Assembly: GCA_032622095.1 (NCBI GenBank)
Contig: CP136066.1
Coordinates: 96,121,319 to 96,185,318 of the forward strand
DNA: 64,000 bases
DNA from: Siphonodentalium dalli
Taxonomy: Eukaryota > Mollusca > Scaphopoda > Gadilida > Siphonodentaliidae
Direction of reading: 5' to 3'
Part shown: one piece after another, positions 1 through 64,000 of the stretch
How positions within the stretch are numbered: the first letter of the stretch is position 1
Layout of the letters: each line of letters opens with the position of its first letter
Notes under the pieces: model-generated
Seen by the model: only the letters and a program-made list of their open reading frames with translations
The model's database searches: none
What the model was told of the DNA's origin: nothing
Made by a program: the position numbers and the translations under genes

Positions 1-670
1 CACCTATGTGCTTACAGGACAGTTCATTGGAAGAACTCGAAATAAAATTTAGGTATCCAATTGCAGAGGTACCCAGATTCAATCTTGTGACATATGGTAA
101 AAGGTCCCCCACCCTCTGGAACGGCCTTCCGGAACATACCAGGACGCAATCAAATTTTAATCATTTTAAATCATTGGTTATGTCCTGGGATGGACCGGAG
201 TGCCGCTGCAGTGCGTGTCGGTAATGGCATATACATGTAATTGATATACATCTGACATACAGGTATACTATATGCTATCAGGGTGTTTGGGGAGTCTCTG
301 AACTTCTGGATTGGAGTTGGTGGCAAAGAAGCCAGTAAAAGCATTCCAGAGCCCATAGACACCCCAAACCAGCCCATTTTAACTTTTAACTATTAATGAT
401 CAAATAAGGTAAACAACACAATCACAAATAGTCTTACTATATTATTACTACAGGAGAAATTTTCTGGCTAGCTGTTGTCAGTTGGGTATTTTAACTATGA
501 TTCAACTTATTTAAATTTGCATAAAATTGATATGTTACCCTGTGCTATGTATGTGTTTATTTTTAAATGTATTTGTTTTACGGTCGGTCAAAAGCTCTTC
601 AGTTGTGATATGTATAAATACCTCCGACTTTTAAATAAAATTTATCTATCTATCTATCTACCTATCTATC
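1..670 (+). mobile_element. 3' end of a non-LTR retrotransposon (LINE), 5' cut by the window edge
   Basis: Codons 6-224 encode the C-terminal tail of a LINE reverse transcriptase: a basic stretch, the hallmark 'LWNGLPE' segment and an 'FKSLV' segment, ending in a short Cys-containing tail (CRCSAC). An untranslated region follows and ends in AAATAAAA plus a (TCTA)n tail at about 641-670, typical of CR1/Jockey-like LINE 3' ends. The family assignment rests on the short conserved tail only. The body of the element, if present, lies left of the window. Confidence 0.7.
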
Positions 671-719
671 GCATTGAGTTGCATGCTGTATTGAATGCAT
701 GCGTGGCTTATTTTAAGGC

Positions 720-940
720 CCAGCAGCGTTTGGTGAAAACTTTGCTGTGAAATTTCTCGACAAGAACGTTCCTAACGTCGATAATCTCCCATTTACCGAC
801 TTGGTGATTGGGCAGCGCATGCAGAACGTTCAACTTGTTGATAGTAGTGAGACGTGGAAGCACAATCAGATATTGGCACCACATGCTCAGGTGCGACTGA
901 AGGATATTCTCTCCACAATTACAAATGGTATATATATGTG
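720..940 (+). other. Possible isolated coding exon, product not recognised
   Basis: An open frame of about 70 codons starts just after an AG (…ttaaggcccag) and runs to a possible donor at about 939 (aaatg/gtatat). The translation has balanced composition (for example 'VPNVDNLPFTDLVIGQ' and 'LVDSSETWKHNQIL') and does not look like a repeat or LINE. No partner exon was found nearby. It could be an exon of a host gene extending out of the window, or a transposon gene remnant. Confidence 0.3.
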
Positions 941-959
941 CCATCCGCCGTGGCTACAA

Positions 960-1110
960 TGGTGACATTTAATGACATAGTGTGGACTTGTTCGGATGCG
1001 TGAAACTGATAAGTTAGTATTCAGGCGCCTTTTCAACTGGAGGAATATAGCATTCTACTAACATCGCATAAAATATCAAGCATGTATACAATCTTCTCGT
1101 TGCTTACCTG
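960..1110 (+). repeat. Dispersed repeat A, copy 1
   Basis: The block 'tgtggacttgttcggatgcgtgaaactgataagttagtattcaggcg…' recurs in diverged form at 7945-8060 (same strand) and reversed at 19735-19850. No coding potential is seen. It is probably a fragment of a mobile element of unknown class. Confidence 0.6.
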
Positions 1111-1129
1111 GAACTTAGAAAGCAGAGGG

Positions 1130-2050
1130 TTCGGCCGACAATGAACTATATGAATGGCTTACAACTACTGCTGGTGTCCCTCAGTGGTGACTGAATTTTG
1201 GGTCCCCTGTTATTCTTAATATATATAGATAATCAACCGATATATTGAAACGATTGTCAGTTGGTCTGTGGAATGGCTTGCTAAATCTAATCCTCTTGAC
1301 TGAAACACTACTAGTTTCGCGCAAGAATGATCAACCGTTTCACCCCATTTTATTTATGAGAAATTCCATAGTTACTGATGTGCAAGCTCATAAACATTTA
1401 GGTTTAACGCACATTAATTCAATAACCGAGAAAGCCTGGAAAAGAATTATTACGATTAAACGCTTTAAATATTGGCTGAGCAGAAAGTCTCTCGAAAAAC
1501 ATTATTTCACTTTCATTCGACCAGTTTTAGAGTATGCCTCACCCTTCTAGGACAATTGTCCAGACTACTTACGAGATGATATTGAGGACATCCAATATGA
1601 AATGGCGAGAATAATTACCGGTGCAACCCGAAGTGTTAGTAATGTCAAGTTGATAGATGAGGCCGGTGGGAATATCTTGACGATAGACGCAAGCAGCATA
1701 AATTTATCCATTTCTTCAAATTGAAAACCGGTAGGGCGCCACCTTATATTAGTAATATGGTATCCCCAGAAAGTAACTCACTACATGACCACAACACTAG
1801 AAATACAATGAAACGCCCTCTGATAGTAATTATGATTACTATATGCAATCCTTTCTTCCGTCGACTGTCCGTTCGAGGGATGTACCCCCAGACTCTGCTA
1901 AAGAAGCAACGTCAATGGGCGATTTCAAACGCAAACTTAAAGGTACTCAATCCGATCAGACGCTCCTAAATTACTATTTATTTGGCTTCGGGGGTAACAA
2001 ATATTTGATTCGAGTCGAGGAACCCACCCATCAAAGCTCAGAGTGATTAT
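1130..2050 (+). pseudogene. Degenerate LINE reverse-transcriptase C-terminal region
   Basis: Three frames carry consecutive pieces of a LINE reverse transcriptase. Codons 1245-1550 include 'KHLGLT', 'EKAWKRI' and 'FIRPVLEYA', the thumb/connection region of CR1/Jockey-type enzymes. Codons 1721-1830 include 'KTGRAPPYISNM…HDHNTRN'. Codons 1843-2046 include 'FLPSTVRSRDVPPDSAKEA'. At least two frameshifts and a stop separate the pieces, so this is a dead copy. The assignment comes from motif order along the DNA. Confidence 0.8.
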
Positions 2051-2130
2051 ATATCGATGTTTGAAGTTTGCTGTTTCTATTGTTTGAGGACCAGAACTTG
2101 TCCAGAACCACGTGCTCAAGTGGACAAATT

Positions 2131-2220
2131 GCGGTTGTAAGATGGATAACTCGAAAACCAAGTGGTTACTATTAACAATAAAAACCACTTGATTTTCGAG
2201 TTATCCATCTTACAACCGCA
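2131..2220. repeat. Hairpin (foldback) repeat, ~38-bp arms
   Basis: The left arm 'gcggttgtaagatggataactcgaaaaccaagtggtt' is mirrored by 'aaccacttgattttcgagttatccatcttacaaccgc' across a loop of about 14 bp. It lies between LINE debris and featureless DNA and is probably the end of a MITE or a solitary foldback. Confidence 0.75.
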
Positions 2221-3189
2221 ACATTAAAGGGACTCGAGGCTTCTGAATTGGGTTCATGTGAAATAACATAAACGTCTGTAAATTAACTATCATTAAAGGT
2301 ACTCAATCCTATTCGATGGTCCCCATGTCATCAGTAAAGTTTTGAAATGCCGCTTGAGTTACCAGAATCGATTAATTTCTAAAAACTAATACTAACCACA
2401 GTCAACAATAGCATACAGTTGCCCAAAACGTGTTATTTATCAACATTGTGTTCACCGAAAGTTGGCCGGATTGTCAAATATCTAACACACAAAGCACTGA
2501 TTTTTAGAGTTATCCATCATCATCCGCAATTTGGTCCGAAATTGTCGACTTGAATAATATTTGCCAGGCCGCCAAAATTACATATCTTTGGAAATAACAA
2601 ATTTCAAAAATCGATATCTGATCGCTACGCTAGAGTAATTGAATTGCTCGAGAAAATATAAATGTACAGTAATGCCCGAAAGCTTTCCGGCGAATGGCAA
2701 CAAGCCATATTTCCGACTAAATCCTGAAAAGTTACCCATAATTCTGCTGTGGTTAAGGGTCGATTACTTAGGGCATTACTGTATATGGTGTCATGGTGTG
2801 TTAATGATGCTGCTATCCTGATTGCACGGGAAGTTATTTCAGCCTGCGATGGTGTTGATAAATTCCCTGGTCACCTCTACCGAGCTGTTTTTGGCTAGCT
2901 GTTTCCTGCGTGTTAAAGTCCATCGTTGTCGTTATCATACGCTATATTATCATAAATTCACACAAAAAGGCAACATATCTTTTTATTTATCTGACAATGA
3001 TATAATATTTTTGTGAAATCCATGACAAAATTGTCAAAATTCGAGAGAAAAAAGTTGCATACACTTACACGAATATTCAATGTCTATTTTGTATACTGTG
3101 ACTTCAAGGAACATTAAATAGCCAACAACGTTACGGTACCACTTATATTTACCCACTCCAGCTAACAGAATAACTGGGTTTTAACTTGA
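2221..3189. other. No feature seen
   Basis: AT-rich sequence with only short random open frames, no recognisable exon, repeat unit or RNA gene. Confidence 0.5.
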
Positions 3190-4700
3190 CAGATAGATAC
3201 ATGGAGGATATATCTACACTTTTTGGTTTGCTATGGGAATTATCTCATGAGTGATGACAAAATATTTATTTCCACGAGTGAGATAATTACCATATCCAAT
3301 CAAAAAGTGTAGATGTTCTGTTTAGTATATGCTCCGTTCAGTTGGCCCATGACTCAACTCGAAAGAAGAGTAAAAAGTGCAGATTTGTATACCCAAGCAC
3401 AGCCATGGTGATGAGCTTGCGTATATAAAATACTCCATTTTTAGCTCAATTTTATTGCCATGGCTTGGTATCCGTCGTCCGTGTGTGTGTGTATGTGTGC
3501 ATGGGCCACATGTCGTATCTTTTGTCCGATCATTATGAAATTTGTCATGGCTGTTAACATTGACATGTGAATGGGAACGAGTCATTTTGGGGTTATTCGG
3601 CAAAAAAACATGGCCGCCAGCGGCCATCTTGGATTTCAGAATACAATCCATTAGCACGGGCTACATGTCGGAGTGTTCGTCTGATCGTCGTGAAATTTGT
3701 CGTGGAAGTTAATATTGACATGTAGATGGGAACGAGTCATTTTTTGGGTATTCGGCCTTAAAACATGGCCGCCGGCAGCCATCTTGGATTTTACGCTTTG
3801 CATGACTAAATCCTCAGACACGGGCTACAGGTCGTACCGTTCGTCGGATCATCATGATTTTTGGATGTTAACATTGACAAGTAGATGGGAACGAGTCATT
3901 TTGGGACCGGCAGCCATCTTTGCATGACTAAATCCTTGGGCACAACATACAGACCACATCTCTCATACGATCATCACCAACCTTCATATGGATCATCGGG
4001 GTGCCATCAACGTTTTCAAAATTGGATTTAAAAACATGGCCGCCAGCTGCCATCTTGGACTTTACTCTTTGTATGACTAAATCCTTTGGTACACCCTACA
4101 GACGATACCCTACTTGTACAAACGGCATTAATCTTCTCATGGATCTTCGTGATGACAACAAGATGGGAGTAATCTAATTTTTCCGAATTTCGTTAAAAAC
4201 AGGACACCGGCAGCCATTTTGGATTTTACTCTTTCCATGACTAAATCCTTTTGGACACCCTACACTACACTTCACTCATCCGATCATCACCAAACTTCAT
4301 ATTGATCTTGATATTGATCTAATAGATGGGAGCTATCAAATGTTTTTAAATTTCGTTGGAAAACATGGCTGACAGTGGCCATCTTGGATTTTACTTATAT
4401 CTCTCTCTTCGTGTTGATACCACTAGTATTATATTTATACATTTCATCTTTCCGCATTCCTAATCGCTCCATTGACTAACATATCAAATTATTCCCTCTC
4501 CAAGTTGAGCTAGAGTGTCATAGACACTTTCATTTTCAGACAAATTGGTTTATGGATAAAGGGGATAACATCATAATATGTTTAACAAAGAGGGACCTTA
4601 AGCGATGTTAACTCATCTAGTATCGAATCCCTTTAAATTTTGGTGCGGATGGATGCGAGACATATGTCGATATCACACTAGACGGATAACGGTCAACACC
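3190..4700 (+). mobile_element. Repeat family B copy 1, with a nested array inside
   Basis: The left part (3190-3450: 'ggatatatctacactttttgg', an 'attatctcat…atgagataatt' inverted repeat, then 'catgactcaactcgaaagaagagtaaa') and the right part (4535-4700: 'ggataaaggggataacatc…' to 'actagacggataacgg') match 28525-28860 and 29700-29790. In this copy the middle is occupied by the tandem array at 3480-4400; in the other copy a different element sits there. The nesting supports two independent insertions into one older repeat family. Confidence 0.6.
3480..4400 (+). repeat. Degenerate ~130-bp tandem array ('gccgccagcggccatcttggatttt')
   Basis: About six diverged units each contain a 'catgtagatgggaacgagtcattttt' part and an 'aaacatggccgccagcggccatcttggatttta' part. 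The same sequence occurs once inside each of the three CAGGGGG elements (about 10090-10185, and reversed at 15255-15355 and 26580-26685), so the array probably expanded from an internal piece of that transposon. Confidence 0.65.
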
Positions 4701-5225
4701 CAACTATCAAAACACTAATAAATTTTAGAAATCGATAACTGTAGCCAAATTATCTTCAGATGTGTCTTATTGGCAATGAAATTCCCTTTCATTTGACATA
4801 AAACTCGGCGAAATTAAACGAATCGAAGTCGTTTGATGAATAAAGTTGAAAAATTAGGCATAAACACATCGGATGAAATGAAAAGTATATATGGATGGCT
4901 TCGTAATGACTTGCGGAACATATATTAGCATTTATAGGTTATGCCATCGCGTTTAAGTACACGTTCGCGCCAAATTATTGCTCGAAAATATTGATTTTAT
5001 AAATAGGTCAAAGGTCTCTGAGGGGACAGGGAGATTGACGCCCGATTTCTTAGTTAAATCTGGATAGTTTCCGATATGATATCTCGACTTCCATTCGTTC
5101 AATTTCGCCGAGTTATATATCAAATGAAAGGGAATTTTATTGTCAAGAAGACACATTTTGAGTATCTTTTGGCTACAATTATTAATTTCTATAATGTATC
5201 AGGGTTTTGATAGTTGGTGTGGTTT
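4690..5225. mobile_element. Element with ~150-bp terminal inverted repeats
   Basis: The left arm at about 4690-4840 ('caactatcaaaacactaataaattttagaaat…aaattccctttcatttgacataaaactcggcgaaatt') is the diverged reverse complement of about 5085-5223. The inner sequence has no coding potential. It is probably a non-autonomous DNA transposon. Target duplications could not be identified. Confidence 0.6.
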
Positions 5226-5230
5226 TAGCT

Positions 5231-8200
5231 AAAATCGATCACTGAAGCCTTTACACTGGTATAGTCCATATTGGTATTTTTGTCATTTTCCCCAGGGGTC
5301 TGCCCCATCGGCTACGACTGCAGCAGGCTTCGGAACTCTCGAAATAATAATAATAATTTCTAACAGTTTGAAAGCATGGGGTAACATTTGGAAAATTCCG
5401 ACGGAAAGGGATGCAAATGGGATTTCCTGCATTGATTCGGGGGGGGTCGGAAAAAAGTGACATGACATTAGGCTGAAAAAACTTTTTTCCGGCTTTTGGG
5501 TACCCACCACCCCCCTATTTGAAGGAAAAAATATTTTTTCCAATTTCATGCGGGGTACCCACCCCCTTTTTACATCCATTTCTGGTTCTTCTAAGTCATT
5601 CCAACTTTTGTAACAACACGAAATAGGTTCTAAAAAAATACCTGGAAAAACCCAAAATAACACACAGAATACATGTGCTGATCAGTAAATTATTGATTGA
5701 TTCTTCCCCAAATATTGACTAAGGTAGCTCATAATGCTCATTATACATGTAAACAAATATAAAAGCATTGGTGTACCTTCTTTTCATCACAGAAAGTGTA
5801 ACTTTAGATGTGTCCCATAGTATCACATTAATTTATGTCAATTATGATTTTTGAAAAAATTATTAGGGCAACACCACCTGGCAATTAACTCTCCAACAAT
5901 ACAGGTATTCAGCTGAAATCCACTATGTATCACAAAACTAATTTTCATTTCCATGAGCTGAGTTCTTGGGCTAGGTACTGTGCTAAGGCCAGACCCATGT
6001 CAAGCATTCATACAAATACATGTACTGCGTGTAAATAGAAACTTGAAAATAAGACGGTCATATGCAGTCTGCAGAATAAGCTCCAAGGAGGGTGAGTTTT
6101 GTGATGCTACCCAGCAGAGTGGGCTATAGCATTACCAAATTCACCATATGTGACCCTCATATGTAGCTAGTTCTCCATGGTTGGTCGAGACCAAAATAGA
6201 ATGAGGTCGTTAGAGCTTGAATTTGATGATGCTATGCCGGGTAGTATCGCCAAATTCGCCCTCTGCAGACTTCGATCATTTTGCTGATGACCAGCACATT
6301 ATTTTTAGACTTGCATATTATATTAAGTTATATTATATTTTCTTTCCCTTCTTTTCACTCATCTGTTCTGATTTTGTTTATTCCACTTAGCAGCCTTCTC
6401 CATATATACACATTCAATGTCTATGTATGCTCGCCCAATCTTTTATCTGGGTCCCACCATCTCAAGATTATTATCTCCGTTGTTGCAGTCTACAGTCCCA
6501 TGCCAAGTTCCGATACAATTTTGACTGAGTCATCTGGTCTGATCAGGTATAATGAGTAAATATTAATGAGATAAATGAATAGCTTTTTTCATTTTATTTA
6601 TATTAAAGTTTATTCATGTGCTACATAACTGTCCATTTTCATCTGGAACCAGTAGCATTGGTACATGGCAATGTGATCGGATGTAAAAGGCGAATTCCTG
6701 AGAGTTGGTTCGTAATCTGGATTTCTGAGAAGCATCATGCCCATATCCACACTAACTACCCCCATAAGCACTGCCCTAAGTGTCATACACACCTTAACAA
6801 TGATGCTGAACACTTTGAAATGTTGTAAGAGGAAAAAATTGCGACCACTCAGGAAAAAGGTGACTTTTTCGCAGCTGAACCACCCACCCACCCCGGCCTA
6901 GTGTATGGAAAAAAAGTGGATGACCCCCCCCCCCCCCCCCCCCCCCCTGATTGATTTGGAAATTTTGGTTCGGCTCAAGGGGAATGCAATCGGGAAATTC
7001 TAGCTACGTGGGCACCTCAACAGGGACCATCTATATCAACGTCCCACGGTATATTGTTATGCGACGATGCATTCTTACCGCGGAGGAACAATTTGGCATC
7101 TTTTGCTTTGTTATGGAGACTATTTGGTTTAGATGGCTATGTAATTTAATATACGCCCGTAATCTCTCTCCCAAAGTAGTCGTTGAGGAAAATTACAAAC
7201 ATATATTTTACAAACACATCTCTTCAACAGTCCGTGATGCAACTTGCACAAAAGTGAGAATCTCAGACCATTGGTTTGTTTTACATTATATATAATACAT
7301 GTATATAGTGTATGGTTACTGTGTCCTATTCCGTCATATGGTTACTGTGTCCTATTCCGTCATATCATCCCTCCAAAGTCCTCGTCCGACCTGGAACAAA
7401 TTATACACGAGCGTTATATCGAGCACAATATCTGGATTTATTATATACCTTAAAGACCAACTTAATTTTCGAGTCGCCGATTATTTTTTAATGGTGACTT
7501 GATATACGGTTTTAATAACAATCTATGCCATAAAATATGATTAAAATACTATAATTCGTCACTATTTGAAACATCTGTGTCTCAGAAGATGCCCACAGAG
7601 AAATAGAAAACTGCTTAAATCATTAAATCATTTAAAGACTCCCCCCCCTCCCTGTGACACCCAGAATGCAACAGAACTCAAACTTTTTCAATGGAAGTGG
7701 AAGAACTCTATCTTTAATACATAGAGTTATTCCCCCTGCATTTTAAATAATACTGATTTTTACTTCAATCTTGATGACAAAACGTGTTGGCAACTCAACA
7801 AAAACAACATGTCCACAGTTTATTACACCGGATAAGTTGATAATACAATGTTTTGGCGCTTCCTCTTTCAAATGGTATATAATATGGCATATATTTTATA
7901 TAATGTAATCTGGGGGTTCGAAAATTAAGTGGGCCTTTAAAGACATATTATGTACTTGTTCGGCGCGTGAAACTGATAAGTTATTATTCAGGCGATGTGC
8001 CAATTGGAAGAATGTAGCATTTTAGCAACATCGCTGAAAATCTCAAGCAAATGGACCGTACAACTCCATAGAAAACATTGTCTGAACTAATCTCAATTGC
8101 AAATATTTAGTCCTCGATTCGGGACGCAACTATCTGCGATAAGCTGAAGAAAACGGTTTCACCTCCGAAAGTCACTGCATTCAATTGATATATACGAATG

Positions 8201-9911
8201 ACAGTGTGTATTGTCGATTTAGATATATTATTTGTGAAAATAACTACTTTGGGCAAGATTATTCTCCATTTCTATTTGACCAACCTATTGGAGTGTTTCA
8301 CATCACTTTAAGTTCAGAGACGGTTTTACTGTATTTTGATTGGACGAAGCGTCATCACGTGTCGAGATAGTAATTTTGACCATTGCCCGCTGCGATCGAA
8401 CTATCACTCGGGTTTTAATTTTTGGACAATTTCCCACCGACGACGTCACAATCTTGGCACGATGCTGGCGATACCAAGTCGATAGTCTTCGAATTATTTC
8501 CCGCCAACTGAGGTCCGATGTCACAATCTTATGCAAGACAGAATTTGGCGCGAGGACAGAATTATGCGAACTATCGCCCGGTCTATATATAGTATTTGAA
8601 CTATGTATCCGCCTGCAAAAGCGCATTAGGGCCACCCGAAACACCACCGTACCTTCAAATGTACAAATACATAACTCGTTATAAAGACTTGCAACTCGTA
8701 TATAACGAGAGCAACAGACAAACTACGGACCCCCGAGAGAAACAGAGTGAATCGCTCACCGGTGCTTAACAAGAATAGAACCAACTTCGGCACCATTGAA
8801 CTAACGTACCATGCACCTTATCAACTGAGTCACCGGGAGACCCACTTTAAACCTTCCTACACTAAATAATCATTGATTATAGTTCCCTTAGGAATTGTTC
8901 AGATAATAAGTTCAACAATCGTCTGAACATTTCCCACAAATGAATATGAATCCTTCTCCATTTAGCTTTGATTTAGCTTTGTTTCCGTTTTTCTGTCGTC
9001 TGCTTTTATTACCCAACCATCCCTCCGGATAATTAATAGATCATTCCAATCATGTATACTTATATAACTGATTGGGAGAATCCGTGCATTCAGTACTAGA
9101 AAGGGTTAAGATGAACTCACCCCGCCGTGATGGTTATGATATCAGCATTTTGAAATATGCATCGGTTATGGCACATCCACATGTAATCTGCAAACTCCTC
9201 GCTGTCAGTATCCACATGTGTGGGAACATGGCAACGGTGCATGCACTTCATATAATCGCCCATAGTTCGCGAATTGCCCTGTCCGTGATGCGCATGCTCT
9301 GAAATGTGAAGTTTAGCTAGGTTCAGATTGTCTCCAGTGTAACTTTTGGCGTCTTGGAGCTTTAATATTCCCTGTTATGTTCCCTATATATGGCGCGAAA
9401 GATCATCCAATGATAATCCAATAATGGTCTATATAAGTAATGTGTCAAATTTCTAAACAATAGTTACTCTCCTAGTTCAATCTCCGACTCTCTAACCACA
9501 ATGATACCACTTCCAGTACTAACAAGGCGTATGACCTTGACAATAACATACACTATAGTTTAATATTCTTTCTGTTTATGGCGATTTTAACGGATGTGAC
9601 TTTTTAACAGCAATACACATCGCGAAGGGAATCCGTTTCTTTAAACCAAGTATTGTTCAAAGCGTCTACATTCCCCCAATACATTTCCATGAAATTAGAT
9701 TAGTTCTGTGTGGGCAACAATTATGTATTTGGAACAAACACGTTCCAATCACTCACGCATCCAGTTGCAGAGAAACATCATGACCACCATGTCGCATTGG
9801 TATAGGTCAATTGAAATCAACAGAATGGCATATTTCCAAACACGTGTAACGCTGCTGTAGTTCGCGTACCTGTGCTTTCTGGGAGGGTGACAGGCACCAT
9901 TAAATATAACA
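5231..9911. other. Gene-free stretch with repeat fragments
   Basis: No supportable gene. Contents: CAGGGGG-element-like debris at about 5430-5570 and 6835-6950 (with a run of more than 20 C); a degenerate copy of the 'gagggtgaatttggtgatgcta' palindrome at about 6070-6260; a 27-bp tandem duplication 'tatggttactgtgtcctattccgtca' at about 7312-7368; and dispersed repeat A at 7945-8060. The open frames here are short and unremarkable. Confidence 0.5.
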
Positions 9912-9918
9912 ACGTATT

Positions 9919-10369
9919 CAGGGGGTGGTCGGAAAACATTTTCAGGCACGTATGCTGATTTTTTCTTTCGACCCTTGTTGATACCCACCCACCCCGCGTC
10001 CAATTTTGTTCCGTTTTCTGCAGTTTGCGGGGGGATTCACTGTAAACAGCTGTATATATATGAATGTCTGTGCATACTATTTGTCATGGATATTAACATT
10101 GACATGTAAATAGGAACGAGTCATTTTCGGGTCATTCGCCAATAAAAACATGGCTACCAGAGGCCACCTTGGATTTCAAAATTTGCAACAAAATACAACA
10201 CGATAACTGCCTGCAGTCAGTTTAGCAGTTAGAATTACATTGTTTCTCTTATTCTAAGGTGTTTTAAGCCAAACTCATTGCAAAAACAGTCAAAAAAAAC
10301 TTTTTGAGTTGCGGAAAAACCATCGACCACCCACCCACCCCGGCATACGTGCCCGGAAATCCCCCCCCG
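9919..10369 (-). mobile_element. CAGGGGG-ended DNA transposon, copy 1
   Basis: This short element starts 'cagggggtggtcgg' and ends '…ggaaatccccccccg'. It is flanked by ACGTATT at 9912-9918 and 10370-10376, a 7-bp target duplication. Inside, in inverse order relative to the copies at 15026 and 26360, are 'gggtgggtgggtggtcg…' blocks near the ends and the 'aacatggctaccagaggccaccttgg' block in the middle. There is no open reading frame, so it is non-autonomous. The superfamily is unresolved (hAT, P and Dada are candidates). Confidence 0.75.
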
Positions 10370-10376
10370 ACGTATT

Positions 10377-11160
10377 ATCCAATAAAGCGACAGTTTTCAG
10401 GAATCGAACGACAGCTTTTGATTTAAAGGGACTCGGGGCAATCCCAGTACATGCTAAAAATAAGTTTGTACAACAACTATATATCAACAACAAATATGAA
10501 TATGATTTACTTTGTTCTAATTTTCTTTATTAATAATTCTCAAATAATGAGATTTCACATGTCAAAACAATTGTAATGTAAACAGTATGTTACATTGGAA
10601 TTACCGACAAAAGTCTAATATAGAGTTTAATCAAAACTTGACTGTATGATGGTGCCATAATTTGAAAATAAACGTGCATAATTATGATATGCATGTTTAC
10701 CGAAGCTAACGACATGAGAGGTAAAAGTTCTATAGTTCCACTTGTAACGGCGTTGCTGACATTTCCCTTCAAATACCTGTATGATTGAATCTTGCGAAAT
10801 AATTGCACACTGTTTACAAGCAAATTCCGGTAGCATGGCTATACAGGTGGAACTACGGGGATTTTACTTTGCATATAGTTAGGTGAGGTACAGATAAATT
10901 GTATATGCTTGTTTCCATTCATATTCTGGCACCAAATCGTTGTCTACGACGAAATGCCTGCAAACCATACTGTGCAAACGTGCCAGTGTATGAACGTACC
11001 CTGAGCATTGACATAGGTCAAAGCATTGAACAATATTGTGAAAATCATATATAGATTAAAATATCTGCATATCTTACTGATGTATACGATTAGCGTTGTT
11101 TGTTTTCAAATCACTGCACCAGCTAGTACTGTTCTGTTTACCTAACAATGGTTTCAACAG
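10377..11160. other. No feature seen
   Basis: AT-rich, no recognisable gene, RNA or repeat. Confidence 0.5.
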
Positions 11161-11370
11161 GCATGCAAAATTTATAGTTATTGGAAAACTATTATTACTG
11201 AATACAACAACAAAGTTTATCTATTTCTCCATGTTTTTCTTATAGTGGTGACGTTTCTACAGACGTTTTGCTCAGTTACCCACTATAAGAAAACATGGAG
11301 AAATATATAAACTTAGTTGTTATATTCATTAATAATAGTTTGCCAATAACTATAATTTTTCCATGCATAT
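11161..11370. mobile_element. Foldback MITE with ~88-bp arms
   Basis: 'gcatgcaaaatttatagttattggaaaactattatta…tatttctccatgttttcttatagtgg' is mirrored by 'ccactataagaaaacatggagaaatat…caataactataatttttccatgc' around a spacer of about 30 bp containing 'tttctacagacgttttgctcagtta'. A partial second copy follows at about 11385-11475. It is non-coding. Confidence 0.7.
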
Positions 11371-11517
11371 TATTAATGCATATAACAAAACAGTTTATCT
11401 ATTTCTCCGTGTACTTTTTATAGTGGTGATTTATTTACAGACTTTTATATGTTTTGCTCAGTTATCCACTGCAAGTGCATGCCGTATATGACCCTTTAAA
11501 TTATACAGACTGTGTTC

Positions 11518-12033
11518 CACCCCTGGACAAGTGGTCCTGCTAATGTGCTATGATGCGGTTGGGCCCTGTTGAATTGCTATGATGCTGTTAGGGCAAAGTG
11601 ATGCTGTTGACAAAAAGTACCGTTATATTTTTTTAATTTGTATTTTTTGCGGTTTTTCGATAATCTGAACATATCAAGGAAAAGCCATTATGCCTATCAC
11701 ACATTCAAACACATATTTATTGCGAAATATTTTTAATACTGGTTGTATTAGTTGTTGAAAATCTACTATAATCAAGATAGCTATTCACGTAGTTTTATAA
11801 AGAACAACGCAGGCATTATCATATGTTTCAAAAATAGATATGTTCTTGAATGTTTCATACACACACTGGTTTTTCTCATATAGCTCGGATTAGCCAAACA
11901 TCGCGAAAATGACAACTTTAGAAAAAATAACGGTACTTTTTAGTAACGGCATTAGTTTGCCCTAACCCATCATAGCAATTCAGCAGGACCACCAGCATCA
12001 TAGCATATTAGCAGGACCACTTAACCAGGGGTG
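11518..12033. mobile_element. Short DNA transposon with CACCCCTGG termini
   Basis: The left end 'cacccctggacaagtggtcctgctaatgtgctatgatg…' is the diverged reverse complement of the right end '…catcatagcatattagcaggaccacttaaccaggggtg'. Inner stretches ('ttagggcaaa', 'aaaagtaccgttatttttt') are mirrored too, giving inverted repeats of about 120 bp. TGTGTTC occurs at 11511-11517 and 12032-12038, a possible 7-bp target duplication overlapping the end. There is no coding sequence. Confidence 0.65.
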
Positions 12034-12039
12034 TGTTCG

Positions 12040-12936
12040 TATATATACTCACTTTGGCAGAGCGCCCCGGCGACTAGCAAGATGAGCGGGAATATATAGA
12101 CGACCCTCATAAGTTTACCTCCCGACGGTCATGCCTGTATACAATGTTTGAGTTACTGAAACTTTGTTTACAATCAACGGTTCAGCCATATGGCATTTCC
12201 CATAATGTGATTATCGTAACAGCGAGTTCCGAGAGCTTTAAAGATCCGCAGTCTTTCCTGAGAGATTTTTCAGCTTATCGTGCAAAAGGAACTGAGGGTA
12301 ATTTTAAGATAATCAGGCTAAAATAATCAGTTTGCAATCACCATCGTTCGCATGGTACAGGAAGCGCAACAATCTATAAAAACAAATTAGTTTTACGTTG
12401 AAAACCGAAGACCAAAACTAAAAGCGCTCTTAATTATCTACTGATTTGGCGAAAATAAAGCATGGAAGCTCTTTACAGAGACTAACATTTGAATTTTGCT
12501 ACCCTGATATCTGGCAATCAGAACATCCTACTAATGTGCTTGTTGGTACAATACTACAATCTATTTATTACGCCATACGGGTGTAAACTGCCAAGCTAAT
12601 TTGGCCGTGTCCATGGATCTATGGGGTATCTCGCAGAATAACACATTTCGGGTTTCACACGATGCGAGTTATTTTAGGAGTAATGTCCTATTTCCACAAT
12701 ATAACACAACATGTGACATCCAATGTTTTTCTGGGGATATTTTCCAAGATTAGTAATATAACCAAGACATCGGGTATCATAATTATGCAGAGGATGTAAT
12801 TTAATTTCGATAAATATACAACAAACTGTTTTATCAGTATACGCCAAATATTACGACAAATCAAAATAGCGGAAGGACTATAAACAGGCAACGGAAACAA
12901 CTTCAAAAAGAAAGGATTAATCAACAATGTCTGACG
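12040..12936. other. No feature seen
   Basis: AT-rich sequence leading into the 49-bp satellite; only short open frames. Confidence 0.5.
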
Positions 12937-12937
12937 T

Positions 12938-14027
12938 TGCATATATGATATAGATAACGCATAATAATATATAATAATCAAATAGTAACATATATGATAT
13001 AGATAACGCATAATAATATATAATAATCAAATAGTAACATATATGATATAGATAACGCATAATAATATATAATAATCAAATAGTAACATATATGATATAG
13101 ATAACGCATAATAATATATAATAATCAAATAGTAACATATATGATATAGATAACGCATAATAATATATAATAATCAAATAGTAACATATATGATATAGAT
13201 AACGCATAATAATATATAATAATCAAATAGTAACATATATGATATAGATAACGCATAATAATATATAATAATCAAATAGTAACATATATGATATAGATAA
13301 CGCATAATAATATATAATAATCAAATAGTAACATATATGATATAGATAACGCATAATAATATATAATAATCAAATAGTAACATATATGATATAGATAACG
13401 CATAATAATATATAATAATCAAATAGTAACATATATGATATAGATAACGCATAATAATATATAATAATCAAATAGTAACATATATGATATAGATAACGCA
13501 TAATAATATATAATAATCAAATAGTAACATATATGATATAGATAACGCATAATAATATATAATAATCAAATAGTAACATATATGATATAGATAACGCATA
13601 ATAATATATAATAATCAAATAGTAACATATATGATATAGATAACGCATAATAATATATAATAATCAAATAGTAACATATATGATATAGATAACGCATAAT
13701 AATATATAATAATCAAATAGTAACATATATGATATAGATAACGTATAATAATATATAATAATCAAATAGTAACATATATGATATAGATAACGCATAATAA
13801 TATATAATAATCAAATAGTAACATATATGATATAGATAACGTATAATAATATATAATAATCAAATAGTAACATATATGATATAGATAACGTATAATAATA
13901 TATACTAATCAAATAGTAACATATATGATATAGATAACGTATAATAATATATACTAATCAAATAGTAACATATATGATATAGATAACGTATACTAATATA
14001 TAATAATCAAATTGTAACATATATAAT
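12938..14027 (+). repeat. 49-bp AT-rich satellite array, ~22 units
   Basis: The unit is 'catatatgatatagataacg' plus 'cataataatatataataatcaaatagtaa', period 49 bp. The first 16 or so units are essentially identical; the last six carry 'gtata' for 'gcata' and then 'tatactaat' changes, giving a homogenised core with a diverged right edge. There are no spacers, so it is not a CRISPR, and no coding sequence. Confidence 0.95.
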
Positions 14028-15018
14028 ATTTGTATTGTATTTTCGCTGTATTTTTATTAACTGTTTTCTGAGTATAGATTCGTTGCTTGTGTTATTATTG
14101 TCGAATGAATTTTATATTTTTAAAAAAGAAAGAAAGGATCTATGGGTAACTTTGATTAAAATTTATGTTATTACGCCCTACATGGTGTATACTGTGAGGC
14201 ATTTCTGGCGATGTCATTGGAGCTAGCTATGGAAAAGTGTGACAAAAAACGTAATAGCTATTTCCGTGCCGGTTAGATTTTTGCAGGATGTATGTATTCA
14301 CGGATGTATCTTCGCGGATGTCTTATTATTGCTGTATGTAACTTTTATGACTGCGTTAATTACTCGCTATTTAGATGTGAACAATGGCTGGGCCACTCTT
14401 GAAGAGTTTATTGCAGGAACACAATGCATAATGTAACGGCTCACATTGCTGGTTAACTATGTCACAGTTGGAATGTAGACTGAAGATCGTATTGCTCGGT
14501 ATCGGGATTTATTTAATCCGATTAGTATATTTTTGGTCGCATTTAGATGCTTTCTGGTGTGGTGAATGAGAAACCTTCAGTGATAAGCCGTTGTTGTCAT
14601 AATTAAGTTTTAACGGAATTGTGAGATGGTGGTGCATTCATGAAACCAATATATGCTACATTATATTCCTAATAATATGATCTTGAGGGCGTTATCATTT
14701 CTGACTATGGTTTTCTTGTTTTATATATAGGAAATATATCAATGGTATATATTGTTTCAAAACTGACCGCGGATCTTTAAACAGACACGACCCATGCAAT
14801 GTATAGAGTATCAGTCGGAAATTGGGCGTTATAGGCCTTCGGTTGGAATCATCGGAACATCGGGAAGTCTGATGTATTAGTTAGAATAGTCCAACTCATG
14901 TGAGATAACGATTCCCTAAAATGTTTAAATGTTTTAACACAAGAGTGCTTTGGGAAGGAAGATTAGATCAGTTTACATATTTAAGAAGGTCTATCTCTTC
15001 CATTGGGTATATTATTTG
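14028..15018. other. No feature seen
   Basis: Single-copy-looking AT-rich DNA with short open frames that resemble no known family. Confidence 0.5.
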
Positions 15019-15025
15019 TCTAAAA

Positions 15026-15580
15026 CAGGGGGCTGGAAAAAAGTTTTTTCCGGGCACGTATGCCGGGGTGGGTGGGTGGTCGATAGGACCAACAAATTTT
15101 TTTTTCCGCAACTCCAAGATATTTTTCCTGCAAGTCTTTTAGACTGTTTTTGCAATGAGTTTGGCTTAAAATACATCTATATGTCAATATTAACATAAAT
15201 TACCAATTTCATGATCAGACAAACAGTATAGCATGTAGCCCATGCTAATGGATTGAATTTTCAAATCCAAGATGGCTGCTGGCAGCCATGTTTATTTTGA
15301 CCGAATGACCCCAAAATGACTTGTTCCTATTTACATGTCAATGTTAACATCCATGACTAATAGTATGCACAGAAATTCATATACAGCTGTTTACGTGAAT
15401 CCCCCCCCCCCCCGCAAATCTCTGTTTTAGTGTTAAAAGGGGGGTGGGTGTCCAAAAATGGTCGAAAAAAAAACTGCCAAGAACGGAAAACAATTTGGAC
15501 GCGGGGGTGGGTGGGTCCCAACAAAGGTCGAAAGTCAAAAATCAGCATACGTGCCTGCAAATCTTTTCCGACTCCCCCTG
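15026..15580 (+). mobile_element. CAGGGGG-ended DNA transposon, copy 2
   Basis: It runs from 'cagggggctgg' to 'gactccccctg' and is flanked by TCTAAAA at 15019-15025 and 15581-15587, a perfect 7-bp duplication. Same inner order as the 26360 copy: 'gggcacgtatgccggggtgggtgg', the reversed 'ccaagatggctgctggcagccatg' block, 'atacagctgtttac', a C run, then 'gcaaatctctgttttagtgtta'. Non-coding. Confidence 0.8.
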
Positions 15581-15587
15581 TCTAAAA

Positions 15588-17580
15588 CGCATAATTTATT
15601 TCGATCATAAGAAACCGTTCGGAGCGTACTAAAAGCATACCAAGAAAGGTAACTCTATCTTGTTGTCACCCTCAATCACGGCACATTATAATTGTTCTGA
15701 ACTAAAAATTGGAAATTGCATCACAATTTGTTTAATCCAGTATAATGAAAACGTTATAAGAAAAAGCAGGGTACATGGATATTAATTTATTGAGTTACGT
15801 GATATCAAATTTGGCATTTCATCAATCGAGTTATGCGTCACATGCAAATTTGGATATAAGGCCATATATATAATGGAACACACATTTTGTTTCAGAATAT
15901 CTTTAAATTAGATTGTCAAAACTGGCTGATATATATCCTATAGCAGAGAACTTTAGGTCAGCCACGATCATGTGTCTTGTCTTATATACAGGAATAGAAG
16001 CCAATAAAGGGCTGTATTTGGATAATTATGCACCATAATGTGCACATATCCCAAAGGGAATCTCGCATATATACGATAATGCACTGGCTTACAAAGCCAA
16101 GGTAAATATTGTTAGGCCAATGCATTCTCTTATACATGTGAGGCTCCCTACGGCAGACACGCATATTATATAAGATAATGCATTGGCACAGGGTTTTGGC
16201 AAAATTTCAGATAGTTCCAGTCATGGAAGTGATATAGGGGTGGATGGTTCCCCGATGGCTCAGTTGAAACGTGCCCTGTGCATTAGGCCGACAGAAGCTA
16301 ATTCAAGGAGGGCTAACGGAATCTCGCAATTAAATTATACTTATTATTCAAATAAGATGATAATTAGTGCAGTGAAACTCTGAGTTGGACACGCCACTCC
16401 GAATGGAGCAACAACATGCACTCTCACTCACATAATTATGCTGTGCTTATTATAACGTATATAAACGTATACATATATAAACATATATATTTTTGCAGAA
16501 ATGTCACACCAATAATATGTTGAAATTGTTCTCGTATAATAGTTTGATTTTCCAACAATCAATTAGTGGGGAATTTGTTGTTTTTTTTACCAACATTTGT
16601 ATATTTTCCAACTTTTTGTCTAAATTTTGGACTGAAATGGCCATCAGTTGGAATTTTTTCAACCATATTAAGGTTGGAAATTTCCAACAATTCGAAAGCT
16701 TGAAGCCAGTCTTGATGCTAGGATTTTTCAACTTTCATGTTCAGATTTCAAAATGTTCTCACACCTGGCCGAACCATGCATGGTCGGCCTAGTGTGTCCT
16801 GATGCCTCCACGTGGAGTAAAAACTGCTAATTAATTTAAGAAAAAACAAATTGGGGTGAGAATTTGCATGGCGTTAGACCACTAGATATTAGGATTTTTC
16901 AATTTTCAGCTTCAGATCTCAAAATGTTCTCATACTGGATGGTATTATCGGCCGTAATAGGCAGTTTACAGGGTGTACACGAAAGTTTACCAAACGTTCA
17001 ATAAAAATAAGAAAAAAAATACCATGCGTTCAATGCCTGTTTGACATATTTTACAAGACGTTCAATTTTGTTGGAGCACCACGATTTGAAATCGGGCTCG
17101 TATATCGAAAATCACAGGAAACATGGTCCAAACGCTACGCGTGACATTCAATGGGATATAAAGTCATCCAAATCATGTCCCTGTTATTAAATACGACATC
17201 GTGTAGTTTGGGAAATGTGCTTTTGATCGTAAAAGTGGCGTGTTTTTAGCACGAAAATATGAGGTTCCATCTTCATTTACGAGAGAACTCGAAACGACCC
17301 TGAAAGCAAATTAGTACGAAAATGTTGGCAGGTTGGCAGGCAGGTTGGCACCCGGCCTGTGATTTTTAAACAGTTGAAGGAAAACATGACAATATTATTA
17401 CCGTTGTAAATCTGAGGTGAGCGGCTTTTGTTAACAACAGTTTAACGCAAACCAGTCTATGTAAACATACACTCAGATTCATACTGATACTGAGTCTATT
17501 GCATTCCCATCAACTTTTCATTTCTGAACGGTTGTGGGCTTCCCCCAAATTACGTCACACCGCACTAAATATAAATCTGA
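15588..17580. other. Gene-free; one degraded tandem duplication
   Basis: The segment at 16715-16790 ('ctaggatttttcaactttcatgttcagatttcaaaatgttctca…ggtcggcctag') is repeated in diverged form at about 16885-16970. Nothing else recognisable. Confidence 0.5.
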
Positions 17581-17586
17581 AATTAG

Positions 17587-18155
17587 TTGTGATTGACAGG
17601 CGTAAACATGGTCACGTGCCAGTGCCGTCATGGCCGCTTCAACCCTGTGAAGCCGATTCTAAGAATCGGAATTAATAGTTGCAGGGTTTGTGACTTTTCG
17701 TTCGGCGGTTGTTTTACTGACAATAAAGGGAAGCAGCTAGCTTCCGGATCCAAAATAATATGTACAATAACTAAGACAGATCTTCTTGAAATTATAAAAA
17801 ATGTCAATTTATGTGGATCTCTGAACGAATTATTTTTTAGATTGGCCAGGCGATTTGTCGCCCATGTTGTCAAAAAATAACACAAATCAACGGCCACGAA
17901 TCAAAAATACATGAATGTCGGGACTATCTGCTAAAACAACTACAGAACTAAAAAAAAGTAAATGACATAACAAAACGATCTATCAGTTCCCCAGTACCCG
18001 CAGTAGTACCACCGCAGCCAAAACGAACGAAGAGCAACACAATTCTACCACCAACCCCACCGAAACCCTCCCGACCTTACACAGCCGTATTATTAGCTCC
18101 AACGATTGGCCAGTTGTACCCTAATTACAGTTGCCTGCAATCCAAATTCCGGTGA
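17587..18155 (+). pseudogene. Degenerate coding fragment with Cys pairs, not recognised
   Basis: Frame 17593-17880 reads through 'SCRVCDFSFGGCFTDN' and 'TDLLEIIKNVNLCGSLNELFFRLARRF'. A one-base frame change near 17850 continues into 'CRPCCQKITQINGHESKIHE' and a stop near 17950. A proline-rich open segment (VPAVVPPQPKRTKS…LPPTPPKPSRP) runs to about 18153. Paired Cys-x2-Cys motifs followed by a basic, proline-rich tail suggest a zinc-binding nuclear or transposon protein that has decayed. I cannot name the family. Confidence 0.3.
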
Positions 18156-19084
18156 TTCTTGATTTTAAACTTTCGACCGCTCGTCAACAATCTACTTTAT
18201 TTGTCGATTTGTGAATTTCTCTTCCGGTATAAAATGACGTCATGGATACTATTTTAACAACATTTAGCCACACCTTCGGAATTTCCACACCGAGAGCACG
18301 TGACATGTTACTAGTTTTTTATTGGGGCACACATTTCTTGGAGCTAAGTTTTGATTGGCGGTAATTACAAGGAATCCCGGGTTTGAGAAATGAAAACTGA
18401 ACGAAAGGTCGTCAGACCCACTATTTTGTATATGTAGGTATGTAGTTTACTCCAGACTGAACGCAAACCAGCGTTCACTTCCGTCCACACACAGTGACCC
18501 TTTGGGCGAAATAATAACAACATAAAAGAACTGTTAACGACCATTCGCTTCGGTAGCCTCCGGATTCTTTTTCGAATAAGTAATAAATGGATGATAGCAT
18601 CCTGGGATACTGTTGCTCCCCTGGTAGAATAGAACACGCATTGGAAATCTTTGGTTATAGCTGGACATGTCGGATATGTCTTATAAGGATAACATTGGTC
18701 GATACATACATAATATTATTCAAGAGGCTCCATATACTCTGAAAATCTACTCAAAGTCATAGAAACCTTGCAGCTGTATTCTACTTTTGGACCGTAAGTG
18801 AAACAATCGCTTTTTGCGGTTACCATATCAGGAATAAACCTTAACAGTGAACGCTCTTTTTTAATTTAAACATATGTTCATGTATCTATAAAGATAATAT
18901 ACATAAGGATCGGGGCACAAGTTACAAAACTTACAACGCTCTTATAGTTTTGTTACATATAATACTGAATAAATGTCGAGACCCGATTGTTCTAATTTCT
19001 GGTGACTTGATTATATGTCTTTCTGTTGAATATTGAGTCAGTATATTAGTAAACACATTCCATAATAATGATATGCAACGGTCA
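18156..19084. other. No feature seen
   Basis: No supportable gene or repeat. Confidence 0.5.
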
Positions 19085-19490
19085 TTGTACGACAGGAAAT
19101 AGTGTCAGGTGCACCGAAATATATTATTGTTGTGCAAACGTGACCTTTGACTTCCGACTTGTCGCTTGTTTACAATCCGTACGATACGTATACTAAATCC
19201 ATGTTTGTGACTATTGTATTTAATGCATTAAGTTTACGCCAATCTTATTCATCTGGGACTATTTCTTTACGCGTGCAAACAACGCATAGTTACGTGAAAC
19301 GTCATCGCATATCTTATATAGAAGCCAATGTTAGTTTCACGTCCCGTGTATTGATTTATGTATGTTTTATGGAAGTTTTGGATCAAGTAATAAATAGAAT
19401 CTACAACTCGTCCCCATGCAGTTTATAATTTACAAAACTCGCCAAAGGATCTGTCCAGACCAAATTTACTGGACTCGTTTTGTAAACCTT
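19085..19490 (+). repeat. Repeat family F, copy 1
   Basis: Begins near 'acaggaaatagtgtcaggtgcacc', contains 'gggactatttctttacgcg…acgcatagttacgtgaaacgtcatcgcat', and ends 'tctacaactcgtccccatgcagtttataatttacaaaactcg…gtccagaccaaatttactggactcg'. Related copies are at 35960-36480 (+), 37565-38230 (-) and 63210-63745 (-). The open frame at 19147-19428 lies inside the repeat and is not conserved, so it is not called a gene. Confidence 0.7.
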
Positions 19491-19734
19491 AAAGTGATGT
19501 CAAACACTCCGGTAGGGTGATCAAGTTGATAATATCTTGTATTATTTTTTTTTTTACAAATATTATATCCAAATTGACAACACACACCGTCATTCTTATA
19601 TATTAATTAAATGCAATGACTCTTGATGGCCAATTTTTTTCGTTAGTTTATCACCAATAGTTGCGTCCAGGTTCGAGAAGTAAATAGTTACAATTGAGCT
19701 TAGTTCGGACGATGTTTTCTATAGAGTGGTACGG

Positions 19735-19850
19735 TTGATTTGCTTGAAATTTTCGACGATGTTAGTAGAATCCTACATTCCCGCAGTTGGTATAGCGCCT
19801 GAATACTAACTGATCCGTTTCACCCACCTGAATAAGTCAATATGTCTTTA
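19735..19850 (-). repeat. Dispersed repeat A, copy 3 (reversed)
   Basis: Reverse complement of the 960-1110 and 7945-8060 blocks ('aatactaactgatccgtttcac…'). Confidence 0.5.
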
Positions 19851-20725
19851 ATATAAACTGGGGACTCGTTGCAGACGCTCTATTTATCGACCGGTGTGTA
19901 ATAAAACTGACTCTTCACATGTTGAGTTGGCGTCAAAGATATATAACGACGACAGAGCAGCCTACATAATGTGAATGCCTACAATAGACGGACAACACAC
20001 ACGCAGAGACACATTTCTGGAACAATATTGAACAAAAACCTACCTTTGGAGGGTGTTGGAAATCTTTGAAAAACTGCACTCTGACGAAATACATGTAACG
20101 TGCATGTAACAACAAGAGACACATTTCAAGATCAATCAGCTGCATCAATATTGAAAATAAACTATTTCTGAGAAACTTAAGTTAGAGTTATTGTTAGCGC
20201 TATTAGGTGTGTTCGGTCTGCCCTGTGGTCATAGAGGGTGCTTTTGTTATCGACACAAGACTGCATGCACGTTAGCCCAACGCTTGAAGCCGATATATAA
20301 TGTAGGTGCATGGATCCGATGGGCACGGGACTGGGAGTGCATTTAAGTCGGCATGCACTGTGCATATGATATTCAATAATAAAAACCCGTTTCTATACAT
20401 GTATACCCTTACAGTCGCACCTTAGGCCAAAACAATTGTAGATAGATAGATATATATATTTGTTGCATACGCCAATTTATGGCAGTTGCACAAATTATTT
20501 GAAAATATATATCATAAACAACATAAAAACAAACATAATATAGTTAATTTCTAATATTGATAATGACATATTTGCAATTGTCAACCAATGAGCTGTTTTC
20601 TCCGAATGAAGAATAAACGGATCATGTTGCACACATAAGCAGTTATTTTCCCATGCTTGTTTTTCGTGATATTTATGTCTGGTTCTGAATACAACTCTTT
20701 TATTTTGTTATATTTATATATATTT
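19851..20725. other. No feature seen
   Basis: No gene or repeat recognised before the 122-bp array. Confidence 0.5.
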
Positions 20726-23705
20726 ACTAGCCGATGAGCCCGACGTTGTCCGGGCTATTCAAAACCCAAATTTCGATAGCTCTACCCAGCCCGACGTTGT
20801 CCGGGCTATTCAAAAACCAAATTTCGATAGCTCTACCCAGCCCGACGTTGTCCGGGCTATTCAAAAACCAAATTTCAAGTCGATAGCTCTACCCGTTTCC
20901 GAGATCTGGTCTGCGCATGCGCGAAGCTGGCGTCGCACGGGCTCGGCGACCCGATAAAATTCGTATTCGGGGCAAGATACATTCACATGCCAAATTTCAA
21001 GTCGATAGCTCTACCCGTTTCCGAGATCTCGTCTGCGCATGCGCGAAGCTGGCGTCGCACGGGCTCGGCGACCAGATAAAATTCGTATCCGGGGCAAGAT
21101 ACATTCACATAGCAAATTTCAAGTCGATAGCTCCACCCGTTTCCGAGATCTCGTCTGCGCATGCGCGAAGCTGGCGTCGCACGGGCTCGGCGACCCGATA
21201 AAATTCGTATCCGGGGCAAGACACATTCACATAGCAAATTTCAAGTCGATAGCTCCACCCGTTTCCGAGATCTCGTCTGCGCATGCGCTGCACGGGCGCC
21301 GCACGGGCTCGCCAATACGACAACGTCCACCGCCTGGTAAAACTACACACACGTACCAAGTTTCGTCCCGATCGGTCGAGAATCGTAGATTTGTATTAAT
21401 GACATACAGACAGACATACAGACAGACAAACAGAGGTCTTCAAAATATAGCTCTACCCGTTTCCGAGATCTGGTCTTCGCATGCGCGAAGCTGGCGTCGC
21501 ACGGGCTCAACGGATAAAAATCGTATCCGGTGCAAGATACATTCACATACCAAATTTCAAGTCGATAGATCCACACGTTTCCGAGATATATATATTGCCC
21601 AATGTCATTTGCGGATACCTCGGCCGGTGATGAGTTAACGCGACATCGGCCGGTTAAGAGTTAAACGCGATCACGTCACGATCTCTCGACGGCGTAATAT
21701 ATTTACGGAATGTTTTTCGATCACTGAAGCATGGTCCTGCGTTCTTCCCGATAATTAAGGTAGAAACTTTAAACGGACACAGGCGTGTGATACATCGTTG
21801 GAAAGAGGAAGCGCCACAGATTCTAACCGTGCAAATTATATGACTGGCAATTTATTATTCGCGCTATATCGAATCGATTTGTGAGCACCGAACTGAAATA
21901 TATTAGCGCAAAACGGCTTTAAAACAGATTTGACCTCGGCACGTGAAAAGTTTATCTCGGATCTGAAATCTGATGAGCTCATATTGACCGCCTGGTCAAA
22001 CTACACACACGTACCAAGTTTCGTCCCGATCGGTCGAGAATCTTCCGAGATCTGGTCTGCGCACGCGCGAAGCTGGCGTCGCACGGGCTCGGCGACCCGA
22101 TAACATTCGTATCCGGGGCAAGATACATTCACATAGCAAATTTCAAGTCGATAGCTCCACCCGTTTCCGAGATCTCGTCTGCGCATGCGCGAAGCGGGCG
22201 CCGCACGGGCGCCGCACGGGCTCGCCAATACGACAACGTCCACCGCCTGGTCAAACTACACACACGTACCAAGTTTCGTCCCGATCGGTCAAGAATCGTA
22301 GATTTGTATAAATGACAGACAGACAAACATACATACAAACATACAAACAGAGGTCTTCAAAATATATATGAGACTAGCCGATGAGCCCGACGTTGTCCGG
22401 GCTATTCAAAAACCAAATTTCTCAAAAACCAAATTTCAAGTCGATAGCTCTACCCGTTTCCGAGATCTGGTCTGCGCATGCACGAAGCTGGCATCGCACG
22501 GGCTCGGCGACCCGATAAAATTCGTATCCGGGGCAAGATACATTAACGTAGCAAATTTCAAGTCGATAGCTCCACTCGTTTCCGATATCTCGTCTGCGCA
22601 TGCGCGAAGAGGGCGCCGCACGGGCTCGCCAATACGACAACGTCCACCGCCTGGTCAAACTACACACACGTACCAAGTTTCGTCCCGATCGGTCGATAAT
22701 CGTAGATTTGTATTAATGACATACAGACAGACAGACATACAGACAGACAGATAGAGGTCTTCAAAATATATATGAGACTAGCCGATGAGCCGTTGTCCGG
22801 GCTATTCAAAAACCAAATTTCAAGTCGATAGCTCTACCCAGCCCGACGTTGTCCGGGCTATTCAAAAACCAAATTTCAAGTCGATAGCTCCACCCGTTTC
22901 CGAGATCTGGTATGCGCATGCGCGAAGCTGGCGTCGCACGGGCTCGGCGACCCGATAAAATTCGTATCCGGGGCAAGATACATTCACAGATCAAATTTCA
23001 AGTAGATAGCTCCACCCGTGTCCGAGATCTCGTCTCCGCATGCGCGAAGCGGGCGCCGCACGGGCTCGGCGACCCGATAAAATTCGTATCCGAGGCAAGA
23101 TACATTCACATACCAAATTTCAAGTCGATAGCTCCACCCGTATCCGAGATCTCGTCTGCTCATGCGCGAAGCTGGCGTCGCACGGGCTCGGCGACCCGAT
23201 AAAATTCGCACCGACGTTGTCCGGGCTATTCAAAAACCAAATTTCAAGTCGATAGCTCTACCCGTTTCCGAGATCTGGTCTGCGCATGCGCGAAGCTGGC
23301 GTCGCACGGGCTCGGCGACCCGATAAAATTCGTATCCGGGGCAAGATACATTCACATACCAAATTTCAAGTCGATAGCTCCACCCGTTTCCGAGATCTCG
23401 TCTGCGCATGCGCGAAGCTGGTGTCGCACGGGCTCGGCGACCCGATAAAATTCGCATCCGGGGCAAGATACATTCACATAGCAAATTTGAAGTCGATAGC
23501 TCCAGCCGTTTCCGAGATCTCGTCTGCGCATGCGCTGCACGGGCGCCGCACGGGCTCGCCAATACGACAACGTTCACCGCCCGGTCAAACTACACACACG
23601 TACCAAGTTTCGTCCCGATCGGTCGAGAATCGTAGATTTGTATCAATGACAGACAGACAGACAAACAAACAAACAAACAAACAGAGGTCTTCAAAATATA
23701 TATGA
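20726..23705 (+). repeat. 122-bp tandem array with 'gacagacagaca' ends
   Basis: About fifteen units of period 122 bp ('aagtcgatagctctacccgt' … 'gcgcatgcgcgaagctggcg' … 'gataaaattcgtatccggggcaagatacattcacat'). Several sub-arrays each start 'actagccgatgagcccgacgttgtccgggctattcaaaaacc' and close with 'tttcgtcccgatcggtcgagaatcgtagatttgtat', a (GACA)n tract and 'gaggtcttcaaaatatatatgag', as in repeated insertions of one element. About 21590-21985 is unrelated inserted sequence. Because 122 is not a multiple of 3, the long frames here are artefacts of the repeat. Confidence 0.9.
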
Positions 23706-24238
23706 GATTTTGACTTATATTCTTATGGATTTCCATGTCTTCTGCAAGATTTAGATGAGATTAATTTGATTCTCATTATATAATCTGTAGTAAACACACT
23801 GCGTTGACAGGAAATAACCCATTCTGCATGTGACATTGGAAATAATTTTTTGTCATTTATGCAAATTTTCAGAAAAATTGCTTGAAAACCATGATCACAT
23901 TTATGGGGGGGGGGGGGGGGGTATTAAAATATGAAAACCCACAGCACACACTATTTTATATTTCTTTGGCTTTATGCGTGCTATCGTCCGAATATAAATT
24001 TATATAACAAAGCGTTTGTGTCAACTCCATCTTGTCATATCTAGAGATACTACAGTAACTTAACCTTTGGGCGAGTTCATGCAGCCATGATACCCGCGTG
24101 GCTTTATATCTGTACAACGAATAAGGGGATCAAGGTCAGAGTGATTGCACCGATTGCATGTATAATATCATAACACGTGGCTCGTCTTATCTGAAGAACA
24201 CACCGAGTGGACTGAATCTCTACAAGCGAACAGCCACG
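23706..24238 (+). promoter_or_regulatory. NPC2: Upstream region of NPC2
   Basis: Sequence before the NPC2 start, including a 16-G run at about 23906-23921 and an E-box CACGTG at about 24175-24180 ('ataacacgtggctcg'), 59 bp before the ATG. CACGTG is the core of the TFEB/CLEAR motif found at many lysosomal genes; only the core matches here, so regulation by that factor is a guess. The transcription start is not determined. Confidence 0.4.
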
Positions 24239-24311
24239 ATGTGGACGATCTTACTAACGTTGTCGCTAGTCACGTTGATTGGTGGGACTGTTGTTCCGTA
24301 CAAGGACTGTG
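24239..24311 (+). CDS. NPC2: NPC2 exon 1 (signal peptide)
   Basis: Starts at the ATG of 'acgatgtggacg' and encodes MWTILLTLSLVTLIGGTV then PYKDC. The donor is 'tgtg/gtacgtat', phase 1. An upstream in-frame open stretch exists, but this ATG gives a canonical signal peptide. Confidence 0.9.
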
Positions 24312-27300
24312 GTACGTATACCCCCAACGTTGCGGCATGTAGTACATGTATGATATTAGCCCTATGGTAGCCCAATGTTCATGTTTTCGAATTTTCGGTA
24401 ACTAGAGAGACGCCCTCTAATTAAGACTCCTATTGTTTCGTTAAAGTCACGCAAGACCTTCGCGGTTTGTGGATAAACCTGAGCAAAAATAACACTAGTC
24501 TGTAAAAGCTTCATAATAAAGAACATTGTGAAAGAAAATAGAATTTGTTATTATGTTATTATTATAATAAAGAAATTTCACATAATTATGGAAATCATTG
24601 GTTAGTAAACATTAAAATGCCATTCATGGTATCAAAAAATTCGCCGATGGCAATTGAAATCCAAATGTATTCCTTCAATAGTTTGTGTTTTATACGGAAC
24701 ATTTTCCAATACTCTGATCTTTGCTAATATATATACCGTCAAGATGTTATTTACTTTGAATCCACTGGTATGTGAATAAACAGTCACAGAAATGTTCAGA
24801 TATATCATATATTTGAATAGTTTCTTGTCTCGAGAACTTGTTACCAAACCGAAAACAGAAGGTGTTACTGTTGCTGTTGCAGGGGGGGGGGGGGTCCCCG
24901 AAGATTGCAGAGTAGATTGTTCGGTAGATGGAGCAGACTTGAAAGGGTTAGAGTCTAATCACGAAGAGGCTGACACCAGACTTATCCTTCATTCACTTGA
25001 TACCAGCATGGGGTGCAATCTGAAACAAGTTATTGTGGTAAATATGTAGGTCGATGTTCTAGTGGTATTGCTTGGTTACCTAGACAAAGTTCCAGCATAT
25101 TGTGATGTGTTCATGATGGCTGGAACGTTCAAAAACCCTAAACTTATACCCATCAGGGGTGTTGCCACCCAAATACCGAGCGACGCTCTGAACTATATTC
25201 TTGCTTTCATGCTTTAACGGGTGTGATTCAACTTCGTTCATATGGGGTGTCTAAACGATCTGCATGGAAGATTTACCTGGAATGCTGTGAACTCTTAACG
25301 GGTATAGGTAATATTTCAATATTCACTGAAACAATTGAAAGTGCTGAACATTTTGTATGCAAGTTGTATGGAGTTTCAGATGCAAAACTCAACAATGCAA
25401 GATTCAGGATGTTCCCTCGGACTGAATCTACTGAAAAACTTCTACCAACCAGTGACTCATTTTATTACCGGTACCACCTTTTGAGAACAAACTACCAGGT
25501 TTTAGTTTGGAAACAAGCAACCATTCATGTGCAAACATTACCGGATCCTTCAACAATGAGATGGAAAGAAGAAAATGGTCGATTGGAAACATCCATGTCA
25601 CTAGAAACCATTCCAAAATCATGTCTCGAAATAATCAAATATGAGTGCAAGAAGGGGTGTGTAACAGCCAGGTGCACATGCAGAAAATCAGAATTACCCT
25701 GCACACCACTCTGCAATTGTGGAACTGACTGCAATAATAAATAAGGATTTTTATGACCATTTTTGGCTATAGGATGGCAAATGGTGTCGCATTGGGTATT
25801 GATGAACCTGTTTCATAATATTTCGGATGATTTTCGAATTTTAAATGATTATTATATCGGCCATTTTGAATTGTCATTTTAGGTCAGAAATAATTATTGG
25901 TCGAGTTGCCAACATTGTTTTTATTTTGGAATCAGATTACAAATTACATTTAGACACAACTGTCTCAACCATTTGAAGGATATATTTCCGGAATACTTCA
26001 CGTTCTGCCATTTAAGAGGCAATAATTTAAAAAATTCGCGTTTTTTGTCATTTTTGGGCATAAATTGGGTTAAATGTCAAAGATGTTCACTTTAAATTAC
26101 CACATATGTTCTGTGTATAGTGTCTCTTGTCACAATTCGTTCGAAAGTACGGAAATGCATAATATTCAAACGTCTTAGAACAACATATAACAGTAAACGA
26201 AAATCTAGACTTTATTCTGATGGCGACCATTTTGAATTGTCATTTTAGGTCAGAAATAATTATTTGTCGAGTTGCCAACATTATTTTCTGGAATCAGAAT
26301 ACAAATTACATTTATACACAACTCTCTCAACCATTTGAAGAATATATTTCCGGAATACTCGGGGGGGGGGTGAAAAAAAATTCCGGCACGTATGCCGGGG
26401 TGGGTGGGTGGTGCAAAACCACCAACAAGCAATTTTTTCCGCAACTAAAAATATAAATTCCTGCTTGTTTTTTAGTGTTTTGGCAATGAGTTGGGCTTCA
26501 AACCCACTTTGAATGAGAGAAATAATGTAATTCTAACTGTAAACTGACTGCAGGCAGTTATCGTGTTGTATTTTGTTGCAAATTTTGAAATCCAAGATGG
26601 CCGCTGGCAGCCATGTTTTTTTGGCCGAATGACCTCAAAATGACTCATTCCTATTTACATGTCCATGTTAACATCCATGATAAATAGTATGCACAGAATT
26701 CATATACAGCTGTTTACAGTGAATTTCCCCCCCCCCCCCGCAAATCTCTGTTTTAGTGTTAAAAGGGGGGGTGGGTGTCAAAAAATGGTCGGAAAAAACT
26801 GCCGAAAACGGAAACAAATTTGGCGGTGGGGGTGGGCGGGTACAAAAAATGATCGAAAGGGAAAAAGTGCCATACGTGCCTGAAATTCCCCCCCCCCCCC
26901 CTCCCCCTGGAATACTTCACTTTCTGCCATTTAAGATGCAATAATTTATAAAATTCGCGTTTTTTGTCATTTTGGGCATAAATTAGGTTAAATATCAAAC
27001 ATGTTCACTTTAAATTACCACATGTGTTCTGTATATAGTGTCTCTTGTCACAATTCGTTCGAAATTAATATTCAAATGTCTTAGAACAACATATAATAGT
27101 AAACGAAAATCTAGACTTTGTTCTGATTGCGGCCATTTTGAATTGTCATTTTGGGTCAGAAATAATAATTAATTTTGTCGACTTGCCAACATTGGTTTTT
27201 GAAATCAGCATAAAAAATACCTTTAGAAACAATTCTCAAAAGCTTCTGAAAGAAAAATGCCCGCACCTTTCACTTTTATTCACTTTTATATTTAAATAGC

Positions 27301-30300
27301 GAGATCGAAGGTCAATGACATTTTGAAACTTTTCGCACGATAGCGAAACACAACAAATGTTATAATGCAGAATACAGGCGACAAATTCATAATGCATTAT
27401 ACTCAGCACAATCTAGTAAACCTCATCTTCGAGTTTTTATCGGTCGATGATATTTATTACTGATTAATATTTCGCATTGTTTTGTTTTTTATAAATATTA
27501 CTAAATACTACGATTCTCACAAACGTTTACAACACCAGACATGCACTCCATATTTGGAAACGATTTATTTCTTCATCTTGGGAAAGCCGCTTCGTCCTAG
27601 AACATGAAAACTGAATGACAGATCTAGAGACGTAAATATGTTAGGATTTCCGTCGACTTTTCAAAGAGACTGGAGGAAATCAAGCCTTGAAATAGTGTGT
27701 TTGTCATTTGCAGAATGAGGTCCCCAGAGGGTGAATTTAGTAATGCTACCCCGCATAGCGGGCTAGCATCACCAAATTCACCCTCTGGGGCCTCATTCTG
27801 CTTACACCTCAGCAGAATGAGGTTCCCAGAGGGTGATTTGGTGATGCTAGCCCGCTATGCGGGGTATATAGCATCACCAAATTCACCCTCTGGGGACCTC
27901 ATTCTGCAAATGACAGACACACTATTTCAAGGCTTGGAGGAAATACTGGTTTAATTCTATATCCAGCCAAATGTTTAGCGTCATAGGACTAATCCGACAC
28001 AAGTCCCCATTCGATGGATTCATAACTCAACTTAATTCGATTGATCTTATAAATGTATAGTCCCTTTATTTGCTTTATTCACATCTATTCGGCGTCAACG
28101 TGTCAATGTCATTGTCTGATCACCAGGTCCGTGTATGTAGCAATGCGCGAATATGGTTTCTATTTATGGAAGAGGTTATTTCCGAGCGAATCGGAATGGT
28201 CGAGTCGTTGAGAATGAGTATATATACTTGCAGTATGATGCAATATACATGTATAAAATAACAACTTCCGGCATCATATGACATATTTTCGGAATTGAAA
28301 CTTGATTGAACTCCGTAGGTGAGCCTGTAAATTTACAGCCTAGGCTTTCCTAGTGTATAATAAGGTATACATCTTTATTTTGTAAAATTAAAATTGCTTG
28401 ATTTTGTCCGATATTTCGCGCACAGGAAACAACTTAGAATGGAAGTTGCTTGCAATTGATTCGAACAATTATAATACACATCAACGTATATTATATCGAA
28501 GAACCAATATCTTATATATATAGAGGATATCTATACTTTTTGGTTGGATATGGGAATTATCTCATGGGTGATGACAAAAAAAATGAATTTCCACGAGTGG
28601 AAATTCATTTTGTTTGTCATCACGAATGAGATAATTACATTGTCCAACAAAAAAATGTAGATGTTCTGTTTATTATATGCTCCGCTCAGTTGGACCATGA
28701 CTCAACTCGAAAGAAGAGTAAAGAGAGCAAATTTGTATACCCAAGCACAATTAACCATGGTAATGAGCTTGTGAATATTAAAATAGTTCCATTTTCAGAC
28801 AGATTGGTTGAGGGATAAAGGGGTTAAGATCATAGTATATTTAACATAATAATTTAATTGATCATTTTTCACAATTTTTTTCAAACTGAACACTCATATG
28901 GGCAGCCATTCGGTCGGAAATTACATGAAATAAAAGTTAATGGTGGTTTGTGAAAACAATTACAATCTATTTCAAACCAATAGTCTCCATTTACAAAACA
29001 ATAGTCGTTCTTGGATTCAATAGGAGACAATTCCGTTTTAATAGATATAGATTCATAATCTATTAACCGAGTATCTTCAATGTGCCTGGTGGCGCCCCTA
29101 GCGTTAATTCGAGAATTGGTTCTTGGTTTGTAAACGGTAGTTATTAATATGTCAACTGCGATCATTGAGTATTACCGGAAATAGATAATTGATTTCGCTG
29201 TTAGATATTGATTCGAATACGAAACCTATTGAATTGAAATAGAACGTCATTAATTGTGCATTGGTGATTATTTATATCTATTAAATATAAGAATGACAAT
29301 AAGGTCTATTTGATTGATAACGATAATAATTAATCGTGGGAAATCTGCTATTGGTTTGAGATATGTCCAATGATTAAGAAAATATGGCTATTGAAACGGA
29401 ATGTACGTTTATTGAATATGCGATGCATGCTGTACTAATTGTTTGTTATTAGATATTAGTTGAACAATGAATACTATTAAATTAAAATAGAACATTAATT
29501 TTGCATCGGTCAACATTGATTATGAATCTATATCTATTAAAACGGAATTGTCTCTTATTGAATCCAAGAACGACTATTGGTTTGAAAATGGAGACTATTG
29601 GTTTGAAATAGATTGTAATTGTGTTCACAAACCACCATTAACTTTTATTTCATGTAATTTCCGACCGAATGGCCGCCCATACACTCAGGGACTTTTAGCT
29701 TAGTCTTCCATCAAGAAACCTAATCACTTTTAATTTTAGCGGGGATGGATACGAGTGAGATATCGATATCTCACTAGACGGATAACGGTTTGTATCTGAT
29801 GCAAAAATACTACTATTTGATAGCTGAGCATATAATAAATCATTCAATTACAATCTTTTGTTTATGCTGACTCAAGTGTGCTAAAATTGTCAAAGGGTAT
29901 ATATGTTTGTCAATGAATTATATTCGCTTGTAACGTTGTTGGCTAACGTTTATGACAACCGAGTCAATTTCTATATAATATGTTTTATACCAATTTTCTA
30001 GGATCAGTGGAAGGAACCATAACGACGTTGGACGTTGACCCGTGTCCATCCGAACCGTGTCAATTCAAGCATGGAACGAATGTTTCAATGACCATTACGT
30101 TTCAGACATGTGAGTATAATGCTCTCAGAGCATTGAGCCTATATTGACATTAATGAAGTTTAAATTGAAAAACTTCTAAGTTCACCCGTCAAGCACAACA
30201 TACTGTAATGCTCTGTGCATGAGTCGGGGAAATAGTCATGCACACAACTATGTTTACTTCCTAAACAAAGTCCGTGCAACATGATGCAGCGAATTCATTA

Positions 30301-33300
30301 GTTGTCATATGATCAAACGCTAGCGTAATTAACGAACCAAAGCTAAACCACTCACATGGGGGTATCTGCATGTAGCATTTAAAACAATTCTTATCAAAAA
30401 CACTTTATAGATTTCCCTCAAATAAGACTCACACGCACAAGGCTTATATTTCGTGGGATAATTATAAATAGTTATATAATTATGTTGTCGAGAGTGGAAC
30501 TGAATCTAACCATTATATTACTTGACGTGCTGGAGGAGCTCTCCGCTTGAGATACTAAGGCTAGATGGAGAAGCGTGTCCATTTCATAATGTTCATTTCA
30601 TTCATAACATGTATCATGTCGATTTCAATGACAGTCGCCAAACAACGTCATCATGTAACTTTCCATTTGACCGAATTCGCGTGGAACTGAATGTATCTTC
30701 TGTTCATAAAGATGTGTTTCCATTCTATTCAAGAAAATAGGATATATATGGATTATCAGATGCATGTATGTATTATGCAGACTTGTGATAACAATTAAAT
30801 CCATATTAAATATTATGTTATTTCCTTTCGCAAAGTACAGTCTATCAATAGAAAAATATTTGTTTACTTAGCCATAAAATTGTCTAACCTACAGAGCGGT
30901 TCGCAAAAATTCTATCCGCGACCAAGTGTGGATACCCACCACAATTTCGGGTGTCAAAGCCGCGGATCGATCCTGCGATGAGATGTCGCCAAACCGGATT
31001 TGGGATGTCAAAGATGCGGATGATATACTTCGCATTTTGACCGTTTCTGCTTGAAAATATCCCGTTTATCATTCGGACAGGCCGGCACGTGGACCATCTT
31101 TAGGGTGAGGGTTCACGTGCAAGGGCGAAACGTGTATTTTTGTTTTGTGTTTTATGTGCTAATGTCTTATTAATTCTCAAAACATTATTAAATGGTTTGA
31201 TCTGGGAGAACTGACTGACAGCGGGTGGGTAAATACTCCTGCTTCGTGTGGACGTACACATACGTTGTTCGTTGTCCGTTCTTCGATGATAACAAAATAT
31301 ATTCCCATATCATGATACGTGAAAATGACTTTCCCATTCAGTCTGGTTTGGCGATAGCTTCGGGTTTGGCGATACCACGTACACGGGGGTGATGTTGGTC
31401 AAGTGATTTTAGTTTATTTAAAAAATTAAAACTTCCTAGATACGTTATTCAACTGCGGATGACAGGTATCCAAAACTGTCCGCCTCTGACGGAGAGCCAG
31501 GGTCCGATATATTGATCCAGTAGAATGCCGGAGTAGACCCGTTAGAAATTCATTATAGACCTACTTGCCCTTATAAATAAAAACACAAATAAATGATTTT
31601 ATGACGTTTATATATATAGGAGAAAGTTGCACGTCGATGATTTGAGTTGGCCTCTTGACAGCCGATTATAGCCGATTGCTGTAAGTCCACCGTTCTACTG
31701 TGCGACAAAAGTGTTCGCATCTAAAAAAAAGAAGCTTTCTTTCGTTATTAAACTAACCATAAAATAAGGCAACTACTAATGGGTAACAATTCACACTCGT
31801 TGTTTATCTATAGACTATAGTTGACAAACCATATGATAAGATCCTGCATCACCGTATACAACCGGTATATAGACTGTCATTGTTCTATGGGCGAAGATAG
31901 AAGTTTTTATTGTAAACATCCGTAATAACATAAGTCGCTATTCAAGCCGAATCTTTGTTATCAAAAGAGTCGTGAAACCAACGAAACGAGGGTCGCCTGC
32001 TAGCCGACAGGCCCGCGTGACGACTGATTGTCCATTTCCAAATGCGCCTGCAACAGGCGGTCGGCGATAGTTGAACCCCGCCCCGCCCGCGTGGTTCGCT
32101 GCAGCAACCAAGGCGGCAGGCTGTGAACGGATGAAGATTGAAGAAAAATCCCGCCACTTGCATGTACTGGGCGTACAGTTCGTTATAGAAGAGTAAGCCG
32201 ATTGTACTTAAAACATAACCCACTATTATCCCTACATATTTCACTATAGCTGCATGGTTTATGAAACTCGGACTATATTCGGGAATGTGTAAAGTTACAC
32301 CTGATATATTTGCAGCGGTAACTGTTCCAAAAGCGAAAACGACGGTGTATGGGATAATAGGCGGCGTACCAATTCTATTTCCAACAGTCCCGTCCGACGC
32401 ATGCGCAAGTGGTCAGGTCGTGTGTCCTATTGAGAGCGGGAAATCGACTATCTATAAAGCTGGAGTGTACGTTGACCCATCCTATCCCGACGTAAGTATT
32501 ATAAAATATTGTGGTCGATTGACGGTAACATGGTGTGACACTGACGGCTTGGCGTTTATGCTCAACCAAGTCGCGTCAATCGACCACAATAACGTATATG
32601 TTCTGCCGACATTCCTGGTCATTCTTAGAATTTTTTTATTGAACTTAACATGATATCTGTTTGGACTAATTGGAGTATCATCGGTATATTCCACTGTTAC
32701 TGTAATGTTTACATAACAATGGTTTGACATGCGATATTTCATTATTGGAGAGTTATTAATAATGAAAATAAGAACAAAGTCATCTATTTTTATATTCTTG
32801 TTGATGGCAGTTGTTTTACAGATGTATGAACCAACTTCGAAGGCCTTTAGTCCATTTAAGAACCACCAATCAATTTCAAATATTAAAAATAAGCCCACTT
32901 TCACCAGTGCAGAATATTTTCGTGATGTTATTTCTGAAGATCGTGATAGGATATCAGTTTTGTTTGTTTTGTTTTTTTCTTAATTCAAGAAATTTCATAA
33001 TTATTTCTATCTGGTATGGACAACCACCAAACGGTTGTGTGTGTGAAAGCTTTCTTGTTTGTTCTGTTAATCAATGAACCATATGAGTCGAGGTCAGTTC
33101 TTTGTCATAAGTCCACTATAGGGCCCTGCGACTCTGCACTTTTCAAAATCCGATATCGATTCAGGTGGTTGATATCGATATCGAATCGAATCTGGAATCG
33201 AATCAGCAAAATCGGTGTATAGCGCAAATATCTCTGTGAATACAATTATGCAGTCTGATTATAAGTTTAAATAGTTTAACTGAATTGGTTCAGAGTATGA

Positions 33301-34694
33301 TTGTGAACAAAATAGTATGTAGTTTGCGGTTAATCATATTATTCACCATCTTAAGTCTTACTGTTCGAACAGTACATGTATACGACAATTCTAGGAATCC
33401 ATTCGCGACGCTACAATCTTGGGATCGGGCCGTATTGTGACGTATTCAATTAGACTTGAATGTAACGCATGGCCATGCTGCTACACAACCGAATATTTAG
33501 ATATACCCAGGATCGTGCAGTCCGCGTATAGTTATCCCGATAACGCAATTAACCAGTTACCAGTTGGTCATATACCACTGTTAGGTCAACACTTGTTATC
33601 AACAATTAACAGAATGTTAGTTGGGTTTATCTTGTGAATCACGGGAGTTGCGTATATATAGAGACAACACCGGAAATATAGACATGCCGATATTGAAAAC
33701 TAATTTAAAAGCGTTATCAACTTCCGGTAGACAAGGGAGGTAATAAGAACAGCCATCGATAAAACACATTAAAGATGGCCATAATCGGAACTAGGATCTT
33801 TAGTATGCTGCTCCCTTGATTTGCGGGATAAATAAATATATAGGTATATTACAATAACACCTAAAATGTTAGCCTAACTCGCTATTTTGTCTTGTTGCAT
33901 TGATTTGTACCATATACATCAAAACAGTTTAAGATTCCAAAGAATCTTGATTAATCAGAGGTATGTCTAGGTATTCTTGAAATGTACTTGCAGACTATAT
34001 TCACGATTTTCGAATTACAAACTATACCGAATATTATAATTAGAAGAAAAAAGTTGTTTGTGACTGATTATTCCAGCGGTTTGCCAGAGGGACATATTTA
34101 TGTTGTAACATGCGCGCTCCATCACCCGTCTTATACGCCCTTGTAATTGCATACCGGTACCCTATTTTGCCGAAGTATATAGTGCTGAATTGTTCTTCAT
34201 CCCATGGTGTCTGGGCACTCAATTTCGCAGGTTCAACAAACTGGTATTATGTTATACTCAGGTTCGCTGAAACTCGTAACTTGTACAGAGCGCATGTATA
34301 TATTCGATTCGAGATTCGATTCGATTCGCGAATATTACTCCCGATTCGATTCAATTGTAAAACCACGATTCGCAGAGCCCTAACATTTGGGTGATACATA
34401 ATCCATCTGGAGGGATGTTCAGGAAATATAAGCAGACGACCGACAGAAGAACAGATAATACAACAGATGAAAGATTGTTATTCATTGGTGAGAAATATTT
34501 TGTTGAACTTATTATCTTAACATTTACTCAGGGAACGTTAAGTACTACTCGTCAGTGAGTATCTATTAAAGAAATGTTTAACCAGACTTGTTTTTCTGTT
34601 CCAGGTTCGACTGGTTGTTGAGTGGCAGGTGTTAAACACCGCCGATGGGAAGATGGTTTTCTGTTTCGAAGTCCCGGCTGAAATAGTTAACTGA
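24239..34694 (+). CDS. NPC2: NPC2: Niemann-Pick C2 sterol carrier, four exons (introns included in span)
   Basis: NPC2 is a soluble, secreted or lysosomal ML-domain protein that binds cholesterol and hands it to NPC1. Coding exons are 24239-24311, 30002-30109, 32316-32491 and 34605-34694; introns are GT-AG in phases 1, 1 and 0. They join to 447 nt, 148 codons plus stop, the usual family length. Residues 1-17 form a hydrophobic signal peptide. Six cysteines fall at 24, 39, 44, 90, 97 and 139, the spacing of the three conserved disulfides (24-139, 39-44, 90-97 by family rule). N51 lies in an N-V-S glycosylation sequon. 'VYGIIGGVPILFP' and 'VVEWQV' match ML-domain strands. All exons are intact. 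Introns are 5.7, 2.2 and 2.1 kb and loaded with transposons. Identification is by my own translation, not a search. Confidence 0.93.
24790..25744 (+). pseudogene. Transposon-associated 'HALTGCD'-type protein with C-terminal CXC motif, broken
   Basis: Inside NPC2 intron 1, same strand. Pieces in order: 'SNHEEADTRLILHS' (24950-25000), then, after a stop near 25047, 'GYLDKVPAYCDVFMMAGTF' and a 'HALTGCDS'-like segment near 25200, then an open frame 25223-25741 with 'SKRSAWKIYLECCELLTG', 'MRWKEENGRLE' and a Cys-rich tail 'CKKGCVTARCTCRK…PCTPLCNC'. This order and tail match a multicopy invertebrate/fish gene family linked to mobile DNA, with a tesmin-like CXC end. A 12-G run near 24881 and two frame breaks make it a pseudogene. 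Function unknown. Confidence 0.6.
25857..27240 (+). repeat. ~364-bp tandem repeat, second unit interrupted by a transposon
   Basis: Units begin 'ggccattttgaattgtcattttaggtcagaaataatta' at about 25858, 26222 and 27128 (last one partial). Unit 1 runs uninterrupted through 'ttccggaatacttcacgttctgccatttaag'. Unit 2 is split at the same point by the element at 26360-26909. Confidence 0.85.
26360..26909 (+). mobile_element. CAGGGGG-ended DNA transposon, copy 3, with paralogous empty site
   Basis: Starts 'cggggggggggtgaaaa' (A of CAG lost) and ends '…ctccccctg'. Flanked by GAATACT at 26353-26359 and 26910-26916. The tandem unit at 25857 shows the unfilled site 'ccggaatacttcac', so insertion and 7-bp duplication are directly visible. 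Internal layout as in the 15026 copy. Non-coding. Confidence 0.85.
27680..27940. repeat. Nested palindromes around 'agagggtgaattt'
   Basis: Outer arms 'aagccttgaaatagtgtgtttgtcatttgcagaatgagg' and 'cctcattctgcaaatgacagacacactatttcaaggctt' enclose two tandem inner palindromes, each 'cagaatgaggt(t)cccagagggtga…gcgggcta…tcaccctctgggg..cctcattctg'. A degenerate relative is at 6070-6260. Confidence 0.8.
28525..29800 (+). mobile_element. Repeat family B copy 2, with nested element
   Basis: Matches 3190-3450 and 4535-4700 (see copy 1), but here the centre is split by the inverted-repeat element 28885-29690. The local inverted repeat 'gatgacaaaaaaaatgaatttccac/gtggaaattcattttgtttgtcatc' is intact in this copy. 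Confidence 0.6.
28885..29690. mobile_element. DNA transposon with ~165-bp terminal inverted repeats
   Basis: The left arm (about 28888-29055) 'ctgaacactcatatgggcagccattcggtcggaaattacatgaaataaaagttaatggtggtttgtg…' is mirrored by about 29525-29690 '…cacaaaccaccattaacttttatttcatgtaatttccgaccgaatggccgcccatacactcag'. It sits inside repeat B copy 2. No transposase reading frame, so non-autonomous. Confidence 0.75.
30002..30109 (+). CDS. NPC2: NPC2 exon 2
   Basis: Acceptor 'caattttctag/gatcag', donor 'acat/gtgagt'. Encodes 'SVEGTITTLDVDPCPSEPCQ' onward with the CPxxPC pair diagnostic of NPC2. Confidence 0.93.
30110..32315. other. NPC2 intron 2
   Basis: No gene within. The minus frame at 31942-32244 and the plus frame at 30522-30740 have no family resemblance and are treated as chance. 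Confidence 0.6.
32316..32491 (+). CDS. NPC2: NPC2 exon 3
   Basis: Acceptor 'gatatatttgcag/cggtaac', donor 'cccgac/gtaagt'. Encodes the central ML strands and the Cys90-Cys97 loop. Confidence 0.93.
32508..32590. repeat. Short hairpin in NPC2 intron 3
   Basis: 'attgtggtcgattgacg' (32508-32524) is mirrored by 'cgtcaatcgaccacaat' (32574-32590), 16 nt after the exon 3 donor. Confidence 0.6.
33117..34383. mobile_element. Possible hAT-like remnant with 'TAGGGCTCTGCGA' ends
   Basis: The left end 'tagggccctgcgactctgcacttttc' resembles the reverse complement of the right end 'gtaaaaccacgattcgcagagcccta', and both flanks carry AT/'gattcgattcg' repeats. The inner sequence is degenerate and no target duplication is evident. 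It lies in NPC2 intron 3. Confidence 0.4.
34605..34694 (+). CDS. NPC2: NPC2 exon 4 (C-terminus)
   Basis: Acceptor with pyrimidine tract 'tttttctgttccag/gttcga'; encodes 30 codons including 'VVEWQV' and the last cysteine ('VFCFEVP'), then TGA. Only about 90 nt long. Confidence 0.93.
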   Translation, partial: VRLVVEWQVLNTADGKMVFCFEVPAEIVN

Positions 34695-34708
34695 TTGATT
34701 CTACAGAA

Positions 34709-34714
34709 AATAAA
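34709..34714 (+). terminator. NPC2 poly(A) signal
   Basis: AATAAA 15 nt after the NPC2 stop codon ('cagaaaataaaacc'); a very short 3' UTR if used. Confidence 0.5.
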
Positions 34715-35267
34715 ACCAAATACGATCGGTCAGGACTCTCTAGAATCTCCGGATACATTTATGTAAATAGAGAGTTTTAGATTGAAAAATAATCTAGTTT
34801 CATAACATAAATAGTCATACCTGAAACACTAATTAGCTGTGGCGGAGGCAGGAAAATATTATCCAGTGATACGACAGCTATGTTCTATTTCCAAACGAAG
34901 TCCATTCGACATAACACAAGGATTTCGTTTAGTTGATAATGAGGCACAAAACATGACATACTAAAGTCGGCAGTAAATGGCCCCTACCCGTGCGTAACCA
35001 TTTTCACTCGTTATGTGGAGTATATGAATATAATATATTTTTTCTATGACTGGACATAATCTCTCGCAACACCTTGAGGGAAATACAGTAGAGTCTAATA
35101 TTGATTGACGGGCTAAGATATAAGTTTTTAAATCTAAACCTCCCTATTAGTTTTATATAACTTCAATAAGCTAAGATTAAAAAATGTGTTGACGAACAAT
35201 AAATCTCGAGGGTAGACCATACATATACTTCTTAGAAGGCAAGCAACTATATATTGGTGTGTTCTTT
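34715..35267. other. No feature seen
   Basis: Downstream flank of NPC2; nothing recognised. Confidence 0.5.
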
Positions 35268-35768
35268 GTGAACACTCTTAGAACAAAATGTGTATAAATT
35301 CTATATCTTACACTAACTTGTGTAGAAATGACACATATATGTGTTGGAAGAATTTTCTCAACATTGCATATGAGTGAATATGTGAGTATATTATAGTTGG
35401 TAGATAAGATATGTTCTGTTTGAGACACAAACCTCGCAAAAGATACCACATTAAACATCTGGCAGCAGCTTTAAAACTTTGTGCTACACAATTTTGTGCT
35501 GCTCAGTTTTGACACAAAAACAGTGTATAACAAATTTTAAAACTGCTGCCAATTAGTTGTTCTGTGATAGCCTTTACGAGTCTTGTGTTTCGAATAGAAC
35601 ACATCTCATATAATAACTATATACACTCACATTTCACTCATATTTAACGCTGATGAAATTCCACCGACACATAGATATGTCATGTGTCATTTCTACACAA
35701 TTTTGTTTGAGATAAAATGTAACATATATTGTGTAGAATTTATACACATTTGTTCTAAGAGTGAACGC
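35268..35768. mobile_element. Short element with 'CACTCTTAGAACAAAATGTGTA' inverted ends
   Basis: The left end 'cactcttagaacaaaatgtgtataaattcta' mirrors the right end 'tagaatttatacacatttgttctaagagtg'. The centre holds a second partial inverted repeat around 'ggcagcagctttaaaacttt'/'aaattttaaaactgctgcc'. Non-coding. Confidence 0.65.
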
Positions 35769-35944
35769 TCAGAGCTGTGGATAGATCGTCGACCAACATG
35801 ATTCTAACTGTCTAATTTCACATGCACCCGTTGTGCTAGAATTTTCAAACATGAACATCAAGATGTTCAGCTGTTAGAAACAGAGTTGTTAGACACAATG
35901 ACCAAAAAATAACGCTCAAAATTTAAATTTAAATGTCATATATT

Positions 35945-36480
35945 ATAAAAGACGCGTTTTTATAATATAATATGATTTACTACATGATCCTACCCTTATT
36001 CCATTCAATAAACCCATTCTATAAAGTCTTATATTAAACATTCGTTTAATAACAGGAAATAGTGGCAGGTGACCTTTGCCTTCCGGTTTGTCGTCTGTTC
36101 CCAAAATACTATGCATAGTTTCCAATATTTTTCCCTCAAACTATAATGAATGAAGAGTTTGAAAAGTTATGTCATTAGATATACGCCATTCAATACGCCA
36201 AAGAGTCATTATTTATCTGGGACTATTTCTTTACGCGGACAAACAACAACGCATAGTTACGTGAAACGTCATCGCATGCCTTATAGAAGCCGATGTTAGT
36301 TTCGCGTCACATTTGTTGATTTAAGTACATGTATGTATTGTCGAGGTTTTGGATCATGTAATAGATAGAATCTATAATTCGACCCCAGTTTATAGCGTAA
36401 TTTACAAAACTCGTCCAGTAAATTAGGTATGGACCTCGCCAAAGTCTCGGTCCAGACCTAATTTACTGGACTCGTAAAAC
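35945..36480 (+). repeat. Repeat family F, copy 2
   Basis: Contains 'taaacattcgtttaataacaggaaatagtggcaggtgacc', 'gggactatttctttacgcg' and 'acgcatagttacgtgaaacgtcatcgcat', and ends in a short hairpin around 'ggtctggacc'. Confidence 0.75.
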
Positions 36481-37564
36481 ATATAATTTTGTTTTTGTTT
36501 TTCGGTCATTGTGACAACAGCAGTTACCGTGGTTAGAAATTATCAACAAATTACCACTACCCTCCCTCTATGTTTGTAACAAATATTTTACAGCAAGTAT
36601 GAAAATATTACCAGCTTTTACTAAAAAACAACACATTTGACATTGAATATTGCATGATGGAAATGAAACTATCAGAACAATATTAATTGACCGAGATCGG
36701 TCAAGGCGCCGAGAAATGGCGCAGGCCCTATTCCGCATTCTCTTAGCGGTGACCATTTTTGGTCGGGTGCATAATTGGTGGTGTCGGGAGTATTTTGAAA
36801 GTGTTTCTTCGGGCCACCCTACATAACCAAAAATGTCGAATAAGAAATAAGTAGTGGTTGCGCCAAAACACCGAACCATCAATGTAACATACGCATATAT
36901 GAATGACTTAGTTTCATGACGTCATTTTGAAACGTCATTTGCCGGAATTCAAACAAGACTGCACTTATTATGTCGTCTCCAAACAACTGATTTCCTTCAC
37001 TAGACCAGGATACAGTTTCATGTATAAGCACGTTATGACATATATAGTTGTGACTTATAATATGGTCTTAAGTTCAAATTTCAGTCATATGTGTATTTCG
37101 CGAACAGTGACTTAATGTAAGATGGTCTTAACGTTGGTCTTAACTTTTAGTCTGGGGAGAGGTGTCTTAATATAACCTTAAAGTTAAGACCGAAGTTATG
37201 AGCCGCCTTTGGTCGGAAAGATGGATGAGATATAGTTCATGTATATTATTATAAATAAATTGAACTGAATAAAATCTTGAGAACACGGATGGATGTTCAA
37301 TAGAAATAAATATAATTAATAACCATTTGGCAGGGACGTGGCCAGTGGTTGTGCGATTAGCGGGATGTCAACTTTTAACTGTAAACCACCAACACCAACA
37401 ACTATACATTTCTGACTGCTGTATAACAAAGAGAGAAACTTGGACATCATCTGTTTAAATTCCAGTAGATTCAAATCACATAATCACAGTAATCACGTCA
37501 TGATAATTGGTCCGAATATTTTCACATCTGGGACACTATAGTTTTATAGTAAATGATTTATACT
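36481..37564. other. No feature seen
   Basis: No gene; one cluster of 'ggtcttaa' repeats at about 37060-37200. Confidence 0.5.
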
Positions 37565-38230
37565 CAGCTGTTTGGTAAATAGAGGATCTACAACTCGTCT
37601 CCAGTTTATAGCGGAATTTACAAAACTCGTCCAGTAAATTAGGTCTGGACCTCGTCAAAGTCTCGGCCCAGACCTAATTTACTGGACGAGTTTTGTAAAT
37701 TCCGCTATAGACTGGGGACGAGTTGTAGATTATATTTATTACATGATCCAAAACCTCGACAAAACTTACTTAAATCAACAAATGGTACGTGAAACTAACA
37801 TCGGCTTATATAAGGCATGCTTGTGCGATGACGTTTCACGTAACTGCGTTGTTTGCCCGCGTAGAGAAATTCCAGATAAATAAAGACTCTTTGGCGTATT
37901 TAATGGCGTATCTTTAATGACACAACTTTTCAAACTCTTCATTCATTATAGTTTGTTGGGAAAATATTGGGAAAAGCCATAGTATTTTGAGACGTAGCGT
38001 ACGAAATGTAAACAGACGACAAACCGGAAGTCAAAGGTTACCTTGCACATTTTAGTCGGGGAGCCAATAAGGTCCACCTGCACCCCCCCCCCCCCGATGA
38101 TTACAAATAACCCTTGTCGTGGTAATCAAGGTATTTCCTGTTATTAAACGAACGTTTAATATCATAATTTATAGAATGGGTTTATTGAATGGAATAAGGG
38201 TAGGATCGTGTAATAAATTGTGATATTAAA
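37565..38230 (-). repeat. Repeat family F, copy 3, with 147-bp palindrome
   Basis: Reverse-strand copy. The segment 37585-37731 is a palindrome ('atctacaactcgtctccagtttatagcggaatttacaaaactcgtccagtaaattaggtctgg' and mirror). The far end carries 'tattaaacgaacgtttaata' and merges with the left tip of the large palindrome. Confidence 0.75.
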
Positions 38231-41200
38231 CGTTCGTTTAATAACAGGAAATAGTCGGGGAGCCAATAAGGTCCACCTGCACCCCCCCCCGATGATTACA
38301 AATAACCTTATTTTTATTGTTCCCTATGGTATCCAGATAAAGAATCCGGAATTCTCCGAAAAATAAAGGTGGCCCTACTAGGTGCTAGAGCCATTTGAAT
38401 CCAAGATGGCCGCCATTTCCTCTAATTCCGACCAGCTGTATTTAATCGTTGTAATAGATCGGTTGTTAGCAAAAGACACGGACAAAATATATACCATTTG
38501 TTGGTATGATGTCCTTCTTCAAAATGACGGCAAAAAATTTCGAAAAAAATTCAAAATGGCCGCCGAAAAATGACGTCATCTGCACGAAAATAGGAAATTT
38601 AATTAATATTTCACCATATCTTCCATTTTTCTTCACATTAATCATTAGTAAATGGCAATGTTTTTGAGACAGTCATCAAGCGTGATATTATAGCGTCATT
38701 TTAAGACATTTGCCATTGACGAGGGTTCCGTAATAGATACAGAAAGAGGATTTGAAAAAGAGGGGTAAAATTTTGGATTTTTTGCAAGACGATTTTGATA
38801 GTCATTTTATCGACAAACCACACAGGCTGTTAATAGAATGTCAACAACTATGTGCTTTATTTTATTGGACGGATGTTTTACTTCAATGGGAATGAAATTG
38901 GTGTAGAAAATTTCCAAAATGGCCGCCGAAAATATGAAAAATGGTAAATATTGCCCCAGGGTGTCCTGCAATGGCTTACAAGTTGTGGTTAATATATAAA
39001 ATTGGCTAATCTGTATTATATACATTGCATACTAACATGTCTGATGCACCATGGATCATTGTTTCTATTGTCACCACTGACATCACCAGAAATATTGGAT
39101 TTTTCTCTCACAAACTTGACATAAATTTCGACAAAAATTCACTTTTCAGGGTTGGACAATTGTTTTAAGTAAAATGCAACTATCATTGGTATCAAAGGTA
39201 TTTATTGTATTGGTCTATCTTAAATGTGTCACACTACGGTGTTTATAGACCAAATTGCTCAAGATGGCTTCCAAATTTGTAAAAAGTTAATTTTTTACAT
39301 ATATCCCGAACATTATTCTCTGCGTTATCCGACAAGGTAGTAAATTGTGACTCACTTGGTTATTGTACGTGTTAGTTAATTAACTGACAACTAAGTTCTA
39401 TTATGTTTGTCCCAGTTCCGTATGGGGCATGACAAATTCATTTTAAAGTTGCAGTATGGAATTTTGCGGAGAACCTCTTTTGTGTTTCTTGCCATATTAT
39501 TGAAAGGAAATGGGCATAACTTTGAAACGGAACTGAGATGAACCATAATATGTGGCTATTCTGGTCCATTATGATAAAACATATCAACTGGATACACGGT
39601 GGATGCCAAGATGGTAGCAAGGGAGTTACTATATGGTCATAGATGAGGTGAATAGGTATACAGGGAGTTATTGTATGGTCAACGGTGAGATGAGTACATG
39701 TATGTATACAATTAGTGACTGTATGATCATAAATGTAATGAATAGCTATACAGGGAGTGACTAAATGGTCATGTGTCAGGTGTATGAGTATACCCGGTGT
39801 TCCTGCTTGGTGATGTGGCGGTATGGTCATGTGTAGGTTATACGGGTATACACATGTGTTGCTATATGGTCATGGGCGAGGGGTATGTGTATATAGCGAG
39901 CGGCTATATGGGCATGGATGATGTGCATATGCATACATGGAGTGAATATACTGACATGGCTGGGGAGTATTAGTATATCTTGAGTGGCTATTCTGCTATG
40001 GTGTGACAATAGGGATACGGGGAGTGACATGGCCAAGGGTGAGGTGAATATATATACAGGGAGTTACTGTATGGGCATGAATGGTGTGAATATGTATACA
40101 AGGAGTGACTATATGGTTATGAGTGGGGTGTCCATGGTGAGATGCATAGGAATATAAGGAGTGGCTGTATGGGCATGTGTGAGGTGAATCGGTATACATG
40201 TAGTGACTGTACGGTGTATTGTTGTGTGTGGCCGTTGTGACCGTATGGGCATTGCTGTGGTGTATAGATATAACGAGAGTAGCTACATGGTCATCTGTGA
40301 GTTGTTTATGTATATATGGAGTGACTGTAATGTCGTGGTGGGATGTATATGTGTACCGTGTGTGGCTGTATTGTGACATGTGGGTGTATATGTATATTTG
40401 TGCTGTCTGTATGATCATGGATGGAGTGCGTAGATAAATAGGGAGTGATTTTATGGTTATGGGTAATGTGTATAGGTGCACCTGGTATGCCTGTACGGTC
40501 AAGATTGTATATTTGTGCTGTCTGTATGATCATGGATGGAGTGCGTAGATAAATAGGGAGTGATTTTATGGTTATGGGTAATGTGTATAGGTGCACCTGG
40601 TATGCCTGTACGGTCAAGATTGAAGTTATATGCATACCTGTGGCTATATAGGGAGTGCCCTTTTGGTAACGGGTGGGTCGTATATTGATATATGTTGTGG
40701 ATGTATTATCATCGGTGGTGTATAGGGTGTAGATGAATGATCATGGATGGCGTGTATAAGTATACATTGAGTTGCGGAATTGTCATGTGCGAGGTGTATA
40801 TGCAAGTATTAAACTTATGAGTGGTCGTGTGTGCGGGTATTGGTATATTTGGAAGGGCTCACCATTGATGAGGTGTATATGTATATCTGGATTGACTCTA
40901 TGGTCATGGGTATGGCGAATAGATATACATGTAGTGGCTGTATTGTCCACGGTGAGGTGAATAGGTATACAATGAGTGACTTTATGATCGTGAATGTGGT
41001 GAATATGTATACACATAGTGACTATATGGTCAGGTGTAGGAGTATACCTGGTGTTCATGCATGGTGACTCATGGCTGTATCGTCATTTGTGGCATGTACC
41101 AGTATAACCAAATATGGCTGTATGGTCAGGTGTATGTGTATAGAGTGGGTGACTATATTGTCATTTGTGTGGTGTTTATGTACATATGAGGTCATGGTGG

Positions 41201-43763
41201 GTTGTACATGTGTAATTTGGGTGGCTATCGCTTTCCACAATAACGCAAGGATATGTTAATCAATAGAGAGGTCATATCAAAGAGTTTTCCACCATGATAG
41301 TGTTTGTGTACATGGGGGAACTTTAAACGTGAAAAGCGATAGCCACCCATTACCACACAGTCATTCCATATATACATAAACACTACAGACATAACAATAT
41401 AGTGACCAACTGTATAAACGTACAACTGACCCATGACCATGGATGGCCATACAGCCATGAGTCACAATGCAGTCACACCGGGTATAATCCTAAACATGAC
41501 CCATAACCATAGAGTCACTCCTTGTATACCCATTCACCTCACTATTGGCCATACGGTCATCCCATGTATACCTATTCTCCACACACACATGGTCAAATAG
41601 ACATTCAATATATACATCAACACCACAACAATGACCATAGAGTCACCCCGGGTATACATATCCACCTCACCAATGGTCATATAGCCACTCGCTTCATACA
41701 CATACCCTCACACATGGCACCTGGTATACTCCTTCATCTGACCTATGGCCATATAGTCACACCGTGTGTGCCTATTCAAAACATTCGTACATGATCATGG
41801 TCAATCACTGTATATATATTCACCTCACCCTTGGCCATGTCACTCCCCGTATCCCTATTTGTCACACCATAGCAGAATAGCCACTCAAGATATACTAATA
41901 CTCCCCAGCCATGTCAGTATATTCACTCCATGTATGCATATGCACATCATCCATGGCCATATAGCCGATCGCTATATACACATACCCCTCGCCCATGACC
42001 ATATAGCAACACATGTGTATACCCGTATAACCTACACATGACCTACACGTCACCAAGGAGGAACACCGGGTATACTCATACACCTGACACATGACCATTT
42101 AGTCACTCCCTGTATAGCTATTCATTACATTTATGATCATACAGTCACTAATTGTATACATACATGTACTCATCTCACCGTTGACCATACAATAACTCCC
42201 TGTATACCTATTCACCTCATCTATGACCATATAGTAACTCCCTTGCTACCATCTTGGCATCCACCGTGTATCCAGTTGATATGTTTTATCATAATGGACC
42301 AGAATAGCCACATATTATGGTTCATCTCAGTTCCGTTTCAAAGTTATGCCCATTTCCTTTCAATAATATGGCAAGAAACACAAAAGAGGTTCTCCGCAAA
42401 ATTCCATACTGCAACTTTAAAATGAATTTGTCATGCCCCATACGGAACTGGGACAAACATAATAGAACGTAGTTGTCAGTTAATTAACTAACACGTACAA
42501 TAACCAAGTGAGTCACAATTTACTACCTTGTCGGATAACGCAGAGAATAATGTTCGGGATATATGTAAAAAATTAACTTTTTACAAATTTGGTTGCCATT
42601 TTGGAAGCCATCTTGAGCAATTTGGTCTATAAACACCGTAGTGTGACACATTTAAGATAGACCAATACAATAAATACCTTTGATACCAATGATAGTTGCA
42701 TTTTACTTAAAACAATTGTCCAACCCTGAAAAGTGAATTTTTGTCGAAATTTATGTCAAGTTTGTGAGAGAAAAATCCAATATTTCTGGTGATGTCAGTG
42801 GTGACAATAGAAACAATGATCCATGGTGCATCAGACATGTTAGTATGCAATGTATATAATACAGATTAGCCAATTTTATATATTAACCACAACTTGTAAG
42901 CCATTGCAGGACACCCTGGGGCAATATTTACCATTTTTCATATTTTCGGCGGCCATTTTGGAAATTTTCTACACCAATTTCATTCCCATTGAAGTAAAAC
43001 ATCCGTCCAATAAAATAAAGCACATAGTTGTTGACATTCTATTAACAGCCTGTGTGGTTTGTCGATAAAATGACTATCAAAATCGTCTTGCAAAAAATCG
43101 AAAATTTTACCCCTCTTTTTCAAATCCTCTTTCTGTATCTATTACGGAACCCTCGTCAATGGCAAATGTCTTAAAATGACGCTATAATATCACGCTTGAT
43201 GACTGTCTCAAAAACATTGCCATTTACTAATGATTAATGTGAAGAAAAATGGAAGATATGGTGAAATATTAATTAAATTTCCTATTTTCGTGCAGATGAC
43301 GTCATTTTTCGGCGGCCATTTTGAATTTTTTTCGAAATTTTTTGCCGTCATTTTGAAGAAGGACATCATACCAACAAATGGTATATATTTTGTCCGTGTC
43401 TTTTGCTAACAACCGATCTATTACAACGATTAAATACAGCTGGTCGGAATTAGAGGAAATGGCGGCCATCTTGGATTCAAATGGCTCTAGCACCTAGTAG
43501 GGCCACCTTTATTTTTCGGAGAATTCCGGATTCTTTATCTGGATACCATAGGGAACAATAAAAATAAGGTTATTTGTAATCATCGGGGGGGGTGCAGGTG
43601 GACCTTATTGGCTCCCCGACTATTTCCTGTTATTAAACGAACGTTTAATATCACAATTTATTACACGATCCTACCCTTATTCCATTCAATAAACCCATTC
43701 TATAAATTATGATATTAAACGTTCGTTTAATAACAGGAAATACCTTGATTACCACGACAAGGG
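38111..43763. repeat. Giant inverted repeat, arms ~3.1 and ~2.4 kb, 95-bp spacer
   Basis: The left arm is 38111-41235 and the right arm 41331-43763. The outer parts (about 38111-39640 and 42230-43763) are near identical in reverse complement; for example the frames at 38382-38573 (+) and 43302-43493 (-) translate identically. The inner parts are tandem arrays of a ~42-bp degenerate unit ('gagtgactatatggtcatggg…gaggtgaataggtatacagg') that differ in length. The left arm also carries a 119-bp tandem duplication at about 40384-40622. The frames rich in 'IHIHLTHDHIVTPC' are translations of this array, not genes. Layout recalls foldback (FB/TU/Galileo-like) elements. No target duplication seen. Confidence 0.9.
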
Positions 43764-44489
43764 TGATAGCTGTTATGTTTCTATAATAGATATCGCAAAT
43801 TGCGCTCAATCCACCGTGCTTTATCACCCATGAATATTAAATGAGTGAATTATATGCCATATTTTGGTAATAATAACGTACATGTATCCCGTATATATAA
43901 CAGCAGGATAGAGTAATATATAACAAGCCCGGAGTATATTATCATTTATAATCCACACACATGAATCTCAGATCCTACATAAATGTATTACAATTGTATT
44001 ATGTATTACAGTTATTAGCTGTGAAATAAAACATTGACTAGAACACGGCACACGGCACACCAGGGGCCGTAAGAACATATAACACTATGAACTATCTCTT
44101 CGTGTTTGTTATATAGTGAAATGAAACACTCCGGTAGTGTGATCAAATAGAAATGGAGAATACTCCTGCTCAAGGTAGATTCAAGATTTCAAGATTTTAT
44201 TCGATAACGGAAGCTCCATGTCGGAACATCAAAATTTGGAAATAACATAACTATAATAATAACGAGCACCAGTTTTCTGTACAATGGGGAGTAACTCTAA
44301 TGATGCCTCATTATGTATTTACAGTGGCTATGTGCTGATTACGCTAGTACAGTATGAAATTCTAAATAAGTAGATTCCTTAAAATTAGTTAATTACATCA
44401 TTGAACAAGAGGTACGCTGTCGCGTGGCATTTGCCCCCAACCGTAGCAATTCGGATTAAGCATGAACGAAACTGCGGATATCCGAGGAG
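43764..44489. other. No feature seen
   Basis: No gene; a short stretch near 44130 ('aaacactccggtagtgtgatcaa') matches about 19500. Confidence 0.5.
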
Positions 44490-44963
44490 TTCTATATGAC
44501 CATTCCAAAAGAAGTTCGTACAATCATCACTTCTAGAAATTCCGGAAACCCAAAAACAAGCGAAAAATCAAATTTTCTAAGTTGCAAAAAGGGCCATAAC
44601 TCTGGCAAAAAACATCAGATCATACCCAAATTCGCACTTGACATGTATTTTCATATAACTGATATAACGGGATTTGCAATCGTACCACAAAAGCTTACGC
44701 TATCATCTGGAAACCCAAAAAACAAGAGAAAAATTTAATTTTCTAAGTAAAAAAAATGGCCATAACTCTGGTGAAAATGACGAAACCCGCGCTATGCATG
44801 TAGCTGTTTCCACATGCTGCTCTATCACCATACCAAATATCAGCTAAATCTGCCCAGCGGTTGCTGAACAATAATACAAAATGTTTGTACGGACGGACAA
44901 AATTGAATTTTCTAAGTAAAAAAGGGCCATAACTCTGGTGAAAATGGGTGGACGAAACCCGCG
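44490..44963 (+). repeat. Host dispersed repeat, target of the Polinton (left part)
   Basis: Tandem blocks 'aattttctaagtaaaaaa(g)ggccataactctggtgaaaatg' followed by 'gacgaaacccgcgctatgcatgtagctgtttccacatgctgctctatcaccatacc'. The first occurrence (44779-44830) is uninterrupted. The second is cut at cccgcg (44958-44963) by the Polinton and resumes at 62174. Confidence 0.85.
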
Positions 44964-45268
44964 AGTAGTAATGGTGGGCACTATGGCCCAGTACCCCCCC
45001 AGACATGGGCACTATGGCCCAGTACCCCCCCAGACATGGGCACTATGGCCCAGTACCCCCCAGACATGGGCACTATGGCCCATGGGCCATAGTGCCCATG
45101 TCTGGGGGGGTACTGGGCCATAGTGCCCATGTCTGGGGGGTACTGGGCCATAGTGCCCATGTCTGGGGGGTACTGGGCCATAGTTCCCACCCTGAGGATA
45201 GATGTTCCTGTCATTGATGTGACATTTCTGATCGAAAAAATGAAAATGGACTTAGAATTATTTTTTTC
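44964..45268 (+). repeat. Polinton left terminal inverted repeat, itself palindromic
   Basis: About 305 bp, mirrored at 61868-62173. The outer part is 3.5 copies of a ~30-bp unit 'gggcactatggcccagtacccccccagacat', then the same units reversed, centred on 'ggcccatgggcc' at about 45078, then a unique part ending 'aaaatggacttaga'. Left end has AGT x2, right end AGT x3. Confidence 0.93.
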
Positions 45269-45333
45269 AAAAGGAAAATCTCACTTTGGAAAATATCAAT
45301 TAGCTATCAAGAGTATCTTTTCGATCATTTGGT

Positions 45334-45349
45334 GGCCCTGAAAAGGGCC
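45334..45349 (-). terminator. Histone-type 3' stem-loop (A)
   Basis: On the minus strand reads AAAAC-GGCCCT-TTTC-AGGGCC-ACCAAATG: 6-bp stem, 4-nt TTTC loop and ACCAA tail, matching the metazoan replication-dependent histone stem-loop. It lies 19 nt after the stop of the gene at 45369-45833. A purine run 'cgaaaaga' follows, as in a histone downstream element. Confidence 0.8.
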
Positions 45350-45368
45350 GTTTTATTTTTGTTATAGT

Positions 45369-45833
45369 TTAGAATCCGCCACATTGAACTTCTTTGTTCG
45401 CCAAAACTTCAATTGATTTGTCTCCTCGCCTCATCCATATTTCGCATTCACAATAATGCTCGTGGCAAACGTGGGGGATCCACACTAGAGGTATTGTTGA
45501 CTTGAATCTTGGTGTTGATTTGTAGCCGCCTTTGGTAGCATCAAACATGACGATAGGTCGCTGTATAACAGTCGCCGCTAATTCAACCATCAATCTTGAT
45601 TCGGCCAAAAGTGGTGTGCGCCGTAAATCTTGTGCCGACGCACCAAGTTCGTCACTCTCTGCGTAGTACAGGTCAACTGCCGCATCTCTCAGAATCATCC
45701 ATCCATCGGTCGTCCCGTAAATTTCGAGGCTGAGTGCCCTCCAAAATAGCGATATTTCTTCACCGTACACTGCTTTACAGTATACCCCACCGCCCATTAT
45801 CTCGTCAAGATCTGTTATGTTTACAGCAGTCAT
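45369..45833 (-). CDS. OTU-like protein, probable catalytic Cys missing
   Basis: A 154-residue protein of the Polinton accessory region. Residues about 24-50 ('YGEEISLFWRALSLEIYG' then 'LRDAAVDLYY') follow the N-terminal pattern of OTU deubiquitinases, where D-G-N-C-L-F normally stands; here no Cys occupies the nucleophile position (Ser appears instead). 'ELAATVIQRPIVMF' and 'IPLVWIPHVCHEHYCECEIW' fit the later OTU strands and the His-Tyr end. If the match is right, this is an OTU pseudoenzyme or ubiquitin binder. It starts at the ATG 45833, whose 5' UTR and first three codons are the same as those of the small gene at 47533-47709. It ends in a histone-type stem-loop and is divergent from the gene at 46736. 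Confidence 0.6.
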   Translation of the reverse strand: MTAVNITDLDEIMGGGVYCKAVYGEEISLFWRALSLEIYGTTDGWMILRDAAVDLYYAESDELGASAQDLRRTPLLAESRLMVELAATVIQRPIVMFDATKGGYKSTPRFKSTIPLVWIPHVCHEHYCECEIWMRRGDKSIEVLANKEVQCGGF

Positions 45834-46735
45834 CTTTGAATGTAGAATAAGTCTGAAGATCCGTCTTGAACATATATCACGATTGCGCGGGCGGTAGAGA
45901 AAGCATATAATACTTTGACGTTAAAAATGACAAATGTTCCCTGACGTTGTTTCTTTTCAGTGCATTATCTGTTAGTTTCACCATTTCGATATGTTATAGA
46001 TTAAATTCATGATAGTATATACAATTAATTAAGATGTTTTAACATATGAATTCATCTTCGTTCATAAACGATGACCAAGTAAAGTTATCAAATGCAATGA
46101 TCAAGAAAAATGTTCAGTATGTTTCTTGTGTTCAGTTTTTATGTATAAAATATGTACAATTCCAAAACCAAAAACTAGAAAAACATTCCATATTTGCCTA
46201 ACGAGGTAATAAATATATCAATCATGTGTACCAAATAATAGATAATGATCTAACGAAATTAAAAACATTTGTTTGATCGCTATGCAATAATGATCAAGAA
46301 AAATATGCATGTTGATCCGGTTCTGAAAAAACACAACGTCAGGAAATATTTGTCAATTTTAACGCCAAAGTATTATGTGATTTCATTGACGCCCGTGTAA
46401 CAATCTTGTGTTCAGTTTTATGTATAAAATATGTACAATTCCAAAAACAAAAACTAGAAAAACATTCCATATTTTCCTAACGAGATAACAAATATATCAA
46501 TCATGTGTACCAACTAATAGATAATGATCTAACGAAATAAAAAACATTTGTTTGATCGCTATACAATAATGATCAAGAAAAATATGCATGTTGATCCGGC
46601 TCTGAAAAAACACAACTTGAGGAAATATTTGTCAATTTTAACGCCAACGCGACATGTGATTTCATTGTCGCCCGTGTCAAATGTATACAAATATTTTCGA
46701 ATTTGATCAACCTTACATTGCATTGCTATCAAGAG
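45834..46735. promoter_or_regulatory. Bidirectional promoter region 1
   Basis: Separates divergent genes. A ~60-bp box ('caacgtcaggaaatatttgtcaattttaacgccaa…tgtgatttcattg.cgcccg') appears reversed at 45886-45949 facing the left gene, and forward at 46334-46395 and 46613-46673 facing the right gene; the second forward copy belongs to a tandem duplication of about 280 bp (46125-46395 and 46405-46673). The stretch 45826-46395 is about 95% identical by eye to 47702-48272. Confidence 0.75.
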
Positions 46736-47219
46736 ATGGATCCGTTAACAGAATTTCTTCAGAGTGAGATATACAGTAATCCTGTTGCACAGAATACATA
46801 TGCGGCACCACAGTCAACAGGCCAAGCTAATACGACAATGACTATAGGTGGTGATACACTCATTTTAAAAGCGATTTTAGATGAACTGAGATGTCTTCGC
46901 AGGGATATTGACGTGAAAACGCAAGTAACGCATCAAGAAGTGAAAGTGAATCTTCATTTCGTTGCAGAAGAGATAGATATACCAATCAGGGTTCATGATG
47001 TTCAGAGATCGAAAGAGCAGAAACAGATCAAAAAAGAAAAAATTATTGGCGGTGAAAGAAAAACAACCTAAGAGTATCATGAAGGCTGAGACAAAAGTCA
47101 GATTTCATCTTCCTTGTAAAGAATCTAAAGATACAGAGAAAAGTGATGAATTCGCAAAAGCTCTCGGTTCTCATGGGAAAGATATGTCAAGATATAAGAA
47201 AAACACAAAACGGTGTTAA
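46736..47219 (+). pseudogene. Accessory protein of unknown function, with a frame change
   Basis: From the ATG at 46736 one frame runs to a stop at 47071 ('MDPLTEFLQSEIYSNPV…'). A second frame, open to 47219, continues with 'KSIMKAETKVRFHLP' and a basic tail. Two facts favour the second stop as the functional one: the histone-type stem-loop sits 22 nt after 47219, as for its neighbours, and the second frame keeps a basic, low-stop composition. The switch would lie in the A-rich run near 47029-47070. It could be an indel, a sequencing error or programmed slippage. 'KVRF' fits the RVxF docking motif for protein phosphatase 1, but a 4-residue match is weak. No known family recognised. Confidence 0.55.
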
Positions 47220-47241
47220 AGTCAGATGATAATTTTAAAAC

Positions 47242-47257
47242 GGCCCTTTTCAGGGCC
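47242..47257 (+). terminator. Histone-type 3' stem-loop (B)
   Basis: AAAAC-GGCCCT-TTTC-AGGGCC-ACACA, 22 nt after the stop at 47219. The downstream sequence 'catttcccaaaaggttactctttcatagctgaaaa' is shared with stem-loop D. Confidence 0.8.
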
Positions 47258-47467
47258 ACACACATTTCCCAAAAGGTTACTCTTTCATAGCTGAAAAATC
47301 AAAACACGATTGTTCAATTCATATTTTATTCAACAACAAATATTTGCAAGTATATTTTGTTTTAAATTATTCGTGGCGTAATTTTTTCAAAACGAAACAT
47401 AGGGTACAAGGAACATTATTAGTTCTTAAGCAAATGCTAAAAGTTTTTCTTTTTGAAAAAATTGGTT
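47258..47467. other. Duplicated 3' region with reverse poly(A) signal remnant
   Basis: 47258-47330 matches 48715-48790, including a minus-strand AATAAA at about 47324-47329 that in the other copy serves the zinc-knuckle gene. No gene remains on the minus strand here, so the block looks like a cassette end left by duplication. Confidence 0.5.
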
Positions 47468-47483
47468 GGTCCTGAAAAGGACC
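47468..47483 (-). terminator. Histone-type 3' stem-loop (C2)
   Basis: Minus strand C-GGTCCT-TTTC-AGGACC-AACCAA; compensated base pair relative to the others (T-A for C-G). A purine-rich 'tcaaaaagaaaaac' follows. Second of two in tandem. Confidence 0.75.
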
Positions 47484-47496
47484 GTTTTTTGTTTTT

Positions 47497-47512
47497 GGCC
47501 CTGAAAAGGGCC
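47497..47512 (-). terminator. Histone-type 3' stem-loop (C1)
   Basis: Minus strand AAAAC-GGCCCT-TTTC-AGGGCC-AAAAAC, 20 nt after the stop of the small gene at 47533-47709. Confidence 0.78.
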
Positions 47513-47532
47513 GTTTTGTACGCCATCAAAAT

Positions 47533-47709
47533 TCACTCCCCATTTTTCTCAGAGTGCGAATTTTGCTTTTGTCCCCCCGCTGTTCTTTTTTGCACGATCA
47601 GCTTTGAACGCGCGGTCACTTCTCTTGCGTGCCTGTCCCACATTATCTGCGGTGTTAGCCCCCTACTTCCTCCCAGTATCGCCATCAAGGGTTCGGGTAT
47701 TGCAGTCAT
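47533..47709 (-). CDS. 58-residue accessory protein, unknown function
   Basis: This short reading frame is supported by context, not by homology. It starts at an ATG in the same 5' sequence ('ctacattcaaagATGACTGC') as the OTU-like gene, and it stops exactly 20 nt before two tandem histone-type stem-loops. The product begins MTAIPEPLMAILGG and has a basic, Gln/Ser-rich tail ('SKLIVQKRTAGGQKQNSH'). GC content is higher than its surroundings, suggesting a different origin or a truncated cargo. The plus-strand open frame covering it (47453-47776) is its shadow. It may be the start of a once longer protein. Confidence 0.5.
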   Translation of the reverse strand: MTAIPEPLMAILGGSRGLTPQIMWDRHAREVTARSKLIVQKRTAGGQKQNSHSEKNGE

Positions 47710-48313
47710 CTTTGAATGTAGAATAAGTCTGAAGATCCGTCTTGAACTTGTATTACGATTGCGCGGGCGACAATGAAATCACATAATACTTTGGCGTTAA
47801 AATTGACAAATATTTCCTGACGTTGTGTTTCTTTTCAGTGCATTATCTGTTAGTTTCACCATTTCGATATGTTATAGATTAAATTCATGATAGTATATAC
47901 AATTAATTAAGATATTTTAACATATGAATTCATCTTCGTTCATAAACGATGACCAAGTAAAGTTATCAAATGCAATAATCAAGAAAAATGTTCAGTATGT
48001 TTCTTGTGTTCAGTTTTTATGTATAAAATATGTACAATTCCAAAACCAAAAACTAGAAAAACATTCCATATTTGCCTAACGAGGTAATAAATATATCAAT
48101 CATGTGTACCAAATAATAGATAATGATCTAACGAAATTAAAAACATTTGTTTGATCGCTATGCAATAATGATTAAGAAAAATATGCATGGTGATCCGGTT
48201 CTGAAAAAACACAACGTCAGGAAATATTTGTCAATTTTAACGCCAACGCGACATGTGATTTCATTGTCGCCCGTATACAAATATTTTCACTTTTTCAGTG
48301 AACTTCATTCATT
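47710..48313. promoter_or_regulatory. Bidirectional promoter region 2
   Basis: Direct duplicate of promoter region 1 without its extra tandem copy. The ~60-bp box is reversed at 47763-47825 (towards the small gene) and forward at 48211-48272 (towards 48314). The box arms form an inverted repeat about 390 bp apart. Confidence 0.75.
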
Positions 48314-48679
48314 ATGCCGTCTTTAAAGAAATTTATCAAGAATTTGTGGAGGAAGAGAGATTCGTCAGAGGAGACGGAGATAAAAAGATATAGGAAATGG
48401 CAGGATTCTCCTGAACAAAAGATAGTTCAGAAGCAGATGCTAAGAGATTTTCTGGCTCGGCGACGACCATCGCCTGAAGTATGTGATCAAGAATCAAGCA
48501 ATCAAGAATCAAGCAATCTTGATCTCGTGGAGATCTTGTCACAGATCAAGAAGAAAGATATGTGCAATGCAGCAATTGACAGCTTCGCTCAGGCTGCTGC
48601 AGCGCACAGATCAAATCCTACTTGGTCTGTGACAATTAATCCCAACGGGATATATCCTGATTTGGCAGAATTTTTATGA
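48314..48679 (+). CDS. Accessory protein of 121 residues, unknown function
   Basis: ATG in 'cattcattATGccg'. The N-terminus 'MPSLKKFIKNLWRKRDSSEE' is a basic amphipathic segment. A duplicated 'QESSN' and a hydrophobic-acidic C-terminus ('GIYPDLAEFL') follow. No transmembrane segment or known motif. Divergent partner of the small gene at 47533 and convergent with the zinc-knuckle gene. It ends 19 nt before a canonical histone-type stem-loop, which supports it as an expressed gene. Its coding sequence is unrelated to that of the gene at 46736, though promoter and 3' end are duplicates. Confidence 0.7.
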   Translation: MPSLKKFIKNLWRKRDSSEETEIKRYRKWQDSPEQKIVQKQMLRDFLARRRPSPEVCDQESSNQESSNLDLVEILSQIKKKDMCNAAIDSFAQAAAAHRSNPTWSVTINPNGIYPDLAEFL

Positions 48680-48698
48680 ATTCTGGAAAAGAAAAAAC

Positions 48699-48714
48699 GG
48701 CCCTTTTCAGGGCC
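48699..48714 (+). terminator. Histone-type 3' stem-loop (D), canonical
   Basis: AAAAC-GGCCCT-TTTC-AGGGCC-ACCCA: exact fit to the metazoan histone mRNA 3' consensus, including the ACCCA cleavage-side tail. 19 nt after the stop at 48679. Confidence 0.88.
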
Positions 48715-48782
48715 ACCCACATTTCCCAAAAGGTTACTCTTTCATAGCTGAAAAAAACAAAACACGATTGTTCAATTCATAA

Positions 48783-48788
48783 TTTATT
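48783..48788 (-). terminator. Poly(A) signal of the zinc-knuckle gene
   Basis: AATAAA on the minus strand, 37 nt after the stop at 48826. This gene, unlike its accessory neighbours, lacks a histone-type stem-loop. Confidence 0.6.
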
Positions 48789-48825
48789 CACACAACATAA
48801 TTTTCAAATGTTTGTATCGATTCGT

Positions 48826-49407
48826 TTATCTGTTTTTTGGAATGTAGAATGGTCTCAGCTTCTTTTTCTTGGAAGTTTTCTTGGAATTTTCAAAATCTGG
48901 ATGTTTATCTTCAGATTTGTTCTGTGAATCATTCGTAGGATCAACAGGTCGGGGTTGTTTGAAAACATCTGATGTTGTAGACATCTCTTCAGTTTTGATA
49001 TCTGCATTTTGTTCTTGTATTGTTACTGCTTGTAGACATTTTTGTATAGTTTTCACATTTTTTTTGTCGCCGAAATCTGTTTTACAATGGAAGGACCAAT
49101 GGGATTCTTGTCCGCATTTGTAACAGTAACCATATGGCGGTTTCCAATTTTTATCAGCTTTGTTTTTCTCTTGTTTCTCTTGCCATTGCATTTTGTTACA
49201 AAGTTTAAACAAATTGGTAGAGATCTGTCTCAATTCGACAAGATTATCTTGAATTTTTCTAGTCTTTGGCTGTGTAAATTTTTTTGAATCTTCTTTATGT
49301 AGCTCAATATAGCTCTCTTCAATAACTGCAGGCCTTGGTCTTTTTCTAACAATATCTTCTTCGCTGGTGGCGTCGTCTGAAACAGGTCTTTTAATTCTCT
49401 TAAACAT
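48826..49407 (-). CDS. CCHC zinc-knuckle protein, N-terminus shared with PolB
   Basis: 193 residues from the ATG at 49407. Residues 1-30 or so ('MFKRIKRPVSDDATSEED', 'RKRPRPAVIEES') are nearly the same as the start of the PolB frame on the other strand, because the DNA is an inverted duplication. This part is rich in basic clusters (KRIKRP, RKRPRP) like nuclear signals. Mid-protein is a C-x2-C-x4-H-x4-C knuckle (CYKCGQESHWSFHC), expected to bind nucleic acid. The C-terminus is charged and lysine-rich. It may help package or chaperone nucleic acid; that role is inferred from the knuckle only. Earlier in-frame codons exist but no earlier ATG. Confidence 0.78.
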   Translation of the reverse strand: MFKRIKRPVSDDATSEEDIVRKRPRPAVIEESYIELHKEDSKKFTQPKTRKIQDNLVELRQISTNLFKLCNKMQWQEKQEKNKADKNWKPPYGYCYKCGQESHWSFHCKTDFGDKKNVKTIQKCLQAVTIQEQNADIKTEEMSTTSDVFKQPRPVDPTNDSQNKSEDKHPDFENSKKTSKKKKLRPFYIPKNR

Positions 49408-49686
49408 TTTTGTCTTGAGTTTTGTCAGCAAAAAATATTGCGACTGGCTTCTTCGGAGTTGAAGTGCTTTTATAGCATTTTCATCGCGAATGCTATAAAA
49501 GCTATAAAAGCAGGTGTAATTCTACACTTTAAACTTCAACTCCGAAGAAGCCAGTCGCAATATTTTTTGCTGACAAAACTCAAGACAAAATTGTTTAAGA
49601 GAATTAAAAGACCTGTTTCAGACGACGCCACCAGCGAAGAAGATATTGTTAGAAAAAGACCAAGGCCTGCAGTTATTGAAGAGAGC
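49312..49686. repeat. Inverted duplication with divergent TATA promoter
   Basis: Arms 49312-49464 and 49534-49686 (153 bp each) are near-perfect reverse complements and include the first ~45 codons of both divergent genes. The 69-bp spacer holds TATAAAAG on the plus strand (49494-49501, 49503-49510) and on the minus strand (49467-49474), a bidirectional core promoter. Confidence 0.9.
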
Positions 49687-52600
49687 GATATGGAAACTGA
49701 TGAGGCAGAAAGTGAAGAGAGCGATATGGAAACTGATGAGGCAGAAAGTGAAGAGAGCGATATGGAAACTGATAGGGCAGAAAGTGAAGAAAGTTCTAGT
49801 GATGGGCAGATTGGACGCGGTCGAAGACAGAATAGAGAAATTGGTGGGAAGAGAAAGAGAAGTCTGGCTAGAGAGCGTGTTGTGTTCAATCCAACAAAAT
49901 ATTTCAAATTGGAGCTGAACTCGGAGAAATTTTCCAGAAAATTTAAATCAGCATCACGACAATTTGGTGTGAAATTCGAGAAATTTACAGATCCAATCGA
50001 AAACATTCCAGAGATATTTGAGAAGTTGACAGAAGAATTGAAACAGAAATGTTCAGCAAATGAGAAGACAAGAATCAGAGTTACGATAAATCATCCAGGA
50101 CTTGATATGAGCATTTTCATTCCATTCACAAAAGCCAGTGAATTGAATGGTGGGACACTCATGGATAATATTCAAAATGTGGTTCAATCAAATGCAGACT
50201 TTACAATTCATGACGGTGCACTCAATTTCGAAATCTTCGTTACAGATATTCCGGAAGGTGGTACACGACACTCACTACATTATGGACCATTTGCAGACAA
50301 GAACAAGCTGACAAAAGTAAAAAGAAGTATTGTCCGGATTGAAAATGCTGATGATGTTATGTGTATGGCAAGATCTATTGTCGTCGGAATGTGTAAGGCA
50401 GATAGTGATGGATCTGCGTGCTGGTCAAAGAAATGGAAAAGAATAAGACAATCAATATACACAGCACAAACAGATGCAGCAAAAAATCTACTCAACCGTG
50501 CTGGCATTCCACACGATACAGTTTGCAGTATCAATGAGTTCCACAAGATTCAAGAAATATTGTATCCAGAATATGTTGTGAAAATTCACAATGAATTTGC
50601 TGGCGCTGGATTTCTATTTGAACCTGCAGAAATGTGTTCGGAGAGCAAATGTGTACACATCTACTACAACAACAATCACTTCGACACCATAACATCAATC
50701 AAAGGATTTCTAGGCACCAGCTACTACTGCGAATTCTGTGACATTGGATTCCATATGCGTGGCGATCATCGATGCAGATTTGTTTGTGCATGCTGGTCAT
50801 TGACACAGTGTAATTTCACAAATTGGGTGAAGTGTAGAACGTGTCGACGATCATTCAGAAGTAAATCTTGTTTCGACAACCATTTGAAGACGGAAGGAAA
50901 ACAGAAAAGAAAAATATGTGATTTGGTTCAACTATGCAACAATTGTGATGAAGAAATTCTCATCAATAAATCAAGCAGACATATATGTGCGGGGTTGAAG
51001 AAATGCAAACATTGCAAAGAAATCGTTGAAGCAGATCACAGGTGCTACATTCCAAAATATGAATCACCGGAAAAGAAACCTGCAAAGATTCCATATGTAT
51101 TCTTTGACTTTGAATGCAGACAAGACACAGGTGTTCATATTCCAAACTTCTGTGTTGCACATACCGCTTGTGGAGATTGTATGTGCAAACCAATCGAAGA
51201 AAAATGTGAAACATGCGGACCGGATTCCAGAGAATTTGTATTCAAGGGTGACAACGTTTTAACAGACTTCACAAACTGGTTATTCCACCAAGATCACAAA
51301 GGATGTGTTGCAATAGCACATAATGCTCAGGGATACGATGCACAGTTTCTACTTCAAGCACTCATACAAAGTGGAATTCATAAACCAGAACTGATCATGA
51401 ATGGAAACAAGATTCTCAGTTTAAAATGCAACAGCGTGAAAGTTATTGATTCTCTGAGTTTTCTGATGATGCCGCTTTCAAAGTTTCCACAAACTTTTCA
51501 GCTGAATGAGATGGCGAAAGGACACTTTCCACATTGGGCGAATTCACCAAAGTTTCAAAATTACATTGGACATTACTTGGCTTCTGATTACTACAAACCA
51601 GACATGATGAGCGTGGAAAATCGAGAGAAATTCTTTGAATGGTACAATGAGAAAATAGAAAATTACGTGATATTCAACTTCCAAGAAGAGATGGAGAAGT
51701 ACTGCAAATCAGACGTGGATATTCTTCGCCGTGGATGTGGAAAATTCAGGAAATACATATTGGAAACAGAACAGATTGACCCGTTCATTGAGTCAATAAC
51801 ATTGGCGCAAGTTTGCAATTTGGCATGGAGGAAGAATTCAATGCCAGAGAAAACAATTGGAATCATTCCAGATGGTGGATACCCATGTGCTAAAAACTAT
51901 TCCATGAAAGCGATACGTTGGCTTCAACATATATCATTGTCACGTATGATAACAATCAAGCATGCTTTGAATGGAGGAGAAATCAAGATTGGTGGACACT
52001 ACGTCGATGGATATGAGGAAGCCACAAGAACAGTTTTTGAGATGAATGGATGTCTGTTTCATGGATGTCCAAAATGTTACAACAACAGACAATACAAGAA
52101 TCCCTATACGATGCTCACCATGGAAGAATTATATACAAGAACTCAACAGAAGAAAGATGAACTGGAATGTCTTGGTTACAGAGTTGAATCAATTTGGGAG
52201 CATCAGATCGACGAAAGAATGAAATCGGATGTGAAATTCAAACAACAAATGGAATCTTTCTACAAACATCGAAACCCCATTTTGCCAAGAGAAGAATTGT
52301 TTGGTGGACGTACAAATGCCATCAAATTGTACGAGGAAATTGATCAAGATTCCACAAAAGAAATCAAGTTCATCGATGTGTGTTCGTTGTATCCATTTTG
52401 CAACAAATATAAATTCTACCCTGTTGGACATCCAGAAATTTTGAGCCAAGAGCAGATCGATCAAGAACACATTAGAGACTATGCGGGGCTTGTTAAATGT
52501 ACAATTTTACCACCATCGAAATTGTATATTCCAGTTCTACCGATTCATTGTAACAAGAAAATGGTTTTTACTCTGTGCAACACTTGTGCCATCAATGAGA

Positions 52601-52770
52601 ACGAGGCATGTAACCATTCAGAAGAAGATCGAGCTATAACCGGAGTGTGGACCACGCCAGAATTATTCAAAGCAATGGATGTTGGCTACAAAATACTTGA
52701 TGTGTACCAAATTGGCATTGGACAGATTGGACAGATGAAATATACAAATCCTATATCGACAAACATCTAA
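49591..52770 (+). CDS. polB: Protein-primed family B DNA polymerase (PolB), N-terminal part
   Basis: Replicative polymerase of Polintons. After a basic start come three 12-residue acidic repeats (ESDMETDEAESE type, about 49681-49790), a virus-type N-terminal region, and a Cys-rich zinc-binding stretch (about 50700-51060). The 3'-5' exonuclease motifs are Exo I 'FFDFEC' at about 51100, Exo II 'AHNAQGYDAQF' at about 51318 and Exo III 'YCKSDVDIL' at about 51700. Motif A 'DVCSLYP' is at about 52374. The frame then leaves homology near 52711 and stops at 52770, so motifs B and C lie in another frame. Start: the position mirroring the ATG of the divergent gene is TTG here (49591); the first in-frame ATG is 49690. 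Confidence 0.9.
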   Translation: MFKRIKRPVSDDATSEEDIVRKRPRPAVIEESDMETDEAESEESDMETDEAESEESDMETDRAESEESSSDGQIGRGRRQNREIGGKRKRSLARERVVFNPTKYFKLELNSEKFSRKFKSASRQFGVKFEKFTDPIENIPEIFEKLTEELKQKCSANEKTRIRVTINHPGLDMSIFIPFTKASELNGGTLMDNIQNVVQSNADFTIHDGALNFEIFVTDIPEGGTRHSLHYGPFADKNKLTKVKRSIVRIENADDVMCMARSIVVGMCKADSDGSACWSKKWKRIRQSIYTAQTDAAKNLLNRAGIPHDTVCSINEFHKIQEILYPEYVVKIHNEFAGAGFLFEPAEMCSESKCVHIYYNNNHFDTITSIKGFLGTSYYCEFCDIGFHMRGDHRCRFVCACWSLTQCNFTNWVKCRTCRRSFRSKSCFDNHLKTEGKQKRKICDLVQLCNNCDEEILINKSSRHICAGLKKCKHCKEIVEADHRCYIPKYESPEKKPAKIPYVFFDFECRQDTGVHIPNFCVAHTACGDCMCKPIEEKCETCGPDSREFVFKGDNVLTDFTNWLFHQDHKGCVAIAHNAQGYDAQFLLQALIQSGIHKPELIMNGNKILSLKCNSVKVIDSLSFLMMPLSKFPQTFQLNEMAKGHFPHWANSPKFQNYIGHYLASDYYKPDMMSVENREKFFEWYNEKIENYVIFNFQEEMEKYCKSDVDILRRGCGKFRKYILETEQIDPFIESITLAQVCNLAWRKNSMPEKTIGIIPDGGYPCAKNYSMKAIRWLQHISLSRMITIKHALNGGEIKIGGHYVDGYEEATRTVFEMNGCLFHGCPKCYNNRQYKNPYTMLTMEELYTRTQQKKDELECLGYRVESIWEHQIDERMKSDVKFKQQMESFYKHRNPILPREELFGGRTNAIKLYEEIDQDSTKEIKFIDVCSLYPFCNKYKFYPVGHPEILSQEQIDQEHIRDYAGLVKCTILPPSKLYIPVLPIHCNKKMVFTLCNTCAINENEACNHSEEDRAITGVWTTPELFKAMDVGYKILDVYQIGIGQIGQMKYTNPISTNI

Positions 52771-53611
52771 AGATCAAACAGGAATGTAGTGGTTATCCAT
52801 TTGGTGTTGAGACAGAAGAACAGAAGCAAAAGTTTGTACAGGATTATTATGCAGCTGAGGGTATAAAATTGGAGAACATCGAGAAGAATCCAGGAAAACG
52901 CCAAATATCTAAAATTATGATTAATTGTATATGGGGTAAGAATGCACAAAGAAATCTTATGTCAAAAACAGAGTATGTGGATAAGCCATCACGTTATTTT
53001 GAATTGCTTACTAGTAACAATATAATTGTTCAAAATGTTACACTTCTTGATGGTGACAAATTCATTCTGGTAAATTATGTTGATATTTTAGATAATATTG
53101 AACCTCATCATTCAGCAAATGTTGTTGTTGCTTCTTTTGTTACAGCGTATGCAAGATTACAATTGTATAAAGTTTTTAAAAAACTTGGAGATAGAGTGCT
53201 GTATTTTGATACAGACAGCTGTATGTATGTCAGTGATCCATCAAAGAAGAACATCAAAACTATCGAAGGAAGATTGGGGAAATGGAGCGACGAACATCCA
53301 GATGCAAAGATTGTCAAATTTGTTGGACTTGGGCCAAGAACTACGGATATGAATACATCAAAGATGGGAGAAGATACACCAAATGTAAGGTAAAAGGTAT
53401 CACACTTGATTACAGCACAAGTCAAAAAGTTAATTTTGAAACAATGGTACAATGTGTTAATGATCGTGAAAATTTCAAAACTGTTGTTGAGTATCCTTCC
53501 AGAATTAAAAGACAAAAGAACCATCAACTAATTAGTGAGTGTCAAACCAAAACTTTCAGATCGGTGTACACAAAACGAAAACTCGTCAATGGTATTCACA
53601 CATATCCATAG
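52711..53611 (+). pseudogene. polB: PolB C-terminal part, split over two further frames
   Basis: Frame 2 (about 52711-53340) carries motif B around 'KIMINCIWGKNAQR' (about 52910) and motif C 'YFDTDSCMY' (about 53203), the polymerase active-site aspartates. Homology then moves to a third frame near 53325-53345 ('YGYEYIKDGRRYTKCKVKGI') and ends at 53611. Two frame breaks mean no full-length product is encoded as sequenced. Both breaks could be single-base indels by mutation or sequencing error; the rest of the polymerase sequence looks well preserved. Confidence 0.85.
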
Positions 53612-54230
53612 GGATGGAGATGTTGAGTCATTTCATGTCAAGATGTTGACAGGAGTAGTACCTCCAGAAATTGCTGAGAAGATTTATGGATATTTGGTGG
53701 CACAGTCAACACTTATTCCAGAGATAAAGAAGGAATTACAAGAAGTCTGGTTTGAAAGAGAAAAGAAAGCAATACTACGATGCTGTGATGTCGACGAATG
53801 TTTACAGAGATTGGACTATCTTGAGACAAGTATATTTTCTCATTTCTCTCAAAACTATATTAAATCATTTATTAAATTCAAAACATTTTTTCTCATTGAA
53901 AGAATATCTGATTTTTGGCTATTTGGTGGTGATCAACACCATTTAGATTTAGAAACTTTTGATGAACATGACTATATTCATTATACAAAGTATGGAGATC
54001 ATTATCCTCTTGCTAGTGGAACCTTTAAATCAGTTCCTAGGATCTATGGGTATTTGTTAACAAAAAAAATGTCAACATATGCAAAAATTCAAAACATTAT
54101 AGGGGATGATTTTTTTATTTACAGAACAAACAGAAGAATAGAAGACTATAATAATTGGATTATTGAAATGTATGGAAATATTTACAGCTTTGGAGATTTC
54201 TCTTTAAAAACTAAATTCACACGTCGTTAA
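53589..54230 (+). CDS. Polinton protein of unknown function, 213 residues
   Basis: ATG at 53589 overlaps the PolB end by 23 nt in a different frame; an upstream non-ATG extension is unlikely to be used. Residues 'HIHRDGDVESFHVKML' and 'PPEIAEKIYGYLVAQST' open the protein, followed by aromatic-rich helices. No catalytic motif, signal peptide or membrane span seen. It sits between PolB and the packaging ATPase, where Polintons often carry a variable gene. Function not assigned. Confidence 0.65.
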   Translation: MVFTHIHRDGDVESFHVKMLTGVVPPEIAEKIYGYLVAQSTLIPEIKKELQEVWFEREKKAILRCCDVDECLQRLDYLETSIFSHFSQNYIKSFIKFKTFFLIERISDFWLFGGDQHHLDLETFDEHDYIHYTKYGDHYPLASGTFKSVPRIYGYLLTKKMSTYAKIQNIIGDDFFIYRTNRRIEDYNNWIIEMYGNIYSFGDFSLKTKFTRR

Positions 54231-54263
54231 GTTCACTCTCTGATTAGGCATCAAAGTGACAAC

Positions 54264-54914
54264 ATGGAAGAATCTTTACTTTTCCAACATCCGTGTAATT
54301 TCTTTATCAGCGGACCTAGTGGATCAGGTAAAACAGAATTTGTTAAAAAAGTTATTGAATTTAAACACGATTTATTCCAAACACCACCAAAGAAAATAGT
54401 TTGGTGTTACAAAGAATGGCAAGACACATACAATCGTATAAAAGAAATTGATAACGTTGAGTTTATTGATGGCATTCCAGACGATGATGAGGAAATTGTA
54501 TCAGATAAATCATTTCCTCATCTTGTTGTTTTCGATGACATGATGGGGGAACAAGATGAAGACAAAATAATGCTTTGGTTTACTAGAAAAGGTCATCATC
54601 GAAATGCTTCAATAATTTACATTACTCAAAACATGTTCCAAAAATCAAAAAGTAGCAGAACTATAAGTTTGAATGCACACTACATGGTTTTATTTCAAAG
54701 CGTTCGAGATAAAAATCAAATAAAAGTTTTGGCTCATCAAATGCAAACCAATCATTTGAAACAAGCATACGAAGATGCAACTTCAATAAATCATGGATAT
54801 ATTTTAGTAGATTTTCATCCTAGAACAGAAAATTATTTGCGAATTAGAACTGATATTTTCCATAAATGGTTGACAGCTAATGACCGAGGTCCTGTCATTT
54901 ATTCAAAAGTATAA
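54264..54914 (+). CDS. A32-like (FtsK/HerA) genome-packaging ATPase
   Basis: 216 residues. Walker A 'GPSGSGKT' at residues 17-24, Walker B 'LVVFDD' at 87-92, and a sensor-like 'IIYITQNMF' at 117-125, the signature order of the vaccinia A32-type packaging ATPases found in Polintons. Expected to pump element DNA into preformed capsids. ATG 54264 follows the preceding stop by 33 nt. Intact, usual length. Confidence 0.95.
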   Translation: MEESLLFQHPCNFFISGPSGSGKTEFVKKVIEFKHDLFQTPPKKIVWCYKEWQDTYNRIKEIDNVEFIDGIPDDDEEIVSDKSFPHLVVFDDMMGEQDEDKIMLWFTRKGHHRNASIIYITQNMFQKSKSSRTISLNAHYMVLFQSVRDKNQIKVLAHQMQTNHLKQAYEDATSINHGYILVDFHPRTENYLRIRTDIFHKWLTANDRGPVIYSKV

Positions 54915-54948
54915 ATTCAGTTGTTGTTACTTTTTTCATTTTAGAACC

Positions 54949-55536
54949 ATGTCGTCCACCGAGATGTTTAGTCATGATGAACTGTCACAAATTATAAATT
55001 TCTTCACTTTTGCAGCTGAATTATTTCTTGAAAATGATTGGAAATTACCATCACAGACAAAAAAGTTTTTTCAGAGAAATAAAAATGTTCTTAAAAAAAT
55101 CTCTGATCGATCAACTGATATGGAAACAAAACGCAAATTAATTTTACAACGAGGTGGTAGTGGGTTCCTTGGGGGAGTTTTAATTAGAAGTCTTTTGAAA
55201 AATTCATTTGAACAAACTGGTAGACAATCTAAAAGTAAATCAAAGGTTTCTCCAAAACGTTCAAAGATTACACTGATGCAAACACAACAAAGGGGTAATC
55301 AAAAAGAATCTAAACGTAAAACAAAGCTTTCTCTAAATCATTCAAAGTTTACACCGATGCAAACTCAACAAAATCAACATTCTAAATTTACACCTATACC
55401 TTCTCAGCAGAACCCTCAACATCAACCGTTACAAAAAAAACCAGTTATTGATCTTGAATTTTCTAAATTTATGCCGTTGTCTGATGCATCGAAATCGGCA
55501 TTCGAAGCTTTAGAATGGTTCAATCAGAAAAGATAA
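54949..55536 (+). CDS. Basic virion-type protein with 'QRGGSGFLGG' segment (paralogue 1)
   Basis: 195 residues from ATG 54949. N-terminal half helical ('DELSQIINFFTFAAELFLEN'), then 'KNVLKKISDRSTDMETKRKLILQ' leading into 'RGGSGFLGGVLIRSLL', a GG-plus-hydrophobic segment. The tail is Lys/Ser/Gln-rich with repeated 'F-T-P-M/I-x-x-Q-Q' units. The core motif (basic helix, then [KR]-G-G-[FS] and a hydrophobic run) is shared with the next gene, so the two are likely paralogues. By analogy with adenovirus precursor proteins, the GG site may be cut by the adenain protease; that is inference. Confidence 0.65.
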   Translation: MSSTEMFSHDELSQIINFFTFAAELFLENDWKLPSQTKKFFQRNKNVLKKISDRSTDMETKRKLILQRGGSGFLGGVLIRSLLKNSFEQTGRQSKSKSKVSPKRSKITLMQTQQRGNQKESKRKTKLSLNHSKFTPMQTQQNQHSKFTPIPSQQNPQHQPLQKKPVIDLEFSKFMPLSDASKSAFEALEWFNQKR

Positions 55537-55592
55537 AAGATGAAACATATAATTTTTCTGCTCATTTTGAGACAACTACTTAGACTGTGAAG

Positions 55593-55955
55593 ATGCCTTC
55601 AAAAACTAAGAGCCGGAAAGTACCGCTGATAAAAAAATATGTGGAGTTGATTGTTGCAATGAGTAAAGTTCCATCTGCATATAAAAAGAAAATGATCAAC
55701 GATGCTCCGAAACAAGTGATGGATTGCATTTCAGAATGTTGTCAAAATCTTTTAAAAGTTAATGTAAAACTGAATGAAGCTCAGAACCGCAAGTTACATT
55801 CGAAGCGTAAACATGTCAGATATCTTGCAGACAAGAACAAACCTTTGCAACAAAAGAAGAAAATTTTGAATCAAAAAGGTGGCTTTTTACCATTATTATT
55901 TCTTGCTCCATTGATTAGCAAAACATTAGGTGCAGTTGTTAAAAATATTTTGTAA
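55593..55955 (+). CDS. Basic protein with 'QKGGFLPLLFLAP' tail (paralogue 2)
   Basis: 120 residues from ATG 55593. Basic helical N-terminus, 'HSKRKHVRYLADKNKPLQQK', then 'QKGGFLPLLFLAPLISKTLG', a GG followed by a membrane-active-looking hydrophobic C-terminus. This combination recurs in Polinton and adintovirus-like elements and suggests a minor virion or membrane-lytic peptide released by protease cleavage; role inferred. Intact. Confidence 0.7.
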   Translation: MPSKTKSRKVPLIKKYVELIVAMSKVPSAYKKKMINDAPKQVMDCISECCQNLLKVNVKLNEAQNRKLHSKRKHVRYLADKNKPLQQKKKILNQKGGFLPLLFLAPLISKTLGAVVKNIL

Positions 55956-55975
55956 AAACTAAATCTCAAATAAAT

Positions 55976-56698
55976 ATGAAGAAAATGGTTATTGTACCAT
56001 TCAGAATGTTGGAAGATTTCAAACAATGGAAAATGTCAGAAATGAATAAACCTCAATTACCTCCTGATCCTGCAATTTCAAATGTTTCAGATTCTTACAA
56101 AGAATTGAAATCAGTTTATGATAAAAATATTTCTGAATCAGAAAAGTCACAGTTATTTGAAGAAAATTTGTACAAATTGAAAACTTCACAAAAATCTTTA
56201 AATTCAAAATTCAGTTTACCTGAACAAAGGTTATCTGAAAACTTTGGGAACATGAGTGAACATATATTGGAAAGTGTTCCATCTAAACTTCGTGGTAAAG
56301 CACAACAAATTTTAACATTGTTGTCAACTAATCCTAAACTTAGATGGGATGATCGTGGACAATTAATTTATGGAACAGAAACAGTTACGGGATCAAATAT
56401 AATTGATTTGATAAACGATGTTGTTCGTCACCGAAAAGGTTTTGACCCAGTTGGTTATGAAACATTCCTACGTGGATTGGGGGAACTTAATGTACCACAA
56501 GATTATGTAGGTAACAGGAATCGATGGTTGTGGATACAAAGACATTTAAAAGAAGGTCACACTGGTGATGAGTTTCATACACATCATGCAACTCCTAGCA
56601 GTGGCAAGTCAAGAAAACGTTCAGTTGATATTTTCACACCTCAAAGTTTTCCTAAAACCAGAAAATCTATTTTGAAAGAATGGTCCCCACTTACATAA
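55976..56698 (+). CDS. Conserved Polinton protein of unknown function, 240 residues
   Basis: Begins MKKMVIVPFRMLEDFKQW. N-terminal half coiled-coil-like and charged; the middle has 'VPSKLRGKAQQILTLL' and 'GSNIIDLINDVVRHRKGFDP' followed by 'FLRGLGELNVPQDYVGN', a pattern I recognise from proteins near the integrase in metazoan Polintons. Basic tail 'GKSRKRS'. Function unknown. Its last codons overlap the start of the integrase frame (ATG 56680). Confidence 0.65.
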   Translation: MKKMVIVPFRMLEDFKQWKMSEMNKPQLPPDPAISNVSDSYKELKSVYDKNISESEKSQLFEENLYKLKTSQKSLNSKFSLPEQRLSENFGNMSEHILESVPSKLRGKAQQILTLLSTNPKLRWDDRGQLIYGTETVTGSNIIDLINDVVRHRKGFDPVGYETFLRGLGELNVPQDYVGNRNRWLWIQRHLKEGHTGDEFHTHHATPSSGKSRKRSVDIFTPQSFPKTRKSILKEWSPLT

Positions 56699-57774
56699 AA
56701 TTTGACAAACTTCTAACTGAAATTTACTACAATCCAAAAGAAGTTGGTGGTTTCAGTGGAGCAAATCAACTTTTTTAAAATGCGAAAGAAACAAATAACA
56801 AAATTAAACTTTCAGATGTTAAAAAATGGTTACAATGGCAAAAAACATACACTTTGCACAAACCAATTGTTCGGAAATTTCGCAGATGTAAAACTATTGT
56901 TGCAGGAATTGATATTCAGTGGCAAGCTGATTTGGCAGATTTGCAAACTTTGCAAAAGCACAATGACAATTACAGATATTTACTTTGTGTTATTGATGTG
57001 TTCTCAAAATTTGCATGGGTTGAAAAAATTAAAGACAAAACTGGTAAAACTTTAGTTAAAACATTTCAGAAAATTCTCAAATCATCAAAACGAAAACCAG
57101 TTTCATTTCAATCTGACAAAGGTTCAGAATTCAAAAATAAATTATTTTTACAATTTTTTAAATCTAAGAAAATTCATTTTTTCACAACAGAGAATCCAGA
57201 GACAAAAGCAAGTATAGTTGAACGTTTTCAACGGACATTGAAAACAAAGATGTGGAAATATTTTACACATAATCAAACTTTGAAATACAATGATGTTTTG
57301 CACGATTTTGTGAATTCTTACAACAAAAGTGTTCATAGAAGTATTAAGATGGCACCAGTTTTAGTAACTCGAGAAAATGAAATTGAAGTTTCCAGAAATC
57401 TTTATGGAAAGTTAAAAACGAAAAAAGATAAGATCTTGAAAGTTGGAGATTTTGTTAGAATAAATAAAACAAAGAGAACTTTTGATAAAGGATATCTTCC
57501 AAATTGGACAAAAGAAATTTTCAAAATTAGTAGAGTTTGTAAAAGTACACCATTAACTTACAAATTAGTAGATTTAGATGGTGAAAACATCGCAGGATCA
57601 TTTTATGGTAAAGAAATTCAACATATAAAAGATAATAAAGTTTACGAAATTGAATCAGTTGTTGGTAAACGTTCAAGAAAAGTTGCTGGTAAATCAGTTA
57701 GAGAAATTAAAGTTCATTGGGCTGGTTATCCTAAAAAATTTGACAGTTGGATACCTGCCACAAATTTGGTATAA
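56680..57774 (+). pseudogene. int: Retroviral-type DDE integrase with chromodomain; one in-frame stop
   Basis: Catalyses element insertion. One frame runs from ATG 56680 to 57774, interrupted only by TAA at 56776-56778 after 32 codons; the flanking codons keep integrase-like sequence in the same frame, so this is a nonsense change, not a frameshift. Catalytic residues counted from 56854: D26 (WQADL), D88 (SDKGSEF), E123 (ASIVERF), exact D-x34-E spacing. The C-terminal ~45 residues ('KVHWAGYPKKFDSWIPATNL') form a chromodomain, which may steer insertion to modified chromatin. The catalytic domain downstream of the stop is intact. Confidence 0.92.
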
Positions 57775-57784
57775 AACTTTTAAC

Positions 57785-58048
57785 ATGTCTCAAAATGGTT
57801 CAGTTGATCTGGATGCTCCATCACAATTTCAAATCTGTGGAGAAAAAATTGCAAAAAATCAAGTAACATATTTTACACAAATTATTATAATTGTTGGTAT
57901 AATCGCTACAGCAATTGTTCATTTAAGTTTACAAAGTGAAAATAACGAACTGTGGTTAATTTTACTCAGTAGTTCTTTGGGATACATTTTACCAACACCG
58001 CGTTTGAAATATTTGAAAAATCAGTCGACAGAAATTTTGAAAGTATGA
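57785..58048 (+). CDS. Small membrane protein with two spans
   Basis: 87 residues from ATG 57785. Two hydrophobic segments ('IIIIVGIIATAIVHLSL' and 'LWLILLSSSLGYILPTP') separated by a short polar turn, then 'LKYLKN'. The 'GYILPTPRLK' end recurs in Polinton-like elements. Likely a virion or host-membrane protein; function unknown. Stop overlaps the next start (ATGA at 58045-58048). Confidence 0.7.
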   Translation: MSQNGSVDLDAPSQFQICGEKIAKNQVTYFTQIIIIVGIIATAIVHLSLQSENNELWLILLSSSLGYILPTPRLKYLKNQSTEILKV

Positions 58049-58896
58049 ATCCTTTCTACATTACAATTCCGAGCGACAGTTCAATGGTAATGTATCCAAA
58101 CAATTCTCAATGTTGTTTTACTGTACAATTACCAAAACCAATTCAAATTGATAAAGAAAAATGGGAAGTTGCATTAGTCGAACTGATAACACCTTCAGAA
58201 ACATACAATGTTACAGGGGATTCGTGTAAATTCAATTTGATTACAACTGATGCAATAATACTGTCTGTTCTTCAAAATCGTTTTGAAGAAAAGATATTTA
58301 CGAGACCTGATGGCGTTCGTGCAATTGAAATACAGATACGAGAAGGTTCGTATACCTCTGCGACAGATTTACTTGATACAATGCAAGATGTAATTGATGA
58401 AACACTTGGAGAAGCAATGCAAAACGAATACGGATTTCACATCAAGTACTCAAAAGTTACAAAACGTGTGAAAATTATTCGCAAGAGTTTACGTATCCCA
58501 AAACTAGGAATTGAATTACCACAATGTCTTTTGCACAAGTTGGGTTACAAAACTGAAAACGCTTCTGAAGATTTTTATTCAAATAGTAGATTTCCGTTTG
58601 GTGTAGATTTGTTTGTTGGTCATAATCAAATGTTTGTTTATTCTGATATTGCTGATTTCACAATTGTTGGAAATGTTGAAGTACAAATTTTACGAGTTGT
58701 TTCTTTCAGAATTAAAAGAGATATCGACGGATTACATGTAAAACATGAATTTTTAAATTTACATTATGTTCCAGTTTCAAAGTCATACTTTGACAAAATT
58801 AGTGTAAATATAAGTGGCGACACAGGAAAATCAATTCAGTTTATTGGTGGTAAGTCTTTGGCGAAGCTGCATTTCAGAAAACGAGAGGAGTTCTAA
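58045..58896 (+). CDS. Minor capsid protein (penton-like, single jelly-roll)
   Basis: 283 residues. N-terminal 'FYITIPSDSSMVMYPNNSQC' followed by 'FTVQLPKPIQIDKEKWEVAL' is the Polinton penton signature: β-strand-rich, expected to form the five-fold vertex. It lies immediately before the core protein and major capsid genes, as in other Polintons. Intact; ATG overlaps the previous stop. Confidence 0.85.
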   Translation: MNPFYITIPSDSSMVMYPNNSQCCFTVQLPKPIQIDKEKWEVALVELITPSETYNVTGDSCKFNLITTDAIILSVLQNRFEEKIFTRPDGVRAIEIQIREGSYTSATDLLDTMQDVIDETLGEAMQNEYGFHIKYSKVTKRVKIIRKSLRIPKLGIELPQCLLHKLGYKTENASEDFYSNSRFPFGVDLFVGHNQMFVYSDIADFTIVGNVEVQILRVVSFRIKRDIDGLHVKHEFLNLHYVPVSKSYFDKISVNISGDTGKSIQFIGGKSLAKLHFRKREEF

Positions 58897-58901
58897 AAAC
58901 A

Positions 58902-59276
58902 ATGTTCCCCGTGTATAGAGGTGTACCACGGCAATATGGTAACGGTATTGGTTCAATTTTCAAATCACTTATGAGATCTGCTGTACCATTTCTAAAACCG
59001 ATTGGTCGGACAGCTTTACAACTTGCGAAAAAACACACTTTTGGTGTTGCAGATGAAATTATTAATCAAGGTAAAAGTCCGAAAGAAGCGTTGATGTCTG
59101 AAGGTAAAAAAGCTTTAAAATCTTTTGGAACACAAGCTAAAAATCAAATTTTGAACTCGAGACAAAAACCTAGAAAAAGAGTAGCGAATTCAAAAATGAA
59201 TCATTCAGCTGTCAAACGCCGAAAAAGTCGGTCGAAAAAACATCCTAGCAGTCGAGCTCTTGATATTTTTGATTAA
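58902..59276 (+). CDS. Basic core/pVI-like virion protein
   Basis: 124 residues. N-terminus 'MFPVYRGVPRQYGNGIGSIF' then 'KSLMRSAVPFLKPIGRTALQ', a Gly-rich start and amphipathic helix like adenoviral pVI/pX-type precursors, followed by a strongly basic tail ('RKRV', 'KRRKSRSKKH') suited to DNA binding. Sits between penton and major capsid. Intact; role inferred from position and composition. Confidence 0.7.
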   Translation: MFPVYRGVPRQYGNGIGSIFKSLMRSAVPFLKPIGRTALQLAKKHTFGVADEIINQGKSPKEALMSEGKKALKSFGTQAKNQILNSRQKPRKRVANSKMNHSAVKRRKSRSKKHPSSRALDIFD

Positions 59277-59278
59277 TC

Positions 59279-60583
59279 ATGGCACAAATGGTAAATGGAT
59301 CATGCGAATGCAATAAATCGGAACTTGATATAACACATGTTCCACCAAACGTGGCTACAATGTCAGAATCGCAGTGGATCGAAAATCATCCGATTGCACC
59401 GCTGAATAATTCTGCTCCGATAGAGTTTGTCATACCATCTCAAACCGAAAAGTGGACAGATATTAATCAATCTTATCTTTATGTGAAATTCAAAATTACA
59501 AAAAAAGATGGAACTAATTTGTTAGCTGGTACGGAATTAGCACCTGTTAACAATTTCTTTCATAGCATGTTCAGCAGTATCGATGTTTACTTGAACAACA
59601 AATTGATAACTTCGAATTCTGACACTTACCCATACCGAGCATATTTCGAAAATCTGTTGGGATACTCTCCAGAATATAAAGATAATCAATTAGCAAATTT
59701 AGAAATGTGGTATGGCGATACAGCAGAACAATTTGAAGAGAATACCAAAGGTGGTGGCAATGCTGGATTAACTTCTAGAGAAAGTTTGATCGGTGGTAGT
59801 AAAATTGTTGAACTATGTGGACGCTTACACACTGATCTGTTTCTTCAAGAAAAATATTTACCAAATGGAATTGAAATTCGTATCAGATTAAACAGATCAC
59901 CATCAAAATTTTGCCTCATTGGCGCCGAGGATGGACAAATTGTTTTCGAATCAGCAGTGTTCCATGTCAGAACAGTTAGTCTCTTTCCAGCGGTCTCAAA
60001 TAAATTAAATCAAGAAATTGTCCAGTCAAAAATGAAAATACCTATCAGACGAGTAGAAATAAAAACTTTCACAATTAGTACTGGACTTAGATCAAAAATT
60101 GAAGACCACTTATTTCAAGGACAATTACCAAAGAGAATTTTTATTGCGTTGGTCGAAAATAAAGATATGAATGGAGATTTGGGTACCAATCCATTCCACT
60201 TCAAACATTTCAGTTTGAATAAATTGGAAGTTAGTCAAGACGGTCATACAATACATAACCGTCCATTTGAACCAAACTTCGCAACAAAACAATGTCTCAG
60301 ATCATATTTATCTTTGTATCAATCTTTAGGAATGTTTGGTGTTAACAAATCAATTGGCATTAATTTAAAAGAATATATGAATGGTTATTGTTTGTGGGGT
60401 TTCGACTTGACACCGGACCAAGGAAGTGACGAGGGACATCTACATCCTATAAAGACAGGGAACCTGCGTTTGGAGCTTCAGTTCTTGACAGCTCTCACTA
60501 CAGCCGTCAACGTTTTGGTGTATGCTGAATTCGACAGTGAAATAGAGATCACAGCTTTGAGAGAAGTGCTTACTGACTATTAG
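59279..60583 (+). CDS. Major capsid protein, double jelly-roll
   Basis: 434 residues, close to the Polinton norm. 'PIEFVIPSQTEKWTDINQSY' and 'NNFFHSMFSSIDVYLNNKLI' near the N-terminus and 'YLSLYQSLGMFGVNKS' / 'YCLWGFDLTPD' in the second half are hallmark segments of the Polinton hexon-like capsid protein; trimers form the pseudo-hexagonal capsomers. It starts 3 nt after the previous stop, ends 1 nt before the next ATG and has no lesion, so the element looks capable of encoding capsid. Confidence 0.95.
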   Translation: MAQMVNGSCECNKSELDITHVPPNVATMSESQWIENHPIAPLNNSAPIEFVIPSQTEKWTDINQSYLYVKFKITKKDGTNLLAGTELAPVNNFFHSMFSSIDVYLNNKLITSNSDTYPYRAYFENLLGYSPEYKDNQLANLEMWYGDTAEQFEENTKGGGNAGLTSRESLIGGSKIVELCGRLHTDLFLQEKYLPNGIEIRIRLNRSPSKFCLIGAEDGQIVFESAVFHVRTVSLFPAVSNKLNQEIVQSKMKIPIRRVEIKTFTISTGLRSKIEDHLFQGQLPKRIFIALVENKDMNGDLGTNPFHFKHFSLNKLEVSQDGHTIHNRPFEPNFATKQCLRSYLSLYQSLGMFGVNKSIGINLKEYMNGYCLWGFDLTPDQGSDEGHLHPIKTGNLRLELQFLTALTTAVNVLVYAEFDSEIEITALREVLTDY

Positions 60584-60584
60584 G

Positions 60585-61034
60585 ATGGAGTTCACATCAC
60601 AGCTATGGAACTACTATGAAGAATACCAACGTTCACAAAACTTTGCTCCGAGATGGAACCTGATCTTGGACACACTCAACAATGCTATGATTGAAGAACT
60701 ACAAGAACTTATTCGCAAGGAAGTGTCAGCAAACTGTGAAGGATGTAAAATAGAACATCCTAGTCAACGTGAACATGTTCTGTGTTTGTTCTCTACAACT
60801 GATGATTGGACAAACCAGTTTATCGACTTAGCGCTGATTATATACAATGTTATGGAAAGATGGTTCCCGAAGCTGATAGGGTTAAACCCACACTGCAAGG
60901 AGAAGTTCGAAGCATTCATCATGTGGGATCATCTGAGAAACAGTTTGGAGCTCAACCGCAAAAAATTCGACGCAGAGTGGACTCTGATGTGGTCACAGCG
61001 AGTCAAAGAGAATAACAACGATGCAGACAGCTGA
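60585..61034 (+). CDS. Conserved Polinton protein of unknown function, 149 residues
   Basis: Starts MEFTSQLWNYYEEYQ. A Cys/His cluster 'CEGCKIEHPSQREHVLC' may bind metal. Helical, Trp-rich C-terminal half ('IMWDHLRNSLEL'). Lies between capsid and protease genes and overlaps the protease start by 14 nt. No enzymatic motif. Confidence 0.65.
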   Translation: MEFTSQLWNYYEEYQRSQNFAPRWNLILDTLNNAMIEELQELIRKEVSANCEGCKIEHPSQREHVLCLFSTTDDWTNQFIDLALIIYNVMERWFPKLIGLNPHCKEKFEAFIMWDHLRNSLELNRKKFDAEWTLMWSQRVKENNNDADS

Positions 61035-61494
61035 ACTTCAATATATTCTGGACAATTCCTGGTTGTGTAAACTTAACACACATGTTTGTGCTAGAGATCT
61101 GTTACCAGAGAAGAAACCACAGCATATTCAAGCATATATTGTGAACACGCACTCATCGGATCAGCCAGGAGAACACTGGACATTGATGTTATTCAAGGGA
61201 AGATCAGCTGTATACTTCGACTCATTTGGACTACCACCACCGAGACGATATATGTTACCATTCATAAAAAGGAACTCATCAGCATGGACTATGAATACAA
61301 CACGATATCAACATCGTGCGACAAATGTGTGTGGATTATATTGTATATTCGCACTCCACCACATGATGAAAGGAAAGAGGATGAAAATATTATTCAATTC
61401 TCGGGATTTCTTCAAGAATGACAGAACAATAGTTCGATGGTTTGGAAAGCACTATGGTCGATTATACAGAAAAGCAAATTTGCTGCTGAATTAA
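61021..61494 (+). CDS. Adenain-type cysteine protease (maturation protease)
   Basis: 157 residues. Catalytic set in adenain order: H52 (EHWTLMLF), D67 (VYFDSFG), Q97 for the oxyanion hole (YQHRATN), C104 (VCGLYC). Expected to process virion precursors; likely targets are the GG-containing proteins at 54949 and 55593. Last gene of the + strand block. Intact and of usual size. Confidence 0.95.
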   Translation: MQTAELQYILDNSWLCKLNTHVCARDLLPEKKPQHIQAYIVNTHSSDQPGEHWTLMLFKGRSAVYFDSFGLPPPRRYMLPFIKRNSSAWTMNTTRYQHRATNVCGLYCIFALHHMMKGKRMKILFNSRDFFKNDRTIVRWFGKHYGRLYRKANLLLN

Positions 61495-61867
61495 ACTTCA
61501 CCAGGACATCGACGGCTGATATACATACAACGCAAAGAAGACGACGACCAGATAACAACGAATGTGTCAACAACTCCACAAAATAGACTCTTTTGTTATT
61601 GATTCAGCGTAGGATCTTGTAGGATGTTGTAGGATGTTCAATTAAGTTTCTTCAAATCTGAGACCTTGTTTTGTACATAAATTATTGTTCTTTGTTAATA
61701 TTATTGATGTATAATAATATATTATTGTTCATTGTTCTTGTTCTTGTTTTTGAAAAATAAATGATAAATTTCAACAAAATCGTTTTCACTGTAGGACCCC
61801 CACCAATTGATTCTGTTCGTGTCGATGTGTCATCTCTGGTCAGAATTATACAAACTTTAAATTAATA
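61495..61867. other. 3' flank of the late gene block
   Basis: Non-coding, T-rich, with a 'ataataatatattattgttcattgttcttgttcttg' stretch and the poly(A) signal below. Confidence 0.6.
61756..61761 (+). terminator. Poly(A) signal of the Polinton + strand genes
   Basis: AATAAA about 260 nt after the protease stop; no histone-type stem-loop is present in this half of the element. Confidence 0.55.
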
Positions 61868-62173
61868 ATGAAAAAAATGTCTAAGTCCATTTTCATTTTT
61901 TCGATCAGAAATGTCACATCAATGACAGGAACATCTATCCTCAGGGTGCGAACTATGGCCCAGTACCCCCCCAGACATGGGCACTATGGCCCAGTACCCC
62001 CCAGACATGGGCACTATGGCCCAGTACCCCCCCAGACATGGGCACTATGGCCCATGGGCCATAGTGCCCATGTCTGGGGGTACTGGGCCATAGTGCCCAT
62101 TTCTGGGGGGTACTGGGCCATAGTGCCCATGTCTGGGGGGTACTGGGCCATAGTGCCCACCATTACTACTACT
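61868..62173 (-). repeat. Polinton right terminal inverted repeat
   Basis: Mirror of 44964-45268 with the same internal palindrome (centre about 62055) and the AGT repeat three times instead of two at the tip. Confidence 0.93.
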
Positions 62174-62342
62174 CCCGCGCTATGTATGTAGCTGTTCCCC
62201 CATGCTGCTCTATCACCATACCAAATAACAAACATCTGCCAAGCGGTTGCTGAACAATAATGCAAAATGTTTGTACGGACGTACGTACGGACGGACAGAG
62301 ACATCGACTATATACCCGCCGACTTCAAGTCGGGGGCATAAT
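62174..62342 (+). repeat. Host dispersed repeat, continuation after the Polinton
   Basis: Resumes at cccgcgctatgtatgtagctgtt, then 'cggttgctgaacaataatgcaaaatgtttgtacggacg', a (GGAC/GTAC) tract, and ends in the hairpin 'cccgccgacttcaagtcgggggcataat'. Confidence 0.85.
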
Positions 62343-63209
62343 AAAGGGTTATATTATGGTATTACCCTTACATGGAGCTAGGTACTTGAAGTTAATATCA
62401 GATCTATAATATACTGTGTAATTTATTAAATATATATTTATATATTACCTCCGTCTACGGAGAGATTGATATAATAATACATTAAATACTGTAAAAGTAA
62501 CAAATAGTGTCATGTATAGTACATGTCGCAAGCGTATGGTCTTTGTACAAAGTGAATTTATACATGGTAAGTCATCTCCTAAAAGTTAAATATAAGTTTA
62601 AAATATAAATACCAAATGGCACATTCTATTCCAAACATGTTAATTTATGACATAAGAATTTAGATGAAAAGTAAAATAGGTTTTGTAAAATTTGGTCTGA
62701 AACCCTGTATGAAAATAATTAAATCCTAGTATCCAACGGAATAGTAGTGGTGAGCCTTAAGTTGTACGATTGGTGTAAATATAAATAAGAAGTTTATATG
62801 CAGTTATGGTATTGTTAATTTCGGACTTCACGAGTTTAATATCAGTGCTAATTTTTCGACAATTATTTCATTGTTTATATACATTTGTTTGACTCTACCA
62901 GAGGTGTGTTTCGTTTTTATGCTATTCGCGTTAGGTTCGTTTCTTTGTTCTTTGTTAGGTAAGGCTTTCGCGAAATTACAACATTTCTTTGTATTAATCA
63001 GCTGGCTATTCTTATGCAACTTGTTAATTCTTGCCCAAGCATGTGCTCATTAATTACCATTCATCGCACGTATTCTAAGCTTTACTTTTAATAATAACTT
63101 ATTTGTCAAACTGCTAATGCCATTGTGGTGATCGGATATTTTATATGCAAATCTGTTAATCTAATCCCGCGTCGTTAATTCACACCTGTGCATGCTTTGT
63201 ATATAGAGG
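62343..63209. other. No feature seen
   Basis: AT-rich, no gene; the overlapping opposite-strand frames at 62828-63053 have no family resemblance. Confidence 0.5.
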
Positions 63210-63745
63210 ATCTACAACTCGTCCCCAGTTTATAGCGGAATTTACAAAACGAGTCCAGTAAATTAGGTCTGGACCGAGCCTTTGGCGAGGTCCAGCCCTA
63301 ATTTACTGAACGAGTTTTGTAAATTCCGTTATAAACTGGGGACGAGTTGTAGATTCTATTTATTATATGACCCAAAATCTCGACAACACATACTTAAATT
63401 AAGAAATTGGACGCAAAACTAACATCAGATTCTATAAGGCATGCGATGACGTTTCACGTAACTATGCGTCGTTTGCTCGCGTAAAGAAATAGTTCCAGAT
63501 AAATAAAGACTCTTTGTCGTATTTAGTGCCGTATATTTAATGACATAACTTTTCAAACTCTTCATTCATTATAGTTTGTTGGAAAAATATTGAAGCCATA
63601 GTATTTTGAGACGTAGCGTACGGAATGTAAACAGATGACAAACCGGAAGTCAAAGGTCACCTGGAACTATTTCGTGCTATTAAACGAACGTTTAATATCA
63701 CAATTTATAGAATGGGTTTATTGAATGGAATAAGGGTAGGATCAT
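63210..63745 (-). repeat. Repeat family F, copy 4, with 145-bp palindrome
   Basis: Reverse-strand copy; 63210-63354 is a palindrome ('atctacaactcgtccccagtttatagcggaatttacaaaacgagtccagtaaattaggtctgg' and mirror). The other tip carries 'ctattaaacgaacgtttaata…gaatgggtttattgaatgg'. Confidence 0.8.
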
Positions 63746-64000
63746 GTAATAAATAAGAATTTGTAAAACCATGTTATGACACTTTATGTTTTGGAACTCC
63801 ATCGTTCAGTCATTTCACATATTACAACTGGAGATCCAATTGTTTGTGTGCTATACCGGAATGTCCGTATATTTCTATTGTCTATTGTGTAAATAAATGC
63901 TAATTCCCCAGAACGACTACAACTTCTTACTGTACCAAAAACAGCTCTACCAAAGTGTTGGAGAATTCGGGACAGTGACCTTTTGGCTCGCTGTAATATA

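Follow-up and report, generated by a model that had tools for sequence, protein, structure and literature searches.

Histone-type 3' stem-loops at the ends of four small genes in a Polinton family, and their possible use of host histone mRNA processing

The window analysed here, a 64-kb stretch of DNA, contains a Polinton element (Table 1) flanked by CCCGCG at 44958-44963 and 62174-62179, with termini that read 5'-AGTAGT. A 6-bp target duplication and terminal inverted repeats beginning with AG are hallmarks of Polinton/Maverick elements, and the element has both, together with the pPolB, rve-chromo integrase and A32 ATPase genes of this group; its membership is well supported. A second frame overlapping that of pPolB runs on to 53393. 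Polintons also typically encode a double jelly-roll capsid protein and an adenovirus-like protease. The gene at 59279..60583, which we tentatively take to be capsid-like, found no match in a Pfam search, and the protease candidate, just under the Pfam cut-off, matched a gene of another Polinton in the genome (tblastn 4e-14). The element differs from Polinton/Maverick elements in the histone-type gene ends that it carries.

Table 1. Features of the Polinton element and of its hairpin-bearing left end
Feature	Position	Strand	Detail
Polinton element, 17,210 bp	44964..62173	.	6-bp target duplication and termini
Left terminal inverted repeat	44964..45269	+	97% to right repeat
Candidate downstream element of H1, AAAAGATACTC	45311..45321	-	proposed by comparison with host 3' ends
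Hairpin H1	45334..45349	-	19 nt past gA stop; Histone3 37.8 bits (45354-45309)
gA	45369..45833	-	154 aa
Putative divergent promoter region A	45834..46735	.	repeats D1, D3, D5, I5, I9
gA2	46736..47219	+	two overlapping frames in window copy: 46736-47071, 46995-47219
Hairpin H2	47242..47257	+	22 nt past gA2 stop; Histone3 40.1 bits (47237-47281)
Candidate downstream element of H2, AAAAGGTTACTC	47271..47282	+	proposed by comparison with host 3' ends
Candidate downstream element of H3b, AAAAAGAAAAACT	47442..47454	-	close to host AAAAAGAGAAACT
Hairpin H3b	47468..47483	-	13 nt past H3a; Histone3 37.1 bits (47488-47442)
Hairpin H3a	47497..47512	-	20 nt past gB1 stop; Histone3 23.4 bits (47517-47489), below gathering
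gB1	47533..47709	-	58 aa in window copy, 58-97 aa in other copies
Putative divergent promoter region B	47710..48313	.	repeats D1, D3, D5, I8
gB2	48314..48679	+	121 aa; at least 150 genomic matches
Hairpin H4	48699..48714	+	19 nt past gB2 stop; Histone3 40.8 bits (48694-48738)
Candidate downstream element of H4, AAAAGGTTACTC	48728..48739	+	diversity 0.009 vs 0.069 in spacer
Gene with sub-threshold CCHC zinc-knuckle match	48826..49407	-	no hairpin
pPolB frame	49690..52770	+	PF03175 E 1.3e-32
A32-type packaging ATPase	54264..54914	+	PF04665 8.3e-9, above cut-off
Integrase, rve and chromo domain	56779..57774	+	PF00665 6.8e-12, PF00385 1.4e-5
Capsid-like gene (presumptive)	59279..60583	+	tblastn 2e-48 to L091, another Polinton in same genome
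Adenovirus-like protease candidate	61021..61494	+	PF00770 E 0.0005, 20.2 bits; cut-off 21.3
Right terminal inverted repeat	61869..62170	-	pair of left repeat

The left end of the element holds two divergent gene pairs, gA/gA2 and gB1/gB2, with a hairpin 19-22 nt past each gene. No Pfam match was obtained for gA or gB1, matches for gA2 were sub-threshold, and gB2 matched nothing in Pfam or among PDB sequences. Point estimates of pN/pS for three of the four small genes were 0.48 (gA, in 9 copies), 0.46 (gA2) and 0.39 (gB2). Region A is nearly duplicated, in part, in region B, and no strict E2F site was found in the cassettes of small genes.

A preliminary description of this DNA had placed five hairpins at these gene ends, and all five were present at the positions and on the strands that it gave, with distances from the stop codons of gA, gA2, gB1 and gB2 (19, 22, 20 and 19 nt) as it had claimed. 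Its statement that they follow four different genes on both strands holds, with the refinement that gA2 in the window is broken into two overlapping frames; in 7 of 11 other stretches of the family gA2 is a single frame of 162-180 aa that ends 22 nt before the hairpin. The pattern GGYYYTTTTCARRRCC matched the 64 kb exactly five times, and 100 dinucleotide shuffles yielded no match. Folded alone, each hairpin formed a stem of six pairs closed by a loop of four bases, with an energy of -11.4 or -9.3 kcal/mol; shuffles equalled this in 4 of 200 cases for H1 and in none for the others. The compensated base pair that had been noted was confirmed, four hairpins having GGC..GCC and H3b GGU..ACC, and ACCCA follows H4, as reported for the best hairpin. 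Scoring with a histone stem-loop covariance model, suggested as a check, gave 37.1-40.8 bits for four of the five hairpins (H1, H2, H3b and H4) with Rfam RF00032 (Histone3; gathering threshold 34 bits), and H3a fell below this threshold. H3a and H3b stand in tandem after gB1. H2 and H4 are not independent of one another, since they sit in a nearly identical 62-nt block. The spacing of 19-22 nt on the sense strand recurs in most copies.

With the 3' end of histone mRNAs (RF00032, SLBP/U7 pathway) the hairpins share the six-pair stem, the four-base loop and a preceding AAAC, as well as ACC(C)A after the best hairpins, candidate downstream elements and a core identical to that of the host. The H4, H2A and H2B genes of the host share this core, GGCCCTTTTCAGGGCC, with four of the five window hairpins. 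In blastn searches against host histone 3' ends, matches of 37-57 nt were obtained, with identities of 84-95% and E values as low as 3e-12, and likeness extended past the hairpin for 17 nt (H2, H4), 20 nt (H1) and 35 nt (H3b); the match of H3a was just 18-25 nt in all. The host genes have 31 nt (H2A) and 35 nt (H4) between stop and hairpin, and nine Histone3 matches in two sampled array stretches scored 40.8-42.4 bits. Exons for the RNA-binding part of a host SLBP matched PF15247, one with 60.6 bits and the other, whose match is interrupted by a stop, with 31.4 bits. An Rfam search for U7 gave no match, and a control in the same search also matched nowhere. Because a curated covariance model, identity with host histone hairpins, continued downstream similarity, many copies and a host SLBP gene all point the same way, the assignment of the hairpins to the histone type, as earlier proposed, is well supported by sequence comparison. 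What sets them apart from known histone mRNA ends is that they belong to non-histone genes carried by a mobile element, and that processing at them is a prediction.

The hairpins could instead be virus-type signals, at which transcripts are cut and then polyadenylated, with the histone resemblance a product of convergence. Polintons and virophages are related, which counts for such a signal. So does the polyadenylation of Mimiviridae mRNAs at hairpin-forming palindromes; in the available text of that work hairpins mark viral transcript ends, as they may here, but lead to polyadenylation by viral enzymes, whereas the hairpin here is of the host histone type (PMC4402537). We consider convergence extremely improbable, as the core is that of host histone hairpins, downstream sequence is shared, hairpins occur on four genes only, and neither a poly(A) polymerase nor an RNase III was among the Pfam matches of the scanned ORFs, several of which were matchless.

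Among the best 75 Histone3 matches scored in the 2.23-Gb genome, 63 lay in tandem arrays, and those arrays that were read held histone genes; every one of the remaining 12 belonged to this Polinton family. Eleven other stretches of the family (two of which, L041 and L042, adjoin) had 35 matches above gathering, at 34.8-44.2 bits, and 326 of 330 pairs were standard in the 55 hairpins of 12 copies. In a sample of 20 copies chosen by gB2 protein, the gB2 hairpin with ACCCA was found in all 19 readable copies, 18 of them with an identical downstream element. H4 was absent from L034 and L035, in both of which gB2 gave a truncated match; L038 lacked H2 and H3, L041 lacked H1, and among 20 stretches of the H2/H3 region one (L082) had no hairpin. 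Single sampled loci of two other Polinton families in the genome gave no Histone3 match, and the data do not establish histone-type ends as a general trait of Polintons.

Variation among copies bears on whether the hairpins are inert relics, that is, histone 3' flanks captured in recombination with the arrays, whose hairpins hitchhike while ordinary poly(A) sites define the transcript ends. At H4, diversity was 0.004 in the hairpin and 0.000 in ACCCA, with 0.037 in coding sequence; hairpin, cleavage box and downstream element are less variable than the spacer between, which argues against relics. Hairpin diversity was below that of the flanks at H2, H3a and H4; it was not clearly so at H1 (0.021 vs 0.019 in coding sequence) or H3b (0.033 vs 0.028 far downstream). 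Pooled over the hairpins, sites at which two or more copies vary made up 1 of 80 hairpin positions and 48 of 580 flanking positions (p 0.021), and the sole such hairpin position retains a G-U pair. The pooled result hinges on the variable gB1 end, since p rose to 0.24 without it (1/64 vs 29/500); for H4 alone the counts were 0/16 and 10/145 (p 0.60). Site-level conservation is thus suggestive only. The youth of the copies and the loss of significance without gB1 favour relics, as do the likeness to host flanks, the AATAAA near gA and after gB1, and captured host rRNA pieces in other Polinton-like viruses, judged probably non-functional in the text available from PMC12220804. Set against these are the occurrence of hairpins 19-22 nt after four genes, which lie on both strands, and the compensated pair at H3b, and we regard inert relics as unlikely.

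AATAAA lies 11 nt past the gA stop, adjoining H1, and 202 nt past that of gB1; neither AATAAA nor ATTAAA was found within 400 nt downstream of gA2 or gB2. This absence is not distinctive, because 6 of 12 other genes checked also lacked a signal over that distance. When the complement of the downstream element of host H2B served as a proxy for U7, the H3b element paired better than shuffles (0.6% of these did as well, as did 6.2% of genomic 40-mers), and the H1, H2 and H4 elements paired no better than shuffles. The region downstream of H1 is variable (pi 0.076). A variant that overlaps our preferred explanation is dual processing, of the histone type if SLBP and U7 are available and by polyadenylation otherwise. 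The signals adjoining H1 and after gB1 would fit it, as would the overlapping signals described for human histone pre-mRNA in the available text of PMC9756948, but gA2 and gB2, which have no such signal nearby, speak against it; we hold it possible, though doubtful.

Taken together, the data suggest that the element borrows the host histone mRNA machinery. It is likely that this Polinton family acquired host replication-dependent histone 3' ends and uses them as 3'-end signals for its four left-end genes. Host SLBP would bind the hairpin, a U7 particle would recognise the downstream element, and the nascent mRNA would be cut about 5 nt past the hairpin without addition of poly(A). As a further step, synthesis, export and translation of the small-gene mRNAs may take place mainly during S phase, a time at which the polymerase of the element could use the replicating nucleus. 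Tail-less, S-phase-limited expression through SLBP/U7 is what these signals would predict for the small genes; the CCHC-like gene, with AATAAA 37 nt 3' of its stop, and the core genes lack hairpins and probably rely on the usual poly(A) signals. With less assurance, we lean towards the broader proposal that the element, by capture of histone ends, co-opts the histone-specific mRNA pathway to express non-histone genes, yielding tail-less, replication-coupled transcripts and reading S phase through SLBP.

We know of no earlier natural non-histone use of the histone 3' end. If true, the proposal would be the first known case, a natural hijack of replication-coupled mRNA metabolism by a virus-like mobile element; it would explain how a Polinton could be timed to S phase, and would offer independent natural tests of which signal parts are needed. 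According to the available text of PMC6303110, the histone stem-loop is found on replication-dependent histone mRNAs exclusively. The earlier statement that such hairpins were unreported in Polintons or related viruses has to be narrowed: in its available text, PMC12220804 gives six Rfam histone 3'UTR stem-loops at gathering, as in the element here, among 8300 Polinton-like/virophage genomes scanned, with none in 1107 cryptophyte elements, and names them once in a list without analysis, giving no host, position relative to genes, number per element or role. Our literature search found no report of histone hairpins arranged at Polinton gene ends, and to that extent the statement stands.

The high copy number (the gB2 matches in Table 1) and the tandem hairpins after gB1 could also fit a decoy or DNA-level role, in which transcripts titrate SLBP or palindromes act in replication or recombination. 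The sense orientation past stop codons, the host-like downstream sequence and pN/pS below 0.5 for three genes make such a role very unlikely. Since a single genome holds at least 150 near-intact copies of gB2, use of the hairpins as histone-type 3' ends is directly testable in ordinary RNA data.

We examined the ends of four small genes, gA, gA2, gB1 and gB2, at the left end of the Polinton in the window, where the preliminary description had reported five histone-type hairpins: H1 after gA, H2 after gA2, the tandem pair H3a and H3b after gB1, and H4 after gB2. All five were recovered where it had placed them, as five exact matches to the pattern in 64 kb compared with none in 100 shuffles, and every one folded into a stem of six pairs capped by a four-base loop. 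Their histone character was borne out by the Rfam Histone3 model (RF00032, gathering score 34), with which four scored above gathering (40.8, 40.1, 37.8 and 37.1 bits). H3a, the first of the tandem pair, scored 23.4 bits, below gathering, and the 64-kb window held no match beyond the five hairpins at E-values up to 5. The hairpins do lie just after the stop codons of four genes, at 19, 22, 20 and 19 nt for gA, gA2, gB1 and gB2, respectively, and a histone hairpin was present at the end of all four paired genes and of no other gene in the window.

The termini, flanking duplications, terminal repeats and encoded gene set identify the element as a Polinton (see table). From the left terminus, the divergent pairs gA/gA2 and gB1/gB2 are followed by a zinc-knuckle-like gene and the gene for protein-primed DNA polymerase B (pPolB). 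The intergenic regions of the two pairs are partly duplicated (repeats D1, D3 and D5; inverted repeats I5, I8 and I9). The outer inverted repeats and the palindrome to the right of the insertion are perhaps other mobile elements.

Features of the Polinton and its surroundings in the window
Feature	Position	Strand	Remarks
Polinton	44964-62173		17,210 bp; termini 5'-AGTAGT; 6-bp duplications CCCGCG at both bounds
Terminal repeats	44964-45269; 61869-62170		~306 bp, 97% alike; made of units of ~30 bp, tandem and palindromic (GGGGGGTACTGGGCCATAGTGCCCATGTCT); end rich in hairpins
Five putative promoter cores	45914; 46357; 46636; 47790; 48235		TTTGGCGTTAAAA, 0-1 mismatch
Zinc-knuckle-like gene (CCHC)	48826-49407	-	sub-threshold match; N-terminal peptide KRIKRPVSDDATSEEDIVRKRPRPAVIEES from the inverted repeat below
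Inverted repeat	49304-49465 / 49533-49694		98%; 67 nt between arms
pPolB frame	49690-52770	+	PF03175, 1.3e-32; same N-terminal peptide; stops, split or disrupted in this copy
Overlapping pPolB frame	52701-53393		carries the protein on
A32-type ATPase			PF04665
Integrase			rve-chromo
Capsid-like gene			without Pfam match
Adenovirus-protease-like gene			slightly under Pfam cut-off
Outer inverted repeats	43656-43742 / 63668-63754		~20 kb apart, on either side of the insertion
80-nt palindrome	63201-63363		right of the insertion

A Histone3 search of the host genome (2.23 Gb, nine contigs) gave 409,530 first-look candidates, and the best 75 were scored, all of which passed gathering. Tandem arrays on two contigs (C5 and C8) accounted for 63 of these best 75, and where open reading frames were read (L008, L010 and L045, stretches fetched from the host genome) the array hairpins came after histone H4, H2B and H2A genes. 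The other 12 fell in 11 fetched stretches, of which L041 and L042 adjoin. Genes of the window's Polinton were present in 11/11 of these stretches and therefore, among the best 75, each match outside the arrays belongs to its family. Parts of two or more elements lie next to each other in L041 and L042, where matches to pPolB and CCHC recur; L041 has two H4 hairpins.

The histone 3' end of the host consists, in order, of AAAC, the core GGCCCTTTTCAGGGCC, ACC(C)AAA, AAAAAGAGAAACT or relatives, and ATTGCT. Four element hairpins have a core identical to that of the host. The fifth, H3b, reads GGTCCTTTTCAGGACC, a stem change paired on both sides, in agreement with the compensated base pair noted in the preliminary description. 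Histone3 scores covered a similar range in the element (34.8-44.2 bits, n = 35) and the host (40.8-42.4 bits, n = 9). Alignment by blastn of H1, H2, H3b and H4 with host histone 3' ends extended over 37-57 nt at 84-95% identity (E down to 3e-12), and for H3a over 18-25 nt only. Since the matches stop 20 (H1), 17 (H2), 35 (H3b) and 17 nt (H4) beyond the hairpin, the entire downstream element is matched at H3b alone (AAAAAGAAAAACT); ATTGCT lies farther on in most copies.

Across 55 hairpins aligned at full length from the window and the 11 stretches, 326 of 330 pairs were standard. These stretches had been found via their hairpins, and we therefore drew a second sample by the gB2 protein. There were 508 first-look gB2 candidates in the genome, of which 150 were scored (88-100% identical, eight with an internal stop). 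These at least 150 near-intact copies, many of identical score, indicate a recent burst of the family. We hand-picked 20 of the 150 loci across 88-100% identity, taking full-length matches only, and compared their 3' ends. Hairpin and ACCCA were present in 19/19 readable copies, and the same downstream element in 18/19. Mean pairwise differences around H4 (this sample plus 10 copies), in bins set by the analyst, were lowest in the cleavage box (0.000), the hairpin (0.004) and the downstream-element bin (0.009), and higher farther downstream (0.027), in the coding end (0.037) and in the spacer bin (0.069). Around H2 and H3 at these 20 loci, H3a and H3b were aligned in 18 and H2 in 12, and 19 of the 20 stretches had at least one exact hairpin. 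One copy (L084) carries two H3a/H3b pairs ~280 nt apart, its gB1 end having been duplicated locally.

The account that we regard as likely, and as the best available, is that the element captured histone gene 3' ends, which would serve as processing signals on its left-end genes. The hairpins could instead be inert relics of captured histone flanks, and the variable sites bear on this. Over the five hairpin classes, 1/80 hairpin sites varied in more than one copy compared with 48/580 in flanks chosen by the analyst (Fisher p = 0.021), and the lone variable site still makes a G-U pair. However, 19 of the 48 flank sites belong to the variable gB1 end, and without them the test fails (1/64 versus 29/500, p = 0.24). 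H4 alone gave p = 0.60, and hairpin diversity at H1 and H3b was not clearly under that of the flanks. This failure, together with a survey listing six histone stem-loop matches (PMC12220804), led us to raise the weight of relics slightly and to reduce that of function slightly. Relics are nevertheless the less likely reading, given the placement and spacing at four gene ends. Because the copies are young, they do not allow a firm conservation test. The functional reading is therefore based chiefly on where the hairpins lie, how they are spaced, their identity with those of the host and the several parts of the signal rather than on the conservation statistic.

SLBP biology ties histone-type mRNA ends to S phase, and S-phase coupling of the mRNAs of the hairpin genes would follow from it. 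With somewhat less confidence than capture and use, we favor the view that the element uses this histone-specific pathway for non-histone genes, giving tail-less, replication-coupled transcripts with S phase read through SLBP.

Host SLBP was represented by two exons matching PF15247, one at 60.6 bits and the other, which has an internal stop, at 31.4 bits. Open frames at these exons include sequence of the TPDKYQKTSRRSWD type, the SLBP RNA-binding signature. The Rfam U7 model found no match in the host genome, and the control was likewise without a match in the same search. A stand-in for U7, the complement of the host histone H2B element, paired better than shuffles at H3b only, which, though the stand-in is crude, counts against a uniform U7 model. 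No AATAAA or ATTAAA was found within 400 nt after gA2 and gB2, and the same held for 6/12 other genes checked. Poly(A) signals lie 37 nt after CCHC, 261 nt after the last core gene, 11 nt after gA, directly before the hairpin, and 202 nt after gB1; given the last two, gA and gB1 transcripts could undergo either histone-type or poly(A) processing. Within the 64 kb, TTTGGCGTTAAAA with 0-1 mismatch occurs only at the five putative promoter cores, all upstream of hairpin genes; it is similar to an E2F site but falls short of a strict one. A link to E2F is a lead only, since the cassettes lack a strict TTTSSCGC site, the motif is located in repeats, and a near match occurs in a host stretch (L044). 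No convincing similarity was seen between element and host histone promoters.

Other Polinton families in the host, found by a genome search with pPolB, have pPolB frames of around 952 aa and around 1312-1324 aa, and at least two have long open frames (C2:222.98M and C9:149.53M; L088-L091). The flanks of one locus per family, 34 kb in total, encode Polinton core genes 24-42% identical to those of the window, and these 34 kb, with incomplete ends, held no Histone3 match at gathering; the histone ends were thus probably acquired by the window's family. A degenerate look-alike in L089 was without the flanks. Short peptide patterns from pPolB, the capsid-like gene and the ATPase, suited to close relatives only, found no relatives in viral contigs, and cassette DNA and gA had no match in a phage collection. 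Two viral-contig matches to the hairpin pattern were under Rfam gathering, in contigs whose reading frames read as phage-type, and were attributed to chance.

The claim that such ends were unreported needs qualification. The 2025 survey applied Rfam at gathering thresholds to 8300 Polinton-like and virophage genomes, and the RNAs that it lists include six histone 3'UTR stem-loops, none from cryptophyte elements, the terms appearing once in the main text (PMC12220804). Searches of the open-licence PMC literature showed no account of a Polinton-like element in which several genes have histone-type ends, nor of SLBP use by one. A SARS-CoV-2 sequence labelled Histone3 was rejected as a precedent, its 14.7 bits being well under gathering (PMC7786107).

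Neither gA nor gB2 had a Pfam match at E 10, gB1 had none at E 1, and gA2 had sub-threshold matches only. A PDB sequence search returned marginal ribosomal-protein matches for gA (E 0.8) and none for gB2, and the fold of gA predicted without an alignment was uninformative (pLDDT 35). gA may bear a faint likeness to OTU proteases, to which no weight is given. Across copies, pN/pS was 0.48 for gA, 0.46 for gA2, 0.39 for gB2 and 0.94 for CCHC, and the first three therefore look constrained during the spread of the family; gA2, disrupted in the window, is intact in other copies.
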